The notes under the pieces: model-generated
Told to the model about the DNA's origin: nothing
Seen by the model: the letters and a program-made list of their open reading frames with translations, nothing else
Database searches by the model: none
In this document: positions 1 through 64,000 of the stretch, in pieces
Position numbering within the stretch: the first letter of the stretch is position 1
Layout: each line of letters opens with the position of its first letter
Source of the DNA: an uncultured Clostridia bacterium
GTDB lineage: Bacteria; Bacillota; Clostridia; TANB77; CAG-508
DNA length: 64,000 nucleotides
Reading direction: 5' to 3'
NCBI GenBank assembly: GCA_947628715.1
Contig: CANRAW010000001.1
Span: forward strand, 102,780-166,779
Position numbers and translations under genes: made by a program

Positions 1-4
1 ACTA

Positions 5-205
5 ATGATGCTGCTGAAACAGACTGACGAGATAAGAACGGAAACAGAGGAGGAAGCTAAGGCACTTATCGAGAATTATAAAAAGAAATCGTTTGAAGAG
101 GGTTATGAAATAATAAGTTATACCTCAACACTTAAGGAGAAAAAGTGTAAGGGAGAGGTTGTTGAACAATATGTTATAAATAAAATTGTAAAGAGATGGG
201 ACTAA
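5..205 (+). CDS. Small conserved phage protein, unknown function
   Basis: A 66-residue, charged, Lys/Glu-rich protein with a TEEEAKALIE helix and a C-terminal KEKKCKGEVVEQY...KIVKRWD segment. From memory this resembles a short hypothetical protein common in Firmicutes phages; no function is known to me. The ATG at 5 (or 8) is at the window edge, so the true start could lie upstream. It ends in TAA and is followed by a terminator hairpin, so it is probably the last gene of an upstream plus-strand unit. It contains no TAG codon. Confidence 0.6.
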   Translation: MMLLKQTDEIRTETEEEAKALIENYKKKSFEEGYEIISYTSTLKEKKCKGEVVEQYVINKIVKRWD

Positions 206-241
206 CATTTCAAAAGATAAAGTTAGAAAGGAGCAATTATA

Positions 242-290
242 GGTCAAGGTATTATTTTAATAATAGTATCTTGACTTTTCTTTTTATTTT
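242..290 (+). terminator. Rho-independent terminator after the first gene
   Basis: GTCAAGGTATTATT pairs, with two wobbles, to AATAGTATCTTGAC and is followed by a T-rich tract. The 3' arm of the hairpin (TTGAC) is reused as the -35 box of the next promoter. Confidence 0.6.
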
Positions 291-299
291 TGATATAAT
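271..299 (+). promoter_or_regulatory. Sigma-70/sigma-A type promoter for dnaE
   Basis: TTGACT at 271-276 and TATAAT at 294-299 are separated by exactly 17 bp, with the dnaE start about 34 bp downstream. The -35 box overlaps the terminator hairpin of the preceding gene. The same TTGACT-17-TATAAT pattern recurs at 6484, 31879-31907 (minus) and 62466-62494 (minus). Confidence 0.75.
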
Positions 300-332
300 T
301 ATTATAGAAAATAAAGAAAAAGGGTGATATTT

Positions 333-3300
333 ATGGAATTTTATGGCTCGTGCCACGACCACACAGATAGGAGCAACTTCCGTCTTAGGGACTCGACAAA
401 TCGTCTCGAGGACTTGTGTTGGTATGCGGCGAAGGAACTTCAACATAATTTTATTGCGATAACAGACCATGAAACTATTGCTACGGCTCTTGATTGTCAA
501 ATAGTAGAAAAGAAAATAAGAAAAGAATATCCTGATTTTAAAGTTATTAGAGGTAATGAAATTTATTTATGCCGCAATGGGTTGAGTAAAGAAAACTTTG
601 TAAAAGGAGTAGACAAGTATTATCATTTTATTTTGTTAGCAAAAGACGAAAGAGGACATGAACAAATTAGAGAACTTTCTACAAGAGCATGGTTGAGAGC
701 GTTTGAAACAAATAGAATGATGAGAGTACCTACATATTATTCTGACCTACAAGAAGTTGTAGGACAAGATAAAGGTCATGTCATCTTCAGTTCCGCCTGC
801 ATTGGTTCAAGATTAGCACAGTTAGTGTTGGACTACAACAAAGAACCTACAATTGAAAAGTATGAATATATTAAAAATTGGATTAAAAATATAAGTGAAA
901 TTTGTGGAGTAGAGAATTTTTTCTTGGAAACTCAGCCGTCTTTTAATAAAGAACAGATTATAGTAAACAAGACTTACAAGAAGCTATCGGAAGAACTCAA
1001 TATTCCTGTGGTAATTTCTTTGGACGCTCATTATATGAAAAAGGAAGATGAACCTATTCACCACGCTTTCTTAACAGCACAAGACGGAGATAGAGAAACT
1101 CATGAATTTTATGCTTCGACTTATATGATGTCAAGAGAAGAAATTCATTCTTATATGGACGATAGTATAGGAAAAGAAACTGTAACAGAATGGATGAATA
1201 ACACCAAAAAGATATATGATATGTGTGAGGATTATGATTTAACTAAGCCAACAAGAATTGTATATCTTCCTAAGACAACAGACAAAATTAGTAAAGATGA
1301 ATATTTAATGTTTAAAGATAAGATAAAGGAACTTGAATATTTTTATATCTCAGAACATCAAGAGAATAGAGATTTGGCTGCGGCGATAGTAAGAAAGATA
1401 TTAAAAGACCCAGAACAATATAATAATGAACCTACGTTTGAAATGATAGATGATAATTTAAAGGCAATAAGATTAGCTTCTGAAAAAATGCAAACACAGT
1501 GGAGTGCTTATCTTCTGAATCTTAGAGATTATGTTCGTATAATCTGGGAACAAGGCAATTCATTAACTGGTTGTTCACGAGGTTCAGGTACAGGTTTTCT
1601 TCTATTAAATATGTTAGATGTAACTCAAATCAATCCACTTAGAGAGACAACAAAAACCTATAGTTTCCGTTTTCTTAATCCCGAACGAGTTTCACCTTTG
1701 GACGTAGACTTGGATATTGAGGGAGGAAAACGCCCACAAGTTTACGCTGCACTTCAAAAAGCATATGGTAAAGATAGAGTTTCTAAGGTTTTAACAATTA
1801 GAACTGAAAAATCCAAATCAGCAATCCTCACCGCTTCACGAGGATTGGGCATAGACCCAGACGAAGCGTCATATTTAGCTTCTTTTATTAAAGCAGATAG
1901 AGGACAACAAAGAACTTTAGCCCAAACATATTATGGTGATATAGAAAACGATATGCCGCCTGATTTAAAATTTAAAGAACTTATGGACACAAAATATCAA
2001 AAATTGTGGCAAGTAGCTCAACATATAGAGGGTTTGTGTTGCGGCGTAGGAAGCCATGCAGGTGGAGTAATCTTCTATGATGAACCGATAACTAAGACTA
2101 CTGCTTTAATGCAAACTACAAATGGTGATATAATCACGCAATATGACCTCCATAAGCTTGAATCGTGTTCATTGTTGAAAATTGATTTGCTCTCTATAGA
2201 AGCTTTGGATAGAATTAGAGCAACTTTAGATTTGTTAGTAGAATATAATTATCTGGATAAAAATAAGAGTTTGAGAGAAAATTATGAAGAAGCGATAGGG
2301 ATTTATAAGATAGAAAGAAAAGACCCAAAAATGTGGGAAATGATTCATCAACATAAAATTGAAAGCTTGTTTCAAATGGAAAAGCAAAGTGGAGTACAGG
2401 GAATTGAAGTAGTTAAGCCAACTTCAATTGATGATTTGGCGGCACTTAATTCTGTTATAAGACTTATGCCACCCGAAAAAGGAGCAGAACAACCGATTCA
2501 AAAATTTGCAAGATTTAAAAAAGATATAAGTTTGTGGTATAAAGAATTAGAAGAGTGGGGAGTTGATAAAAAATATTGGAAGATGTTGGAGGGTATTGTT
2601 GGAATTTCTTATGGTATGTGTATTCAACAAGAACAATTTATGATGTTGGTTCAGCAAAAAGAATTAGGAGGCTTTAGTCTATTATGGGCTGACAGATTAA
2701 GAAAATCAATAGCTAAGTTTTAATTGGCGTTTTAAGATGAAAGTCTTAAAATTATCACAGGGCAAAATCGTTGAAGTCTAAGTAGGAATTGGTACATATT
2801 AAATGACAATTAAAGTCAGGAGGTATGTAGCATGAGAAAAATGGCAACTGAGGAAGAAAAACAAATTTGGAAAGAGAGATATTTAAAAGGTGAAACAGCA
2901 CGTTCTATTGCACAGGATTTTCCTCAATATCACGAATCTACAATAAGTAGAAATATTAAAAAAATGGGTATTTCGAGAAATGGACGGGCTTTTCATACTT
3001 GCTCTATTGAACAAGATGTAATAAAAGATTTTTCAACAGGAAATTTTTATTGCGAAGAATTAGCTATAAAATATGAAGTAGATGTACATACTATATATCG
3101 AATTTTAGACGGAGTTAATATAAAAAGAAAAACTGGTGTTAAAAGTTCTTGTAATGAAAATTACTTTAAAAAAATTGACACTCCTCATAAAGCTTATTTA
3201 TTAGGTTTTATTACGGCTGACGGAGCTATCACGGGAAAATATAATAGTAGTTGTTCTATTGAAATTCATGAAAAAGATAGTGATTTAATAGATTTTGCAA

Positions 3301-5532
3301 AATTTGAAATAAATCCATCAGCTACAATAACTGATTGTCACTACAAAAATAAACATAATAAAAAAATAAGCTTTTCAAGTAAAAAGTTATGTGAAGATTT
3401 GGCAAAATATGGCGTAATATCAAATAAAAGTTTGATATTAGAAAAAGTTCCAATTGAATATATTCCTGATGAATTGTTGTGTTATTATTTTAGAGGTTTA
3501 ATAGACGGAGATGGTTGTATTCACAAAGATGGAAAAATTTCTATATATTCAGGTAGTTTAAATTTCATAACAGATGTACAATCAATATTATGTGAAAAAG
3601 TTGGAGTGTCAAAGTTAAAGATATATCATGGTTCAACTTATTTTGTTTCATGGGGAAGTAGAGCAGACAAAGAAAAATTTTATAATTATTTATATAAAGA
3701 TAAATTAGATAAAACTTTTTATTATAAAAGAAAACACGATAGATTGTATCAATTCCTATATGATAATGACGAGATAACTATTTAAATTGCGAAAGGTTAA
3801 ATAGTATTGTAGAGCGTAGAGGGTGAATAAATATAATCCCTCCAAGAGTGTCCTGCTCCCAAACAAAGTAAGATGTGGGAGAAAATGTACGCCGGGCTGG
3901 TCTGAATTGACAGACGTATTCTTAATATAAGATATGAGAGAAATCTCCAGAAGTAAAGGATAAAAAGCCTTTACGATAACAGATCCGAAAAAAAATGCAG
4001 GAGAATATGATGAACTGACGAAAGAATTTTTCGAGATAACACGAGAAAAGGGCTGTGATGAGAAGCTTTGTAAATATGTGTGGCACGTTTTAATCTCCAC
4101 GAATCGAGGCTATGGTTTTAATGCAGCTCACACTCTCGCCTATTCACTCGTGGCTTTGCAAGAGATGAATCTTGCTTATAAATATCCAATCATCTTTTGG
4201 AACACGGCAAATCTAATTGTAGATTCAGGCTCAATGAATTTGACAGAAGAAATTGATTTAAATAATGATAATGATAATAATGATGAAGATAAAATAAAAA
4301 ACTCCTCAACCGATTATGGTAAAATTGGTGCGGCGATAGGAAAGATGAAAACGAGAGGATTGAATTTTAGTTTGCCTGATATAAATAAATCTGGAATAAC
4401 GTTTACTCCAGAAATTGAAGAAAATAGAATAATATATGGTTTAAGAGGTTTAACCAGAATTGGTAATCAACTTATTAAAGATATAATAATAAATAGACCT
4501 TATACTTCAATAGAAGATTTCCTTTCAAAAGTAAAGGTTAATAAACTTCAAATGGTAGCTTTAATTAAAGCAGGAACATTTGATTCTCTCTACTCAAACA
4601 ATAGACAACTTGTAATGGACAAATATATGGATTTAATAGCAGATAAGAAAAAAAGAATAACACTTCAAAATATGGCAACGTTAATATCAAAAAATTTAAT
4701 CCCAAATGAATTAGACTTTGAAAGACGTTTGTTTAACTTCAACAAATATTTAAAGAATTTTAAAGAAAATTCTTACTATCGTCTTGATTCAATAGCATTA
4801 AAATTCTTCACAAAATATTATGACGATTCGGTATTAGAATCTGTAGAAATAAAAAATAATGAACAAACTGCACTAATTAAGCAATCAACTTGGGATAATA
4901 CTTATAAAAAAGGAATAGAGAAAATAAGAGTTTGGATGAGAGATAACCAAGAACAAATATTAGATAGTTTAAATAAAAGTTTAATTGAGGAAACATATAA
5001 TAAATATGCAGATGGCAATATCTCAAAATGGGAAATGGATAGTTTAAGCTTCTATTATCATGACCATGAACTTGCAAAACTCCAGAACGAAGTTTATGGA
5101 ATTAGTGATTGGAACAATCTGCCAACAGAACCTATTATTGATAGAACTTTTAGAACTAAAGATAATAAGGAAATAACAATGTTTAAGATAACAAGAATAG
5201 CAGGTACGGTAATAGATAAAGATAAAAATAAAAGCACAGTTACATTGCTAACAACATCAGGAGTTGTAGTAGTAAAAATTTGGAAGAATCAATACGCTTC
5301 ATGGGATAAGCAAATTTCTCAAAGAGATAATGAAGGGGTTAAGCATATATTGGAGAAATCTTGGTTTACTAAAGGAACAAAATTGATAATAACTGGAATT
5401 AGACGAGGAGATGATTTTGTACCTAAGAAATATAAGTCAACAGAATATCCGTTGTTTGAGAGAATTGATGAATTAGATGATAATGGTTTTATTTTGAAAT
5501 CGAGTATTGAAAGAATTGACGAGGAGGATTGA
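333..5532 (+). CDS. dnaE: DNA polymerase III alpha subunit (DnaE type), split by a group I intron
   Basis: Replicative polymerase in two exons, 333-2718 and 3983-5532, giving 1,311 residues. An N-terminal PHP domain starts at CHDHTDRSNFR. The palm carries a SRGSGTGFLL loop and the metal-binding LDVDLDIE motif near residue 455, equivalent to PDIDID of the family. A GVGSHAGGVIF segment matches the family motif GVHAAGV. Exon 1 ends ...RKSIAK and exon 2 begins PKKNAGEYDELTKEFF. Joining T2718 to A3983 gives SIAK-Y-PKK, as expected for the polymerase. Exon 2 holds the RGYGFNAAHTLAYS region, a helix-hairpin-helix-like part and an OB-like C-terminus. The ATG at 333 follows AGGGTG; an in-frame GTG at 324 lies in that ribosome site and is less likely. 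There are no in-frame TAG codons. Confidence 0.92.
2719..3982 (+). mobile_element. Group I intron with LAGLIDADG gene, in dnaE
   Basis: A 1,264-nt intron interrupting the polymerase inside a conserved motif. The boundaries restore the protein frame: the upstream exon ends in T and the intron ends in G. Core-like elements follow the endonuclease gene: GTAGAGCGTAGAGGG (R-like, about 3810) and ATATAATCCCTCC (S-like, about 3830), which form a GAGGG/CCCTC P7. The 3' tail AGGATAAAAAGCCTTTACGA recurs in the introns at 57087 and, more loosely, 11257. The class is inferred from these elements; the exact fold was not computed. Confidence 0.8.
2832..3785 (+). CDS. Intron-encoded LAGLIDADG homing endonuclease
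   Basis: A 317-residue protein with two LAGLIDADG motifs, AYLLGFITADG (about residue 120) and YYFRGLIDGDG (about 217). The final acidic residues of these motifs would bind metal. The N-terminal 100 residues look like two helix-turn-helix DNA-binding units (ARSIAQDF...ESTISRNIKK and ELAIKYEVDVHTIYRIL). The gene has its own GGAGG ribosome site and sits inside the dnaE intron. It is expected to cleave intronless dnaE alleles and promote homing. It appears intact. Confidence 0.9.
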   Translation: MRKMATEEEKQIWKERYLKGETARSIAQDFPQYHESTISRNIKKMGISRNGRAFHTCSIEQDVIKDFSTGNFYCEELAIKYEVDVHTIYRILDGVNIKRKTGVKSSCNENYFKKIDTPHKAYLLGFITADGAITGKYNSSCSIEIHEKDSDLIDFAKFEINPSATITDCHYKNKHNKKISFSSKKLCEDLAKYGVISNKSLILEKVPIEYIPDELLCYYFRGLIDGDGCIHKDGKISIYSGSLNFITDVQSILCEKVGVSKLKIYHGSTYFVSWGSRADKEKFYNYLYKDKLDKTFYYKRKHDRLYQFLYDNDEITI

Positions 5533-5536
5533 TATA

Positions 5537-6475
5537 ATGATTGTAGGACTTTATGATATTGATTTGTTCCATAGTTCAAAGTTCTATCCTAATCTTGAAC
5601 TAATGAAAGTTTTTAATTACCTTAACAAGAATAATCATAAGGTTATAATGATGAAACCTAAAGAAAATGAGGGGAGATTTAATAAGATTATTTATTTTAA
5701 AGATAGTAAGACAAAAATACCAAAAGATTTAATAATAAGTGGAGATAAAAAGGATTATTATGGATATGGCTTTTATCAAAAAGCCTATCCCCTTAGTCCT
5801 GAGATAGCTGTAGTGCCGCCCTCTTACGTTCCGTATGACCCTTATGCTTATAAAATTAAAAATCAAGATTTTTATTCTCAATTAAAAAAATCATCTTATA
5901 TTAGATTTGAGACTAAAGATTTTTCAGATTATAGTAAGTAGAAAAAACATATATATGTAGCAGACCACGACTTCTTAAACATTGAGGGGGCGGCGAACTA
6001 TGTAAAGGAACATTCTAATCATCAATTTCATTTTCTTCATGGTTTGATAGGAAATAGTGAAGAAGTTGTAGAAGAGATTATTAAGTACAATTATCTATTT
6101 AAAGAGCCTATTAAAATTAACTTCAATTATAATGAAGATTTTTTCTATAAAAATTATAAGAATAATTTAATCTTTACTGAAAGAAGAGATAATGAAAATG
6201 AAGTTAATTTTATAGAAAGAATGCTGAAAATTTATTTATGGTATAAGAAAAATAATATTATTGAACATTATCGTTTATTTGATAGAACAATCCCAGAATC
6301 AATTAAAAATTGGTTTCATAAAGATAAGGATAAAAAATCATTTATTGATTATTATTCTAACGATAAGATAATATTAAGAGAGGTTAATAAAGCCCCTACA
6401 GAAATTAGGCTTTTACTTAAAACTAATCCTGAAAAAGTAACAAAAGAAAATTTAAAACTTTACAAAAATTTATAA
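5537..6475 (+). CDS. Protein with B12-binding-like N-terminus (weak), one in-frame TAG
   Basis: A 312-residue protein, open only if the TAG at 5939 is read through (...SDYSK-Q-KKHIYVADHDF...). The start MIVGLYDIDLFHSSKFYPNLELMK resembles the N-terminus of cobalamin-binding radical-SAM-type phage proteins (MKIGLVDVDxxxFPNLALMK), but no CxxxCxxC cluster is visible, so I do not assign radical-SAM activity. It overlaps no neighbour, lies 4 nt after dnaE with GAGGAGG as ribosome site, and is probably co-transcribed with dnaE. The C-terminal half is Asn/Lys-rich with no recognised domain. Confidence 0.7.
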
Positions 6476-6483
6476 AAGAATTG

Positions 6484-6512
6484 TTGACTTTTTCTCAAAA
6501 ATATACTATAAT
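6484..6512 (+). promoter_or_regulatory. Consensus promoter for the 6549-8974 gene group
   Basis: TTGACT at 6484-6489 and TATAAT at 6507-6512 with a 17-bp spacer, followed by AAAGGAGG and the ATG at 6549. It is nearly identical in layout to the dnaE promoter. Confidence 0.8.
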
Positions 6513-6548
6513 ATTATTATAGTAAAAACAAAAAGGAGGTTTGATACT

Positions 6549-6725
6549 ATGGATTTAAAAGAAAAGTATACAAATATCTGTTTTAGTATTGATGAAAAAA
6601 TTAAAGAATTGGAAAACTTTAGGGCTGATATTTTTACCCTACAGCCACAAGTATCTAAGATTATAGAAGAACTTACAGAACTTGAAAAAGAAAAGAAAGA
6701 ATTGGAGGAAAAGATAAATGGGTGA
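6549..6725 (+). CDS. Small coiled-coil protein
   Basis: A 58-residue protein (MDLKEKYTNICF... ending EKKELEEKING) preceded by AAGGAGG at the correct distance. The C-terminal half is a Glu/Lys-rich heptad-like helix. Its TGA stop overlaps the ATG of the ClpP-like gene by 8 nt, which implies translational coupling. Function unknown. Confidence 0.7.
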   Translation: MDLKEKYTNICFSIDEKIKELENFRADIFTLQPQVSKIIEELTELEKEKKELEEKING

Positions 6726-7419
6726 AATGGATATATTTGATATAAAAAATCCTGATGGTAGTATAAAGACTAAAGAGGAATTTCTTGAAGTATTTGAAGA
6801 AATCTACGATGAAGTTCTGGAAGAAGAAAAAGATTGTATCGGCTTACATCAGTCAACAGATATTGACGAGATTATAAATAATTTTGATTTTTCAGAACGT
6901 ACAGTCTATATAACTGATGAAATAACACAAGATACAGCAAATAGTATTTTTACTCTAATAAGATTTTGGAATACAGTAGATAAAAAGAATAATCTTGCTA
7001 AGGAAGCGAGAAAACCAATCAAATTCTATATCAATACTCCAGGTGGCGACCTCGATTCTGTATTGAGTATAATATCAACAATGCAGACTTCAAAAACTCC
7101 AATTTATACCTATACAGTAGGAATAGGTTATAGCGGTGGATTCTTTATAGGAATTTGCGGTAGTAAGAAATTTGGTATGCCTTACAGTTCATATCTATTC
7201 CATGAAGGTTGTTCAATGGATAGCGGCGATTCTCGTAAGTTTATCCAGAGAGTTGATTTCTATAAAACTAATCTTAATAGACTAAAGAAAATTGTTCTTG
7301 CTAATACCTCAATAACAGAGGAAGAGTATAATGAGAAAATTAAGGACGATTGGTTCTTTACTGCCGAGGAAGCTAAACGTTATGGCGTAATTGATGAAAT
7401 AATAGAAGAAATTGAATAA
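6718..7419 (+). CDS. ClpP-like serine protease
   Basis: A 233-residue ClpP/crotonase-fold protease. The family landmarks are in order: FYINTPGGDLDSV (oxyanion strand and loop, about 103-115), the nucleophile Ser139 in GIGYSGGFF, His162 in LFHEGC, and an Asp near 210 in KDDWFFTAEEAKRYGVIDEI. All three catalytic residues are present. The N-terminal 55 residues are an extra acidic segment absent from bacterial ClpP. It could be a standalone peptidase degrading or modifying host proteins. A head-maturation role is less likely, because a separate prohead protease lies at 52243-53703. No TAG codons. Confidence 0.88.
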   Translation: MGEMDIFDIKNPDGSIKTKEEFLEVFEEIYDEVLEEEKDCIGLHQSTDIDEIINNFDFSERTVYITDEITQDTANSIFTLIRFWNTVDKKNNLAKEARKPIKFYINTPGGDLDSVLSIISTMQTSKTPIYTYTVGIGYSGGFFIGICGSKKFGMPYSSYLFHEGCSMDSGDSRKFIQRVDFYKTNLNRLKKIVLANTSITEEEYNEKIKDDWFFTAEEAKRYGVIDEIIEEIE

Positions 7420-7434
7420 GGGAGGAATAATGAA

Positions 7435-8223
7435 ATGAATAAAAATATAGAAAGAGTAAACAGTATTATGAATAACGGTACTGAGACTAATGAGTTTATT
7501 AAAATGATGACAATGCCTGATGACGAGTTTAAAAAGGTTTATGATGTTTTTAAAGAAAATATGGAGGAAGCCTTTGATACCAAAGAGTATAGAGAACAGG
7601 TTATAAACTTAATGAAAAATTATCCTTCGGGCAATATTGACGGAGAACTTGCGGCAATGGAAGATGCGATAAAAGATTTTACTACCTCAATAAATGAAGA
7701 TGAGGAACTGTCTAAAGAGAAAAAAGATGTTCTCTCACTTGTAATAAATAAATCTTTTTCTTCACTCTCTAAGATAATGGAAAATCCTCGTAATATGGTA
7801 AAAGTTAAAGTTCAGCGTCTTAAAGATTCAATTAAGCTTCCTACTTACGCTCACCCAACAGATGCAGGAGCAGATATTGCCGCCGCTGAAACAGTTACAA
7901 TCGAGCCTAATTCAACAACACTAGTCCCTACAGGACTTAAATTTGCAATTCCTAAAGGTTACGAAATTTCAATAAGACCTCGTTCAGGACTTAGCTTAAA
8001 TACTCCATTGAGAATTGCCAATTCTCCTGCGACAATAGACGCTCAGTATAGAGGAGAAGTTAAAATAATAATGACTAATACAGGCGATAAACCTTATACA
8101 ATTAACGAGGGTGATAGAATTGCACAAGCTATAATAAATCCTGTTCCTATGATAGAGTGGGAGGAAGTTTCAATTCTTGATTCTACAGATAGAAATGATA
8201 AAGGTTTTGGTAGTACAGGCTAA
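7435..8223 (+). CDS. dut: dUTPase with an N-terminal helical extension
   Basis: A 262-residue protein. The C-terminal 135 residues hold the trimeric dUTPase motifs: HPTDAGADIAA (I), RPRSGLSLN (II), GVI-loop-equivalent APATIDAQYRGEVK (III), EGDRIAQAIINP (IV) and the Gly-rich GFGSTG tail (V). It hydrolyses dUTP to dUMP and keeps uracil out of phage DNA. The first 125 residues are an acidic, helical extension not needed for the fold. GGAGGAATAATGAA precedes ATG 7435. No TAG codons. Confidence 0.95.
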   Translation: MNKNIERVNSIMNNGTETNEFIKMMTMPDDEFKKVYDVFKENMEEAFDTKEYREQVINLMKNYPSGNIDGELAAMEDAIKDFTTSINEDEELSKEKKDVLSLVINKSFSSLSKIMENPRNMVKVKVQRLKDSIKLPTYAHPTDAGADIAAAETVTIEPNSTTLVPTGLKFAIPKGYEISIRPRSGLSLNTPLRIANSPATIDAQYRGEVKIIMTNTGDKPYTINEGDRIAQAIINPVPMIEWEEVSILDSTDRNDKGFGSTG

Positions 8224-8236
8224 TAGGTGAGATTAA

Positions 8237-8974
8237 ATGAGTAATAAGATAACAATAGAAGAAATTTAGAATAGACTTAAAGAGAAAAATTGGAATTTAA
8301 TCTCAGATACCTATACTAATTTAAAAACAAACTTAGAAATAGAATGTCCAGAGGGTCATCGTTGTTTTCTACCTTATTCAAAAATAAGAAAAGGAAATTA
8401 CGATTGCCCTATCTGTAAACAAAATCAATATCATAATAACAATGGAATTGTTGTAAAGAAAAAAGGTTATAGAATTTTAGCTCTTGACCAAGCAAGTATT
8501 ACAACAGGTTGGGCTATATTTGATAATAAAGAATTAGTAAAATTTGGTAGTCAAACAACTAATGGTTATAATAGTGTTGATAGAATAGCAAAAACAAAAA
8601 GTTGGGTAGCTTCAATGATTGAAAATTGGAAACCTGATTCAGTTGTTATAGAGGATATTCAACTACAAAAATTTAAAAGCCAAAGTGGTTTGGAAGGAGA
8701 TGCTGTTCTTACCTATAAGAAATTAGCCCATTTACAAGGTGTATTAGAAAACTATTTCTATGAAAAAGGACTTTTATATTAGGTTGTGCCGCCTGCAACT
8801 TGGCGAACCTATTCCCAAATAAAAGGTGTTCATAGAAACGAGAAAAAGAAAAGTGCTTAGATGAAAGTTAAGCAATTCTACGATATATCAATTGATATAG
8901 ACAGTGCAGAAGCCGTTTTAATTGGTCGGTGGGCGGCAAATAACAACACATCACAAGAAATTATAATGTTTTAA
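8237..8974 (+). CDS. RuvC-like Holliday junction resolvase with zinc module, TAG-containing
   Basis: A 245-residue protein with three in-frame TAG codons. Residues 1-65 form a small zinc-binding module (CPEGH...CPIC). The RuvC/RNase H fold follows: LALDQA (first Asp), SVVIEDIQ (Glu) and DIDSAEAVLIGRW (final acidic pair). The TAG in LLY-Q-VVPPATWR and the one in KKSA-Q-MKVKQFY both fall where RuvC relatives carry Gln, which supports TAG=Gln. It likely resolves junctions before packaging. The gene ends 7 bp before a bidirectional terminator. Confidence 0.88.
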
Positions 8975-8980
8975 TATAAT

Positions 8981-9012
8981 AAAAAGGAGTAGCATTTAAG
9001 CTACTCCTTTTT
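8981..9012. terminator. Bidirectional terminator between convergent gene blocks
   Basis: A perfect 13-bp stem (AAAAAGGAGTAGC / GCTACTCCTTTTT) with a 6-nt loop gives a U tract on both strands. It ends the plus-strand replication genes and the minus-strand late genes. Confidence 0.92.
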
Positions 9013-9014
9013 CT

Positions 9015-9389
9015 TTAATCTGAAACATAATAAGCGTTCCAAATATATCTATCTGACGGGTCAAAGGTATCATAACATACCCCATCAATAACACAAGTAA
9101 TATGTCCTGCCATTGTAATTAACCAACGACCCGGTAATTCTAAGTCTAAGAAATCCCCAAGCGTTTTTACTTTACTATTCTCTTTAGGTTTATATCGGGT
9201 ATAACGCTCTGCTAAATAATCATTGATAAATTCTACTTCTGAAAAAGTAATACCTTTTTCTTTAGCAAAGTGAGACAATTTTTCAAAAGTCTAATACCAA
9301 GTAGTGCCTGTGGCAAGTGAGATTGCTCTCACGCTACAGTCATTAACCATTCTATTCAAAGGATTTGCATTGTAATATTTAAATCTCAT
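9015..9389 (-). CDS. Conserved phage protein, papain-like/cysteine-peptidase-like
   Basis: A 124-residue protein read through one TAG (GTTWY-Q-TFEKL). The start MRFKYYNANPLNRMVNDCSVRAIS is typical of a phage family with a conserved Asp-Cys near the N-terminus and a later His (MAGHITCVIDG), followed by TFDPSDR. This arrangement resembles a cysteine-peptidase fold, but activity is unproven. A short version starting at 9278 would lose the conserved Cys region, so the readthrough version is preferred. It is the last gene of the late unit. Confidence 0.75.
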
Positions 9390-9395
9390 AATAAC

Positions 9396-9923
9396 TCAAA
9401 TCTTTTTAATCTTATTAACATACTTCCTAACAATTTCTTTCTCTTCGGAAGTCTCAGCGAAATCAACAAGAGATTCAATAAAGGTTGTAATAGCTGCCAT
9501 TGTCATTTCCATACCCTCAACCATTCTTTCTTGTGAGCCGCCGTCCCTATAACGACTTCTTCCTTCGTCATAGTTTTCCATTCCCTCTCTCATACGAGTA
9601 AAGTATCTTTCTATACGGTCGTCAAGGGGATAGTGACCATAGTTGCCATTGTAACTTCCTCTACCTCCTCTGTTACCTCCACGGCCACCTCTTGCACCGT
9701 AATCATCGTAGTCCCAATCATCGTAGGAATCACGATAACGTCCATCTCTACCTCTGCTTCGAGCATTGTACATATCTCGCTCACCTCCATCTTCACAACA
9801 AGCTTCTTTAAGTCCTACATAAATATCGACTAACTTTTTTGTTGCGTCTAAGTTTGAGGAGGAGATACCTTTATCAGCAATATTAGTCAATTCTTTCTTA
9901 ACATTCTTTAATAATGCTTCCAT
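9396..9923 (-). CDS. Gly/Arg/Asp-rich hypothetical protein
   Basis: A 175-residue protein with helical ends (MEALLKNVKKELTNIADK and ETSEEKEIVRKYVNKIKKI). The disordered middle (about 48-140) is rich in RG, GG, DY and YR repeats, reminiscent of RGG-type nucleic-acid-binding segments. GGGAGG precedes the ATG. Function unknown. Confidence 0.75.
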   Translation of the reverse strand: MEALLKNVKKELTNIADKGISSSNLDATKKLVDIYVGLKEACCEDGGERDMYNARSRGRDGRYRDSYDDWDYDDYGARGGRGGNRGGRGSYNGNYGHYPLDDRIERYFTRMREGMENYDEGRSRYRDGGSQERMVEGMEMTMAAITTFIESLVDFAETSEEKEIVRKYVNKIKKI

Positions 9924-9958
9924 TATTACTAACCTCCCATTATAATTATTTTAATATC

Positions 9959-10384
9959 TTATTCTGCTGCCGCAGGAATAGGTAATGAAGCTGCGGCATT
10001 AGAGTTGTTACGTTTACAATTACAGCAGTTAATATTGCCTAATAATTGGAATACTCCAGAAGCAATATTTGTAGCAACCCTTGTTGCATAACGAGTACGA
10101 GTTGAAATTGCAGAAGCTTGGACGTTTGTTCCGTTACAATTTATTAACGGATAGGTCGTTTCGTCATCTCCAATTGTAAATACTACATTAGCTGTAATAG
10201 TTGTTTCAAAAGGAATAGGCTGTCCTATTACAATACAATACTTGTGTCCATTAGCATATGTGCCGGCAGGCAGGTTGATTGCTAACGTACCCGGAGTAGT
10301 TGTCGGAGCTTCCCCGGCAGCAAACGTAACTGATTGAGATATTACAATATTATTACAAATGGGCTGTATATTAGAACAAGCCAT
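9959..10384 (-). CDS. Hypothetical distal structural protein
   Basis: A 141-residue protein starting MACSNIQPICNN, with a beta-rich body and a C-terminal Cys cluster (NINCCNCKRNN). The ATG at 10384 follows AGAGGGGTG. An upstream in-frame GTG is inside the ribosome site and was rejected. Position among Cys-rich neighbours suggests a virion-associated role (inference). Confidence 0.65.
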   Translation of the reverse strand: MACSNIQPICNNIVISQSVTFAAGEAPTTTPGTLAINLPAGTYANGHKYCIVIGQPIPFETTITANVVFTIGDDETTYPLINCNGTNVQASAISTRTRYATRVATNIASGVFQLLGNINCCNCKRNNSNAAASLPIPAAAE

Positions 10385-10402
10385 TATACTCACCCCTCTT
10401 TA

Positions 10403-11606
10403 TCAATAGCCGAATCCGTTACCACAACAACTATTGGTATTGCAACAACCTGTATTGCAGCCGCACGAGTTAAGTGCATTCACAGCATAAGACTGGAAAG
10501 GCGAACCTACTACATACGCAGGTCTGGGAGTGGGTAGTAATTGGTTAATAATATTGCTTGTCTGAGAGTTCTGAGAAAGCTGGAATTGTGCGGACTGAAG
10601 CTCGGTTCTGAGAGCGTCCATCTCAGATTGTACGAGGTGGTTGATAATTCTATCAGTCTGTCTATCCTGATTTACAGTTATATCACAAACCGCTCTATCG
10701 AGTGCGGCACGAATACCTTGTTGTCCATTCTCAATATTGCAGCAACAAGACTGGAGTTGATTTACTACAGAATTAAATCCAGACTGGTTGTTGAAATTAG
10801 ACTGCATTATTGCCTTGTCTGTTTCACAGCAGCAATCTTTCATATTGTAATTAGTTTGAGCAATCGCAGAATTTACACCATTAAATCCTTGACAAAGTGA
10901 GGATTGGAGCTGATTAAATCCTTGCAGATTAGCTCTATCTGTCGAGCAGAATCCCTGCTGCATTTGAGTTCCGAGGTTTGTTATACCGAGGTTAGTTGTG
11001 TAGAAACCATCACACATTCCTCTTTCAAGACCTCTTATACCGTTATCAAGTTGGTTGAAGTTAAAAGCGTCTGTCATACCTTGTGCTGTCGCAGGAGCAC
11101 AACAAGGACCATATCCGCTTCCACCAAAGCCGCCACCAAAGGCGTTAGTAGGAATTACAACAGTATTGGTGCCGCCACTATTTCCATTTCCACCGTTACC
11201 ATTGTTGCCCCAGTTGTTTCTTCCAAGTCCGAGGAAAAGAATGAGTATTATTACCCCAATTATGTTATCATATAGGCTTTTTATCCTATATTTCTATTAC
11301 TTACTAATTCGTAATAGTTCGGCATATCTTTTCAACCTTAAAAGGCTGTTGCGGACTCGTGGGTAGATTATATCTTTTCACTACCTATGCTCTGCCCCTG
11401 GCTTAACTTTGTTAAGCCTTCGGTTCGGATTAGCATTCCAGCCTCCCCGCTTAATTCCGCAATTTTTCAATATAAGTTACCTTATAAAGTGGCAAGTATC
11501 TTTACCAAGCACCGTTTCCTCCGAAGGCGTCATTGTTACCGTTACCGTTGTTGCCACCATTACGAAGAGCAAGAGCGTCTGCAACAGTTAAACCATTTTC
11601 TCCCAT
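10403..11606 (-). CDS. Cys-rich membrane-segment phage protein, split by a group I intron
   Basis: Two exons, 11504-11606 and 10403-11256 (957 nt, 318 residues). The first encodes MGENGLTVADALALRNGG...NGAW; the second begins VIILILFLGLGRNNWG, a hydrophobic segment. Splicing restores GAWW-VIILILFLG in frame. The rest is Gly/Asn/Gln-rich with repeated CCC/CCN clusters (DCCCETDK, SCCCNIE, CGCNTGCCN). GGAGG precedes the ATG. From memory, proteins of this type are common but uncharacterised in gut phages. The likely location is membrane or virion; function unknown. Confidence 0.75.
11257..11503 (-). ncRNA. Group I intron (no ORF) in the Cys-rich protein gene
   Basis: A 247-nt intron. The upstream exon ends in T (TGG-T) and the intron ends in G, leaving GG-GTA. 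It shares blocks with the terminase intron at 57087-57369: AATTAAGCGGG (P), GCAGAGCATAGGTAGTG (R-like), AAGATATAATCTACCC (S-like, P7 GGTAG/CTACC) and the 3' end GATAACATAATTGGG. Near-identity of two introns in unrelated genes indicates intron movement. Confidence 0.82.
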
Positions 11607-11646
11607 ACTATAACCTCCAAAATTATAAAAATTTATTTAATTGCTT

Positions 11647-11880
11647 TTACTGTAATAGTTGCATAAAGGATTGAAATTCGTTATTAAAATCCAAGCCATT
11701 ATTCTTCATTACAGTTGAAGCAAGATTAACTAAACTATTAGTATCACCAGTTTGGGCATACTGGACAAGTTGAGATATTACAGGGTCGTTTATTTGTTGA
11801 CTCTGTAATAGTTGCATTACTAATTGTTGAGGGTTTTTTCCTTTAAGCAATTGAGCCATTTGCATTATATTCTGGTTCAT
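11647..11880 (-). CDS. Small Gln-rich helical protein
   Basis: A 77-residue protein (MNQNIMQMAQLLKGKNPQQLVMQ...) with an amphipathic, Gln/Asn-rich helix pattern. Its ATG overlaps the TGA of the previous gene (ATGA), indicating coupling. Function unknown. Confidence 0.7.
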   Translation of the reverse strand: MNQNIMQMAQLLKGKNPQQLVMQLLQSQQINDPVISQLVQYAQTGDTNSLVNLASTVMKNNGLDFNNEFQSFMQLLQ

Positions 11881-12350
11881 ACAGCAAATTCACTTCCCTT
11901 TTTCTTAGATTTAATTTCTTCTTCAAGAGCAGAAATCTTTTCCATACAAGATTTTATTTGATTAGATAATTCTGTAATTACTTCGGGTGTAATAGTAGCA
12001 ACATTAGTATTGTTACTATTGTTGTTATTATTATTGTTATTAGTCTCTACCTCATTACTAAAAGGTAAAATTCGATAAGGATAAAAAAGAGGATTACCAT
12101 TTTGCATTGTTTTAATAAACATTACGTTTTCGGGCATACACAATGCAACTGATACTCCTGCTCCTACAGGCACATTTGCTACCTCTAAGGTTGAGTTTAT
12201 ATTGTAAACATTACCTTGCGGTTGAGGAAACAAAGGCTGTATATTTTGAGTAGGTGACATTTGATTAGGTACAACTTGCTGATTGTAGGTAGAACCTTGT
12301 GGCGTATAGGTTTGGCTCTACGAATTTTGTGTGCCGTAACCATAGTTCAT
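11877..12350 (-). CDS. Asn/Gln-rich protein with C-terminal coiled coil
   Basis: A 157-residue protein starting MNYGYGTQNS-Q-SQTYTPQ; the TAG lies in a Gln-rich stretch. A poly-Asn linker of about 12 residues (about 105-117) joins a beta-like body to a C-terminal coiled coil (ISALEEEIKSKKK). GGAGGTGATAAT precedes the ATG. Possibly a head- or tail-associated fibre-like protein (inference only). Confidence 0.68.
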
Positions 12351-12418
12351 ATTATCACCTCCTGCCATTTAAGCATTTAATAAGTAAAATTAGTATAGAA
12401 ACTTTATAATAAAATGTG

Positions 12419-12778
12419 TTAGTCTTTAATAAAAGGAATAAAGGATTCCAGTATAGACCAAGAGATATTACCGTTGTTAAGCTCGTCAAGAGTAAAGGAA
12501 ATATCGGGAATTGACACGGTTTGTTCATTAAAATCATTAAGCTCCTATTGAGCGACCGTTATCTTGTCTTTTCTGATAGAAATATCGCCATTTTCAGAAA
12601 TTTTTCCATATTTAGAAATAAAGTCTTGGAACATTATATTATTATATTGAGATTCTTTTGAGAGAATTTCTTTTATTTTTAAGACTTTATATTTCGTTGT
12701 TATTGAGAAATTTTCGTTCTTTTCTAATAAAGAAATGTTGTTTAGGATTGGGATTATTTGTTTTCTTTTAATTTCCAT
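12419..12778 (-). CDS. Hypothetical late protein, TAG-containing
   Basis: A 119-residue protein (MEIKRKQIIPILNNISLLEK...) continued through a TAG after ITVA-Q to ELNDFNEQTVS...LESFIPFIKD. The start has GGGGTGAT upstream. No domain recognised. It lies 7 bp after the Tal stop. Confidence 0.65.
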
Positions 12779-12785
12779 TTAGCTA

Positions 12786-15700
12786 TCACCCCTATACATC
12801 AATTGGACCATTGACAGAAAAATCTATTTTACCCAACAGTTCAGAGAGAGAATGAGCTTCCATACTCCCCGTTACCATATTACTACTGCCATTTTTAAGA
12901 CAAACAACCTATATATCATCATAAACACTTGTACTGAAGCTATGTCTATGGTCTATTAAGCCAATTTCTGCTATCGCCGCACCAATCTTATTTATCTCAT
13001 TTTGAAAGTAAGATAAAATATCTGTACTACCTATAAATAATCTACCCTATGAATCTATACGAACAGTATTTTCTATTGAGTAATCATAATCAAATCTTAG
13101 AAAGTCACTTAACTAATTTAATGGAGTGTCATTATTAAAATCATGAAGTGGTATCATTCTACCGCCTATATACAACTCACCATTAGAAAGAATTGAGAAT
13201 AAGTTATAAGTATCTGCACCATTTCTTTTTAAACAGCTAAATACTCTTTTATGATATAAATATCCGCTACCGTCATATCGAGCATTAAGTGGGTCGTTGG
13301 TGGCGGCATTATGTACAAATACTGCAATTGAATCTTCTCCGCTATTACTTGTTGAAATGTTGGATTCTTTATCTTCATAAAGATAAATTATACCGTCATC
13401 AAATTCATAGTATGTGTTTGCTTCAATTTCTTTTAATTCACTTTCATTACTATCTTCATAATAAGAAATAGTTGAATTATTTTTTTCTTTATCAATAGAT
13501 GTAATACGACTGCTAAATTCTTCGTCTTTTATTTTAATATTACATGGTGATTTAGAATTAGAAGTTAATAAACTACCATTATTGATTGTAACAACTGTCG
13601 TTGCTGCAAATCCACTTCCTGAAACAGTTAATGCTTTAGTTTTATAATATTTGTCTTGATAAAGACAAGCATAATCCTCTCGTTTATAAAATGATAACAT
13701 TACAGTTTCTTCTCCTTTTTTAAACTCAATTGATTCTTCCTCTGTACTTCCATTGTTTAAAATAGATTTACAATACTCAGTTAATTTGGTACTATTTTCA
13801 CCATCTTCATTGTTATTTTTGGTATAATTATCCCAATCGTCATCTAATTCTTTCATAACAGGAATCCATTGTTTTATTATTACATACTATAGACTATTAT
13901 AAGTATAATAAACAGTCTCAACACTGTTTAAATAGTTAGTAGCTAATAATTCTCCATTTAATTCAATTTTTGCACTATCATTTCTCTTATTATCTTCCTA
14001 ACCATTACCCTAATTATTATTTGCTCTTGTAGAGAAAATAGCATTACCTCTATTATCATACAAATAGAAACCAACATCTTTACCAGTACTATCTTCTGTA
14101 CCATAGTCTCCATTTGTACCAGAAAACGAATATCCTGCTCTCAATTTAATCTTACCATCTTCAACTAACGATAACCCATACCTATTAAAAACCGCAAAGT
14201 CAGAAAAACTTGTATCTCCTGCTTCTAAACTTGTTGGGTCACGAAATGCAACAATTCCATCTTTATCCCATAAGAAGTATAAGTAATCACTATCAACAAT
14301 CCTTATCTTTCCCGCATCGAGTGTTCCTACCTTAATATAATCAGCATTGATACCACCTGGACCTACACCAATATCCCAACTCTATCCACCGTTATTAGAA
14401 AAGAACATTCCTTGTCCATTCAATTTATATTTATTACTATGGTTGTTAATATCACTACCTTGTTGTCCTTGCTTATCAATTTCAATATTACTTTCTTTAG
14501 TCTTTAGCAATGTAACATTGTTATTGTCAAGTGTTCCCTATAGACTATTCTCAGTAATATTCTAATTTGATGTAAAGTTAGAAGCTCTTTTATAAATATT
14601 CTCATTAAACGATAGTGACTGAACGCTTGCTGTAACTTGCTCAAATAAGTCTTCAAATTGTGTAGTAAAATTCTAAACCTAAATTGAATTATTAGTACAT
14701 TCGTCAAAGTCATAGTCAATTTGAGAGATTATAACCTTTAATCTATTAGGTAGTCCTGTTATTTTGTTAATACCAAACATACCTATATCTTCAACATAGG
14801 TTGTATCAGCAACATCAAATTTATAATCTTCATATTCAGGTAAAGTATAAAGGTCAACGACAGAAATATTATACTCAACTTTAGGTATAGCTCCCTCAGC
14901 AGAAACTTCACAAGCTCCAAAATAATAGGCATTATCAGTTAAATAGTTACTATCAGACCAAGTACCTTCTTTAATATAGGGTTCATATTTTTTAAAGAAT
15001 TTTAACGATAATTGGTTAATTTCTTTAAGATAGCTTGCTTGTTGTTTTCTCCAAAATTCAAGCTAATTAAATTCAGCATTATACTATCCTAACATTCCTA
15101 AAGAGTACAAATGTTGTTTTACTAAATCAGACTTCTAAAAATCATCAATAGTAATATCATTAAAGTAATTACTATAATCTTCTGTGCCGCCGCCAACTGT
15201 TTCATAGCTTTCAAAATCAATATAGTTATTATCTTCATCACAAAGAGTTTCCCTAATCAATCCATTTAATATTGCTAACTACTCATTATACTTTGTTTTA
15301 TAGTTATTATAAGTAGTTAATTTCCTCTCATCATCAGTATCAACCTTATATTTCTCCATTTGCTTTTTAATTTTATTTAACTATTTCTAAGCAGTCTCAA
15401 TACCTTCCAAATTAACTTGAATATTTGCTTCTAATTCAGTAAAAGATTCAGAAGATAAATTGATTATCTAATTAGAAATTTTATCATACTAACTATTATA
15501 ATAACCTAATTGCTTTAAGTAACCTAAATCATTCTAATTAACACCATATAGGTCATTGTCAACCATTGCTTTATCTAATATGCCTTTTGTAGTATAATAA
15601 GAAAAATTATAAATAGCACTATCTTTAGACGGATTATCTTCCGCTGTTTTTATAGAACATAGTCCTGTTTTAGATAATTCACTATCAACATCTTCAACAT

Positions 15701-18515
15701 ATAACTTTGTAACAATCTCATCGCTTTTAATAGTCCTTGATATATCAGCTAAATTCAACTCATATCTAAAGCCAAGTTTATTCTCCTAACCTTTTTCGGT
15801 TATATAGAATAACTTTTTATCCATTTTCTCAATTTTTTCACCATTATATTCTGTTTCAATCTTTGCAATTTTTCCCTGCTCTGTATGGTGAGTATAGTAA
15901 ATAGGATAGACTTCAAATACTTTACTAAGTTCCTAAGTTAAATTAAACCTATTAGACTTTTCTCCATTTAAAGTCCTAATTTTACGACAATGTTTTTCTG
16001 TTTGGAATAGATAAGGACAATAGCCATATTTCTAATAAACACAAATTTTATCAGCTTTACCATTTTCACAGCCAAAACAACAATCACAATCATGAGCCGC
16101 CGCTCCTTGTGTAAAATACTTACACTTGTTTAAGTCAATATATTTGGTAGAAATAGTTAAATCATTTTCTGTAAAATCTTTAGCACTATAAGGTAATTGA
16201 TGTTTGCTTAGATTAGTATTTCTAAACTTATATTCCAGTCCATTCTCACTTAATAATTCTTTACTATTAAAGGTATCTGCAATCTATACTATTGTTTCAC
16301 CATTACTAATTGTTTTAGCCTAAACCTATTGAATGAAATATTTACGATATTCATATGTATCGCCTGGCATTACGTTATCTTCAAAAATTATATAGTGTCT
16401 CATTTGTTCGTTAGAAATAAAATCACTAATAAAGAAATTGTCTTTATCAGTAAAATTAACCCATGAAACAGAGAATAATTCTCTGCCACTATATTTGTAG
16501 AACGCTTCATCATCAAACTAATCAATTCCTTTAGTATAAGCTTCAAAAAACCACATTTCATTTATTTCAAGCTCTATTTTGGAACTTATTGCAATATAGG
16601 GATTTTCAATTGTATTTTTGAATCTTATTAAACAAAAATCATTTATTTCATCTGCACCAGTAATAGTAAATTCAATTCTATCTTCGCTAATTGTATAATC
16701 ACCATCTGAAATTAAACCACCTTCACCAATTATAATTTTAATTTCATCGGCATTATTTAGAAATTTGGCTTTTAGTCCAAAGCAATAATATTTATCAACT
16801 TCTATCTTTGCTTCTTGTGCAACTAAGCCAAAGTTTACTATAGTATTAAATTCCTCTATTTCTTCATCGCTATAATCTTTTTTTAATTGTGCCGGCACAA
16901 AAGTAATACCAGACGGAGATATAGTATCAATTGATTCTACTTCTACATTACTCTTTTTAAAAGTAAGTGAAGCAGACGATTCGGAAATTTCTTCGGTAAG
17001 CTTAGCAATTTCCCAACCATCTGCATTTTTAATATTAACACCATTCTAAACTAAATTGCGTGATAACTAAGGAATTATCTAACGAGTATCAGTCTTAGAA
17101 CAAACTCTATAAGACTTATTAAACTCTTCATCACCATCATCAATCCATTGTCCATCAGGATTTGAATAATAATCATCATACTCATCACAATGGTTATTAT
17201 AGACAACAACATACTAATCTATCTCAGGTGTTATATTGATTGCGGTCCTATCAGTAATTGAAATCTTTTTACCATTTAATACTTCAATATCGCCTAATTT
17301 ATTTAAATAACCATTGTAATAAACTGTCCAGTTTCCTGTTATTTTCTATTCTGATTCAGTTAAATCTATTTTACCATTAACCTTTTCAATAAATTTTTTG
17401 TAAGGTTTTGTTCCTAAAGGAAGAAACTAATAGAAGAATTGGGACTGCTCTTTAATCGCATTGTTCCATTCCTCAACAGTCATTACATAAGTATAATCTT
17501 TATTGACAATAAGCCCTGATTCATCTATTTCAATTTCACAGTTTGGTGGCAAAGCAATGAACTAAATTAAACTATTCGGGTCAACAGTTTTTGGAGCAAG
17601 AGCATAAGATAGTTCTTTATCATCAACGATATAAGATTGAACCTCTTCCGTAGCAGTTAAAGTAATATCATTTTCGTCTGTTGTTGTTTTATAGCAAAAA
17701 TCTAAACAAGAATAGGGAACATAAATAAAACCGTCAGTTACAACATCACTAATTTCATTAGAAATTAAAGGCAATTCTTTCTTATAATTACCATTTTCGT
17801 CTTTGTTATTACTATAGCCGTCCCAATAGCAATTAAGTTCTCTTGCTAAATCATCACCTATTTCAACAGGTCTTTTTTTCTTAGTAAAAACATTTTTAAT
17901 TTCTTCTGTAGAATTGGTTGAGTAATTAAGCTTATGTCCTTTTACTGTGCCACCAAAAATTTCTATAGGAATCCTAAATAATTTTTCCTCTAAGAACTCT
18001 GTAAAATCACCCCAATTATATCGTGGTTCATATTCCCAAATACTATCCTCTAATATAATTTCTGAAAAAGTTCCTATCTCCTCAACATTATTATAAAGTT
18101 CAGTATCAAAAACTATATCATATCCATTTCTTGCTAATTCATCAATAAAAGCATCAAAACAAGTATACTCTTTAATATACGATTTAAAATTCTTACTCTC
18201 ACTTACTTCTTTAATATAAAACTCATACCATTCTCCTTGAAATTTAAGTTTTATTTTCCTCTCATTAAACAAATTATCTACAAACTCATTACGAACAAAT
18301 TTGCCAAGCTTACTATCAAAATACTTATCAGGCATTTCAAAAGTAAGTTCATGTGTACCATTAAGTTTCTTACTAAATTTAACATTTGTGGCTTTACCTA
18401 AAGCCGTCATGTCATTTGCACCTATTATATTCTCCTTTATTTCGATTTTCTAACCGTTTTCCCCAAGTGTTTCGTGCCAAACACTCAATTCATATTCTTG
18501 CTTACGAATACTCAA
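12786..18515 (-). CDS. Tal-like tail tip / baseplate protein with many TAG codons
   Basis: A 1,909-residue protein in one frame with many TAG=Gln codons. A TTG start at 18513-18515 is preceded by AGAGGTG. The N-terminal 300 residues (NVKFSKKLNGTHELTFEMPDKYFD, FNERKIKLKFQGEWYEFYIKEV, TCFDAFIDELARNGYDI) match the N-terminal region of phage minor structural / tail-associated proteins. The long remainder is beta-rich with Ig-like and receptor-binding-like stretches. An Asp-Asn-rich C-terminal module includes DGSGYLYHKRVFSCLKRNG. It probably contacts the host surface. No peptidoglycan hydrolase motif was recognised. Confidence 0.8.
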
Positions 18516-18529
18516 CCTTTTATCACCTC

Positions 18530-21019
18530 TTAATAAAATAATGGTACATATTTAATCTATAGTTCGTTAAGTAAATCCATATAACCCCAATAGAGAGGTG
18601 GAAAGTTTGCCCAGATATAGTTACAAGCATACCACCACCAAGAACTTAGTTCCTTACCTTTTTTAAGCTTATTAGTATCTTCATCTTTATTCATAGCAAT
18701 CCAAAAAGAACTTAATCTCTTTAAGAAACCATATTCAGCATCTTCATTCATTTTATGATGGAGAGTGTTGAGAAAACAATTTTTATCAGGTTTTACATAG
18801 TTATTTGTAATAATAAAATTATTGGTATATAAGTCGTTAGTAGTTTCTTCTCCATACCAACGTCTGAATTGCATACATTCTTCAAGCTCAGGTAAAGTAT
18901 AATTATCAAAATTAGTATGGTCTGTTTTACCAAAAGTTTTTATTATAGTATCTGGACAATAACTATTTAAATAATCTTTTGCAGCGGCAGCGTAGATTTT
19001 ATTAAATTCTTTTCTATCATCCTCTGATGTTTCGCCCCAATCAAAAGGTCTACCATCTTTCCACAATTTTCCGCCCCAACGAGTTTCATCAATAACAGGA
19101 CTTATATCAATTAAAGACCAACCCGGAGGTAATTTAAACCACTTACCCTATACAATACTTTCATTGCGTATTGTTTTTAAAGGCTTATAGTTATAGAAAT
19201 TATCAAAATCATCGTACTCGTCCCATAGTTTCTCTTTACCATACTTCTCTCTTATCTCATTAAACTTAGCCCTATTCCAACTTGGGGCATCAATATTATA
19301 CAACATTCTTTTTTCAGTATCTAAGAAAAGATTAGGTGGTATTCTCTATTCTCTATATTTCTCAGAAGAACCACTTGTATCTTTTTGTTCGCCGCCCCAA
19401 TCACTGGCTTCAAGATAGTCTTCTTTAACTTCATCTTTATCCCATAAATATTTTGTAGTAATTTCAAAATAATCATCAGTTATATAAATAGGTAGTTTAC
19501 TTAAATTAAAATCAAACTAATCATATTTTCTATTAAAATTACTATCTTCTTTAAAATACTCAGGTGGATAATTAACATAGTTACTGTAAAATTGCTCCAA
19601 TTCAGTCTCGTTTAAACTAAAGACTTTTTTATATTCTATAAAAATAGCAATTCTCAAAGTTTCCCAATATAGTTGATATTTTTCTAATTCAGTAATACAT
19701 AATTTATACAATTCTTCATATCTATTGGCAATATCAATCCCTCTCATATACTCATTATAAGCACCGCCAAATATAGTATTATCAAAAAATCCTAATTTAT
19801 ACGATTGCCAATAAAACATTTTTATATAGTGTGCTAATCGTTCTCTTGGAATAGGTTCAACATAGTAACAATGTTTTGGGTGAGCATTTTCTAATAAACG
19901 ATATGTTAATTCGTCTTCTTCCTTTTCAAGAATTTTAAAGTATCTATTACCATATTTATAATCCTCTTCTTCCTTAGGGTTGGTAGGTTTCAAATTAACC
20001 CAATCTACTGCACAAGGAATAGGCAGTCTCTACACATTATATCTACTAATTCTAAATCTATAATCCCCATCTTCTGCACGAAACCTTTTCTTTAAATTAC
20101 CTATCTTAATCTCAAAATCAACAGGTATATCACCGGGATTATAAACCAAAATTCTACTACCTATTAAACCCTAATCATTATTAAGTCCTGTTTCCATATT
20201 CATATAGTTAATTTTATTATACTAAGGTAAAAAAATTAACTCTCTATCATAATCAAGAGTTGGAGTAGTTAATAATTTAGCGGTACTCTCCCATTCAGGT
20301 ACATTCTACCAATATCCTCTTACATCAATTAGTAATTTCTTTTCTTTAGAATCAGGCAAATTAAAATATAATTCTCCTGCTTGTACCTGTTCAATTGTAG
20401 GATAGCCGCCTTTCCACGGCGTTCCCATATTGTAATAAGTATTATAGTGGTCTTTTGTAATCCTCGGTAATATTTTGGGCTTTTCTTTTCTTTTATAAGG
20501 ATTAACTTCTATAGAATTAACAATTATGTCTTCTGGCATTGTACAACGATAATAGTCTGCCGCCCGCACAACATATTTATTAAATCCAAAAGCATAAGGA
20601 AAATAACAAATAAATTCTAATTTTCCTTCCCCTTTATAAATACGTTCTCCAGTATGTTTATCTGAAAAACAAATAAAAGTAAATTCTGGTTTCTATTTAA
20701 TTTTTGCCTTATAAGTCTTATACGGCAATTCATCAAAAACTAAGTCTTGTAAACTATCTGTGGCAAATAATTGTGCAATTTTTCTAAAAATCGGTTCACT
20801 TACTTTATCAAAAGCTACACTTACTGAAAAAGTTTTATTCTAATAAGTCTAACCAAAGTAATACTATCCGTCAGAACCTGGCACATCAGTTGTATAATCC
20901 TGTGGTTCAGGTAGTAAATTCTTCTCATATCTATTACTGGAACTAACTACAACAAGTTGTAAATCGCTTGTATGAATGTTGCCAAATCTAAACCCACAAA
21001 AATCTCTATACTTAGCCAC
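18530..21019 (-). CDS. Distal tail protein (Dit-like) with long C-terminal extension
   Basis: An 829-residue protein with many in-frame TAG codons and a GTG start at 21019 after AGAGGTGATAAG. The first 170 residues match the Dit N-terminal domain: KYRDFCGFRFGNIHTSDL, then DG-Q-YYFG-Q-TY-Q-NKTFSVSVAFDKVSE, where three TAG codons fall at polar positions of the Dit motif. Classical Dit proteins are about 250-300 residues, so this copy carries more than 500 extra residues, possibly carbohydrate-binding insertions or arms. It forms the hub below the tail tube. It ends 14 bp before the Tal start. Confidence 0.8.
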
Positions 21020-21038
21020 CTTATCACCTCTTATAGAC

Positions 21039-21075
21039 AAAACCCCTCAAAAAATAAATTTGAGGGGTTTATTAT
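21039..21075. terminator. Terminator between tape measure and Dit genes
   Basis: AAACCCCTCAAA pairs with TTTGAGGGGTTT across a short A/T loop, flanked by A- and T-rich tracts. It lies just downstream of the tape-measure stop and upstream of the Dit ribosome site. It may partly attenuate distal tail-gene expression. Confidence 0.85.
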
Positions 21076-21077
21076 TT

Positions 21078-24000
21078 TTATTTTCTTAAAATTACAGAAC
21101 TACCAACAGGTTGAGATACTTTAACGATTTCCTATTTCATTCTTGCTATCATCTAATCTACACTATAGTCGTCAGAAATTTTATCAATATTTAAGTGAAT
21201 TTGTATATTAGTATCTCCAATGTTTGAAGATATTGAACTATTAGTATAACCTTGCGAATTGAAGATTGGTAATTGAGAAAGAATCTTTGCCGCCTCACCT
21301 ATTCGAGCTGTATCTTCGGGATTGAGGAATGCTTCGGGGCGATTAGGCTTACCATCTACCCACGCAGGACCAGTGTAATCTACAAGACCACCTTTTGCAT
21401 AAACCTAAACATCTTTTCTAACAGAAGCAGAAGCCGCAGTATTGTTCTTACTAAATAAGTCAGCTTGATATTGAGCTTCTTCTTCGCTATTGTAAACTCC
21501 CATAAGTTGAGAAGGTCCATGAGCAGGATTTATCCAAACTTGATAACGTTCTGCGGTTAAAGTACCACCACGTTCAAGTTCGTTTACACCAGAATATCCA
21601 ACTTCTTTTAGGCTATCATAAGCTCCTGCTACAATCTTACCATTCACGGTTAAATTGTTTTGTTCAGCCCACTCATAAATTTCATCAGCAGAAGAACTTT
21701 GGTCTAAATTAGACCAGTTAATTAAAGTGCTCGCTGCATATTTTGAAACATTTTCAAAGCCTGCACGAGTAGCGTCTACCATTGCATTGATTGCTGATTG
21801 ATGAAGAGCTACACTTTCGTCCTCTGCGTCGTCTAAAGCGTCTTTAGTTTCTTGAATTTTGGTCTTAGTATCTTCCATTTTAGTCTTAGCGTCTTCATAA
21901 GCTTGATTAGCAGTTTCAATAGCTTCATTAGCAGCGTCAAGAGCTTTATGTGCGGAATCAATAGCTTCATTAGCAGCATCAACAGCAGCCTATGCGGCGA
22001 CTTCAGCGGCTAATTGAGTTGTTGTTCCTACATTAGAAACATTCTCGCTTACATTATTATATAAGAAATCAGTTTCGTTAGCAACTTGTTCAGCATCAGA
22101 ACTCATATCATTTTTAAGCAAGCCGGCATATTTAGCATAAGCTTTATAGTCATCACCCAATTCATTCATATATTGTTCTGTTTTCTCAACAGACATATCC
22201 TAAACATCAGGATTATTCTATAAGAACCAATCTTGCATTATTTCTGTTGAAGTCCATGAAGCCATTATTGACCTTGCCCAATCATTAAAATATTGAGCAT
22301 TTTCAGTAACATCTTCCATGTACTCAATTTCAAGGTCTCTTGCTTCTTTTTGTTTTTCATAAAGTTCCTTTAAGTTATCTACTACATTATCAATTGATTC
22401 ATCTAATAATTTTTCTCTATCGTCTTGGACTTCTTGTTCTAATTGAGCAACTTCTTTAGCATTAGCACCAGAAGTATCTCTTTGGAGTAGCGATAATTTC
22501 TTTTCTTTAGTAGCTAATTCATTCCATTCATTTTCTTTATCTCTCAATTCTCTTTGTTTGTTGATAGCATCTTCTAAAGCGTCCAAATACTCACTATCAG
22601 CTTCACTCATAGCGTCATATTTGTCTTTAGTAATATCAACCTCTTCTTGTGCCTAATTCTTTAGTATATCAATTACTTTATCCTAAAGAGCTACATAATC
22701 ATCTAATGCTTGCTTACGATATTCTAAACGTTCTTTTTCTATTTGTTCAATTTGCTTATTATTCTCTGTTTGTTTGTCTCTATATTCCTCATACAAGTTA
22801 TATTCTTCTTCAAAAGCTTTCTTTAACTCATCATTAGCGTCCATATGGATATAACTAAAGTCAACCTGTGCCGCACCACTGGGGTCAAAAGAAATATAAT
22901 CTCCATAATTAGATTGCATTGTTGAACGTAAATTAGCTAAAGCGTCATCTATTACTCTATTTTGAGCCTATAAATTAGCAGTCTGTCTATCGTAATTATA
23001 ATCCAACGAACCATATAAACTTGCGGCTTCATCAATGTCGTTAGTATCTTCTAAAGAATTTTTAATATCCTCAATTGCATTATTAACATCTTTTAATTTT
23101 GTAGTATAATTTGTTAAGCCATCTAAGCTACTTGCAAAATCATCTGTACCATGAATTGCTTCATCAAGTTGTGCATTAGCTTCATCTAATTGTTTATTAG
23201 CTTCATCAAGCTATTCATTAGCATCATCAATCTAATCTAAAGCGTCTTGTACTCCTTCTTCATCGTCTTTAAGCTATTCCTCAAGTTCAGCTAACTCATC
23301 CTTTAAATCTTCAACTTTATCTTTACTTATTTCATATTGTTCGTTAATATCAATTAGTCCTTTTAACCAAACTTCCTAATCTTGCTCTTCCATTCCTTTC
23401 TTAATATTATTTAAGCCGCCCTCGTATTCTCGTAATGTTTCTGCACCATTGGCTAAAGCATCGCTTATAACATCTATTTGTTGAGGGTCTAAAATAGAAC
23501 TTTTTAGAAATTCTTCCCTACTCTCATCATTAAGATTTTTAACAATTGCATAAATTTCTTCAAGACTATAAGTTAAACGTTGAGGACCTTTATTACTTAA
23601 ATCAAATCTTTCTTTATTTATATCATTATAAACTAAAGTAGGTAGTTTATTATAATTGATATTTACTGACTCTTGTCTTATTTTATTTACTTTATCAATT
23701 TCTTGTTCTTGTAATTTAATTTGCTCTCTTAATTCATTTAACGGCTGTAGTGCTGAATCAACAATAAAATTCTCTGCTTTATCAGCTATTAACTCAATTC
23801 CTTTTGAAGTAGTTGTAGCAAAATCTTCAAAGCCTGCTTCAACTAATTTTAAATAGGTTGTAGATTCTATAACACCATTCTCATAAAACTCTTCTCTCGC
23901 CGCATTTAATTCTTCAATTTTTTCATTATAAGTTTTAAATTCTTCGTCCAAATTACTAAAGAATCCTTCTACTCCAACCTAATTTCTTATTACTAAATCT

Positions 24001-27000
24001 GCTATGCCTGCTTGACTTGCTAATTGATAATATTCTTTCCAAGTTTGTTCTGCTTCAGCACTTGTCATTGTTTCTTCTAATGTTTTTATAACAGAATCTT
24101 TGATTGTTGATAAATTAGATTGAGTAACATTAGACCAATCAATGCCTAATAAAGCACTCTATACTTCGGGGCTAAATTGGCTAAGAAATTCTTTCTGTTC
24201 AGTCATGAAAGTCTTAGTTGTTGTATCCCCTACTTGTTCTATCATTTTATCTACAGCTTGATTTAATTGTTCAAGTTGAGTTGCTGAATAATCAAAGTAA
24301 TTTCTCTTACTAAGTCCTGTTTTACCTGCTAAGTTTTCAATCTATACTTTCTGTTGATTTTTTAATTCTTGCAATAATTCTTCTGCTGCTTTATGTTCTT
24401 CTGAACCAACCTCAAAATTCGATAAAAACTGTGCTGCAACACCTGTATCTGTCGATATTAAATCTTTATAAGTATATTTACTTGTATCTTTAGTAAAATT
24501 GATAATTGATTGTCTTTGAACTTCACTTAATTTTTTATATTCATCATTTAAAACTAATTGTTCTTGGAAATAAGCAATTGCGGAAGCGTTATATCTCTGT
24601 TGAACAATATTAAATTGTGTTGCATCTTCTTTTATACTGTTCCAATCTAAAGCAGTTTTACCCATAGATTTAAGAATAGATTCAAGAATTGTTTGCTAAT
24701 CTATAGTTAAATCTTCCCAAGCAACTTTACTCAATTCTTGTACATAACCTGTTACATCTTTGTCTAAACCTATTCTTGCTAAGAAATCAGCTACAGATTG
24801 GTCTTCTCCAGTCTAAGATATAAGCTCCTAAGTTAAAGAAGAACGTTTTTGAGCTTCCATAACCTAATTATTAACTTTTTCTTGTGCAGTTAGATTCTTT
24901 TCTTCTTCTTCTTTCTTTTTATTATAATCTTCAAGTAATTCTGCTGTACCATCTATTGAACGCTGTAACTAATTAAATAAATAAGCTACTTCGTCCATAT
25001 TGCTTATATCAATATTAAGTTCTGTTCTTGCCCATTCATTAAAATCAAAATCGGAAGCGGAAACCTAACCGTTTTCATCATAAGTACGAAATTGAGCTTT
25101 TGATAGTGCTTTTAGAATTTCTTCTGTTGTCTCTCCCTCTGACATTCTGTCTGTCACAAACTGTGCAATATTAACGTCTCTGGTAATATCACCAAAACCC
25201 AGAAAACCGTTGCCAATTGTACTGCCCAAACGAACATCTGACATTGATTTTATTTGTGATTGAGTTTTTTCAGCTTTTAAATCTTCTAAAGTTCTATCTT
25301 GTTCAATTGTCGCCGCTTCAACTAAATATGCAGTCTAAGCATCTTGTTTAGCTACAGTCTCAGATTTTTTAATAATAGAATCCCACAAATCATTCTATAT
25401 TGTTAATTGTTTTGTAGTTTCATCGTAATATGTAACAATTTGAGGGAATTGTTCTCTTACCTAATCTACTAATTCATTATATCTTTCTTGTTCATCTGCT
25501 GTTTTTCCCTATTTAACATTTAATTCATTAAATTCTTTTTGTAAATCTTTGGCTGCCTTAACAGCTTCTTTGCTATCGTCTGCTGTAGATTGGAGTTTAG
25601 TCTAAGCTTCTTTAAGTTCGTCTAATTCCTGTTGAGCGTCTGCAATTCTTTCTTCGATAGGTCTAAGATTTTTCTAAGTTTCTTTATAGAACTCTATAAC
25701 CTTTTTAGCCACTTGTGTAACTAAAAAAGCTCCCACCATAAGGGCGATAGCAGGTAAAGATTTACCCAAACCAAGTTTTAAAGCTTCTCCAATTCCTGAA
25801 CCCGCAGATTTTGCTTGTGCAACAATTGAAGCAAATTCAGTTCCTATCTATACACTCTCGCCTGTAAGCATTGCATTAAAACTATCAAGTCCTGCTTCAA
25901 TATCTTTAGTTGCGAAAGCTGTTGAAAGACCTATAGAAGCTGAACGTCCTATTGCTTGGAAACCTTTAGAAAAAGACTCACTATAGTTTTTTACTTTTGC
26001 TTGTGTTTCCTATAGTCTTGCATTTTGTTCTGAAAATTGTTCATTAAGTTCTTTTGTTTTTTGTTTATATTCTTCTATTTCTTTTTCTGAATTTTCAATT
26101 GCTTGGGTATATTTATTAACCTCAGCAGTTGCTTGTTCTATTTCTTGCTATCCCTAAGTTTGTTGAGATAACAAATTATTCATTCTCTATTGATGTGTTG
26201 CTTGTTTCTTTTTAGATTTAGGATTCTTTCTCTATTCTGCTGCTAATTGTTCTTCTACATTTCTTTGATTTTCTTGTAATAGTAAAAGATTATCTTCTGC
26301 CGCCTATTTCTATGCTGTTGCCTAAGTTTTATTCTCCTCAGCTTTAGAAGTTTTCTAACTATATTTATCAATTTCTTTCTATGTCTTTTTTAAATCTTTT
26401 GCAGACGGAGCTATTTTACCAGTTAAATTAACAACTGCTTTATTAACAATATTTGCTAAACCATTGGTTAAACCTTGTCCTAAATTATCTGCTATTGATT
26501 TTCCTGCTGCGATAAAATTGTTTGAAGCACTTTTTAATGTTTTAAGAAAAGTGTTAATAAAATTATAAATAACTGGTGCAATTACTGATGCACTAAACAA
26601 TAATTTTACTGGACTTGTTTTTGAAATTTTTTCAAGTCCTGATGTAAAATTATCAATAAAATTTTTAAAGAAATCACTATTAAGGAAACTTGTTCTTATT
26701 TCTTCCCAAACAGTTTGTAATCGTTTTAATTTATACTCAACAGTATCTTGATATTTTGCAAATTGTTCACTTGATTTGCCAGCCGAGTCTTGTGCCGTCT
26801 CCACAAGTTCCATCGTTCTGTCATAATTTTCCATGAGTGACAGAAATCTCGACTATTGTCTCGAACCCAAGCAAGGATTGTAATCCTTACACAGACTATA
26901 TCTTTACCTAATTAAATTAAGTACCTTCCATTTCAAGGTTAATACCTCTACTCTACTTGTATTATAACTTTCGATAGTCGTTGAACTTAGTTAATTATAA

Positions 27001-30000
27001 AATTAACTTTAGCTGCGGATTATAATACTTAAAATCTTATTACTATACCTAAAGCATTACCTCTTGCCACGATTAGTTAATCGCTTAGTAATTTTAAGTT
27101 ATGTTACGTTCCCGCAATTAAAAAGGTTTTATTCGACCCGTTCAGGGAGAGCCGAAACTGTTGCAATATAACGTTGTGTATTACGGTCAAGTGTGTTCCA
27201 ACGCTTACTTAATTCCAAGAAAACGTCATCAAGGTCACGGAACTAACCAGAAGCGTCTTTTAATGAAATGCCAACTGATTTTAATGCTTTGTCAACATTA
27301 TTGTAATCCAAATCTTCAAATTCTGATTCGTCCGTTCCTGCAACGTTCTCTTTCAATTCCGTAAAGCGAGCAATGCGAACTCACACCGCCCCTTTCGGGG
27401 TATTTTAACACCAGCTTAGTGGTCGGATTAGACTATATCTTCATTATTAAATGTAATAATGTCTCCTGTTTCAAACTTATTGAAGTTTTACTTGGCTACA
27501 TTCATCGCCAATAGTCGTTGAACCTCCTGCTTAGAGATTTTCTTCCACTGAAAACCTTTTATATATTTAACTTTTCCTGATATTGCATTACCAATAGAAC
27601 CATTTACAACACCTACTGCTTTAGCAGCTTCTTCCTGTGACGAATAGTAATTAACAAAATTTCCATCTTTATCAAATTGAACAATATAAAAATCATATTC
27701 ATCTACGATTTTTTGAGAACGATATGTGCAATTATCTTTTGCAGAACAAAGTCTTAAATTTAAAAGATTATTGTTACTTTTGTTACCGTCTATATGGTCA
27801 ATTTGCTGTTCTGTAGTTAAAGAAATTTTATTAAAACTTTCGTATACTCCTCTATGCACAAGTATCTTTTTCGTTTTTCCATCTAATTTAGGTGAATAGT
27901 ATCCATATCCATTTTTATCAAAATGCAATACTAATAGTCTATTAGTTTGACTATTTCTAAGTCTACCTAAATTAGAAAAATAAAGATGAGTGTCGTGATA
28001 CTGTTCCCATTTTTCTCCGTCTATATAATTATCTGGTGTATAATATTTATATGACGATCATTTATTTTTTGTAGCAGAATGGTCAGCTTCTTTTGCATTT
28101 TCAGAGTATGTTACCCATTGTAAATTGGTTACATCATTATTTAATTTATCTCCGTCAATATGATGAACTACAGATAAATTATTAGGATTATCCAAGAACA
28201 TTAAAGCTACCAATCTGTGAGCTCCGACATTCTTTTCAATCTTTCCTTTTCTTAAATAATAATTTCTATATCCATTTATAATACTACCTTTTAAGAAATT
28301 ATTGGTAATTTTATTTTGACATCTTCCATCAGAATAAATATAATAATCAAATTCAATATCATTCAAAATTATTGTTTTTCTTTCAGTTTCCATTTTTAAT
28401 CCTCCTTAGCAGTTTGGCTGCTGATTGTCCAATTCTATAAATATTTTACCATAATTTTAAAATTATCAAAAACTTTCGTATTTGTTTAGGTTTAAATAGA
28501 TTCTAAGGATATTCCAGCAATTAAAGAGATTTTTAAACTACCATTGCTATTCTTACTTATTTAAATATTGTAAAAATTTCTTTTAATAGTTTTTAAACAT
28601 TTATATTAACTTTATATTTCTATAAAGATTAGACTATATCTTCATCTTATTATATAATAAGAGCCTCCCACTTCAAAATATTATTTCAATATTTTTACTG
28701 GCATTTCAGCCATAGTCGTTGAACCTTAATTGGAGAACAATTCTGGTTTAGTTTCTTTTAAAAATTCCACTTCTTTTTTATAATATACTCCAGAAAAAAT
28801 TCTACTAATGGTTTTTGGATGTTTATTATATATTTTTCCTATTTCTATATTTGTTTTCTTCTGTTCATATCTCATTTTTATGATATTTTCTATATCAAAT
28901 AGAGATAGTTTTATTTTATTATTTCCTACTCTTTCTTCGTGCCATTTCATAATTTCTGGAGTATTATATTCTTTTAATATATCAGGCCAAGTTAAATATT
29001 TACAAATATAAGCAAAATTAGACCAAGTAATTTTATCTTTATAATCTTGATAAATAGTATTTCTATCTTCAATCATTTTACTTTGACGTAATCTTATATC
29101 TTCAATTTCTTTCTCAGTCATTTTAGCATTACAATTGTTTTCTCCATCTAAGAAATTTTGAGAATTGCCATTGTTATATCCATTTTTCCATGAATCAAAT
29201 AGGGTTATATAAAATTGTTCACGTTCATTTAATTTATCTACTGAACATTCTTCAAGAACTTCTATATAAAAATTTTCTATTCCTAATTCTCTCATGGCAA
29301 TATGGATTTTACTTTCTTCTCCAACTCTTGCATCTCTTAAATGAGAAAGCCAACGTCTATGAATATTTGTTGACCTTCCAATATAAACTTTATCATTGAT
29401 TATATTTTTTATTATATAGATTCCAACCATAAACTGTTCCTCCTCTTCTTGGCTGCTGATTGCCTATTTTATTATAAGAATATAACAAATTTTACTATTT
29501 GTCAAAATCTTAAGTTAAATAGTAAACTTTAAGGTTTCCCAGCAATTAAAGAGGTTTCAAATATACTTCACAGTATATTAGGGTTTTTAAAAAGCCGTTC
29601 CGCATTGATTTTAAAAATTATAAATTTTTCTCAATGGCTATCTTAAATAACTCATATTTCCTATCCAAATAAATTGTTGCATCATCATAGAGTAAATGTA
29701 AAATTTTATTTACCTCTCTTTTTCCTGCGACTACAAACTTAGGTACACTCCTATTTCTATCTAATTTCTTGTTAATCTGCCACAAATTCATTACAAAATT
29801 CAATATATCTTCTGTTCCTATTAAGTTAATTCTGTACCTAATTGAATTAGCCCCATTTTTTTGAGGATAGATACTTCCATCACCATCAAATAATCCTCTA
29901 CTCCAATGAATCAACAATTCATTTGGCATTATCATTTTTGGCTGTAAAGTCAAAGATTTTTTTCTATATAATCCTTGCTTTTCAAGGTCTGAACATATTT

Positions 30001-33000
30001 GTCTATCATAAATTCTGAAATATCTGTATGGTTTACCTTGATTGTTAATTTTATCTTTATAAGGAACATTTGTCTCTAAGAAATTTTGAAATTTTATTAT
30101 ATGTTCTTTATCTTGTTCAGCCAATCCTAAAGTTATCTCTCCACGCTCAGGGTCTACATAGCCGTCTGCGTAAAGGAATCCAAGCCAGTAAGCCTTTTCT
30201 TCTGAATCGATTTTCTCGAAAACCTTCGAATTACGTTCATAAATCATACTTTAAATTCTCCTTTTTAAAATATTTTAGCTTAAAATTTATAATTTCCGCA
30301 CAATAATTGTGCCTTTGGCTTCTTTTGTTATACCAAAGATAAGACTATCGCATACTCATAATTCAATGAGTCTCTTTCGTTTAGTCGTTCACAGTGCTTA
30401 GCCGAGTAATCTCGTTGAGCTTCTGCCCTATAATCCACTTCTGGACTTCTAAGTCAATTAGAAAGAGTTTCGCTATATAGGTTATATATTTATCCTATAA
30501 AGAACACAGGTACGTTTATGTTCTCCTTTTGTATTAGAAAAGAGTTGTTAATTCCTTTCCTACATATTGAAATGTAGCTATAAGTTTCCCTATAGAATAG
30601 ACTATATCTTCTTCTTATTAAAAATAAGAAGGGCATCGCTTCAATATCACTTGATATTTATTGGTGCTAATCTCCAATAGTCGTTGAACTTTTCTCTTTT
30701 AGTAAAGAGACTTAGCTGCGGATTACCCAATCTTTTACTCTTTTACTACACCACAATCAATTACGATGTGCCACCCCACTATTGCTAATGGGGCTTAGTG
30801 TTAAAAGCTCTAAGGGTTTACCCGTCAATTCAATGCCTTTCATTATAATAATCACTTATTATACGCCCAGTATTTTCAAATTGTATTTTCTATTCATAAC
30901 AGTTTTCTGTTTCCTATTTATTGCTTGTCTCAAAAGTCTTGGGTTAATATCTGGATAAAGTTTAGTTAAATTGTTAATCTCGTCATAGTTAAAATAAAGA
31001 GTTATATCAGAATTATAAAGCATATATTCAGTATCTCTTTTCTGCTCAAATTTATCATCTTTTGTTGTATTAACTTTATAATCTTCTATTCCTTTAGATT
31101 CAATAGGCTTTGCTCCTTCTCTTTCGGTCAACAATGAAAAAGATGATTTAATCAAATCCCATTCAACCTCTACTTCTTTATTATCTTCAATAAAATAACC
31201 ATTAAATTTAAACTCTCTATTTTTATTAGTGGCTCTTTTGTAACAATCATTCAATTCATTTTTAACTTCATCAATTTTTATATATTTTGTTTTATAAGAA
31301 GTTTTATTTTTATAATTCAAAATCCAATTTATAGCGTCATTTGAAATAGGAAAATCTTCATACCAAAATATATAATCTTTATGAGTTAGTCTCTGTCCTG
31401 ATATTACATTAAACATACAACCTCTTGACACCCCTCTTTCATTACAAAACTGAGTTATATTATTGAATACTGTTTGTTCAAAGGTTTTGTAATTAAAACA
31501 AATAATATTTTTCAAATTAACTCCTCTTATGTTGTTTTTATTATAATAATCTGACTGCTCACTATCAGAAGTTGCCAAGTTCATATTGTAAAATTTTTCG
31601 TTTGGTATCTTATAATATTGCAAATAGTATTTCTCCAACCAAGACAATTCTTCTCCATCTTGTGCCGCCGCAATATAATGAACTTCAAAATTTTTCTGAA
31701 CCATATTCTTTGAGAGCTTTCATTAAATCTGTTCCACTACCTTTATAAGAGGGCTTATGGAACAACTGACGAGATGTCACTTTTCCAATATACAATTTTC
31801 CATTGACCTTATTTTTTGAATAGTAAATATAACCGTAATTCATTACGCATTCCTCCTTTTTGTTTTTACTATACTTATAGTATAATAAAAATAAAGCGGA
31901 AAGTCAATTTTGTAATTACTTTTTACTATTTGTATATTCAACAAGCTATCTTGCTGTTATATGAATACCTGACACAAGCCATGTACCGTGGAGCTTCTTG
32001 TGTCGTCTCTATCATTTGCGTGATGAATGCCGAGGTGGTCTCGAACTCCATACCGGCACTCGATGCAATTGTTTACTTCATTCAACAAGGTTCGTTACTT
32101 CCTTATTCGCCCTTTCGGGCGGCTTTATATTTCTATAAAGAATAGACTATATTTTTTTCAATATTACTTCGATTTACTTAAATCTACTCTCACACGAGAT
32201 AGTCTTTGAGCTTTAATTCGAGGAAAGATTTTATTACCTTTTAATTTTTAATATAAAATTTCTATTAAAAAATATTGTGGACTAAACAATATTTTTATTT
32301 TTGTTTCTTTTTGTTCTTTCTATAGCATTTAGGACAGCCTTTTGTTTTTTCAAAGTCAGTTAAACGAGTTGAATAACAAAAACCACATTTGTTATGTTTA
32401 ATAAGACTTTTATCATTATCACCTTTATATTGCAATAAAGTATATTCTCCATTAGTCTTTTCTTCTAACCATTGATTTGCTTCATCAAAAGAGAACTTAT
32501 TATAAACTTTAAAACAATTGGGGCAAATTTTCCCTGAGAAACTGCTACTTACTTTCTTATCAAAAATACAACCACATCTATTACATTGGAATTTAGATTT
32601 ATTATTAACACCATTCCATTCAATTAGTTTAACAAAACCTTTATCAAGTTCTTCTAACATATGATTGTAAATTTTATCAGATTCTTTTTCACAGTTATTA
32701 CAAAAATAGTCTTTTCTTCCATTAAACAAAGATTCTAAGTTTTTAATCTCTTCTATTTCCCCACACTTGTTACATTTTATTGTTGTGCCAGCACAAATAC
32801 CTTTATAAGAAATAATAGTTATATCAGAATTAGGATAAAGTCTTTTAAACTTATACTCCATTAGTCTATCAACATTCCAACGACTAAAAGGATTATAACA
32901 TTGTTTACATAATGTAATTTTTGAGAATAAATTTCTTGCACAACTACTCTCATAAATTTTTCCACAATTTAAACACTTATAAACAATTTTTTCTTTTTCT

Positions 33001-34968
33001 CCATTAAATTCTATAACTTCAATATTATTTTCCTTAAATACCTTTTTTAATTTTTCTATAAAATTCATTTGCTCTTTCCTCCAATTCTTAGTTGCTGATT
33101 ATCCATTATAAAACACTTAGGTTAGTCAGACCATATGTCATATTATTGTTTTTTTTCTGCTTTCGCCGCATTGAATATTTGAGCAATATTCTTTAGCACA
33201 ATAATCTTTAGGAAGTTTCAGCAATTTTAATATTTTAAGCACCAATTGATGCCGTCTTGCTCATCGCATAGGCAATTCCCTCAACTTCTGCCGCAGCTTT
33301 TGCAGCGAGTTCGGAGTAAACATCAGTTACTCTCTCACCTTCATCCATCTCCATATGGAAGCCACGCAAGGCTGCTGTCATCTTCTGCGTAGCGTCCTCA
33401 AAGTCTAACCCGGCAAGTGTTGCAAGTTTCATGGTAGACTCGGTAAGTTCCAAAGATTCTGTCGTGTCTAAGCCCTACTGGTAGTAGAGTCCCGAAGCTT
33501 CTATTACGCCTTGGGTAGTCTAACCTAATCTCGCCGCCATTTCTGCATAGCTATCGTAACTTTCCCACATATCTTGTACAGAGAAGTCAGTTACCATAGC
33601 AATATTTGCGAACGCTTTATCTAAGTTCTATATATCAGTAAATGTTTGAGTTATTACTTGTCTAACTTTAGCAACTATATTATATAGTGAGAAAAAACTT
33701 TTTAAAGTGTCTTCTAATACGCTAAAAGTCTTATCAACTTCCGAAGCGGCAACTGATTCTTCATACAACTTGCCAATACTTTCGTCCGTAGTTTGTCTAA
33801 CTTTATCCTATGCTTTGGCACTATCATTAAGCATTTGGTTGACAGCGTTTCTATTATTCTAATTTGCTTCTGTTGTTTCTAAAATTTTGTTAGTTAATTC
33901 TGTTTGAGTTTGAACTATTTGAGCTAATAAACCTAAATAATTTTGAAGATCTACGTTGTTTACCAATTGTTGAGCTTCTGCATTGAGGTTATAATTACCC
34001 ATTTCATCAGGTTCAACTAATACTTGTGCTTTATTTTTTGCTTTAGTAATATTACCTTTATCTACACGACTTGCGTCCTCATAAATTAAATCATTAACTT
34101 TCTTTAAATCAGAAGCAAAGGTTTGTTGTACCTAAGCTGTATTTTTTAATTCTATTCCATAGTTTTTTAAGACTTCAGTTAATCTTTCAATACCTGCTTT
34201 AGCAGATTCACCATTTTTTACAATAGTTAATAAAGTAGCAGAATACTGTTCGTTAATTTTCTTTATATTTACTTCCATATCTTTGTTTAAAAAAGATTTG
34301 GCTAATTTTTCATCGGTAATATTAAAATCAGATTGTTTTAAATTTGAAACGTTTGCTGTATTGATATAATTCTACGCTTTGCCAGTGGTTTGAAATTTTT
34401 GTCCTAAAAATCGTCTATAGTTATTTTCTCTTGTCTCTCCTAATTTTTTTAAAGTCTTTTCAAGTTCTCCGTTTAATTTAATTTCTTTCTCAATTGTATT
34501 TAATTCTTTATCGTCTAATCCATACTTAGTTCCTGTTGCAACATTTGTTACATACAATCCCTCTGCTTGGGCTTTTACACTTGCCTTTGCTTTTTTCTAA
34601 AATTCTTCTTGTTGAATTGATAATTTTTCTAACGCATCGCTTAATGCCTGAATTTCTTTTTGTCCCTAATCAAAATTTTTTGATATATTGAGCTTTTGTA
34701 AATTTTCTCTTATTGAAGCAATTTGAGTATCTAAGATTTCAAAACCTTTTGCAAAATATTCAACTTCTTTTGGATTAGAAAAACCTTTTTGAATTAAGAA
34801 TAGCATTTTTTCCAATTGTTTATCTGCTTTCTAAATTTGTTTATCAACCTAAGTAAAAAGAGTTTCTCTTAATCCAGATTTCTCTAAAGTTTCTCTTATT
34901 TGTTTTAAAGAGTTTAATATTTGAGAAGCGTCAAACTCTCCAATATACTAAAATTTTTCTATTGCCAA
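21078..34968 (-). CDS. Tape measure protein, seven exons separated by six group I introns
   Basis: Exons are 33243-34968, 31992-32065, 30518-30525, 29594-29602, 28586-28597, 27150-27375 and 21078-26867. They total 7,845 nt (2,614 residues) with dozens of TAG=Gln codons. A TTG start follows AGAGGTGAAATAAAAA. Landmarks, once spliced, are AYAMSKTASI-ASSAGMEFETTSAF, ETTQEA-ENI-GTA-LKT-IIARFTELKE, ASGQFRDLDDVFLELS, NTQRYIATVSA-GSRQQSRFLSLMEN, hydrophobic segments, long coiled coils and a C-terminal YAKGGLVDYTGPAWVDG. It sets tail length and guides DNA or effectors through the membrane. By usual scaling, this size predicts a very long tail. The exon 1/2 boundary is uncertain by about 6 nt. Confidence 0.9.
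26868..27149 (-). ncRNA. Group I intron 6 of the tape-measure gene (no ORF)
   Basis: A 282-nt intron between TVSA and GSRQQSRF. Core elements on the minus strand are AATTGCGGGAACG (P), AATCCGCAGC (Q), GTTCAACGACTATCG (R) and AAAGATATAGTCTG (S). The upstream exon ends in T and the intron ends in G (CTTGCTTG). Splicing recreates ATVSAGSRQQSRF, in which the second Q is a TAG codon. Confidence 0.9.
27488..28057 (-). pseudogene. Downstream HNH/NUMOD part, separated from upstream HNH by an in-frame TGA
   Basis: This continues the frame of the HNH gene at 28058-28393 directly after its TGA: SSYKYYTPDNYIDGEKWEQYHD (NUMOD4-like), then a second HNH unit HRGVYESFN...IDHIDGNKSNNNLLNLRL and a C-terminal NUMOD/HTH-like tail. 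No ATG or GTG start lies between the TGA and the HNH motif; the first TTG is at 27928. Either a nonsense mutation split a two-domain endonuclease, or this part is translated by readthrough or from a weak start. Confidence 0.6.
28058..28393 (-). CDS. Intron-encoded HNH homing endonuclease (N-terminal part)
   Basis: A 111-residue HNH protein: MGAHRLVALMF-type motif GAHRLVALMFLDNP, then VVHHIDGDKLNNDVTNLQWVTYSENAK, which contains the metal-binding His and Asn residues. AAGGAGGATTAAAA precedes the ATG. It ends in TGA, but the same frame continues with a second HNH unit. It lies between the Q and R elements of intron 5. Confidence 0.75.
   Translation of the reverse strand: METERKTIILNDIEFDYYIYSDGRCQNKITNNFLKGSIINGYRNYYLRKGKIEKNVGAHRLVALMFLDNPNNLSVVHHIDGDKLNNDVTNLQWVTYSENAKEADHSATKNK
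28598..29593 (-). mobile_element. Group I intron 4 of the tape-measure gene, with GIY-YIG gene
   Basis: A 996-nt intron. Minus-strand elements are P AATTGCTGGGAAACC (about 29530), Q CAATCAGCAGCC (about 29450), R GTTCAACGACTATGG (about 28710), S AGATATAGTC (about 28630) and a P9 hairpin CTTTATAGAAATATAAAG. It ends at G28598. The 5' splice site is ambiguous because both ends border T runs; cutting after GGC gives the canonical GTA-LKT frame. Confidence 0.82.
28726..29430 (-). CDS. Intron-encoded GIY-YIG homing endonuclease
   Basis: A 234-residue protein. The N-terminal GIY-YIG module reads GIYIIKNIINDKVYIGRST, then RRWLSHLRDA and ENFYIEVLEE, which contain the catalytic Tyr, Arg and Glu. The C-terminal DNA-binding part includes an HTH-like NIEIGKIYNKHPKTISRIFSG. 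AGGAGGAACAGTTT precedes the ATG. A possible intron-internal promoter (TTGACA, plus positions 29500-29505; TATATT, 29479-29484; 15-bp spacer) lies upstream. The gene is intact. Confidence 0.9.
   Translation of the reverse strand: MVGIYIIKNIINDKVYIGRSTNIHRRWLSHLRDARVGEESKIHIAMRELGIENFYIEVLEECSVDKLNEREQFYITLFDSWKNGYNNGNSQNFLDGENNCNAKMTEKEIEDIRLRQSKMIEDRNTIYQDYKDKITWSNFAYICKYLTWPDILKEYNTPEIMKWHEERVGNNKIKLSLFDIENIIKMRYEQKKTNIEIGKIYNKHPKTISRIFSGVYYKKEVEFLKETKPELFSN
29603..30517 (-). mobile_element. Group I intron 3 of the tape-measure gene, with LAGLIDADG gene
   Basis: A 915-nt intron. P1 is very clear: exon GGAGAACAT pairs over 9 bp with GTGTTCTTT, with U.G at the splice site. R is GTGAACGACTAAA (about 30385) and S is GCGATAGTCTTA (about 30340). 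Here the endonuclease gene lies 3' of the S strand (P9 side), unlike the neighbouring introns. The intron ends at G29603 directly before exon CGGAACGGC. Confidence 0.88.
29618..30247 (-). CDS. Intron-encoded LAGLIDADG endonuclease
   Basis: A 209-residue protein with two motifs, AYWLGFLYADGYV (about residue 19) and HWSRGLFDGDGSI (about 115). Unlike the dnaE-intron enzyme, it lacks N-terminal HTH units. AAGGAG precedes the ATG. Its TAA stop lies 12 nt from the intron 3' end. Confidence 0.88.
   Translation of the reverse strand: MIYERNSKVFEKIDSEEKAYWLGFLYADGYVDPERGEITLGLAEQDKEHIIKFQNFLETNVPYKDKINNQGKPYRYFRIYDRQICSDLEKQGLYRKKSLTLQPKMIMPNELLIHWSRGLFDGDGSIYPQKNGANSIRYRINLIGTEDILNFVMNLWQINKKLDRNRSVPKFVVAGKREVNKILHLLYDDATIYLDRKYELFKIAIEKNL
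30859..31843 (-). pseudogene. GIY-YIG homing endonuclease interrupted by a +1 frameshift
   Basis: The ATG at 31843 (AAAAAGGAGGAATGCGTA upstream) starts MNYGYIYYSKNKVNGKLYIGK, the GIY-YIG core. The frame hits TGA at ...YGSEKF (GAA AAA TTT TGA). The +1 frame then continues as FEVHYIAAAQDGEELSWLEKYY, exactly as expected for GIY-YIG proteins (xENFEV). Removing one A restores a protein of about 330 residues. The rest resembles an HTH-containing DNA-binding region. It is either a simple indel or a TTT-TGA +1 slip; an indel is more likely. Confidence 0.75.
31879..31907 (-). promoter_or_regulatory. Promoter inside an intron driving the GIY-YIG gene
   Basis: On the minus strand, TTGACT (31902-31907) and TATACT (31879-31884) are separated by 17 bp, 36 bp upstream of the GIY-YIG ATG. 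The layout matches the phage's own early promoters and would allow expression before late transcription. Confidence 0.72.
32066..33242 (-). mobile_element. Group I intron 1 of the tape-measure gene, with zinc-finger protein gene
   Basis: An intron of about 1,177 nt after ...SKTASI. Minus-strand elements are P AATTGCTGAAACTTCC (about 33215), Q AATCAGCAACTAAG (about 33090), R GCTCAAAGACTATC (about 32195) and S AAATATAGTCTATTC (about 32145). It ends AATTG before CATCGAGTGCC. The 5' boundary is uncertain (33243 or 33249). Confidence 0.78.
32295..33068 (-). CDS. Intron-encoded multi-zinc-finger protein, no recognised nuclease motif
   Basis: A 257-residue protein built from four repeated modules, each with CxxC...CxxC (KCLNCGK...CKQCY; KCNKCGE...CNNCE; QCNRCGC...CPNCF; HNKCGF...CPKCY). 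Modules are separated by Lys/Tyr-rich linkers with an I-x-Y/W-x-G signature (IEFNGE, ISYKGI, IEWNGV, LQYKGD). No HNH, GIY-YIG, LAGLIDADG or PD-(D/E)XK motif is evident. A similar single module opens the RuvC-like protein at 8237. It could be a homing-associated DNA-binding protein or a divergent nuclease. GGAGGAAAGAGCAA precedes the ATG. Confidence 0.75.
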   Translation of the reverse strand: MNFIEKLKKVFKENNIEVIEFNGEKEKIVYKCLNCGKIYESSCARNLFSKITLCKQCYNPFSRWNVDRLMEYKFKRLYPNSDITIISYKGICAGTTIKCNKCGEIEEIKNLESLFNGRKDYFCNNCEKESDKIYNHMLEELDKGFVKLIEWNGVNNKSKFQCNRCGCIFDKKVSSSFSGKICPNCFKVYNKFSFDEANQWLEEKTNGEYTLLQYKGDNDKSLIKHNKCGFCYSTRLTDFEKTKGCPKCYRKNKKKQK

Positions 34969-34989
34969 TTTTTATTTCACCTCTTTTAA

Positions 34990-37029
34990 TTAGAATAAAG
35001 ATAATGAAACTAAATTCATTTTTAAACCATTAGGTTTAATTGTTATATCTCCCGATTTATGATTATTAAATTTATCATTTAATTTAAAATCTTGTTCAAA
35101 CCATTTCTTTCTCGCTTCGTTTAAATCATGATATTCAAAAACATTACCTTTTTTCAATCCACTTAGTTTAATTGTAAAAAATGGTAACTATTCACCTTTT
35201 TTAGTTTCCTATATAATCTAATCCATTCTATCTAATATACATTTATAAATATAACTTGCGGGATAAATAACCTAATTTATTTGATAGAAATAATTAACTA
35301 TCATTTTTCCTGCTGAATGGTCATATATTCGCAAAAACTCAGGAGTATGAATTGCTGCAATTGTATTAACTATTGTTCTAATTTGAGAATTAGGACTATC
35401 GAAAAAACCTGCATTAGTAACACAAAAGCGAAGAACATTAGATTCTTTTTTTGTTAAATACCTATTCATATAAGGACTAAAAACACTAAGCGGTTTTCCA
35501 CCATCATAAAGAGTTATCTAATTTTCAGCGGATACTACATAGTTCTTTACGTTTACACCATAACTCTAAGTTGTCATTTTTCCTGATTTTTTATACTAAA
35601 ATTTACCTCTTAAATCATTAACACTTTGTCCATAAGTAAAACCCTCTATTCCACTATAGACATTACCAGTCATTTTTATATCACTTTTTAATCCACTGGA
35701 AATATTATATGCGGCAGATAGTTCTCCTAATATACCTGATACATAGGCATTTGAGTTCGCCGCCTTAAAGGGCTTATACGCTTCTTTATCGTAAGCATTT
35801 TTTATTATATCAGAAATATAATTTTCTTGATTACTACAATAATTCAATGCTTTATTATAAAATTTACTTATATCTTTATAATATTTACTAATATCTAACT
35901 CTCCTAATCCACCAATTGTTAAAATCTAATATTTAGATATAGTATTTTTAATTGTATTATAAAGAGTTTGAAAAGTTGCTACTATATATTCATTTCCTTC
36001 TATTTTTTTACCATACTAATCTTTATAAAGCAAATTAGAGCCTGCCTATTTCTATCCTGTAGAATAAACTCTTAATATTGTTGTACCCTGTTTTCCATTA
36101 GAACCTTCATTTGTCAATTCGTATTTATCAATATTATAATGGTCAAGAACTTCTCTTATGCTATTTCTTAAATTCTAACTAAATGTTTCAGCAGTAACAA
36201 CTTTTTTTAATTTCCAATTGCTAATAATTTTAAAACTTGATTTTTTTGAGGTTTTCAAATATTTTTTTAATAAAGTATCTACAGCTTTTTTTAATTCATC
36301 TTGCATTACAAAATTTCCGATTTGCCAAAGATTATCTTGAAATTTCTCATAAAAAGCTTGCAATGCTTCTACTGTTATATTAGTTCCCATAGTATCAATA
36401 GTCTTTTCATATTTCGTTCCTTTTAATGCCTAAGTTCTTGTAAAAATTTCGGAAGAAAAATTAGATTTCAAAGCATAATACATTTCATCAGAAGAAATTA
36501 TTAAAGCAAAAATATCCCTATCAGACCAAGTAGATTTCTACTTAACTTGTCCACTTGATAACGATAATCTATCGTAAAGTAAAGCAGTCCAAAATTCTAC
36601 TGTTGTCATATCTGAAATTTTTTTAGTTCCTGATAAATCAAAATTGGTATTACTTGTCTTTGTTTTATCACAAAGAGTTTGATAATGAGGATTTTTTGCT
36701 TTTGCATTAGAAAAGATTTTATCAAACAAGACTTCTTCCCTTTTCTCTTGCTATTTCATTTCCTCAATTATTTTTTTCTCGATACCACTAATACCATTAC
36801 TATTATCTTTAAGACTTTTTTCTCTTTCATATAAATATCTTGTGGTATTTACTATCTTTTCCTATACTTCTTCATAATAGTCTAAGTCTTGTTCACTATA
36901 TCCATCATTTGTATCAGGAATATTACTTAAAGCAAAATACATATATCTATAATGTCGAGTTTCTTGATTAAGACAATCTATCGCCCAAGCCCAATCATTA
37001 GCTTTTCCTTTATTCTTTTTAGGTGGCAA
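34990..37029 (-). CDS. Large hypothetical tail-region protein with many TAG codons
   Basis: A 679-residue protein. The TTG start at 37029 is preceded by AGAGGTGAGATAAT (MPPKKNKGKANDWAWAIDCLNQE). A single frame runs through several TAG codons to TAA at 34990, 22 nt before the tape-measure start. It is Lys/Asn/Ile-rich, largely helical and beta-mixed; I recognise no domain. Position immediately before the tape measure suggests a virion or tail-assembly role (inference). Confidence 0.7.
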
Positions 37030-37042
37030 ATTATCTCACCTC

Positions 37043-37939
37043 TCAAATATAATCTTCACTCAACTCACTATTTAAAAAACTTATATTCATAATCTCCCTT
37101 TCTTCTCTATCTTTTTCCTCATTAGGATAAGCAATAAAATAAAAATCACTAACTGTTGAATTATCATAACTTTTTCCTAAATTCATTGATAAACTTGAAC
37201 TTATTTTAACCTTAGGAAAATCGACAATAGCAGTAGTAATTTCTCCTGTTATCTAATTTTTAACACTCATTTTTCCGTCTAATCTCATATAACCATTAAA
37301 TAATCTATTACCCACTTCAATTACCTTTATTCTATCCTAATAATAAAAAGTATAGTCAACAATTACATTACGGTATCGTTCTTTAAAGAAAATTCTATTA
37401 TTAAAAATTCCAAAGTCTTTAATCTTCTATCCCGTCTCTTTATCATAAATAAAAATCCATTTGGTTTTTGATGGCGGCAGAGGTTTTAATAATAACTCTG
37501 GTCGTCTACCCATTGGAAGAGGTTCGTTATAAGGATTAGGCTATGCTCCTATTTTACACTAACAACTGTTAGGACAATATTTTAAATCAACGTAACAATA
37601 AGCATTATCTTCAATAGTATGTAACTCTTCATAATATGAAATTGATTTAAATTTTGGCTCTTTCATTATCGAATTACTTAGTAAACTATAGCTTAAAGGT
37701 GATAAAACCCCATGAGTAATTGCAAAACTAACCTAATGGTCTACTTCCCAATCAACTAAAGGGTTGTTATGATAACCTCCTCTTGCACTTACAATATCCT
37801 TATGTTCGTTAATCTAAGCAATTTCAATTGTAGAAAACGACAATACACTCTCATTAACATCATATTTCTTACTACCAATTTCCAAAGGCTTATTCAATCT
37901 CAAATTAACATCAAACATTTCTTTAATTCCAGAATCCAC
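37043..37939 (-). CDS. Hypothetical tail-region protein, TAG-containing
   Basis: A 298-residue protein. A GTG start at 37939 follows GGAGGTGAGATA. The N-terminus, MDSGIKEMFDVNLRLNKPLEI, is followed by a beta-rich body with a Cys-rich segment (YCYVDLKYCPNSCQCKIG). It ends TGA 14 nt before the next start. Function unknown; it is probably structural by location, between the tail-tube paralogues and the tape measure. Confidence 0.68.
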
Positions 37940-38000
37940 TATCTCACCTCCTATCAATTATCTTATATAATATAAGTAAAATCTTTAGTTTTATAAACTT

Positions 38001-38030
38001 AAAAAAAGAGATAGGATTGTTCCTATCTCT
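38001..38030 (-). terminator. Terminator after the tail-tube paralogue cluster
   Basis: A 10-bp perfect stem (AGAGATAGGA / TCCTATCTCT) with a 4-nt loop is followed on the minus strand by a run of T. It lies 14 bp after the stop of the 38044 gene. Confidence 0.9.
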
Positions 38031-38043
38031 TGTTGTCAAACTA

Positions 38044-39459
38044 TTAGTATATTTCAGGATTCTCAAATCCAACATCAGGCTTGTTCTCAATTGTAGTAGG
38101 TGTATAAGTATACCTTGCTTTCTGAGGAACAATCCTTGTGCCGCCATGAAGCTTGTCTTCTTCAACATCAAATTGTTTAAGTTCCATCATAATGTCGTTG
38201 GGCGGCGTAAGTACGTCAATGCTCATACTAAATGTTGTTGGGTCTCCTTCCGCTTCAAGTGTAATACTTGTATCTGCGGAAACTGTAGCTCTATGGATAA
38301 CGAACTGATAACGTTGGTCTTTTCCTGTTTTCTGTTCCCTAATGTAAGTTTCTCCTACGATTTTGTAAGCATCAGGGAATGTATCAGCGTCTATAACGAA
38401 CGTTTTTCCTATTGTTCCGTCTGATTGTCCTGTTTTAAATTTTACAGTACGAGTAAATTTATAGTATACTGTACCCATTTTTATAGTAAATTCGTCTGTA
38501 TCACGAACACCGTCAAAATCTCTATCATAAGGTTCAGCACCTTTCTCGGCAGCGTCCCAACCTTTTATAAAACCGTCATCAGACAGGCTAAGTAATGGGA
38601 GCATTGTTTTTGCATCGTAGTAGATAGTAAAGGAAGAAGTTGTATCTCCTTTATAATAACGAAGAATATTCTTCTTTTGTTCAGCGGTGCTAATTGTCAA
38701 TCCGTCACGCTGTGTTACGATACATTTCTCCCATCTATCTATTGATTCTGTTTCGTAGATTTGAGTTTCTATTGTACCTATTTTTTTAAGCTCATCGATA
38801 TAAGTTATTATCTTCTCTACTACCTTATCATCAATTGCCCTACCTAAAGTATCTTTTCCATTAACTTTAGTCTCTCTTAATCTAAAGAAATATTGTTTCA
38901 TTAGATTTTCTCTATTCTCAGCAATCTTAGGGTCGTCAGACCTTTGCCTATAGGTAGAAGTCCAATAAACATCATTACCTGTCTCTTCTTGTGCGGCGAC
39001 AGCAACAACTTTAGTTGCTTTCTCGTCCTTAGCAACATCTGTCGCAGCCCTAAAAACAATCTCCCACTCATCATCAGTAAGTGCAGGAGAGGGATAAGCT
39101 TTAGTAGAATAATGCAATTCACCATACTTATTAGCCATATTCAATTTAACAATAGCAGAAGTATAAGGAGATAACTTAGATTCCAATTCGCCGCCCCAAA
39201 TCAAACTCATTGAAGCAGGAGTAAATAAAGCGTCCTCTAAGTTAAGAGTAATCTCTTTACCAAAATTCCATGTGATAAGCTTTTTATTACCTTTACCACC
39301 TTCAGCGGCTACCTTTTCTGCTGACTTCTCTATTGTTGAAACTTTTAAAGTATCGAGGAAAAGCACTGGAGTATAGACCTCTTCGTCTCCAATTGTATTT
39401 ATACTATAGAATACAACATCAGCAACTTCCTTAATACCATATTTCTAAAAAAGATTCAT
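38044..39459 (-). CDS. Tail-tube-type structural protein, paralogue 1
   Basis: A 471-residue protein starting MNLF-Q-KYGIKEVADVVFYSI (one TAG, aligned with E/D in paralogues). It carries the cluster's shared motifs: PVLFLDTLKVSTIEKSAEKV, then GGKGN...NFGKEITLNLEDALFTPASM, then a C-terminal GETYIREQKTGKDQRYQFVIH and ITLEAEGDPTTFSM. It is the last of four tandem paralogues and is followed by a strong terminator, so it is the most likely major tube subunit. The ATG overlaps the stop of the extension of paralogue 2. Confidence 0.82.
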
Positions 39460-39776
39460 TTTTTCACCTCACTCTCTGTTATCGAAATAACATATTCATT
39501 AGGTTTAAGAGCTATAACTTGGTTTCTATTATAATACGGTGTGCCGGCATAGGTTTCTGTTTGAACGCCATTTACTATATTAGTATAGTATGGTGTTATT
39601 TTTTCGTCATAGTGAAGTTCAGCGGTGATTATTGTATCGTCACCACCTGTTCTTGTTTCCTCTTTATGTAAAGTAACTGAATTATTCTCTGAACTTACTT
39701 CGTACTAACCTAAAACCGGACTTATCAACTTAATTTCCGCATTAGTAATTTCTTTTTGTTCCTTAGTTACAACTCG
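39456..39776 (-). CDS. 106-codon in-frame extension of paralogue 2 after TGA (candidate readthrough domain)
   Basis: It continues the frame of the 39777-41792 gene directly after TGA-C: RVVTKEQKEITNAEIKLISPV, then a TAG at VLG-Q-YEVSS, beta-strand-like repeats (NNSVTLHKEETRTGG, TPYYTNIVNGV) and ALKPNEYVISITESEVKK. Its TGA overlaps the ATG of paralogue 1. No ATG or GTG start with a ribosome site lies inside it. It resembles an Ig-like decoration domain in length and strand pattern (inference). Confidence 0.6.
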
Positions 39777-41792
39777 TCAGCGAACCTCATCTTGGTAGAT
39801 GGGGTCGTCAGGCATCACCCAATCACTGGGAACAACATTTGTGCTTCCACTATCATATCCATCGTAGGTAGCTTTATCGACATTATACTGAGTAATCTTC
39901 ATCATTACTCCATCTTCTCTACGAAGTACCTACAGGTTCATGGTGAATGTAGTAGGGTCGCCAGCCGCCTCCAGTGTCAGGCTTGTGTCGCTGCTCATCT
40001 TGCACAATGGAATTTCAAATTGATAACGTTGGTCCTTTCCGTCCTTTCTTGTTCTTGCATAAGTCTCTCCTACTAAACGATATGTTCCGGGATAATGGGT
40101 AGCGTCTACTATTATCCTGCTACCTAAAGTCGTATACTTAGGAGCTTTAGTCCTTGTCCATTTATAATAAACTTCATATTGTTTTATTACTCTTAAATTA
40201 CCATTTACTACTGAACCATTTTTACGTTGGAATATACCAGTGTTTGGTTCATAAGGTTTCATTGTTTTAGGGTCTATATAAACAACAAGTTCCGCTTGAT
40301 CGTATTCGTGCATATAACGATAATTTCCCATTCGAGTATTTCTATCTGTATTGATTGCAAAAGTTTGAGTAGCCTTGCATTTCTCCATTCTTTCAAGGAG
40401 AGGAACTTCCTCTAAGCCACTATTGATTGGGTATATCCAATCTTGAGGAGCAGTTATACCAGTATTCCAATCGTCAATTATATAGAAGATTCCAACAGGA
40501 GCTGTAGCTATACAGGTAACGAGTTTACCGTCTGCGGAGGGAATTTGGTAGTAGACATGAATGTAGAATACAATACGTTTATCTCCACTCTGTCCATCTC
40601 CACTTATACTATAACGTATTCCGTCTATTCTTTCGTATTGCTAATCTCTGTCCGTATCTTTACTATATACCATTTTCATATCATCAGTACTAAAATGAGT
40701 TACTAAATCACTAATTCTATCTACTTTATAATCTGTATAAATATCGTCATTTGACTGTCCGTCTTTCATAAGTTTTTCACGTCTATAATAATGTAAATCA
40801 CTTGTACCAATTTGTATATCTGATTCAGTACCTTCAACTTCTGTTCTATAGAATAAAGAAGCGTGTTCTGCACAATATATATCCATAGTACCCTCAAGAG
40901 AGGACATTTTTATATCAGTATCTTCCCATTTATATTCATATACATTAGCACTTAAATCACACCAAGCGGGTTGTGAATCGCCGCCTACAGCGTGCCAGTT
41001 TTCAACTTCTTCACTATTACTTAAATTAGTATCATATGTTGAAAAAGCAGTAAAATCAAATTTACCAAAATTATCTATTGAAATTTCAGCTCTTTCTAAT
41101 GCGTTTTCTCCCCAACAACCTTTGGTAGTATTTAAAGTGTAACTTTTATATTTTTTCTTGTGAAATTCTTTTTCATGATAAGCTACTTGACCTTGATTAA
41201 CACCATCACTTATTGCTCCATTTTTTTCAAATATTCTTGGTCTACCCCCAGTATTAGGAACAAATCTTATTAACTTTTCTCTATCATCACAAGGGCAAAT
41301 TATACGAACACATTCTCTAATATCCCCATCTTTTAACTCTTTATTTTCCCCTTCACTATCCAATTTTCCATTTTTAACCCAATACCATTTCCCATCACTA
41401 TTACTGGGTTTCTACATCGCAACTTCTTTTGTAAAATAAATATTCCTACCAAGTCTATCTTTAGGATAAATATACGGATTCCAACCACCGTAAATCTTAG
41501 TATGCTTAGTACCAAACTTACCTCCCCACATCATACTCTGACTTGCGGGCGAATACAAAGCATCTTCGAGCGTAACCGTAATCTCCTTACCATAATCCCA
41601 CATAATAAGACGAGGATTTCCTAAACCTCCTCGTGCAGAAGTCTGTTCTGCTGTCTGTTCAACAGTCGAAACTTTTAATGTATCAAGGTACAGAACAGGC
41701 ACATAAACCTCATCATCATATTTATCAAGTTCAATGGCATAAAGAGTTACATCAGCAACTTCCTTAATACCATATTGCTCAAATATATTCAA
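39777..41792 (-). CDS. Tail-tube-type structural protein, paralogue 2
   Basis: A 671-residue protein with several TAG codons and a TTG start after GGAGGGAGAATGA. The N-terminus MNIFEQYGIKEVADVTLYAIE and VLYLDTLKVSTVEQTAEQTS, GGLGNPRLIMWDYGKEITVTLEDAL are shared with the other paralogues. The middle (about 150-450) is an unrelated insertion with Trp/Asp-rich beta segments. The C-terminal core has GETYARTRKDGKDQRYQFEIP and LTLEAAGDPTTFTMNL-Q-VLRREDG. The frame stays open beyond the TGA. Confidence 0.78.
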
Positions 41793-41805
41793 TCATTCTC
41801 CCTCC

Positions 41806-43731
41806 TTATTCACATAAAACTTCTGTTGAACCGTCTACCATTACAAAACAGCCTTTCTTATCCTAAACCATCTTTGGTGCTGTCTCGTAAGAAGTCAATT
41901 CCATCATCACACCACTTTCTGGTCTTGCTACTTCTAAGTCTAAATTAAAAGTAGTAGGTTCACCATCTGATTCTAATGTAAACGACTAATTTGATAGTAC
42001 CTTGCAGAAAGGGAACTTCAACTATAGTCGTTCATCTATACCAGTATCTCTATTTTTAATATAGGTTTCCCCAACAAGCATATACATACCCGGGAATTTG
42101 CCTGCTTCTACAATAATTTTTTTAGTTTTAAGATTCTTACCTTTTGGAGACAAGGTTAGTGATTTGATGTAGTAAACTTCCCCTTGATGAAACCAATAAT
42201 CGTCATCATAAGGTGTCATTGTATCGGGATTTATATAGCAATGGAGTTTACCATCTAACTTTTTATCTTCCAAATGGTCTGATTCTAATTGAGCGTAGTC
42301 TGCTTCAAAATTATTAGGTTCATCAGCAATATTAGTAACTGGCTTTATTGATAGTATATCGTTTTCGTATTTTGTTATTAAAAAACAGATTAAAGCATTT
42401 ATACTATCAAACCTTTGCCACATTTCAATACCTTTAAACTAAGTTACATCAATATAGGGAGCTAATTCCCAATAAACTGTGCGATGTGATATTGCTTTAT
42501 TGAAATCGGTAGTAACTTTAGTTCCTTTTTCTATTTCTTGATTTGACGAAATGTCAATGCCAAGAGAAGCATAGTAGTCGTTATTGTTGTCAATCGTTAT
42601 TTTGAGATAATCTGCCTAAGCAGGATTTTCAAAGTAGAAAAATTTTAAATTATCGGTTATTGTTAAATAGCCACCGTCATCAAGAGGGATTTTATTTTTT
42701 ACTAAAGTACCTTGTGCCGCCTTACTATAAAGTAATTCAGGATATTCACCTAAAGTATTATTTTTACTGACTAATACTTCTTTACTATCATTAGTGTTAA
42801 TTGTAAAAGTCCTGCCACAAGGTCTAATTACCTAACCTTTATAAGCATGGTCAAAATTATTGCCTGTAATACTATCAATTTCTTCAAGATAGGCAACAAA
42901 ATTGTGTTTATCAGAAACAATACTATCTTTGGTATAGTAACCTGTAAACGTAATCTTAATTTTATGGTTTAAATTCTCCTTAGTCTCGTCAATTACAATA
43001 ACTGATGGCGGCCGCATATCATTTATATTAGGTTTACCAACATGATAAATAACACTAAAATACGGATTATCATAAGTAGGTGTTGTAATTGAAATAGGCT
43101 TCTTATAGTTAATAGGAAAATGTCTCCCCTTAATATCAAAAAACCTATCTGGAATAATAGCAAAAGACCTTACAGAAGATTCTATCGCCGCTCTCCAATT
43201 GTAAATATGTCCTTTACAATTCCCCATTCCTCTTATATCAACCCCATCAACAACAGACGATTTCATCAAAACCTTATCATCATCTCTATATTCACAATCT
43301 CTATGGGGTAAATACTTACTTATTGTATGTTTCCTTGAAGTGTTAATAGGAAACACAACCTTTTCCATTCTACTTAATCTCTCAGTCTAACAATTAACAT
43401 TTATTCCACTTTTAATCTTAACTTCACTATTTTTCCAATCTGCACTTAATACGCCGCCCCAACATAAACCAAGCGAAGCGGGGGTACAAAGTGCATCTTG
43501 TAATGTAACGTCAATTGTCTCGTTATAATCCCAACAAATTAACCTTGAATTACCTAATCCTCCCTCTGCCCAAACGTTGTCTGCGTTCTTCTCAACAGAG
43601 CTTATTTTAAGAGTATCAAAGTAAAGTGCCGGCACATAGTAAACTTCTCCACTATTATCTTGTTTCTTATGAATACTATAAAGAGTTGCGTCCGCAACCT
43701 CTTTAATACCATATTGCTCAAAAATATTCAT
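41806..43731 (-). CDS. Tail-tube-type structural protein, paralogue 3
   Basis: A 641-residue protein with several TAG codons, starting MNIFEQYGIKEVADATLYSIH. The shared core LYFDTLKISSVEKNA and GGLGNSRLICWDYNETIDVTLQDAL is followed by a long insertion, then GETYIKNRDTGIDERL-Q-LKFPFCKVLSN-Q-SFTLESDGEPTTFNL. The first TAG here aligns with an invariant Q (DQRYQF, DERFQF) in the other copies, an internal proof of TAG=Gln. Confidence 0.78.
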
Positions 43732-43756
43732 TTAACTCACTTCGCTTTATCTTATT

Positions 43757-43799
43757 CTAAAAAAATTGGGTATTGAATATTTGCTTCAATACCCAATTT
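43757..43799 (-). terminator. Terminator after tail-tube paralogue 4
   Basis: A 15-bp stem (AAATTGGGTATTGAA / TTCAATACCCAATTT) around a 7-nt loop, with a T run on the minus strand. It separates paralogue 4 from paralogue 3. Confidence 0.85.
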
Positions 43800-43811
43800 A
43801 TTCATTTTATA

Positions 43812-46800
43812 TCAATATTCAGTAGCACCAATTACAGGTTTACCGTCCTCACCATCGTCACTAATCTTGAACAGCTCAGCATCGTCAAGCAGGTCAAGGT
43901 TCTCAGTTTCCTTAACCATCTTAGAACCATCGTTCTGTTCTTCGTTATCGACAACATTATACTGAATGAATTTAACCATTACACCATCGTCTGGTCTAAG
44001 TACAGTCATATTCATATCAAACCATTTTATTATTAGCTTTATATCTCTATAAAGATTAGACTATATCTTCACCTTTCGGGACTGCCATTTCAGATTTACT
44101 TAAATCCTACACCTTGCGGTTAGTCGTTGAACCTTTTCTACTACTGTAGAACTTGGCTGCTGATTATCCAATTTCTTTACATTGTTACTTAACTCTAAGT
44201 AGTAAAGAACTCTAAGGGTTTTCCAGCAATTAAGCAATTTTTACTGCGGCATTTGATTGTATAATGTTTACCGCAGGGTCTCCATCAGCTTCCAATGTGA
44301 TGGTTTGTTCTGATGTCATCTTAGCCTGACAGATGATAAACTGGAATCTCTCGTCCTCTCCAGTTTCCTTAGACCTTACATAAGTATCGCCTACAACTCT
44401 GTAAGTGCCGGGGAATTTGTCGGCTGAAATCTCTATCATGTGGCCGAGTGATTGACCTTCGTAAGCAATGGAACGTGTGAACTTGTAGAAGAGTTCTCCC
44501 TCTGCAATAGGTGTACCATCGGGATAAGGCTCCATTGTGTTCGGGTCATAGAACACGGCTTGTGCTGTTTTGTTAGCTTCTGTAGGAGTTCCATTCATAT
44601 TACCGGGTGGTACGATGAAACTTCTCTTAGCAACAACTTTCTCAAACCTATCAAGAGATTTAACTTCTTTAACGCCTTTTCTAAAGTCGTTGCCCTCGTA
44701 ACTACCAAAGATAGCACTCATCGAAGCGGGCGTAAAGAGAGCATCTTCAAGAGACAGTGTAATTTCTTTGTTGAAGTCCCAACCGATTAAGTTAGCATTT
44801 CCACGTCCACCAGTTGCATAGACTTCTTCTGCTGTTTGCTCGATTGTAGAGATTTTAAGAGTGTCGAGGAACAGAACAGGGATATAATGGTCTGTTCTCT
44901 TCTTAGTCTTGTGAGTTTTCAAGCTCTTTACTGTGCAAGTAGCTTGGAAGGTCTCGTTATTAACCGTAATATCGGTTGTGTGGATAAGACCGTTCTTAGA
45001 AAGTCTCTGTGCCTGTGAATCAGTCACATAACCGTTTTGGTTAATCATCCAACCTATTCTATCTATATCAGTTTTTCCATGACGATTTACTACAAAAATT
45101 AAGCCCTTATCGCCTATAATGACGAGAGCAAGCCATTCTACACCACAGAAAATTTTGTCTTGGTAATAGAGGGTATTGCCTTTCTTATCCTCAAACTCGA
45201 AAATTCCTTCTTTATCAAGAGCAAGTTTTCTATAGTTCTTGTTGTGGAGAAGGTAGATAAATGCTCCTGCGGAAGTATCAACCATTCCGTCTACTCTTAC
45301 ATAGATTGCACGGTTAGAACGAACACCATGTGCATCAACTCTAAGGTCTTTATCAGCCGCAGCTTCAAGGAAGCCAATTTGTTTAACAGCATTTTCAGTA
45401 TCTTCAAGAGGATAATTCGATTTTATATCTTCATTATCATCTTTTACTGTTGTTCCGTCTACAGAGAAATCATAATATCTATCAGTAGTTATATCATCTT
45501 CTCCGGGAATTACGGATAACTCACCATTCTTTTTCTTCCAAGAAACTCTATAACCGCCAAAGATAGAACGAATACCGGCCACACCATCTTCAATATTTGC
45601 ATCAAGAACTTTCTTCTTTTGTCTTAAAGCGTCAATAGCATCATTTATGCTGAAATGAACACCCTCGTCCCACATATTAGCAATTGATATAGCAAGGTCT
45701 GTTCCTTTTCTTTCTTTAGACCATTTCTTATATTCAACTTTTCCATTATTATCATTAGTAGCTTTAGACTTAAAGAAACTAATCGTTCCAGTTCCATGCT
45801 CTCTCTTATAATCATAGCCTAAGAAAGCAGGGTCAAAATAACCCATTTCATCTTCTACTACAAGTTCTGCATAATCATTGTATATTACATCATAACCTTT
45901 TGCAGTATAGGTAGTAGTTAACTTTTTAATTTCCTCCGAAACCTCTTCAATATCATAAGTTTCCTCAGTCATTTTTCCTGCGAGACCAACCACAACTATT
46001 CTTTCAGAAGAATAAGGAGTTGGAGCAAAATTATCATCAAAATCTATGTCTCCAAACATTTCATTAGCTTCTTTAAATTGATAACGAGTACCTGTTTTTG
46101 TTATGAGATTTTGACGAGTTGCAAAGAGCATACATACTTGTTCAGGATAGGTATACTCGTGTGTACCCGGGATTCTCTCTACATCAGGAGTTACATTTTT
46201 CTTAGGATTTGTCTCTTTCTTAGTTTTACTATCTATCTTAAAAATTCCAGTATCTAATTCTGAATCATTTTTATAAACGGTTAAAATGTTAAAGGTAGCA
46301 GTATATTCCGCTTTATAATTTTCTCCATTACTTGTACCCAAATCTTTTATTTTCTTTAAAACAGGTTTAGTTTTAGTATTTTTGTAAGGAATACCATCTT
46401 CATCAGCTTCTTCACCATAAAAAACAAAACCTTCCAAGTCAGATTTTACAATTCCATAACCTGTTTCAGGGTCATATTGTTTCTTAGTAATTTTTATGAT
46501 TTTATCATTTTCATTTTCCCATTTTGCTATATTTAGTTGACTATCGGTTTTAAAATCTTCATAGGCCTCGTCTAACTCTTTATGACCTTGTTCACCAGTC
46601 TCCTTAAATTCTTCATTCTTAGTCTGGAAGGTAATCGTATAAACTTCCCTAACCTGCTTTATATCATCACAATCATAGTTAATCCCATGAATTATATCCG
46701 CATCTTTAAAAACATAAGCCTTGAAACCATCTTCACTGCCTACGCCTTGCTCATTCAAAGGGTAAACGTCTTGAAGTTCAATAGCTCCTTTCAAAATAGA

Positions 46801-46914
46801 AGCTACGGTTATCTCCCTATGAGCTTCATACGTTTCTTCCTTTTTCTCAATACGATAAAAAGTTACATCAGCAACTTCTTTAATACCGTATTTATCAAAA
46901 AGATTCTGCTGCAT
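43812..46914 (-). CDS. Tail-tube-type structural protein, paralogue 4, split by a group I intron
   Basis: Exons 44270-46914 and 43812-44022 (2,856 nt, 951 residues), with no TAG codons. The start MQQNLFDKYGIKEVADVTFYRIE matches the other paralogues. About 560 residues are then inserted before PVLFLDTLKISTIEQTAEEV and the GGRGNANLIGWDFNKEITLSLEDAL core. Splicing joins EADGDPA-V to FDMNMTVLRPDDG, reproducing the GDPTTFxM motif. It is the largest of the four. The insertion may form surface domains on the tail tube. Confidence 0.8.
44023..44269 (-). ncRNA. Group I intron (no ORF) in tail-tube paralogue 4
   Basis: A 247-nt intron. P1 pairs exon CTGCGGT with GCCGCAG over 7 bp, with U.G at the splice site. 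P is AATTGCTGGAAAACC, Q CAGCAGCCAAG, R GTTCAACGACTAACC, S AGATATAGTCTAATC, and P9 CTTTATAGAGATATAAAG. It ends in G before G-TTT-GAT. The exon GCGGT at the site equals that of the terminase intron at 55998-56316. Confidence 0.92.
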
Positions 46915-46934
46915 AGTTGTTCTTTAACCCTCCT

Positions 46935-47684
46935 TTATTCTTCTGGAGCTGTTTCACCCCAATATTTCATTTTTAGTTTCTTAGGGTCTGCACCAACACT
47001 AACCATCTGCAAATCCTAATTCCATTTTTCTCTTAACTAATATCTTCTTATTAACCCATAGAAAGCATAAAGACTACAATTTTCAATATCTATTCCAAAT
47101 ACAGAAGCAATTTCAAGTAAATCAACAAAAGACTATTCCTCACCATTTTTCTAAGCCTGTTTTCTCTTAACCTCGGCAACCTTTTCACGCAACAATCTCA
47201 TTTTTCGTTGCCCCGGCGATTCATTCTCAGGCGGTGGCTCTTTAATCTCTCTCCTATTCTATATTTTCAAGATATTCTATAAATCAACAAAATTATCTTC
47301 TGTTATTAGTCTTTTTTCCTATGGTGGACCTACCAAAACAGCATTTATTTTTGGTAATACCAGAATTTCTTCTTTTAAGAAAGTAGCAAAAGTTTCTTGT
47401 AATTCTAATAAAAAATTATCGTTGGCGGCGGCACTTTGTATTAAATAAGATAAAGGGTGAACATCTTCAATTGGAATATCTTCCCCTGTTTTTTCTTTAA
47501 TTGTATTAACGATTTCAACCTCATTTAACAACAACAATCCCAATCTTCCATAATACAAATTAGACCCCATTTCTACTATCTCTTTAACCTTAAAAGGATA
47601 AACAGAACAAATATCGTTAAACTTAGTAGGAACTCCCATGAAGGCTTGTTCTTTAACTTGCTAAATAAAATTAGCTGAAAGCAT
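46935..47684 (-). CDS. Hypothetical tail-assembly-region protein
   Basis: A 249-residue protein (MLSANFI-Q-QVKEQAFMGVP...) with several TAG codons, mostly helical, with a basic middle (GQRKMRLLREKVAEVKRKQ). It overlaps the stop of the preceding gene by 14 nt. Position before the tube proteins is compatible with a tail assembly factor, but I recognise no family. Confidence 0.65.
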
Positions 47685-48168
47685 TTATCATAAACCTCAT
47701 AGTATAACAACCCATTTCTTCTGTTAAAGAAGATAAGTCAAAACCTAAATACTTAATTTCCCCAAGTCCATTGATTTTTCTATCCTAAATTGACTTCCTT
47801 ATCTCAGACATAATAGCAAAAGGTCTCAACGAATCGCCGGCTATCAACCATTCGCTAAAAGGACAATAGACGTTTACCAATAACGAAACATTTTCATTAT
47901 CTAAATTAACCTCATTAACCTCAGCGGTATCAAAATACAAAACAACCTTTGACGTAACACTCTATTCTTCGGAAGAAAGTAAAGGAATAAATTTTATATT
48001 CTTATTAAGCAATGTTAAACCGTCAATAGGAACGTGTTTATCTGGATTAAGCGGGTCTAAGTCAGTATTGATTAGCAAACTAAGTAAATTCTAATTCTCA
48101 ATTAACCTCTTACCTATCTTAACCAAATTCTTACCATGCTCCTACCCATACATTACTACTGAATCCAT
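47671..48168 (-). CDS. Hypothetical neck/tail-completion protein
   Basis: A 165-residue protein (MDSVVMYG-Q-EHGKNLVKIGKRL...) with four TAG codons and a beta-rich body (VVLYFDTAEVNEVNL, SLLVNVYCPFSEW). By gene order (capsid, connectors, tube), it is likely a tail terminator or neck protein. This is inference from position. Confidence 0.62.
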
Positions 48169-48173
48169 TATCC

Positions 48174-48905
48174 TCACCTGCCATTTAAAAAGAAATTAAC
48201 ATCTTTACCAACCTCTATATCTTTTGAAGATAAAGGTTCGTTTTCTTTCTTTAGTCTTTCTGTTATAAATAAATAAGCAACATTAGGAATACTGATATTG
48301 TCTTTTGAAGCAATCTCCCAATTCCTATCCATATACTCAAAATAAGTTCCTTTCCTTATTTCATCAGAATCTTGAATTACTACAATACGAGTTGTAAACG
48401 GTTCACGATAACCCATTTCTGCCTTTGAGCGAGTATAGGTATCTTGCATAAAGGAAGATGTGGCGTTTACAAATTTTGCAGGAGTAGCAATTTTAGTCGT
48501 TCCGTATTCATCAGTAATATTGATATTAGTATCTAAGCAAATTACTTTAAATAGTTGATAACCTTTAGTTAAATTCTCTTCTACAAAGATAACTAACCAA
48601 ATTTTATCTACTTCCTTATTTTTGATTTTTTGTCTTATAAACAACAAATCACCAGTTTTGAGGGCGGCGGCACTTGTAGACATTAGTAAGTTACTAATTA
48701 AATTACTTTCATTCCAATTATTAGGCTATAGAGAAATTGTATAGTTAACTTCTAAATCGTTAATCTAATATAGCTAAGCCCTATACTAAGTTTGCTTTAG
48801 AAAAATCCTATCAAACTCTCTTTCTTTTGCAGTCTTAATTCTATCTTGCCTTGTTGTGCCGGCAGAGTTAATTCTCTTTAAATAAACTTCCTCAAAATAA
48901 CTCAT
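48174..48905 (-). CDS. Hypothetical connector-region protein
   Basis: A 243-residue protein. The ATG at 48905 (MSYFEEVYLKRINSAGTTRQ) is followed by four TAG codons, two in RA-Q-LY-Q-INDLEV, before the shorter frame beginning MSTSAAALKTGDLLFIRQK. A beta-rich region (DLLFIRQKIKNK, YFEYMDRNWEIAS) resembles head-tail stopper-like proteins in layout only. The ATG overlaps the TGA of the next upstream gene. Confidence 0.65.
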
Positions 48906-49150
48906 ACTATCTCAATCCTATCTATTAAATTCATACATTCAAAAATCGTTTTTCGATAGTATTCAAAAGATAAGTAGCGTAAAGCAGAAAGTTTACTATA
49001 TAAAGAATCATAGTCTGGACGTTTAAACTAATTAGCACAACCAATTAACTCAATTAGAATTGTATCTAAAAACCGTTTCCATTCTCCACCTTTTTCTCTC
49101 TCACAAAGTAGCCCATAAAGCTAATTCTTAATTCTCTCTTTATTACTCAT
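48902..49150 (-). CDS. Small hypothetical connector-region protein
   Basis: An 82-residue helical protein (MSNKERIKN-Q-LYGLLCEREKGGEW...) with two TAG codons. It overlaps both neighbours by a few bases (ATGA-type coupling). No family recognised. Confidence 0.62.
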
Positions 49151-49607
49151 TGCTACGTTTCTTTCCTCCTGCAAGGCGGCGAAAATGAAAAGGGCGTTTA
49201 CCAACAGTACGATAGTAATTAGCTTCTGCAAATTTAGCTTCTTCGTCAACCTAATCTTTTAGCTTAATAAATTGGCTTAATAAATTAGCCTAAGAAAAAT
49301 CTTTTTCATCATATTGCGTTTTAATATTTTTCCAAGAATCAACTGTTCGTCTTATCCATTCCTACTTCATATAAATAGCAAGAATTTGAATTTCAGCAGT
49401 TCCCATTGTAGAATCCTTAAAACATTGATTTTCCTCATCAATTTCTAAGCTACAACGAGGAAATTTAAAATAAGGAATTGCTGCGTCTAAGAAAGACCGC
49501 CAATCTTTCTTAAACCATTCTAAGTCCTCTTGTGACGACACCTCTGACCAATCGTCATCATCGACTTTTGATAGAAAAGCATCGTACACATCCATTAGTT
49601 TAACCAC
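49143..49607 (-). CDS. Probable head-tail connector (helical adaptor type)
   Basis: A 154-residue helical protein. The GTG start at 49607 follows AAGGTGATAAT. The N-terminal MVKLMDVYDAFLSKV, an acidic helix bundle, and MK-Q-EWIRRTVDSWKNIKTQY followed by YYRTVGKRPFHFRRLAGG look like the gp6-like adaptor class by size, helicity and gene position. The assignment is inferred, not motif-proven. Confidence 0.65.
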
Positions 49608-49616
49608 ATTATCACC

Positions 49617-50126
49617 TTAACGACTTGCTCTTTTTTGAAGTTCTTTCTTTTCCTCAGCTTCTAATTCGCTTTTCTTTGAAATTCCCTCCAGAATATCACG
49701 GTTTGTAATTTCTTTAAGAATTTGAATTTTTTCTAAGTTTATAATTTTATTAGCAATTGCATAGTCGATTATATTGTCGATTTGTATATCGGGCAATTGG
49801 CTAAGTCTTTTTCTAAAGACTGTTACAGGAACTTCTGTTAAGAGAGATTTAATTTCAGGTTCAGTTAGAGCAATTATATTAACAGGTTTATCAGTATTGA
49901 TAGGTTCTAAGCCTAAGTCTTGCTTATCTTTAAGAGATTCAATATAGAGAATACCCTAATCTATCATTCTACGGAAACCATCTTGCCAAAGTAATTGTTC
50001 TACAGTCTCATAGGGGAGGGGAATAACTTGTCCTCTTCTTTGCCACCTACGATTTATGCCTATTGACATATCACGAACACTAATTTGAGATTCTATCATA
50101 TTTTTTATTGCTACCATTCTTGCCAT
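49617..50126 (-). CDS. Hypothetical virion-region protein after the capsid gene
   Basis: A 169-residue protein (MARMVAIKNMIESQISVRDM...) with one TAG in RMID-Q-GILYIES. It has a basic N-terminus, then a helical region ending EAEEKKELQKRASR. Position directly after the capsid gene and terminator suggests a connector component. Function unknown. Confidence 0.65.
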
Positions 50127-50146
50127 TAAAATTCCTCCTTTTACTC

Positions 50147-50187
50147 AAAAACGGTAAGCAAGGAGAATTATCCTCACTTACCGTTTT
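50147..50187. terminator. Terminator after the major capsid gene
   Basis: AAAACGGTAAG pairs with CTTACCGTTTT, with an additional inner AGGA/TCCT stem; T runs lie on both strands. It sits 57 bp after the capsid stop, fitting a need for extra capsid transcript. Confidence 0.88.
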
Positions 50188-50243
50188 CACTTATTATTTA
50201 ATTAAAATAATATCATTTACCTTGCGGCGGCATTACAATTTTA

Positions 50244-51398
50244 TTACTCGCCGGGCTTGGTATAAGTACCGTCTGCTACTCCGAGGTCTCCTATTCCAGT
50301 AAAGTCAATCGCATACTTAGTAGGATATTTCTCAGGGTCAGCAAGATTCATATTAACATAAACGCACCAGTTGTAATTCGTTACAATACCAACGCCAACT
50401 CTCTGGTAAACCTCAACCTCAAAACTTCTATCTCTGTGCTGCCACTCATCAACCTGAGTATCTCCCTCAAAGACAACCTTAACAGGCTTTGTATCTCCAC
50501 CGGGGAATATATATGCTGTTGAGGGGTTGGCTACAGTAACTTCATTATTGTCGTCAGTATAGGATTGAGGAATCTCGATTATAGGATTGCCCCTAAAGGT
50601 CTTAATTCTACCATACTGAGCAATTTCTTCAATGTTACGAGGATTGTAAACAGGTGTTGCTCCTGCCCAATCAGAAGTTTCGCCTGAACCTCCTCTCCAA
50701 ATAGGAAGTCCTATAGCATCTGGACCCATTTCCGCAACAAACTCAGGAGTTGCATATATAACAACACTACCATTGGAACTATACGAACTTGCAACAGCAC
50801 AAAGCTGGCTCATAGCATCTGCATCAAATCCTGCTGCAATATACCTATTCTTAGCCGGCCTATCATCAGCATTAACTGCCTTAAGAAGTGCCCTCTGAAT
50901 CTCGCCGTAAACAGCTTCTTCAAGTCCTTCCAACAGTATCTCAGTCGACTCAGCAATATCCTCGTCTCCACTAAGATAACGCTCAAAGTCGATATATGCC
51001 GCACCACCAATTGCTTGTCCACCAAGTTCAAAAGTGTTCTTATCAAGTCTAAAGCTCTCATAAACACCTGACAGACCTACTCTTGTTATAAACTGTTTAG
51101 CACGCCTACGTCCTGTATTTACAACAAAGGAAGCCTTTTGTCCTATCGGAACAGACTTAATATCAGCAAAACTTCCTATAAAGTCCTCTACTGCACGAGG
51201 AAGGATTTCACTATAAGCTTCTTGCATTATCTCGAAAAGGTCGAGTTTATTACGTCTATAGGAATTATAGTCGTGAGCTATATTGTGAATTTCGTTTTTA
51301 AGAGTCTCTTTTACGTCCTTTACGCTAAACTTTGTCGGGTCAGGACTTTTACCGTAGAAGGAGCAAACTATTAAATCTTTAATTGCGTTCTTATCCAT
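50244..51398 (-). CDS. Major capsid protein (HK97 fold)
   Basis: A 384-residue protein. The ATG at 51398 is preceded by AAGGAGGTGCAAAATATA; an in-frame TTG further upstream is inside the leader. The helical N-terminal region (HDYNSYRRNKLDLFEIMQEAY, about 40-60) is followed by segments typical of HK97-type capsids: SYSSNGSVVIYATPEFVAEMG, PIWRGGSGETSDWAG and TSTAYIFPGG-like NPSTAYIFPGGDTKPVKVV, ending with the strand YQRVGVGIVTNYNWCVYVNM. It lacks TAG entirely, in contrast to the surrounding genes. Confidence 0.85.
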   Translation of the reverse strand: MDKNAIKDLIVCSFYGKSPDPTKFSVKDVKETLKNEIHNIAHDYNSYRRNKLDLFEIMQEAYSEILPRAVEDFIGSFADIKSVPIGQKASFVVNTGRRRAKQFITRVGLSGVYESFRLDKNTFELGGQAIGGAAYIDFERYLSGDEDIAESTEILLEGLEEAVYGEIQRALLKAVNADDRPAKNRYIAAGFDADAMSQLCAVASSYSSNGSVVIYATPEFVAEMGPDAIGLPIWRGGSGETSDWAGATPVYNPRNIEEIAQYGRIKTFRGNPIIEIPQSYTDDNNEVTVANPSTAYIFPGGDTKPVKVVFEGDTQVDEWQHRDRSFEVEVYQRVGVGIVTNYNWCVYVNMNLADPEKYPTKYAIDFTGIGDLGVADGTYTKPGE

Positions 51399-51418
51399 TA
51401 TATTTTGCACCTCCTTAA

Positions 51419-52243
51419 TCAATCTTCGTCATCAAGTTTAAGCCAATCTTGTGGACCTGTGAGAAGTCCTTCATCAGGCTTTCTTGTAAATACAAATTTA
51501 AATGATGGAGTACCATCTGCATTGTAATATGCTTCTGTTACAACTGCATATATATCAAACAAAGCTTTACTCAAATCTCCACCAATTACGAGTTTTCCTT
51601 TATTAAGACAAGTTGATTTATAAGCATCTGCTGCTGAACCTTCTTTTGAGTTCTTATACTCTTTATCGTCCATAAGAATTGCATAAAGGGGGGCAAGTGC
51701 TTTACCAGTTGTATTACTCGTTAATTCTTTATTTCTACCAGAAGTCAAATCTCTTACTTTAGCAAGATAAGCCTTAATTTGTTCATACATTTCCTTAGAC
51801 TTATCAGAAGAATTTGCTTTTGTTTTAAACAGTCCACAAGTATCGTCCCAACAAACACTATTCGTACAAATCCTCATACCCGGCTCAACAAATCCAATCT
51901 TTGGCAGATATTCTCCCGCAATCATGCAGAAATTTCTCCTGCCCGGAGCAAACTGATTATAAATCTTCTCACTTGAATAATTTATACCAACATTAAAGCC
52001 GCCCTTAGAATATCCCTGACTGGGCAGCGTAGCAATTTTTCTCTCTTTATCAATACAAAGAAATGCACCGTTCTCCGCTACGACCTTTTCCGCATTAACC
52101 TCGTCCATAGTAAGAGGAAAATGTGAAGCAAATCTCTTAGGGTCAAGCTCGCACTGTGCTTCTACCATGCCAGAACGGGTGAACCAAACTTGGCTCGGCT
52201 CAATCTGTCCAAAGCCTTTGCAATCAAATTCATGTATAGCCAT
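51419..52243 (-). CDS. Structural-region protein, possibly head decoration
   Basis: A 274-residue protein (MAIHEFDCKGFGQIEPSQVW...) with several Cys residues and a C-terminal acidic tail LKLDDED. It has no TAG codons. It lies between the scaffold and capsid genes and overlaps the scaffold TAA. The location suggests a head protein; no family recognised. Confidence 0.65.
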   Translation of the reverse strand: MAIHEFDCKGFGQIEPSQVWFTRSGMVEAQCELDPKRFASHFPLTMDEVNAEKVVAENGAFLCIDKERKIATLPSQGYSKGGFNVGINYSSEKIYNQFAPGRRNFCMIAGEYLPKIGFVEPGMRICTNSVCWDDTCGLFKTKANSSDKSKEMYEQIKAYLAKVRDLTSGRNKELTSNTTGKALAPLYAILMDDKEYKNSKEGSAADAYKSTCLNKGKLVIGGDLSKALFDIYAVVTEAYYNADGTPSFKFVFTRKPDEGLLTGPQDWLKLDDED

Positions 52244-53703
52244 TACTTATTACCTCCGTTCTTATATTTTTCTATAAGTCCAATAGCTCCAGTTGTCGTT
52301 ACCTTAGCTCCCGATTCGTTCTTATAAACAATCTTCGGCTCGCTATCTCTCTTCTCAAAAATACTATTATCCGATTCTACAGCAGCAGTACAAACTTCTT
52401 TCTTAAAGTCCTCAACACTAAAGCTATTTATTTTACTATTAAGTTCTTCAACCATACTCTCAGACAAGTATTGCTCATATTTATCAAGAATTGCCTTTTT
52501 CTTCTCAGTCTCAATTGACTTCTTAAACTCAACCAATTCACTATTAACACTATTCAGTTCTGAATTAGCCTTTTCAATCTCAGCAATCTTATTCTCAAAC
52601 TCTACTACCTTACTATTAAACTCAGCCTTTTCAGCTTCAAGTCCAGTAATAGTCTCCTTATATTCTGCAATCTCCTTATCTTTACTATCAATTGAATTTT
52701 GATAATTTTCTTGACTACTCTTAAATTCTTCAACAGTCTTTTCAAGTTCTACAATCTTATTCTGATTATCCTCAAAAGCAGTCTTAGCAACTTCATAACT
52801 ACCATTAGTCGCTTTAATTGCTTCCAGTGCGGCATATTCAGTCTCAGTAACATCAACAATCTTTACAGAAACCATTTCTCCAACACTTACATTATCTTCA
52901 TTCTTACTATAATAAACTCTCGCAAAGCCTTCTTTACTGCGGCAAAGAGCATAGTCATCATAAACATCACAAACAAGATAATCTACTTGCCCCTCATTAA
53001 AATTAGGATTTAAGAGGTCAAACAATATATCAGCTTTCTCACTATCTGACAATCTAAACAATGTCTTATCCATACTTGCTTTCTCTACCTCCCTTTTATT
53101 AAATTTTTCTATAATATCTTTTAAATCTTTAAAAAGACTAAAAAATTCAGCCCCTTCAAAACAAGGTTCAGTTAAATCTCCTAATACCTATAATCCTACA
53201 AGACTACCTTTTTCAAAGTAATAATAAGGCTAATTATCCTCATCACTTATTTTCCATTCTCCTTGTAAGGTAGGTCTATATATCTCCATTGACTAACTCT
53301 TACCGGGTATTAACTTAGCTTCTTCATATAGACCAGTAAACAACAAAACATCAGCACAAGCATATGTTCTCGTTACACCATCTTCGTCTAAATGTTGTTC
53401 CCAAGCAAACCCTGCGTTCTCAGGTACAATTCCATAAATTCTACCCTCAGAATTATCATTACCGTGGTCGTTATAGTCCATAGTATCTTTATCAAAAATT
53501 CCTTTAATCGGAGTATAGGGTAAAGAAGAAATTAGCTAATTAGCAAAATCCTCTGATATAAAAGTACGGTTACGGTTCATACCTTTATAAAATATTCGTA
53601 CTCTACTTTTAGACAGAGTATCAGAAATTTTTTCTAAATTTCCATATACTGCTACATTTAAAGTAGTAGGAACTTTAGAAAAATCAAAATTTTCATTACT
53701 CAT
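52243..53703 (-). CDS. Prohead protease fused to scaffolding protein
   Basis: A 486-residue protein. Residues 1-210 are a capsid-maturation protease domain: SRVRIFYKGMNRNRTFISEDFAN-Q-LISSLPYTPIKG, DHGNDNSEGRIYGIVP, YACADVLLFTGLY, GKS-Q-SMEIYRP and GL-Q-VLGDLTEPCFEGA. Several TAG codons fall at positions where relatives have Gln (FAEKL/FANQL, KSQSME, GLQVLGD). Residues 215-486 are an acidic, Lys/Glu-rich coiled coil typical of scaffolds, joined without a stop at EVEKAS-MDKTLF. An internal ATG at 53073 could give scaffold alone. Confidence 0.85.
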
Positions 53704-55243
53704 TATCTTTTTCACTTCCATTATTACTATTTTCTTCTTCCTTATCTTCCTTATCATTATTCTTACTATTATCTTCATCATTGGACTCAACTGTCGCCGC
53801 ACTACCTGCTGTTTTGCCCATCGGTTCTCCCGACTTCTTACCAGACTAAGTATAAGAAGATTGCAAAGGTTTCAAAACCTCGTCCAATTCAAGCAAATCG
53901 TTCTCCAATTCTTTGAGGGCGGCAAGATTAGTCTAATCAAGTCCAGTTGAAAGAATAGGTGTTAAGAAACTATAGCCAAATGAAGCTAATTCTCTTGCTC
54001 TTGACGTGTAATCGGCACTATTATAATAACTAAGTGGTAAGATTATTAGCTTAAATCTAACTTTTTTATTTTCAAATTTATAATTTAATAAAACAGTAAA
54101 GAAATGAGCAAATTTCTATCCCAATATCATCATCATTGCCAAATCATTATTAACAGAATACGCTAAGCCGGCTTCCGTTGTTGAAAAGAACAACTCTTTT
54201 GATAGTCCTGCGGAAGAATAGATTAAATCCTAAATGTCCTAAATTTGAGTTTTCTAATCATCATCACTACTCATATCAAGCAACGATACATCATTATAAG
54301 TCGTCAGTACATCAACATCTTCATTATTTGCCATCATTTCTATAGTACCTTCGTGCATTTCCTCAGCTTCATCAGGTTCAAACACCAATTTAGTTCCATC
54401 TCTTGGTACTTTCTAAACTAAAATTCTTTTTAAAGCTTTAATATTTCTTGCTTTATCAATTTCCTTATAGTCGTTCAAATCATCAAGCAATGGAATTAAA
54501 TCAAGGAAAAGTGGTCTTTCTTCAAAGTAGGAAAAATAAATTCCCATTTCAGCAGGAAGAAATACCCATTCATTTTCCCCATTATACTTATAACGTCTAT
54601 ATCCTTTAATTACAAACTTAGGATAGGTATTTAATATCTCGTCTCTTAACTAAGCGTCTCGAATTGTATCGAAGAACTTAACATTAAACTCTACAATATC
54701 AACATCGTAAACGTTTTTAAATCTACTCCTACAATACTCAAAAGGCAAATCCTAAATTACAACATTATCTCCATCGTCATAAATCAAACCATAATAGCCG
54801 CCCTTAACAAGAACTTCTCTTGCAAAAAGCGTACATTTTCTCTCGATTTGGAAGTTAGTACAAAAATCAGAAGCGTTATAATAAGCCGCACTAACTCTTC
54901 TATCTCGAATTGTTGTTTTCTTAAACTTATCCTTAACATAGGGAATTAAAATCCAAGAATAGGTTAAAAAGGTTGCATAGTGGAGAATTATTCTCTTATA
55001 AAGCCCATTAGTCTCAAAGAAATGTTGAGAAAGTTTAGCCTATTCAACAGAGTTACCTTGCTCAACAATTCGTATAATTTCGTCTCGTGAATAGGGAGAG
55101 CGTCTTTTCTTAGGGAATTTGGAGTTAGACTTCTCATAAGCCTACTCTGATGCCGCCACCATTCCCTTAAAGGCTCGCTTAAATTCAGCAACTCTTATTT
55201 CTTTAGCCTTATCAAATTGGTCTTTAGTTATTTCCTAACTCAT
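53696..55243 (-). CDS. Portal protein
   Basis: A 515-residue protein with many TAG codons, starting MS-Q-EITKDQFDKAKEIRV. Portal landmarks are GLYKRIILHYATFLTYSWILIPY, the CTFAREVLVKGGYYGLIY wing, NVYDVDIVEFNVKFFD, the long helix region with AEEMHEGTIEMMANNEDVDVL, and SSAGLSKELFFSTTEAG. It ends in an acidic Asn/Glu/Asp tail. It overlaps the protease start (ATGAGTAA) and lies 3 nt after the terminase stop. It forms the dodecameric DNA gate. Confidence 0.88.
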
Positions 55244-55246
55244 TAG

Positions 55247-58200
55247 TTAAAATTTTCCACCTCCTTTTCTAAAGAAAGTTAATTTTCTATTAAGCCCTCT
55301 ATTACGATAACGTGACGTTTCTTCTGATTCGATTAAAGAAACTCTATAAGTCCCCATTTCTAAAGCAGAAAATTTATCTTTAGTAAGTCTCTTGTTAATT
55401 TGTTCAACAGAAATTAAATTATTCGCTCCTGCGGGCTTAACCTTTAAATTCATCATTTCTTCAATTAAAATAGACGTTAATTCGTGCGGCATTAAACGTG
55501 CTATTTTTTGTTCTGGTGTTAGTCTTTGTCCTACTTTTGTACTATTTAATTTTGCTTTAGCTTCTTGTTCGCTTATTAAGAAATTAAGTTTTCCAGTATC
55601 AATCTTAGCATAGAGTATTGAGTGCATATCACTATTGATTTGAGTGTTTGCTTTAATTCCAAAAAGAATTTTTCTACAGTTTCTTGGTTGAATTTCATCG
55701 TACTCTTCTCGATTAAAGAAACCATAAGGGGGATAGGTTTTTCCTGTTGCAGGGTCATAGGTTTCCTTTATCATGCCGTCTGCAAAGAAAATTCCAATTC
55801 CGTTAATATCAATTACAACTTCTTTTGGATTAAATTGCTCAATTAACTTTTTCAATGCTATTATTTGCTTATCAAGAACCTTTTCATCTTCTGTTTTTCC
55901 TAAGACAAATAGGTTTACAAGATTACAGCGATATTCTGAATCTGGGAATACTTTTAGTATTACTGCTACTGTTTGACAATTACGTCTTGCTATATCCCAT
56001 TAGTATTCTACTAAAGTCGTTAGTCTTTAGTATAGTATTGAAACTACTTTATATTACTATAAAGATTAGACTATCTTTTCTTCTTTAGTAAGAAGTTTTC
56101 TCTTTCAAGTAACTTTACTTTACTTCCGTTATGGAATAGTCGTTGAACCTTTAAGGTGCTGATTATCCATTGTTAATAATACTTAGGATTGCTCCATATA
56201 CTAAATAGAAATTTATTTCTGCTTTCACCGCCGTAAGGCATTTCTATTATTAGGACTTCCCAGCTTTTAAGAAAATTTTGACTTGCTTATTACTAAGCGA
56301 GGCGGCAAATTATTTTACCGCAATTAAGTAGTAAGAACGTAAATTTTCTCTAACAATTTCATGTGTTTCGGGATTCACAATTCTCCTATGGTTCTTAATT
56401 CTTTCAAAATTAAACCAAGATTCGTTAGAAGTTCCTGTGAAACGGCTTAGATATTCTTTTGCAAAACTTTCTTCACTAAAGGTTTGAGAGGTTTTAATTT
56501 CGTTTAGAAAGTTCTTAGGTAATAAGCCAACCTACATTGGTACTCTATAATCACAACCCATTAGGAAACATTTATTTGGGTTTATTATTGAGAGTTCCAA
56601 CATTTCAATTGCTTTATCGTAACAGTAGGTATTTTTGTTTGAAGCAGAACTCATCCAAAGCTAAACTTGTTGCGGCTCGTCTGGGTTCTTTAAACCATTT
56701 TTCATTTTTCTTTCTACGTTCATAAGAGGGAGGACTATATCGTTTAAGTCATCTCCATCGTGGTCCAAATAATACTCTTGATTTCTCTAAGAGTTTAGAC
56801 TATATCATAAATTATAATAAAATAATTCTTATCCATTTCGACTTTATTAAGTCTACTCTACTTAGTTTTAACTGTTCGATAGTCGTTGAGCCTTTCTCTT
56901 TATTAAGAGAATTGGTTGCGGATTGTCCAATCTTCTATTTTATTACTATACCACATTCAATTACGATGTGCCGTCCTATCATCTCTGATAGGGTTTAGAT
57001 AATAGAAGCTCTAAGGAGTTCCCCGACAATTAGAATAATTTTAAGCTCGCAAACCACGTTACTCTACGAGCTTCGTCAATCAATCCCAATTATGTTATCG
57101 TAAAGGCTTTTTATCCTCTACTTCTTATAGTTTCCTATAAGTTCGGCATATCTTTTCACTAAACAAAAATAGTGTCGCAGTCTCGTGGGTAGATTATATC
57201 TTTTCACTACCTATGCTCTGCCCCTGACTTAGTTTTACTAAGCCTTCGGTTCGGATTACCTTATCAATTGCTTGACTTAGGTTTCCCGCTTAATCCTGCG
57301 ATTTTAACATGGCTCGATTGTTATTATATTTGTTTGTTTTGTGACGAAACAAAACCTGTCAAGGGATGAACCATGTCTCCTGCCGCCACGTTGCGAATTT
57401 AGTACCGAGACGACATCAAAGACGGAACCGGACCGGAAAGTCAACCTCAATCACGTTACCTTAGTATTACTACTAAGTTCAGACTATATCATTATCTTTT
57501 AAGTAAAGATAGATTCCGTTTCAAATTACACAGTAATTTTACACCAAATTACATAACAATTTTACACCAAATTGGTTAGTCGTTGAACCTTTTCTATTAT
57601 AATAGAACTTGGCTGCTGATTGTCCTTTTAAGGAGTTCTCAGCAATTAAAAATCTTCTCATTATATTATCACTAATATAAGCGTCAAATACCTTTAACGT
57701 AATCTGCACCAAAATTACCCTCCCCTACCAGTTCCTTTTTCAAGAGAGGATACAAGTCAAATATTTCAAAAATTTTTTCACGAGCTATTTTCGCTGACTC
57801 AATAAACTTTGTAATTTAACAAGGCTCGTTAGTTCCTTGCCCTTTGGGCTTATAATTCCTTATAAGTTTAGACTATATCACTATCTTTATTAAGATACCC
57901 ACCATTTCGAGCTACTTAACTCTACTTCCATTATAGAATAGTCGTTGAACGTTTTAATTCGCTACTGATTTACTTTTCCTTAGTATTCCAGTAATTAGAT
58001 AAGTTATCATCATCACTTCACAGCAATGCGGCACAGTCATATTCCCTATGCTTTACCCGGAGCTACAATGAAGTATTTGCCACCGGGGCGAAAAATACAC
58101 ATTAAAATTAAAGCTAAAATTGAAATAAATGATTTACTAAATGCTCTTGGTGCAATTATAAATAAACGAGGATAGCGTAATGCTAATCTTAAAAATAAAC

Positions 58201-58721
58201 GCTAATAGAAAAATAGTTTAAAATGGGAATTTGGGGGTTTAATAAAATCCAAAACTAATTTGTTAATTAGAAATTGTTAATTTCTAACCAATAATGCTTA
58301 TAGTTTCCTATAAGAACAGACTATATCTTTATAAAATTCCGTTTCGAGTTACTTAACTCTACTTCCACAAAGGGAATAGTCGTTGAACCTTTTCTACTAT
58401 TGTAAAACTTGGCTGCTGATTGTCTATTTTTACTAAAGACTAAATTTCTTTAGTCCTTAATCCTTTAAAGGCTTTAAGAGTTTTCAGCAATTAAAAATTT
58501 TTTCATAGCTATCACCACTATGCTCCTTTTATTATTAAGAGGTCAGGATATTGAATCCAAAAATTAAAATACCTTTCATATAATTCCCTATTCTTCTAAA
58601 TCCTACCAATACTCATTACAGCCCCTTTTTCCATTTCAACACCATAACGATAAATCTTTTTAACAGCAGTATTAACATTATAATGAATAATATCTCTAAT
58701 CTAATTCGGTAACTCAATCAT
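55247..58721 (-). CDS. terL: Terminase large subunit, seven exons separated by six group I introns
   Basis: Exons 58538-58721, 58046-58254, 57696-57806, 57370-57447, 57066-57086, 56317-56765 and 55247-55997 total 1,803 nt (600 residues). The spliced protein reads RELYERYFNFWI-Q-YPDLF-LDFIKPPN..., Walker A-type PRAFSKSF (about 98), IVAPGKA-Q, GNFGADYV-RLTFRSGSVFDVV, RGGRRHG-GLIDEAR-DHDGDD (Walker B, D198/E199) and YYLIAV-DIARR with VVIDINGIGIFFAD for the RNase H-like nuclease. Every junction restores a family motif. The largest doubt is the exon 2/3 boundary (plus or minus 2 nt). It translocates DNA and cuts concatemers. Confidence 0.92.
55998..56316 (-). ncRNA. Terminase intron 6 (group I, no ORF)
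   Basis: A 319-nt intron in the nuclease motif AV|D. P1 is exon TGCGGT with GCCGC. P is AAGCTGGGAAGTCC, R GTTCAACGACTATTCC (about 56145), S AAAGATAGTCTAATC (about 56060). It ends in G before G-GAT. The insertion site GCGGT matches that of the tail-tube intron at 44023-44269. Confidence 0.88.
56317..56765 (-). other. Terminase exon 6
   Basis: 449 nt encoding DHDGDDLNDIVLPLMN through ENLRSYYLIAV. It includes two TAG=Gln codons (Q-Q-V-Q-LW and VPM-Q-VGLLP). Confidence 0.85.
56766..57065 (-). ncRNA. Terminase intron 5 (group I, no ORF)
   Basis: A 300-nt intron. P1 is excellent: exon GAAGCTCGT pairs over 8 bp with GCGAGCTT, ending U.G. P is AATTGTCGGGGAACTCC, Q CAATCCGCAACC, R GCTCAACGACTATCG, S GATATAGTCTAAAC. 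It shares the CAATTACGATGTGCC block with tape-measure intron 2. Confidence 0.92.
57066..57086 (-). other. Terminase micro-exon 5 (21 nt)
   Basis: Seven codons encoding GLIDEAR, the Walker B box, flanked by two group I introns. The boundaries are set by a U.G P1 on the 3' side and a terminal G on the 5' side. Confidence 0.88.
57087..57369 (-). ncRNA. Terminase intron 4 (group I), sister of the intron at 11257
   Basis: A 283-nt intron. P1 is exon ACATGGT with GCCATGT (7 bp, U.G-ended). P is GGATTAAGCGGG, R-like GGGCAGAGCATAGGTAGTG, S-like AAGATATAATCTACCC. The 3' tail GGATAAAAAGCCTTTACGAT continues to ACATAATTGGG. The tail is shared with the dnaE intron and the core with the 11257-11503 intron. 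Confidence 0.9.
57448..57695 (-). ncRNA. Terminase intron 3 (group I, no ORF)
   Basis: A 248-nt intron between GADYV and RLTFRS. P is AATTGCTGAGAACTCC, Q CAATCAGCAGCCAAG, R GTTCAACGACTAACC, S GATATAGTCTGAAC. The upstream exon ends GTT and the intron ends in G. Its removal leaves 26 codons in frame in the next exon. Confidence 0.88.
57807..58045 (-). ncRNA. Terminase intron 2 (group I, no ORF)
   Basis: An intron of about 239 nt between GKAQ and FIESAK. P is TAATTACTGGAATAC, Q AAATCAGTAGCG, R GTTCAACGACTATTC, S GATATAGTCTAAAC. The 3' end is fixed (G57807). The 5' end is 58045-58047, because P1 (GCAT with GTGC) and reading frame favour slightly different points. Confidence 0.8.
58255..58537 (-). 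ncRNA. Terminase intron 1 (group I, no ORF)
   Basis: A 283-nt intron between YPDLF and LDFIKPP. P is AATTGCTGAAAACTC, Q CAATCAGCAGCCAAG, R GTTCAACGACTATTCC, S AAGATATAGTCTG. A spurious ATGAAAAAATTT with its own GGTGAT lies inside the intron and is not the gene start. Confidence 0.88.
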
Positions 58722-58726
58722 ATAAC

Positions 58727-59671
58727 TTACACCTCAATTTTAAAATCTTCATTCTCATCAATAATATTGTTTTCTTGTTCTTCAAAATAGTCTCTAAGTT
58801 CTTGTTCGTTAAACTCTTCTCCTTCAAGTTCGGCGGCAATTTTTAAATTCTAAATTCTTGCTTCTATTTCCTCAGCAACTCCAGTCTCATGGACATAAAG
58901 ATACTAATTCCATAGTTTAATATCCTTTTGAACAAAATCAACTTCGTCTTTAACAGCCCCATCGTAGTATTTAGCTTGCCAACCTATTTTCTCTAAGTAA
59001 GCCAATACCTCAGAAAAGCTACTAAATTCTTCTGCGTCTTTAACGTTCTTAGTAGTTAAATTAGCAAGTTTAGCCAAATCATCATAGGACTTTAGGTCTT
59101 TAGAAAAATCTTCTCCTGCTCTTATCTTTTTCTCGATTATTAACGAGATTTTACAAAGTTTAAGAGCCTAATCTTCGTTTAATGCCCCGACAACATTTTG
59201 GGAGTTAAGTAATCCCTAATGTAGGTTTTCAAGGTACTCTAAGTCGGTAGTATCAGTATAGTTAGCCCCCCACTTTTCATGGAGTTTCATTATCTCGTTT
59301 TCTCTTACCGAGGGAAGAGCATCGGTTAGCTTATTTTGTTCCTAAAGCTCGATATAAAGGTTATAGTAATCTTGCCAAATTAAGGTGTTATAGGGCTAAG
59401 AACGAAATATTGAGAAATAGACACCAAGAGCGTCTTTTCCTTTTCCTTCATGAATCTTTTCCCATTCTTCTGGGATAAAAGGAATATCAGCCCACTAACA
59501 TATTTTATCAACTGTTTCCCAACCTTTATCTTCTCGATAAGCGTCATCGATTTGTTTAGCTAAGCATTGGCGACATATAGGGAGACTTCCACCATGTATT
59601 GGGGAATTTACTGCGATGTAGGAAGCGAAAGATTTGTCTTGTTTACAACGTTGACATTGCTTCGTTGCCAT
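58727..59671 (-). CDS. Zinc-ribbon protein upstream of terminase, possible small terminase
   Basis: A 314-residue protein with several TAG codons. The N-terminal zinc ribbon (CQRCKQDKSF...CRQCLAK) is followed by a long helical, acidic body (QALKLCKISLIIEKKIR, SFSEVLAYLEKIGWQAKYYDG) and a C-terminal EEQENNIIDENEDF. GGAGGTGAAATCCTA precedes the ATG, and the gene ends 6 nt before the terminase start. The position fits a terminase small subunit or packaging DNA-recognition factor (inference). Confidence 0.72.
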
Positions 59672-59690
59672 TAGGATTTCACCTCCATTT

Positions 59691-60190
59691 AGTTAGAAAT
59701 TACAATTTTTATTTAGAAAAAAATTATTATTTTTAGTTAGAAATTACAATTTTTAGTTAGAAAAGAAATTTTAGTTCTTTAGTCTTAATCATTTTTCTTT
59801 AGTCTCAACTACTTTTATTCTTTAGTCTCAATCATTTTTCATTACATTATTATTATTTAGTCCAAATAACTTGTACCCGACACTGTTCACCGCCCGTCTA
59901 TTGACATCAACTGTTGCAACACTTTACAATTCTTGCTTTATATCTCGATACAATTCTTACTTATATCTCGATACAATTCTTACTTATATCTCGATACAAT
60001 TCTCGTATTATATCCCAACACTATTTTCGATTTGTAATCTTACTCAATTAAACTTTGTAACATTACACTATCAAAACGCTGTGCCGGCACAATAAACCTA
60101 TAATGAAACTACTATCCAATCTTGGCGGCGGCACTATAAATCCTATTGTGAATTTACAATTGAAGCTTTGTGTCAACACGCTAAAATAAT
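59691..60190. repeat. Gene-free AT-rich spacer with short direct repeats
   Basis: No gene seen. It contains two copies of TTAGTTAGAAATTACAATTT (59690-59770), three copies of CTTTAGTCTCAATCATTTTTC-like sequence (59775-59845) and three tandem 23-bp units containing ATCTCGATACAATTCTTACT (59940-60005). A weak minus-strand -10 TATAAT sits near 60005. A palindrome GTGCCGGCAC (about 60081) and GGCGGCGGCACT (about 60125) stand out from the AT-rich background. Confidence 0.6.
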
Positions 60191-60220
60191 AAAACCTTTT
60201 GTTAAAAATTAACAAAAGAC
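60185..60220 (-). terminator. Terminator after the 60360 gene
   Basis: A 10-bp perfect stem (CTTTTGTTAA / TTAACAAAAG) with a 3-nt loop, followed on the minus strand by GGTTTTATTATTTT. Confidence 0.75.
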
Positions 60221-60359
60221 TAATAAAAACTTGATATTAACTTTGGCACGGTGGCACTACAATTCTATAACGATTTAAATTACAATTTAAATAACGATTA
60301 AAACAATAATTTAAATAATAATTTTAATAACGTAAAATAAAGTTAAAATTGTAAAACCC

Positions 60360-60596
60360 TTATTTCTTCTCCTAAATCTCCTAATTTGCTAAACTAATAT
60401 CTCTACAAAACTTTAAAATTTCTTTTTTCCTTTTCCTATTTTCTAAATTAAACTTAATAACAATTTCTGTTAAATAATCATTAAACTCTTCCTATTCCTC
60501 AACACCTAAAATCTAACCAATTCCTAATAAATCTGTAAGAGAAAAATTTCTAATTTCCTTAATTAACCTAATCTAATACTTATCTAACTTCTCCAC
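60360..60596 (-). CDS. Small late protein; all five Gln codons are TAG
   Basis: A 78-residue helical protein (MEKLDKY-Q-IRLIKEIRNFS...). The GTG start overlaps the end of the preceding gene by 17 nt, with AGGAG upstream. Every glutamine (five) is encoded by TAG and none by CAA or CAG, so the gene is invisible under the standard code. Function unknown. Confidence 0.65.
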
Positions 60597-61890
60597 AACT
60601 CTCAACTCCTATTACATTATTTTCTTCAACTCTTTTATTCTCCTCAACCTCTATTTTATTGTTTTTCTCAACTCTAACTCTTCTACTATACTTCCCTTTA
60701 TTCAACTCTCTAATCCTCTTATCACACTACTTACACCTATTCGTCAACCCATCAGACGCTTTATGTTTTCTTACAAAGTTTCTTGTATCTCTAAACAATT
60801 CTTCCCCACATCTATTACATTTCTTCCAACATCTATCATAATTCTTACACAAATACTCATCATAATTAAGTTCAACAGCCTCCGTTATCTATTTAATAAT
60901 CTTGTTCCAAATTGTACTAACATAGTTTTCCTAATGGTAAATACCTAATTCTTCTTTAAGATGCTATGTAATTTCTCTATTCTATAAACGATTTTTCTTA
61001 TCTCTTACAATAAGTCTCTACTAATCACTTAAATGAGCCTTATCAATATAAAAGTCTAACGTCCATAATAGATTATTTAAAAGTGAATCTGGCATGAATT
61101 TAATAGAATCCTAAATTTCCTAATAGAATAGAATTAACTAATAAATGTGTTGTGGATTAGCAAAGTCAATATAGAATTTGTTTTCTTTTTCTAACTTTTC
61201 TCTATCTTCTTCAGTATAAATCTTAATTTCTCTATTATCCTCAATATCTTTTTCTAATCTTGGATAAATAAAACCTAAATCGTTTTCAGTCCTCATAACT
61301 CCTCTTGGTAGAATTGGATAATTAGTCTAACTATCTGTTGGATGAGAATGATACTAACTTTTGTTTGGAGAAGTTGTAATTGTCTAAGTCTAAGAATCGA
61401 GAAGATAGTATTGCTAAGTTCTTAGTTGAATAAGTAAATGTTCTTTAAGGTAAATTTCTCTTCTTAATTGTGGATTTGGAAGTTCAATTTTCTTTAACTC
61501 CTTTAAATTATTAGCAACATTATCAATCTACTACCATAATTCCTACATACCCTCAATTTTTTGGATTTTGGGATTATCTCTATCGATTTTAAAATGGGTC
61601 TTTTTATAACGAGTTGGATTCTTTGTTAAAGTTGCTTCGTTAAATGTTGGACTTTCAATTAGTTCGTCTAAAGAAGTTGTATGTTGTTTGTTATAGGAAT
61701 CAAATTTAGTATCAATTTGAATTTCTTTTCTATCTACGCTTGAAGTTCCATTAGAATCTTTACCATAGAGAACGTAGTTAGAAACTGTTTCAAGTTCTAA
61801 GGGAGTTAGTTTTGAAAGGTCAATTTTTTTAATTGCTTCCATTCTATCTTGTGCTGTATAGATATTGAAGTCTAAGGTAAATTTTTTTAT
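60580..61890 (-). CDS. Phage packaging-region protein with C-terminal zinc ribbon
   Basis: A protein of about 436 residues with many TAG codons. Segments are KKIDLSKLTPLELETVSNYVLYGKD, SYHSHPTDSQT and a C-terminal zinc ribbon CNRCGEELFRDTRNFVRK...NRCK-Q-CDKRIREL. From memory it resembles a family found near terminase genes in Firmicutes phages. The only ATG (61842) lacks a ribosome site and comes after an apparently homologous segment (FTLDFNIYTAQDR). GGAGGTG at 61898-61904 points to a non-canonical ATA start near 61890. It is the first gene of the late unit. Confidence 0.68.
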
Positions 61891-61904
61891 TATTACTCAC
61901 CTCC

Positions 61905-62300
61905 AGTTTTATAGTAATAGGATTTTAGTAGTAATAGTTTTTAGTAATAATAATTTTTAGTAATAGTAATTTTTTAGTAATAGTATTTATAGTAATAAAA
62001 ATTTTGTAGTAATAGAATTTAACAATATAATTTTTATAGTAATAGTAATTTTTAGTAATAAAGATTTAATAGTAAAAGAACTTTTTATAATAATTGTGCC
62101 GGACTGTGTTTTTAATATCGTTTTTAATATCATTTTAAAAACACAATTATATTATTATTATTATTATTATATAATATATAATATATAATATATAAATAAT
62201 ATAATAATAATAGTAGCTTAAAATAAATAGTAGTTTAAAATAATAATAAATAGTAAATAGTAGTCGTTTAAAAATAATGCTTTAAAAATAAGAATTTTGA
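61905..62300. repeat. Low-complexity AT repeat block in the late leader
   Basis: No gene. About a dozen imperfect copies of TTTTTAGTAATAGTAAT (61915-62080) are followed by ATT and ATATATA microsatellites (62145-62215). A single GTGCCGG (62097) interrupts the block. If transcription starts near 62459, this is the untranslated leader of the late operon. Confidence 0.7.
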
Positions 62301-62328
62301 CTACAACTGTATAAATCGTAATCTTAAA

Positions 62329-62385
62329 AATTAAGTAGTTAGTGGCTTTTCTCGCTACGCTCGAAAAGCAACTAACGACTTAATT
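62329..62385. repeat. Hairpin 1 with loop TCGCTACGCTC
   Basis: A long imperfect stem (TTAAGTAGTTAG...GGCTTTTC with GAAAAGC...CTAACGACTTAA) around an 11-nt loop TCGCTACGCTC. The same loop occurs in the next hairpin, although the stems are unrelated. Confidence 0.85.
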
Positions 62386-62389
62386 TTTT

Positions 62390-62420
62390 GTTCTGTTGTT
62401 CGCTACGCTCACAACAGAAC
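62390..62420. repeat. Hairpin 2 with the same loop TCGCTACGCTC
   Basis: A perfect 10-bp stem (GTTCTGTTGT / ACAACAGAAC) around the identical 11-nt loop. It is followed by a T-rich stretch on the plus strand, so it could also terminate plus-strand transcription. Confidence 0.88.
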
Positions 62421-62465
62421 TTTCTTTTTGGATAGGGTAATAGGGGATTTTCTTTTTCTAATAAT

Positions 62466-62494
62466 ATTATAGGAAAATAATCGGAATAAGTCAA
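62466..62494 (-). promoter_or_regulatory. Candidate late-operon promoter
   Basis: On the minus strand, TTGACT (62489-62494) and TATAAT (62466-62471) are 17 bp apart. It is the only consensus promoter I found upstream of the minus-strand morphogenesis genes. Transcripts would begin near 62459 and pass through the two identical-loop hairpins. Confidence 0.72.
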
Positions 62495-62815
62495 ATTGTT
62501 GGAATTAGGTCAAATAGTTGATTGGAGATATTGATATTGGGGATTATTTATTATATAATTATAATAGTAGTAGAGGAATAGTAGTTTAATAATAATAATT
62601 TAATAGAGTGAAATTTTAAGAGGACGGGTTAGGAAAAATTTTTGAAGGAATTGTGTTTTTAGAAATGCGTTTAAAATGTGTTTTTAAAATAGTGTGTTTT
62701 AAGGTGAAAATTTTGAGGTGTGAAAATTTGTTATTACAGCCCGAGTGTGTGAGGCGAATTGGGTAAAATTTCAAATAAATAGCCCCCGGGTTTAATTAAA
62801 AAATTTAATCAAATC
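62495..62815. other. Gene-free spacer at a composition boundary
   Basis: No gene seen. AT-rich sequence gives way after about 62740 to more GC-containing sequence (CAGCCCGAGTGTGTGAGGCG, CCCCCGGG), marking the transition to the right-end gene. Confidence 0.5.
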
Positions 62816-62821
62816 AGGGCG

Positions 62822-62850
62822 AAAAAACCCGCCCGCAAATTTGCGGGCGG
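62822..62850 (-). terminator. Strong GC-rich terminator after the exonuclease gene
   Basis: A perfect 11-bp stem (CCGCCCGCAAA / TTTGCGGGCGG) followed on the minus strand by GGGTTTTTT. Its GC content contrasts with the AT-rich stems of the other terminators. Confidence 0.9.
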
Positions 62851-62892
62851 AAAAATTTGCTTTTGTTTTTTATCGTTGATTTACAGTCGGTA

Positions 62893-64000
62893 TCAACGCA
62901 TCATCTTCTTGATGATTCTCTCGCATTCTTCTAAATAGTTCACTAAGTTATATAATAATACTTCTTCTTTGAATGTCCTACAAAACATCGTTTCAACGTG
63001 TTCAATAATTGCCTCAACCTTTTCAAGGAGCGGATCGCCGTGTGCTTTATCCATATAGCAACGCACTAAAACATCACTGTATTTTATTGTAAATAACTGT
63101 ATAGTTTTTTCTGCCCTGTACTGGTAGAAATCCGCTATACGTTCGGGTTTTTTATCTCCCTTTTTTTCACAAATTTCAAGAATGCTGTCTAACTGTCTTG
63201 AAAGTGTTGTGACGGTTTTTTCAACCTCTGTTGGGGGTTTGATTATAGGGGCATTCAAATAGTTATATTTTTCCGGGGTTCTGTATCCCTGTTGCAATAA
63301 CTCTCTCAAGATGTCCAACTCGTCAAGGGCATCCGCCTGACCTTCATGTACTTCAGTATATCCGTTACAGTTAAATAAATATCTATAAACGGTTTCGGCG
63401 GTACTTTTTGCTCGACCTGTTTCTGTGGTGTAGTCATGCCTTTTTGCCCAGTCTAAATAATCAGGACTATTTACAAGGGGGATCGCATATTCCCGAATAT
63501 CGACCCATTTGTAAGTATCAGATAATCCCATACATTCAAGAATTGATTTGTCAAATTTGCAGTTGTATGCAAATATCTGTTTTACACCGTAAGCGTGCAA
63601 AGCCTTTTCTAAATCGTCAACAGCGTTTTTGTCGTACCAGTAAACACGATAGCTATTTTTCTTCATGTAATCCGCATTCATTAGAATTTTTGTTTCGTGA
63701 TTGTTGCCTCCCTGGATTTTGTCAAGTTTTTTTGCCGATTCCATACAGGGAGCAATGTTATCAGGTAAAAACGCCGTAACAGTCTTGTATATATTGAAGG
63801 TCTCGCTATCAACGATTATACAACCCCAGTTATAAGCTTTTTTAATATCGTTGTAACCCTCACAATCAAACACCGCAAAGCACGGAGCCCAGCTTTTAGA
63901 CGTTATTGCAGTTGTTTCACTGTTTGCAGTTGTTTCACTGTTTGCAGTTGTTTCACTGTTTGCAGTTGTTTCACTGTTTGCAGTTGTTTCACTGTTTGCA
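62893..64000 (-). CDS. DEDD-type 3'-5' exonuclease, 5' end outside the window
   Basis: A partial gene. It has DnaQ/RNase-T-like motifs: FAVFDCEGY (DxE, Exo I), IFAYNCKFDKS (Exo II) and EGQADALDELDILREL (Exo III, AxxD). A helical C-terminal region of about 130 residues follows. The frame is open upstream of the GTG at 63873 through ITSKSWAPC and an 18-bp repeat encoding NSETTA five times, so the protein starts beyond 64000. Codon use is more GC-rich than in the rest of the window, with no TAG needed. Proofreading or DNA processing is likely; fusion to a polymerase or linker protein is possible. Confidence 0.78.
   Translation of the reverse strand, partial: ANSETTANSETTANSETTANSETTANSETTAITSKSWAPCFAVFDCEGYNDIKKAYNWGCIIVDSETFNIYKTVTAFLPDNIAPCMESAKKLDKIQGGNNHETKILMNADYMKKNSYRVYWYDKNAVDDLEKALHAYGVKQIFAYNCKFDKSILECMGLSDTYKWVDIREYAIPLVNSPDYLDWAKRHDYTTETGRAKSTAETVYRYLFNCNGYTEVHEGQADALDELDILRELLQQGYRTPEKYNYLNAPIIKPPTEVEKTVTTLSRQLDSILEICEKKGDKKPERIADFYQYRAEKTIQLFTIKYSDVLVRCYMDKAHGDPLLEKVEAIIEHVETMFCRTFKEEVLLYNLVNYLEECERIIKKMMR
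63906..64000. repeat. 18-bp tandem repeat encoding NSETTA
   Basis: GCAGTTGTTTCACTGTTT is repeated exactly about five times up to the window edge. On the minus strand it is an in-frame hexapeptide repeat, NSETTA, a likely flexible linker before the exonuclease domain. Confidence 0.9.

Follow-up and report, generated by a model that had tools for sequence, protein, structure and literature searches.

Six predicted group I introns and three micro-exons in the tape-measure gene of an uncultured phage with recoded TAG

The tape-measure gene described here lies on the minus strand of a 64,000-nt stretch of DNA (the window) and is interrupted six times. The window falls within a metagenome bin, at positions 102780-166779 of a contig of 166,779 bases, and its identified genes are those of a phage: portal, virion structural proteins, a sigma factor, the tape measure, and the large terminase. 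The open reading frame (ORF) of the first tape-measure exon matches PF10145 (PhageMin_Tail) over residues 477-576 (1.2e-12, over the cut-off). The core of the gene is matched by 118 phage records, all at <60% identity. Among the 40 of these that were listed, many are annotated as tape measure, and each holds the core in a single piece.

The tape-measure frame is open only if TAG is a sense codon. In-frame TAG is common throughout the late genes, where ORFs of 1,909, 836, and 1,930 aa disappear unless TAG is taken as sense. A tRNA with a CUA anticodon (program label tRNA-Pyl) is located 32 bases from a tRNA-Gln (contig positions 41065-41248) and is likely the suppressor for the recoded TAG. Because TAG stands at positions where relatives have Gln, e.g., SG-Q-FRDLDD, it is likely decoded as Gln.

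Seven exons of 1720, 83, 8, 9, 12, 226, and 5790 nt make up a predicted spliced frame of 7,848 nt. Exon 1 (33249..34968, minus strand, as are all features of this gene; 1720 nt) has a putative TTG start at 34968 and contains the beginning of the PF10145 match. Intron A (32072..33248; 1177 nt) and exon 2 (31989..32071; 83 nt) follow, both bounded by profile alignment. Intron B (30526..31988; 1463 nt) has its 5' site placed by protein conservation. It is followed by micro-exon 3 (30518..30525; 8 nt), intron C (29603..30517; 915 nt), micro-exon 4 (29594..29602; 9 nt, with a 9-nt exon at the same position in the related phage L009), intron D (28598..29593; 996 nt), micro-exon 5 (28586..28597; 12 nt), and intron E (27376..28585; 1210 nt). 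Exon 6 (27150..27375; 226 nt) is again bounded by profile alignment. Intron F (26868..27149; 282 nt) contains no gene, and exon 7 (21078..26867; 5790 nt) ends in TAA. The inner junctions of the spliced gene, with the three micro-exons set off in order, are predicted to read CCA/GAGAACAT/CGGAACGGC/TTTAAAAACTAT/CATTGC, and the predicted junction peptide is TTQEAPENIGTALK.

All six insertions named in a preliminary description of this DNA are present. They had been placed within about 330 coding bases and, after correction, lie inside 338 coding nt, with four of them (B, C, D, and E) inside 29 coding nt. The spliced gene has 2,616 codons, with TAA and TGA absent except as the last codon. Its core is 67-78% identical to those of intronless relatives at seven loci (L001-L006 and L008; the L002 core is the same as that of L001).

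Boundaries were obtained with a splice-aware alignment against a profile built from 29 distinct intronless relatives, the window being left out. Introns A, B, C, and F are recovered in this way, as are the 3' end of E and, to within 2 nt, the 5' end of D. The earlier boundaries of C, D, E, and F and the 3' end of B stand, and those of A and the 5' end of B are revised. Intron A moves by 6 nt to 33248-32072 with no change in the product. The 5' end of intron B moves by 3 nt to 31988, which restores one codon. The restored residue (P of EAPEN) is present in all seven aligned intronless loci, as Pro in six and as Ala in L004. The frame of 7,845 nt that had been described as an exact rebuild, with 53 TAG codons and a terminal TAA, is indeed open and was one residue short.

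The automatic alignment was rejected as sole evidence. It misplaced the 12-nt exon inside the GIY-YIG gene, it merges B with C at an intron cost of 14 and B to D at a cost of 20, and it invents some introns. It calls no introns in seven of seven intronless loci, all of them members of its own profile. On 12 further loci, it calls none in five, credible introns in two (L099 and L105), and false introns in five. The false introns amount to three distinct results among distant sequences and are confined to columns 284-305, a weak part of the profile; calls at column 301 of L037 and column 296 of L042 fall inside these columns and were dropped. Because of these faults, the tiny exons are made to rest on ribozyme cores, guide pairing, and relatives, and not on automatic alignment alone. 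The position of the 12-nt exon (28597-28586) is set by the ends of the D and E ribozymes together with the guide of E.

Ordered P, Q, R, and S strands are found in five of the six introns, with 7 mismatches in A, 1 in B, 0 in D, 1 in E, and 2 in F. None of 20 dinucleotide shuffles per intron reaches these chains, the best shuffles having 10-14 mismatches. The five cores resemble what we take to be group I subgroup IA. An IA-like P/Q/R/S chain was not found in intron C, where the best candidate has 13 mismatches and is reached by 4 of 20 shuffles. The claim that all six introns carry R/S-like core strands is borne out for the other five and fails for C, which nevertheless has a covarying group I fold.

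Intron C was aligned with the C introns of L013, L009, and L099 and folded from P2 to P9; its R and S strands pair across P3 and P8, the arrangement of the group I pseudoknot. In the four phages, 55 pairs are formed and 99.5% of cells are paired, a figure favoured by the structure having been drawn partly from the consensus of the same four sequences. Twelve of the 55 pairs, including pairs in P3, P7, and P8, have changed on both sides. The pair count is matched by 0 of 500 shuffles, and slid versions of the structure contain 0-1 such double-changed pairs. Intron C is a second group I subtype with a covarying P3/P7 pseudoknot. Its core occupies 30517-30290, and its gene lies 3' of the core. 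Pair counting applies to intron C alone; in the other five introns, the R and S strands were read.

The Rfam model RF00028 matches two of the six introns at its gathering score, B (82.3 bits at 30578-30888) and F (60.8 bits at 26872-27229). Below this score, it matches part of D (35.1 bits), C (28.9 bits), and E (25.8 bits). A match to intron A was not found even in the below-threshold scan, and intron A of L011 reaches 20.4 bits over the intron end only. No match was found in the ORF-less intron C of L013. At E 0.001, the model has ten matches across the assembly, all within the window. A covariance-model search had been proposed as a check on the group I assignment and, read strictly, most of the introns fail it. 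The low pass rate is likely due to the long internal genes and to the different subtype of C. Since Rfam alone misses introns, it was rejected as the only judge, and shuffled core motifs, guide pairing, and the pair count were used.

Guide pairing was assessed in a P1 test, in which the exon tail is paired with the intron segment before the core and a G is required opposite the last exon base. The test took 33 of 36 introns from the window and relatives; B of L009, L011, and L041 was omitted, as the start of the core was not set, and nine introns of L099 and L105 lay outside it. The mean P1 run is 5.27 nt in the 33 introns versus 2.65 in 982 cross-site controls, and runs of at least 5 occur in 23 of the 33 versus 6.2% of the controls. 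Within the window, the P1 pairs number 5 for A, 0 for B, 9 for C, 2 for D, 7 for E, and 7 for F. The splice sites of A, C, E, and F are well supported by P1; those of B and D are not. The P1 of intron C takes in the entire 8-nt exon, and that of intron E uses 7 nt of the 12-nt exon. The exon and guide of intron E have changed in concert in three phages (AAACUAU/GUAGUUU, AGACUAU/GUAGUCU, and AGACCAU/GUGGUCU), with the compensatory changes in L013 and L011.

The bases at the intron ends follow a pattern. Of 45 mapped introns, 37 are preceded by U and 42 end in G. The window has U before A, C, E, and F, and G at the end of B, C, D, E, and F. Introns B and D have neither the usual U before the 5' site nor a clear P1, and B is placed by protein conservation and its terminal G. 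Intron A ends in A rather than G in the window, L013, and L041. The start of intron A is complementary to the start of the next exon, CAATTG with CAATTG in the window and CAATCG with CGATTG in L011, where both sides have changed. Intron D has complementarity of the same type, UUUUUAAA/UUUAAAAA in the window and UCAUU/AAUGA in L009. These end complementarities look like P10, the letters being read by eye and without a control.

Five of the introns contain genes, all on the minus strand. Intron A contains a zinc-ribbon ORF (32295..33068; 257 aa) that matches PF05265 (1.7e-4) and phrog_559 (4.7e-20). The gene is longest in L009 (L009:6010-7092), where a protein of 360 aa (phrog_559, 1.2e-44) has zinc ribbons and a C-terminal homing-endonuclease-type part (phrog_9084, 5.9e-22). 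The ORFs in the window, L011, L013, and L041 keep the zinc ribbons and have no C-terminal nuclease-like part. A match to the L009 protein was not found among solved structures. The homing endonuclease gene of intron B (30859..31843) is divided between two frames (31843-31685 and 31704-30859) and is one intact ORF of 326-339 aa in L009, L011, L013, and L041.

Intron C contains a LAGLIDADG gene (29618..30247; 209 aa; PF14528, 3.1e-8; phrog_4645, 1.8e-45) with no break seen. The C intron of L013 is 255 nt long and is without this gene. Intron D contains a GIY-YIG gene (28726..29430; 234 aa; PF01541, 2.7e-11; phrog_5123, 6.2e-17), also with no break seen; this gene has relatives at six loci with 31-41% identity. 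No ORF of >80 aa was found in the 382-nt intron D of L009. The HNH gene of intron E (27488..28393; PF13392) consists of two HNH stretches in one frame with a TGA between them (ORFs 28393-28058 and 27928-27488), and this frame is open in L013.

Endonuclease genes are recognised by Pfam in C, D, and E (broken) and by PHROGs in A (shortened) and B (broken), and F has none. Genes of four kinds in five introns, as first described, are present, with the qualification that the A ORF is shortened and the B and E ORFs are broken. Two of the genes had been called GIY-YIG. For D, the label is confirmed by PF01541. For B, it comes from a motif read by eye and from homing-endonuclease PHROGs common to the L011 B gene and the D gene; significant Pfam support was not found. 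Only two of the five intron genes (C and D) look intact in the window, and the elements of the cluster seem to represent several stages of the homing life cycle.

The broken genes are also what a degenerating locus would leave, one in which some ribozymes are dead and the phage has no full tape measure or belongs to a dying lineage. Three of the five intron genes (A, B, and E) are broken or shortened, and intron A, with its 7 mismatches and final A, has the weakest IA-like core. We regard degeneration as highly improbable, as the 2,616 spliced codons contain no TAA or TGA but the last and five relatives spliced likewise have no stops in frame. The core of intron A differs from those of its kin but keeps all strands, and the same final A is shared with L013 and L041.

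The intron genes also differ from the tape measure in their codons. TAG is used at 0 of 39 Gln codons in the window's intron genes (27488-33068, minus strand) versus 53 of 199 in the tape measure (Fisher 3e-5). Because TAG does occur in the homologous intron genes of L041 and L013, the TAG-free genes may mark arrival from a standard-code phage. Alternatively, these genes may need to be decodable before the suppressor tRNA takes effect.

Relatives were retrieved with tape-measure queries against viral contigs and genome contigs. Seven related phages have 2-9 introns each in the tape-measure gene. L007 has two (K and I), L041 has three (A, B, and H), and L099 has three (51, 145, and C; site 145 is weak, with 11 mismatches, and is counted). 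L105 has six (A, B, D, H, I, and J), L013 has eight (51, 85, A, B, C, E, F, and J'), L009 with L010 has eight (85, A, B, C, D, H, I, and J), and L011 has nine (85, A, B, C', E, H, F, I, and J). We infer from their identical B, C, and D calls that L009 and L010 are one phage, and they are treated as such. L037 and L042 carry introns too and are excluded from the intron counts and the tree. Of their remaining eight calls, site 51 of L042 seems false (14 mismatches), and the other seven have 0-5 mismatches. L011 also has a 12-nt exon (L011:13430-13441) and a 9-nt exon (L011:15801-15809) at other sites.

Together, the window and its relatives use 14 codon positions within the same 310 codons. Sites are defined as codon positions; for two of the 14, namely 241 and 248, the intron of one phage is offset by 1-2 nt. 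Intron sites fall at conserved columns (3.44 versus 3.04 bits, p 0.0014; circular shifts 2.6%), and six of them lie within 13 codons (p 0.001).

Occupancy of the dense block varies between phages. The window has B, C, D, and E; L013 has B, C, and E; L009 has B, C, and D; L011 has B, C', and E; L105 has B and D; L041 has B; and L099 has C. Within the block, L011 is unoccupied at C and D, L013 at D, L009 at E, L105 at both C and E, and L041 at C, D, and E. All six window sites are empty in the seven loci L001-L006 and L008. Introns at the same site are 61-77% identical to those of the window, and the window's introns at different sites are 46-56% identical to one another, a comparison that leaves out L099 and L105 and has no unrelated-sequence baseline. 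By this measure, same-site introns appear to be orthologous. Since they are more alike than the window's different-site introns, the introns most likely arrived site by site, without local duplication.

The varied occupancy of B, C, D, and E argues strongly against two further explanations. The first is a twintron, in which all or part of the B-E stretch would be excised together and the pieces of 8, 9, and 12 nt would be pseudo-exons inside it. Fungal mitochondria are described as having tandem group I modules, separated by short pseudo-exons, that apparently splice as a single unit (PMC12308204), and the mergers of B with C and of B to D in the automatic alignment point the same way. Such a unit would have no coding sequence between its parts, but the 29 nt here encode residues conserved in intronless relatives, and their loss shifts the frame. 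C, D, and E are each missing from some relative that keeps the neighbours, so that B to E appear independent, and micro-exon bases take part in the guide pairing of C and E. A twintron is very unlikely on this evidence. The second is an assembly chimaera, in which separate intron-bearing pieces were joined in error. The window does come from a metagenome bin, but stacks of this kind, at the same sites, occur on contigs from several other metagenomes, and the order of exons and the frame are perfect. The chance of a chimaera is close to negligible.

Some of the relatives are not independent of one another: introns A, B, and 85 of L009 are 97-99% identical to those of L011, and these near-copies are counted more than once. 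In a tree of 35 rows, built without L099, L105, L037, and L042, the intron-bearing phages are scattered, with 5 changes, and 147 of 500 shuffles are as low. All intron-bearing rows fall inside one 17-row clade with a support of 100/100. Little can be concluded from the lack of introns in the remaining 18 rows, because retrieval by conserved peptides favours near relatives.

The best explanation, with a probability of about 0.9, is that the gene holds six group I insertions, separate mobile elements predicted to splice singly, which came by repeated homing. The ribozyme nature of the insertions and the exon structure are well supported by sequence comparison. Group I introns in the tape-measure core, as first proposed, agree with protein continuity, core motifs, guide pairing, the covarying P3/P7 pseudoknot of C, and independent site occupancy in relatives. 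The cores, the restored frame, same-site similarity, and independent occupancy are seen in the sequences themselves; splicing, homing, the order of arrival, and the decoding of TAG as Gln are predictions.

The introns would leave one by one to give the 7,848-nt frame with its three exons of 8, 9, and 12 nt. Each site is held by its own orthologous intron lineage across related phages, the lineages not being copies of one another. Homing-endonuclease-type genes are predicted at five of the six sites: zinc-ribbon/nuclease in A, GIY-YIG in B and D, LAGLIDADG in C, and HNH in E. Repeated homing would have been directed into one highly conserved stretch, where protein-level selection keeps the target constant. 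New introns would have settled beside old ones, and their genes would have decayed at unequal rates, leaving only C and D intact-looking here.

A bolder and rather doubtful extension is that the conserved stretch acts as a landing strip on which enzymes of at least three kinds (GIY-YIG, LAGLIDADG, and HNH) contest the same 13 codons. If so, each settled intron would destroy the recognition site of its rivals, and the stack with its 8-12-nt exons would record this contest and shield the phage from rival endonucleases. Because one micro-exon would then serve two neighbouring introns, the upstream one on one side and, through guide pairing, the downstream one on the other, a fixed order of removal would follow, and this order could time the tail ruler. 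Relatives with mixed occupied and empty sites provide a natural experiment on the competition of mobile introns for one target. The same experiment bears on the minimum exon length between ribozymes and on the order in which neighbours splice.

Comparable systems were sought in a literature made up mostly of abstracts, with subscription journals mostly outside it, and in this literature a described phage gene with more introns was not found. The initial impression that no known phage gene has such a cluster agrees with this search, in which published genes reach three introns or four interruptions; uncultured kin reach 8-9. The six introns are double the three spliced introns per phage gene in the literature searched and exceed the four interruptions of a crAss-like capsid gene.

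The tape-measure gene of ICP1 has three introns and four exons, with HNH genes and a content that varies between isolates; its terminase is also spliced, and splicing was established by RNA-seq and RT-PCR (PMC10448857). The present gene is similar in having HNH genes in tape-measure introns and a terminase that is also intron-split, here by prediction. Unlike ICP1, it has six introns rather than three, kin with up to nine, intron genes of four kinds, 8-12-nt exons, and a TAG-recoded frame. Orf142 of Twort likewise has several group I introns in one phage tail gene, three in number, and shows exon skipping (cited in PMC11878797). Polymerase and terminase genes of the Bastillevirinae have up to three group I introns per gene, and most tested genes are spliced (PMC11878797). 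As far as the text of that source available here goes, Bastillevirinae introns occur only in nucleotide/DNA metabolism genes and terminases, and tape measures, unlike the one in the window, are without them (PMC11878797).

Zeta-group crAss-like phages have a capsid gene broken into five fragments; of the four gaps between these, three contain intron-type domains (PMC7886860). They too are large phages with recoded stops and many introns; the gene differs, and the portion of the report available here does not mention micro-exons (PMC7886860). In placozoan cox1, from an animal mitochondrion, a 1-nt exon is flanked by group I introns (PMC5436844). The likeness lies in a tiny exon between group I introns; the present case has three such exons in succession and is from a phage. 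Other reports include a terminase and a polymerase with two introns each (PMC4299906), single introns in capsid and tail genes (PMC3706429), and 18.5 introns per genome in Jug phage (PMC12363816). The arrangement is of a known kind; what is new is its extreme crowding, with exons of 8-12 nt inside a core structural gene. Organelles already provide examples of micro-exons lying between ribozymes, and phages would now join them.

The terminase gene of the same phage (58676-55262, minus strand) is interrupted by six introns of 248-319 nt, each after T and ending in G. These introns (58537-58255, 58047-57800, 57695-57448, 57369-57087, 57065-56766, and 56316-55998) were mapped by alignment to nine uninterrupted homologues and are without large ORFs. 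Two of them are 21 nt apart. The gene is labelled a terminase on the PHROGs matches of two intronless homologues, for which a Pfam label was not obtained. Four of the six introns overlap RF00028 matches over the gathering score, one overlaps a 44.1-bit match, and 57369-57087 overlaps none. A seventh intron at 58,968-58,679 is doubtful because it is called at the lowest intron cost only. A tape measure and a terminase split by twelve introns, together with a recoded stop, may explain why such genes go unnoticed.

A further RF00028 match (44,303-44,037, minus strand; 75.8 bits) lies at the 3' end of the structural ORF 46914-44230. With the six tape-measure and six terminase introns, it brings the number to 13 in 64 kb. 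Five adjoining ORFs in this part of the window (37043-46914, minus strand) match the structural family phrog_2729.
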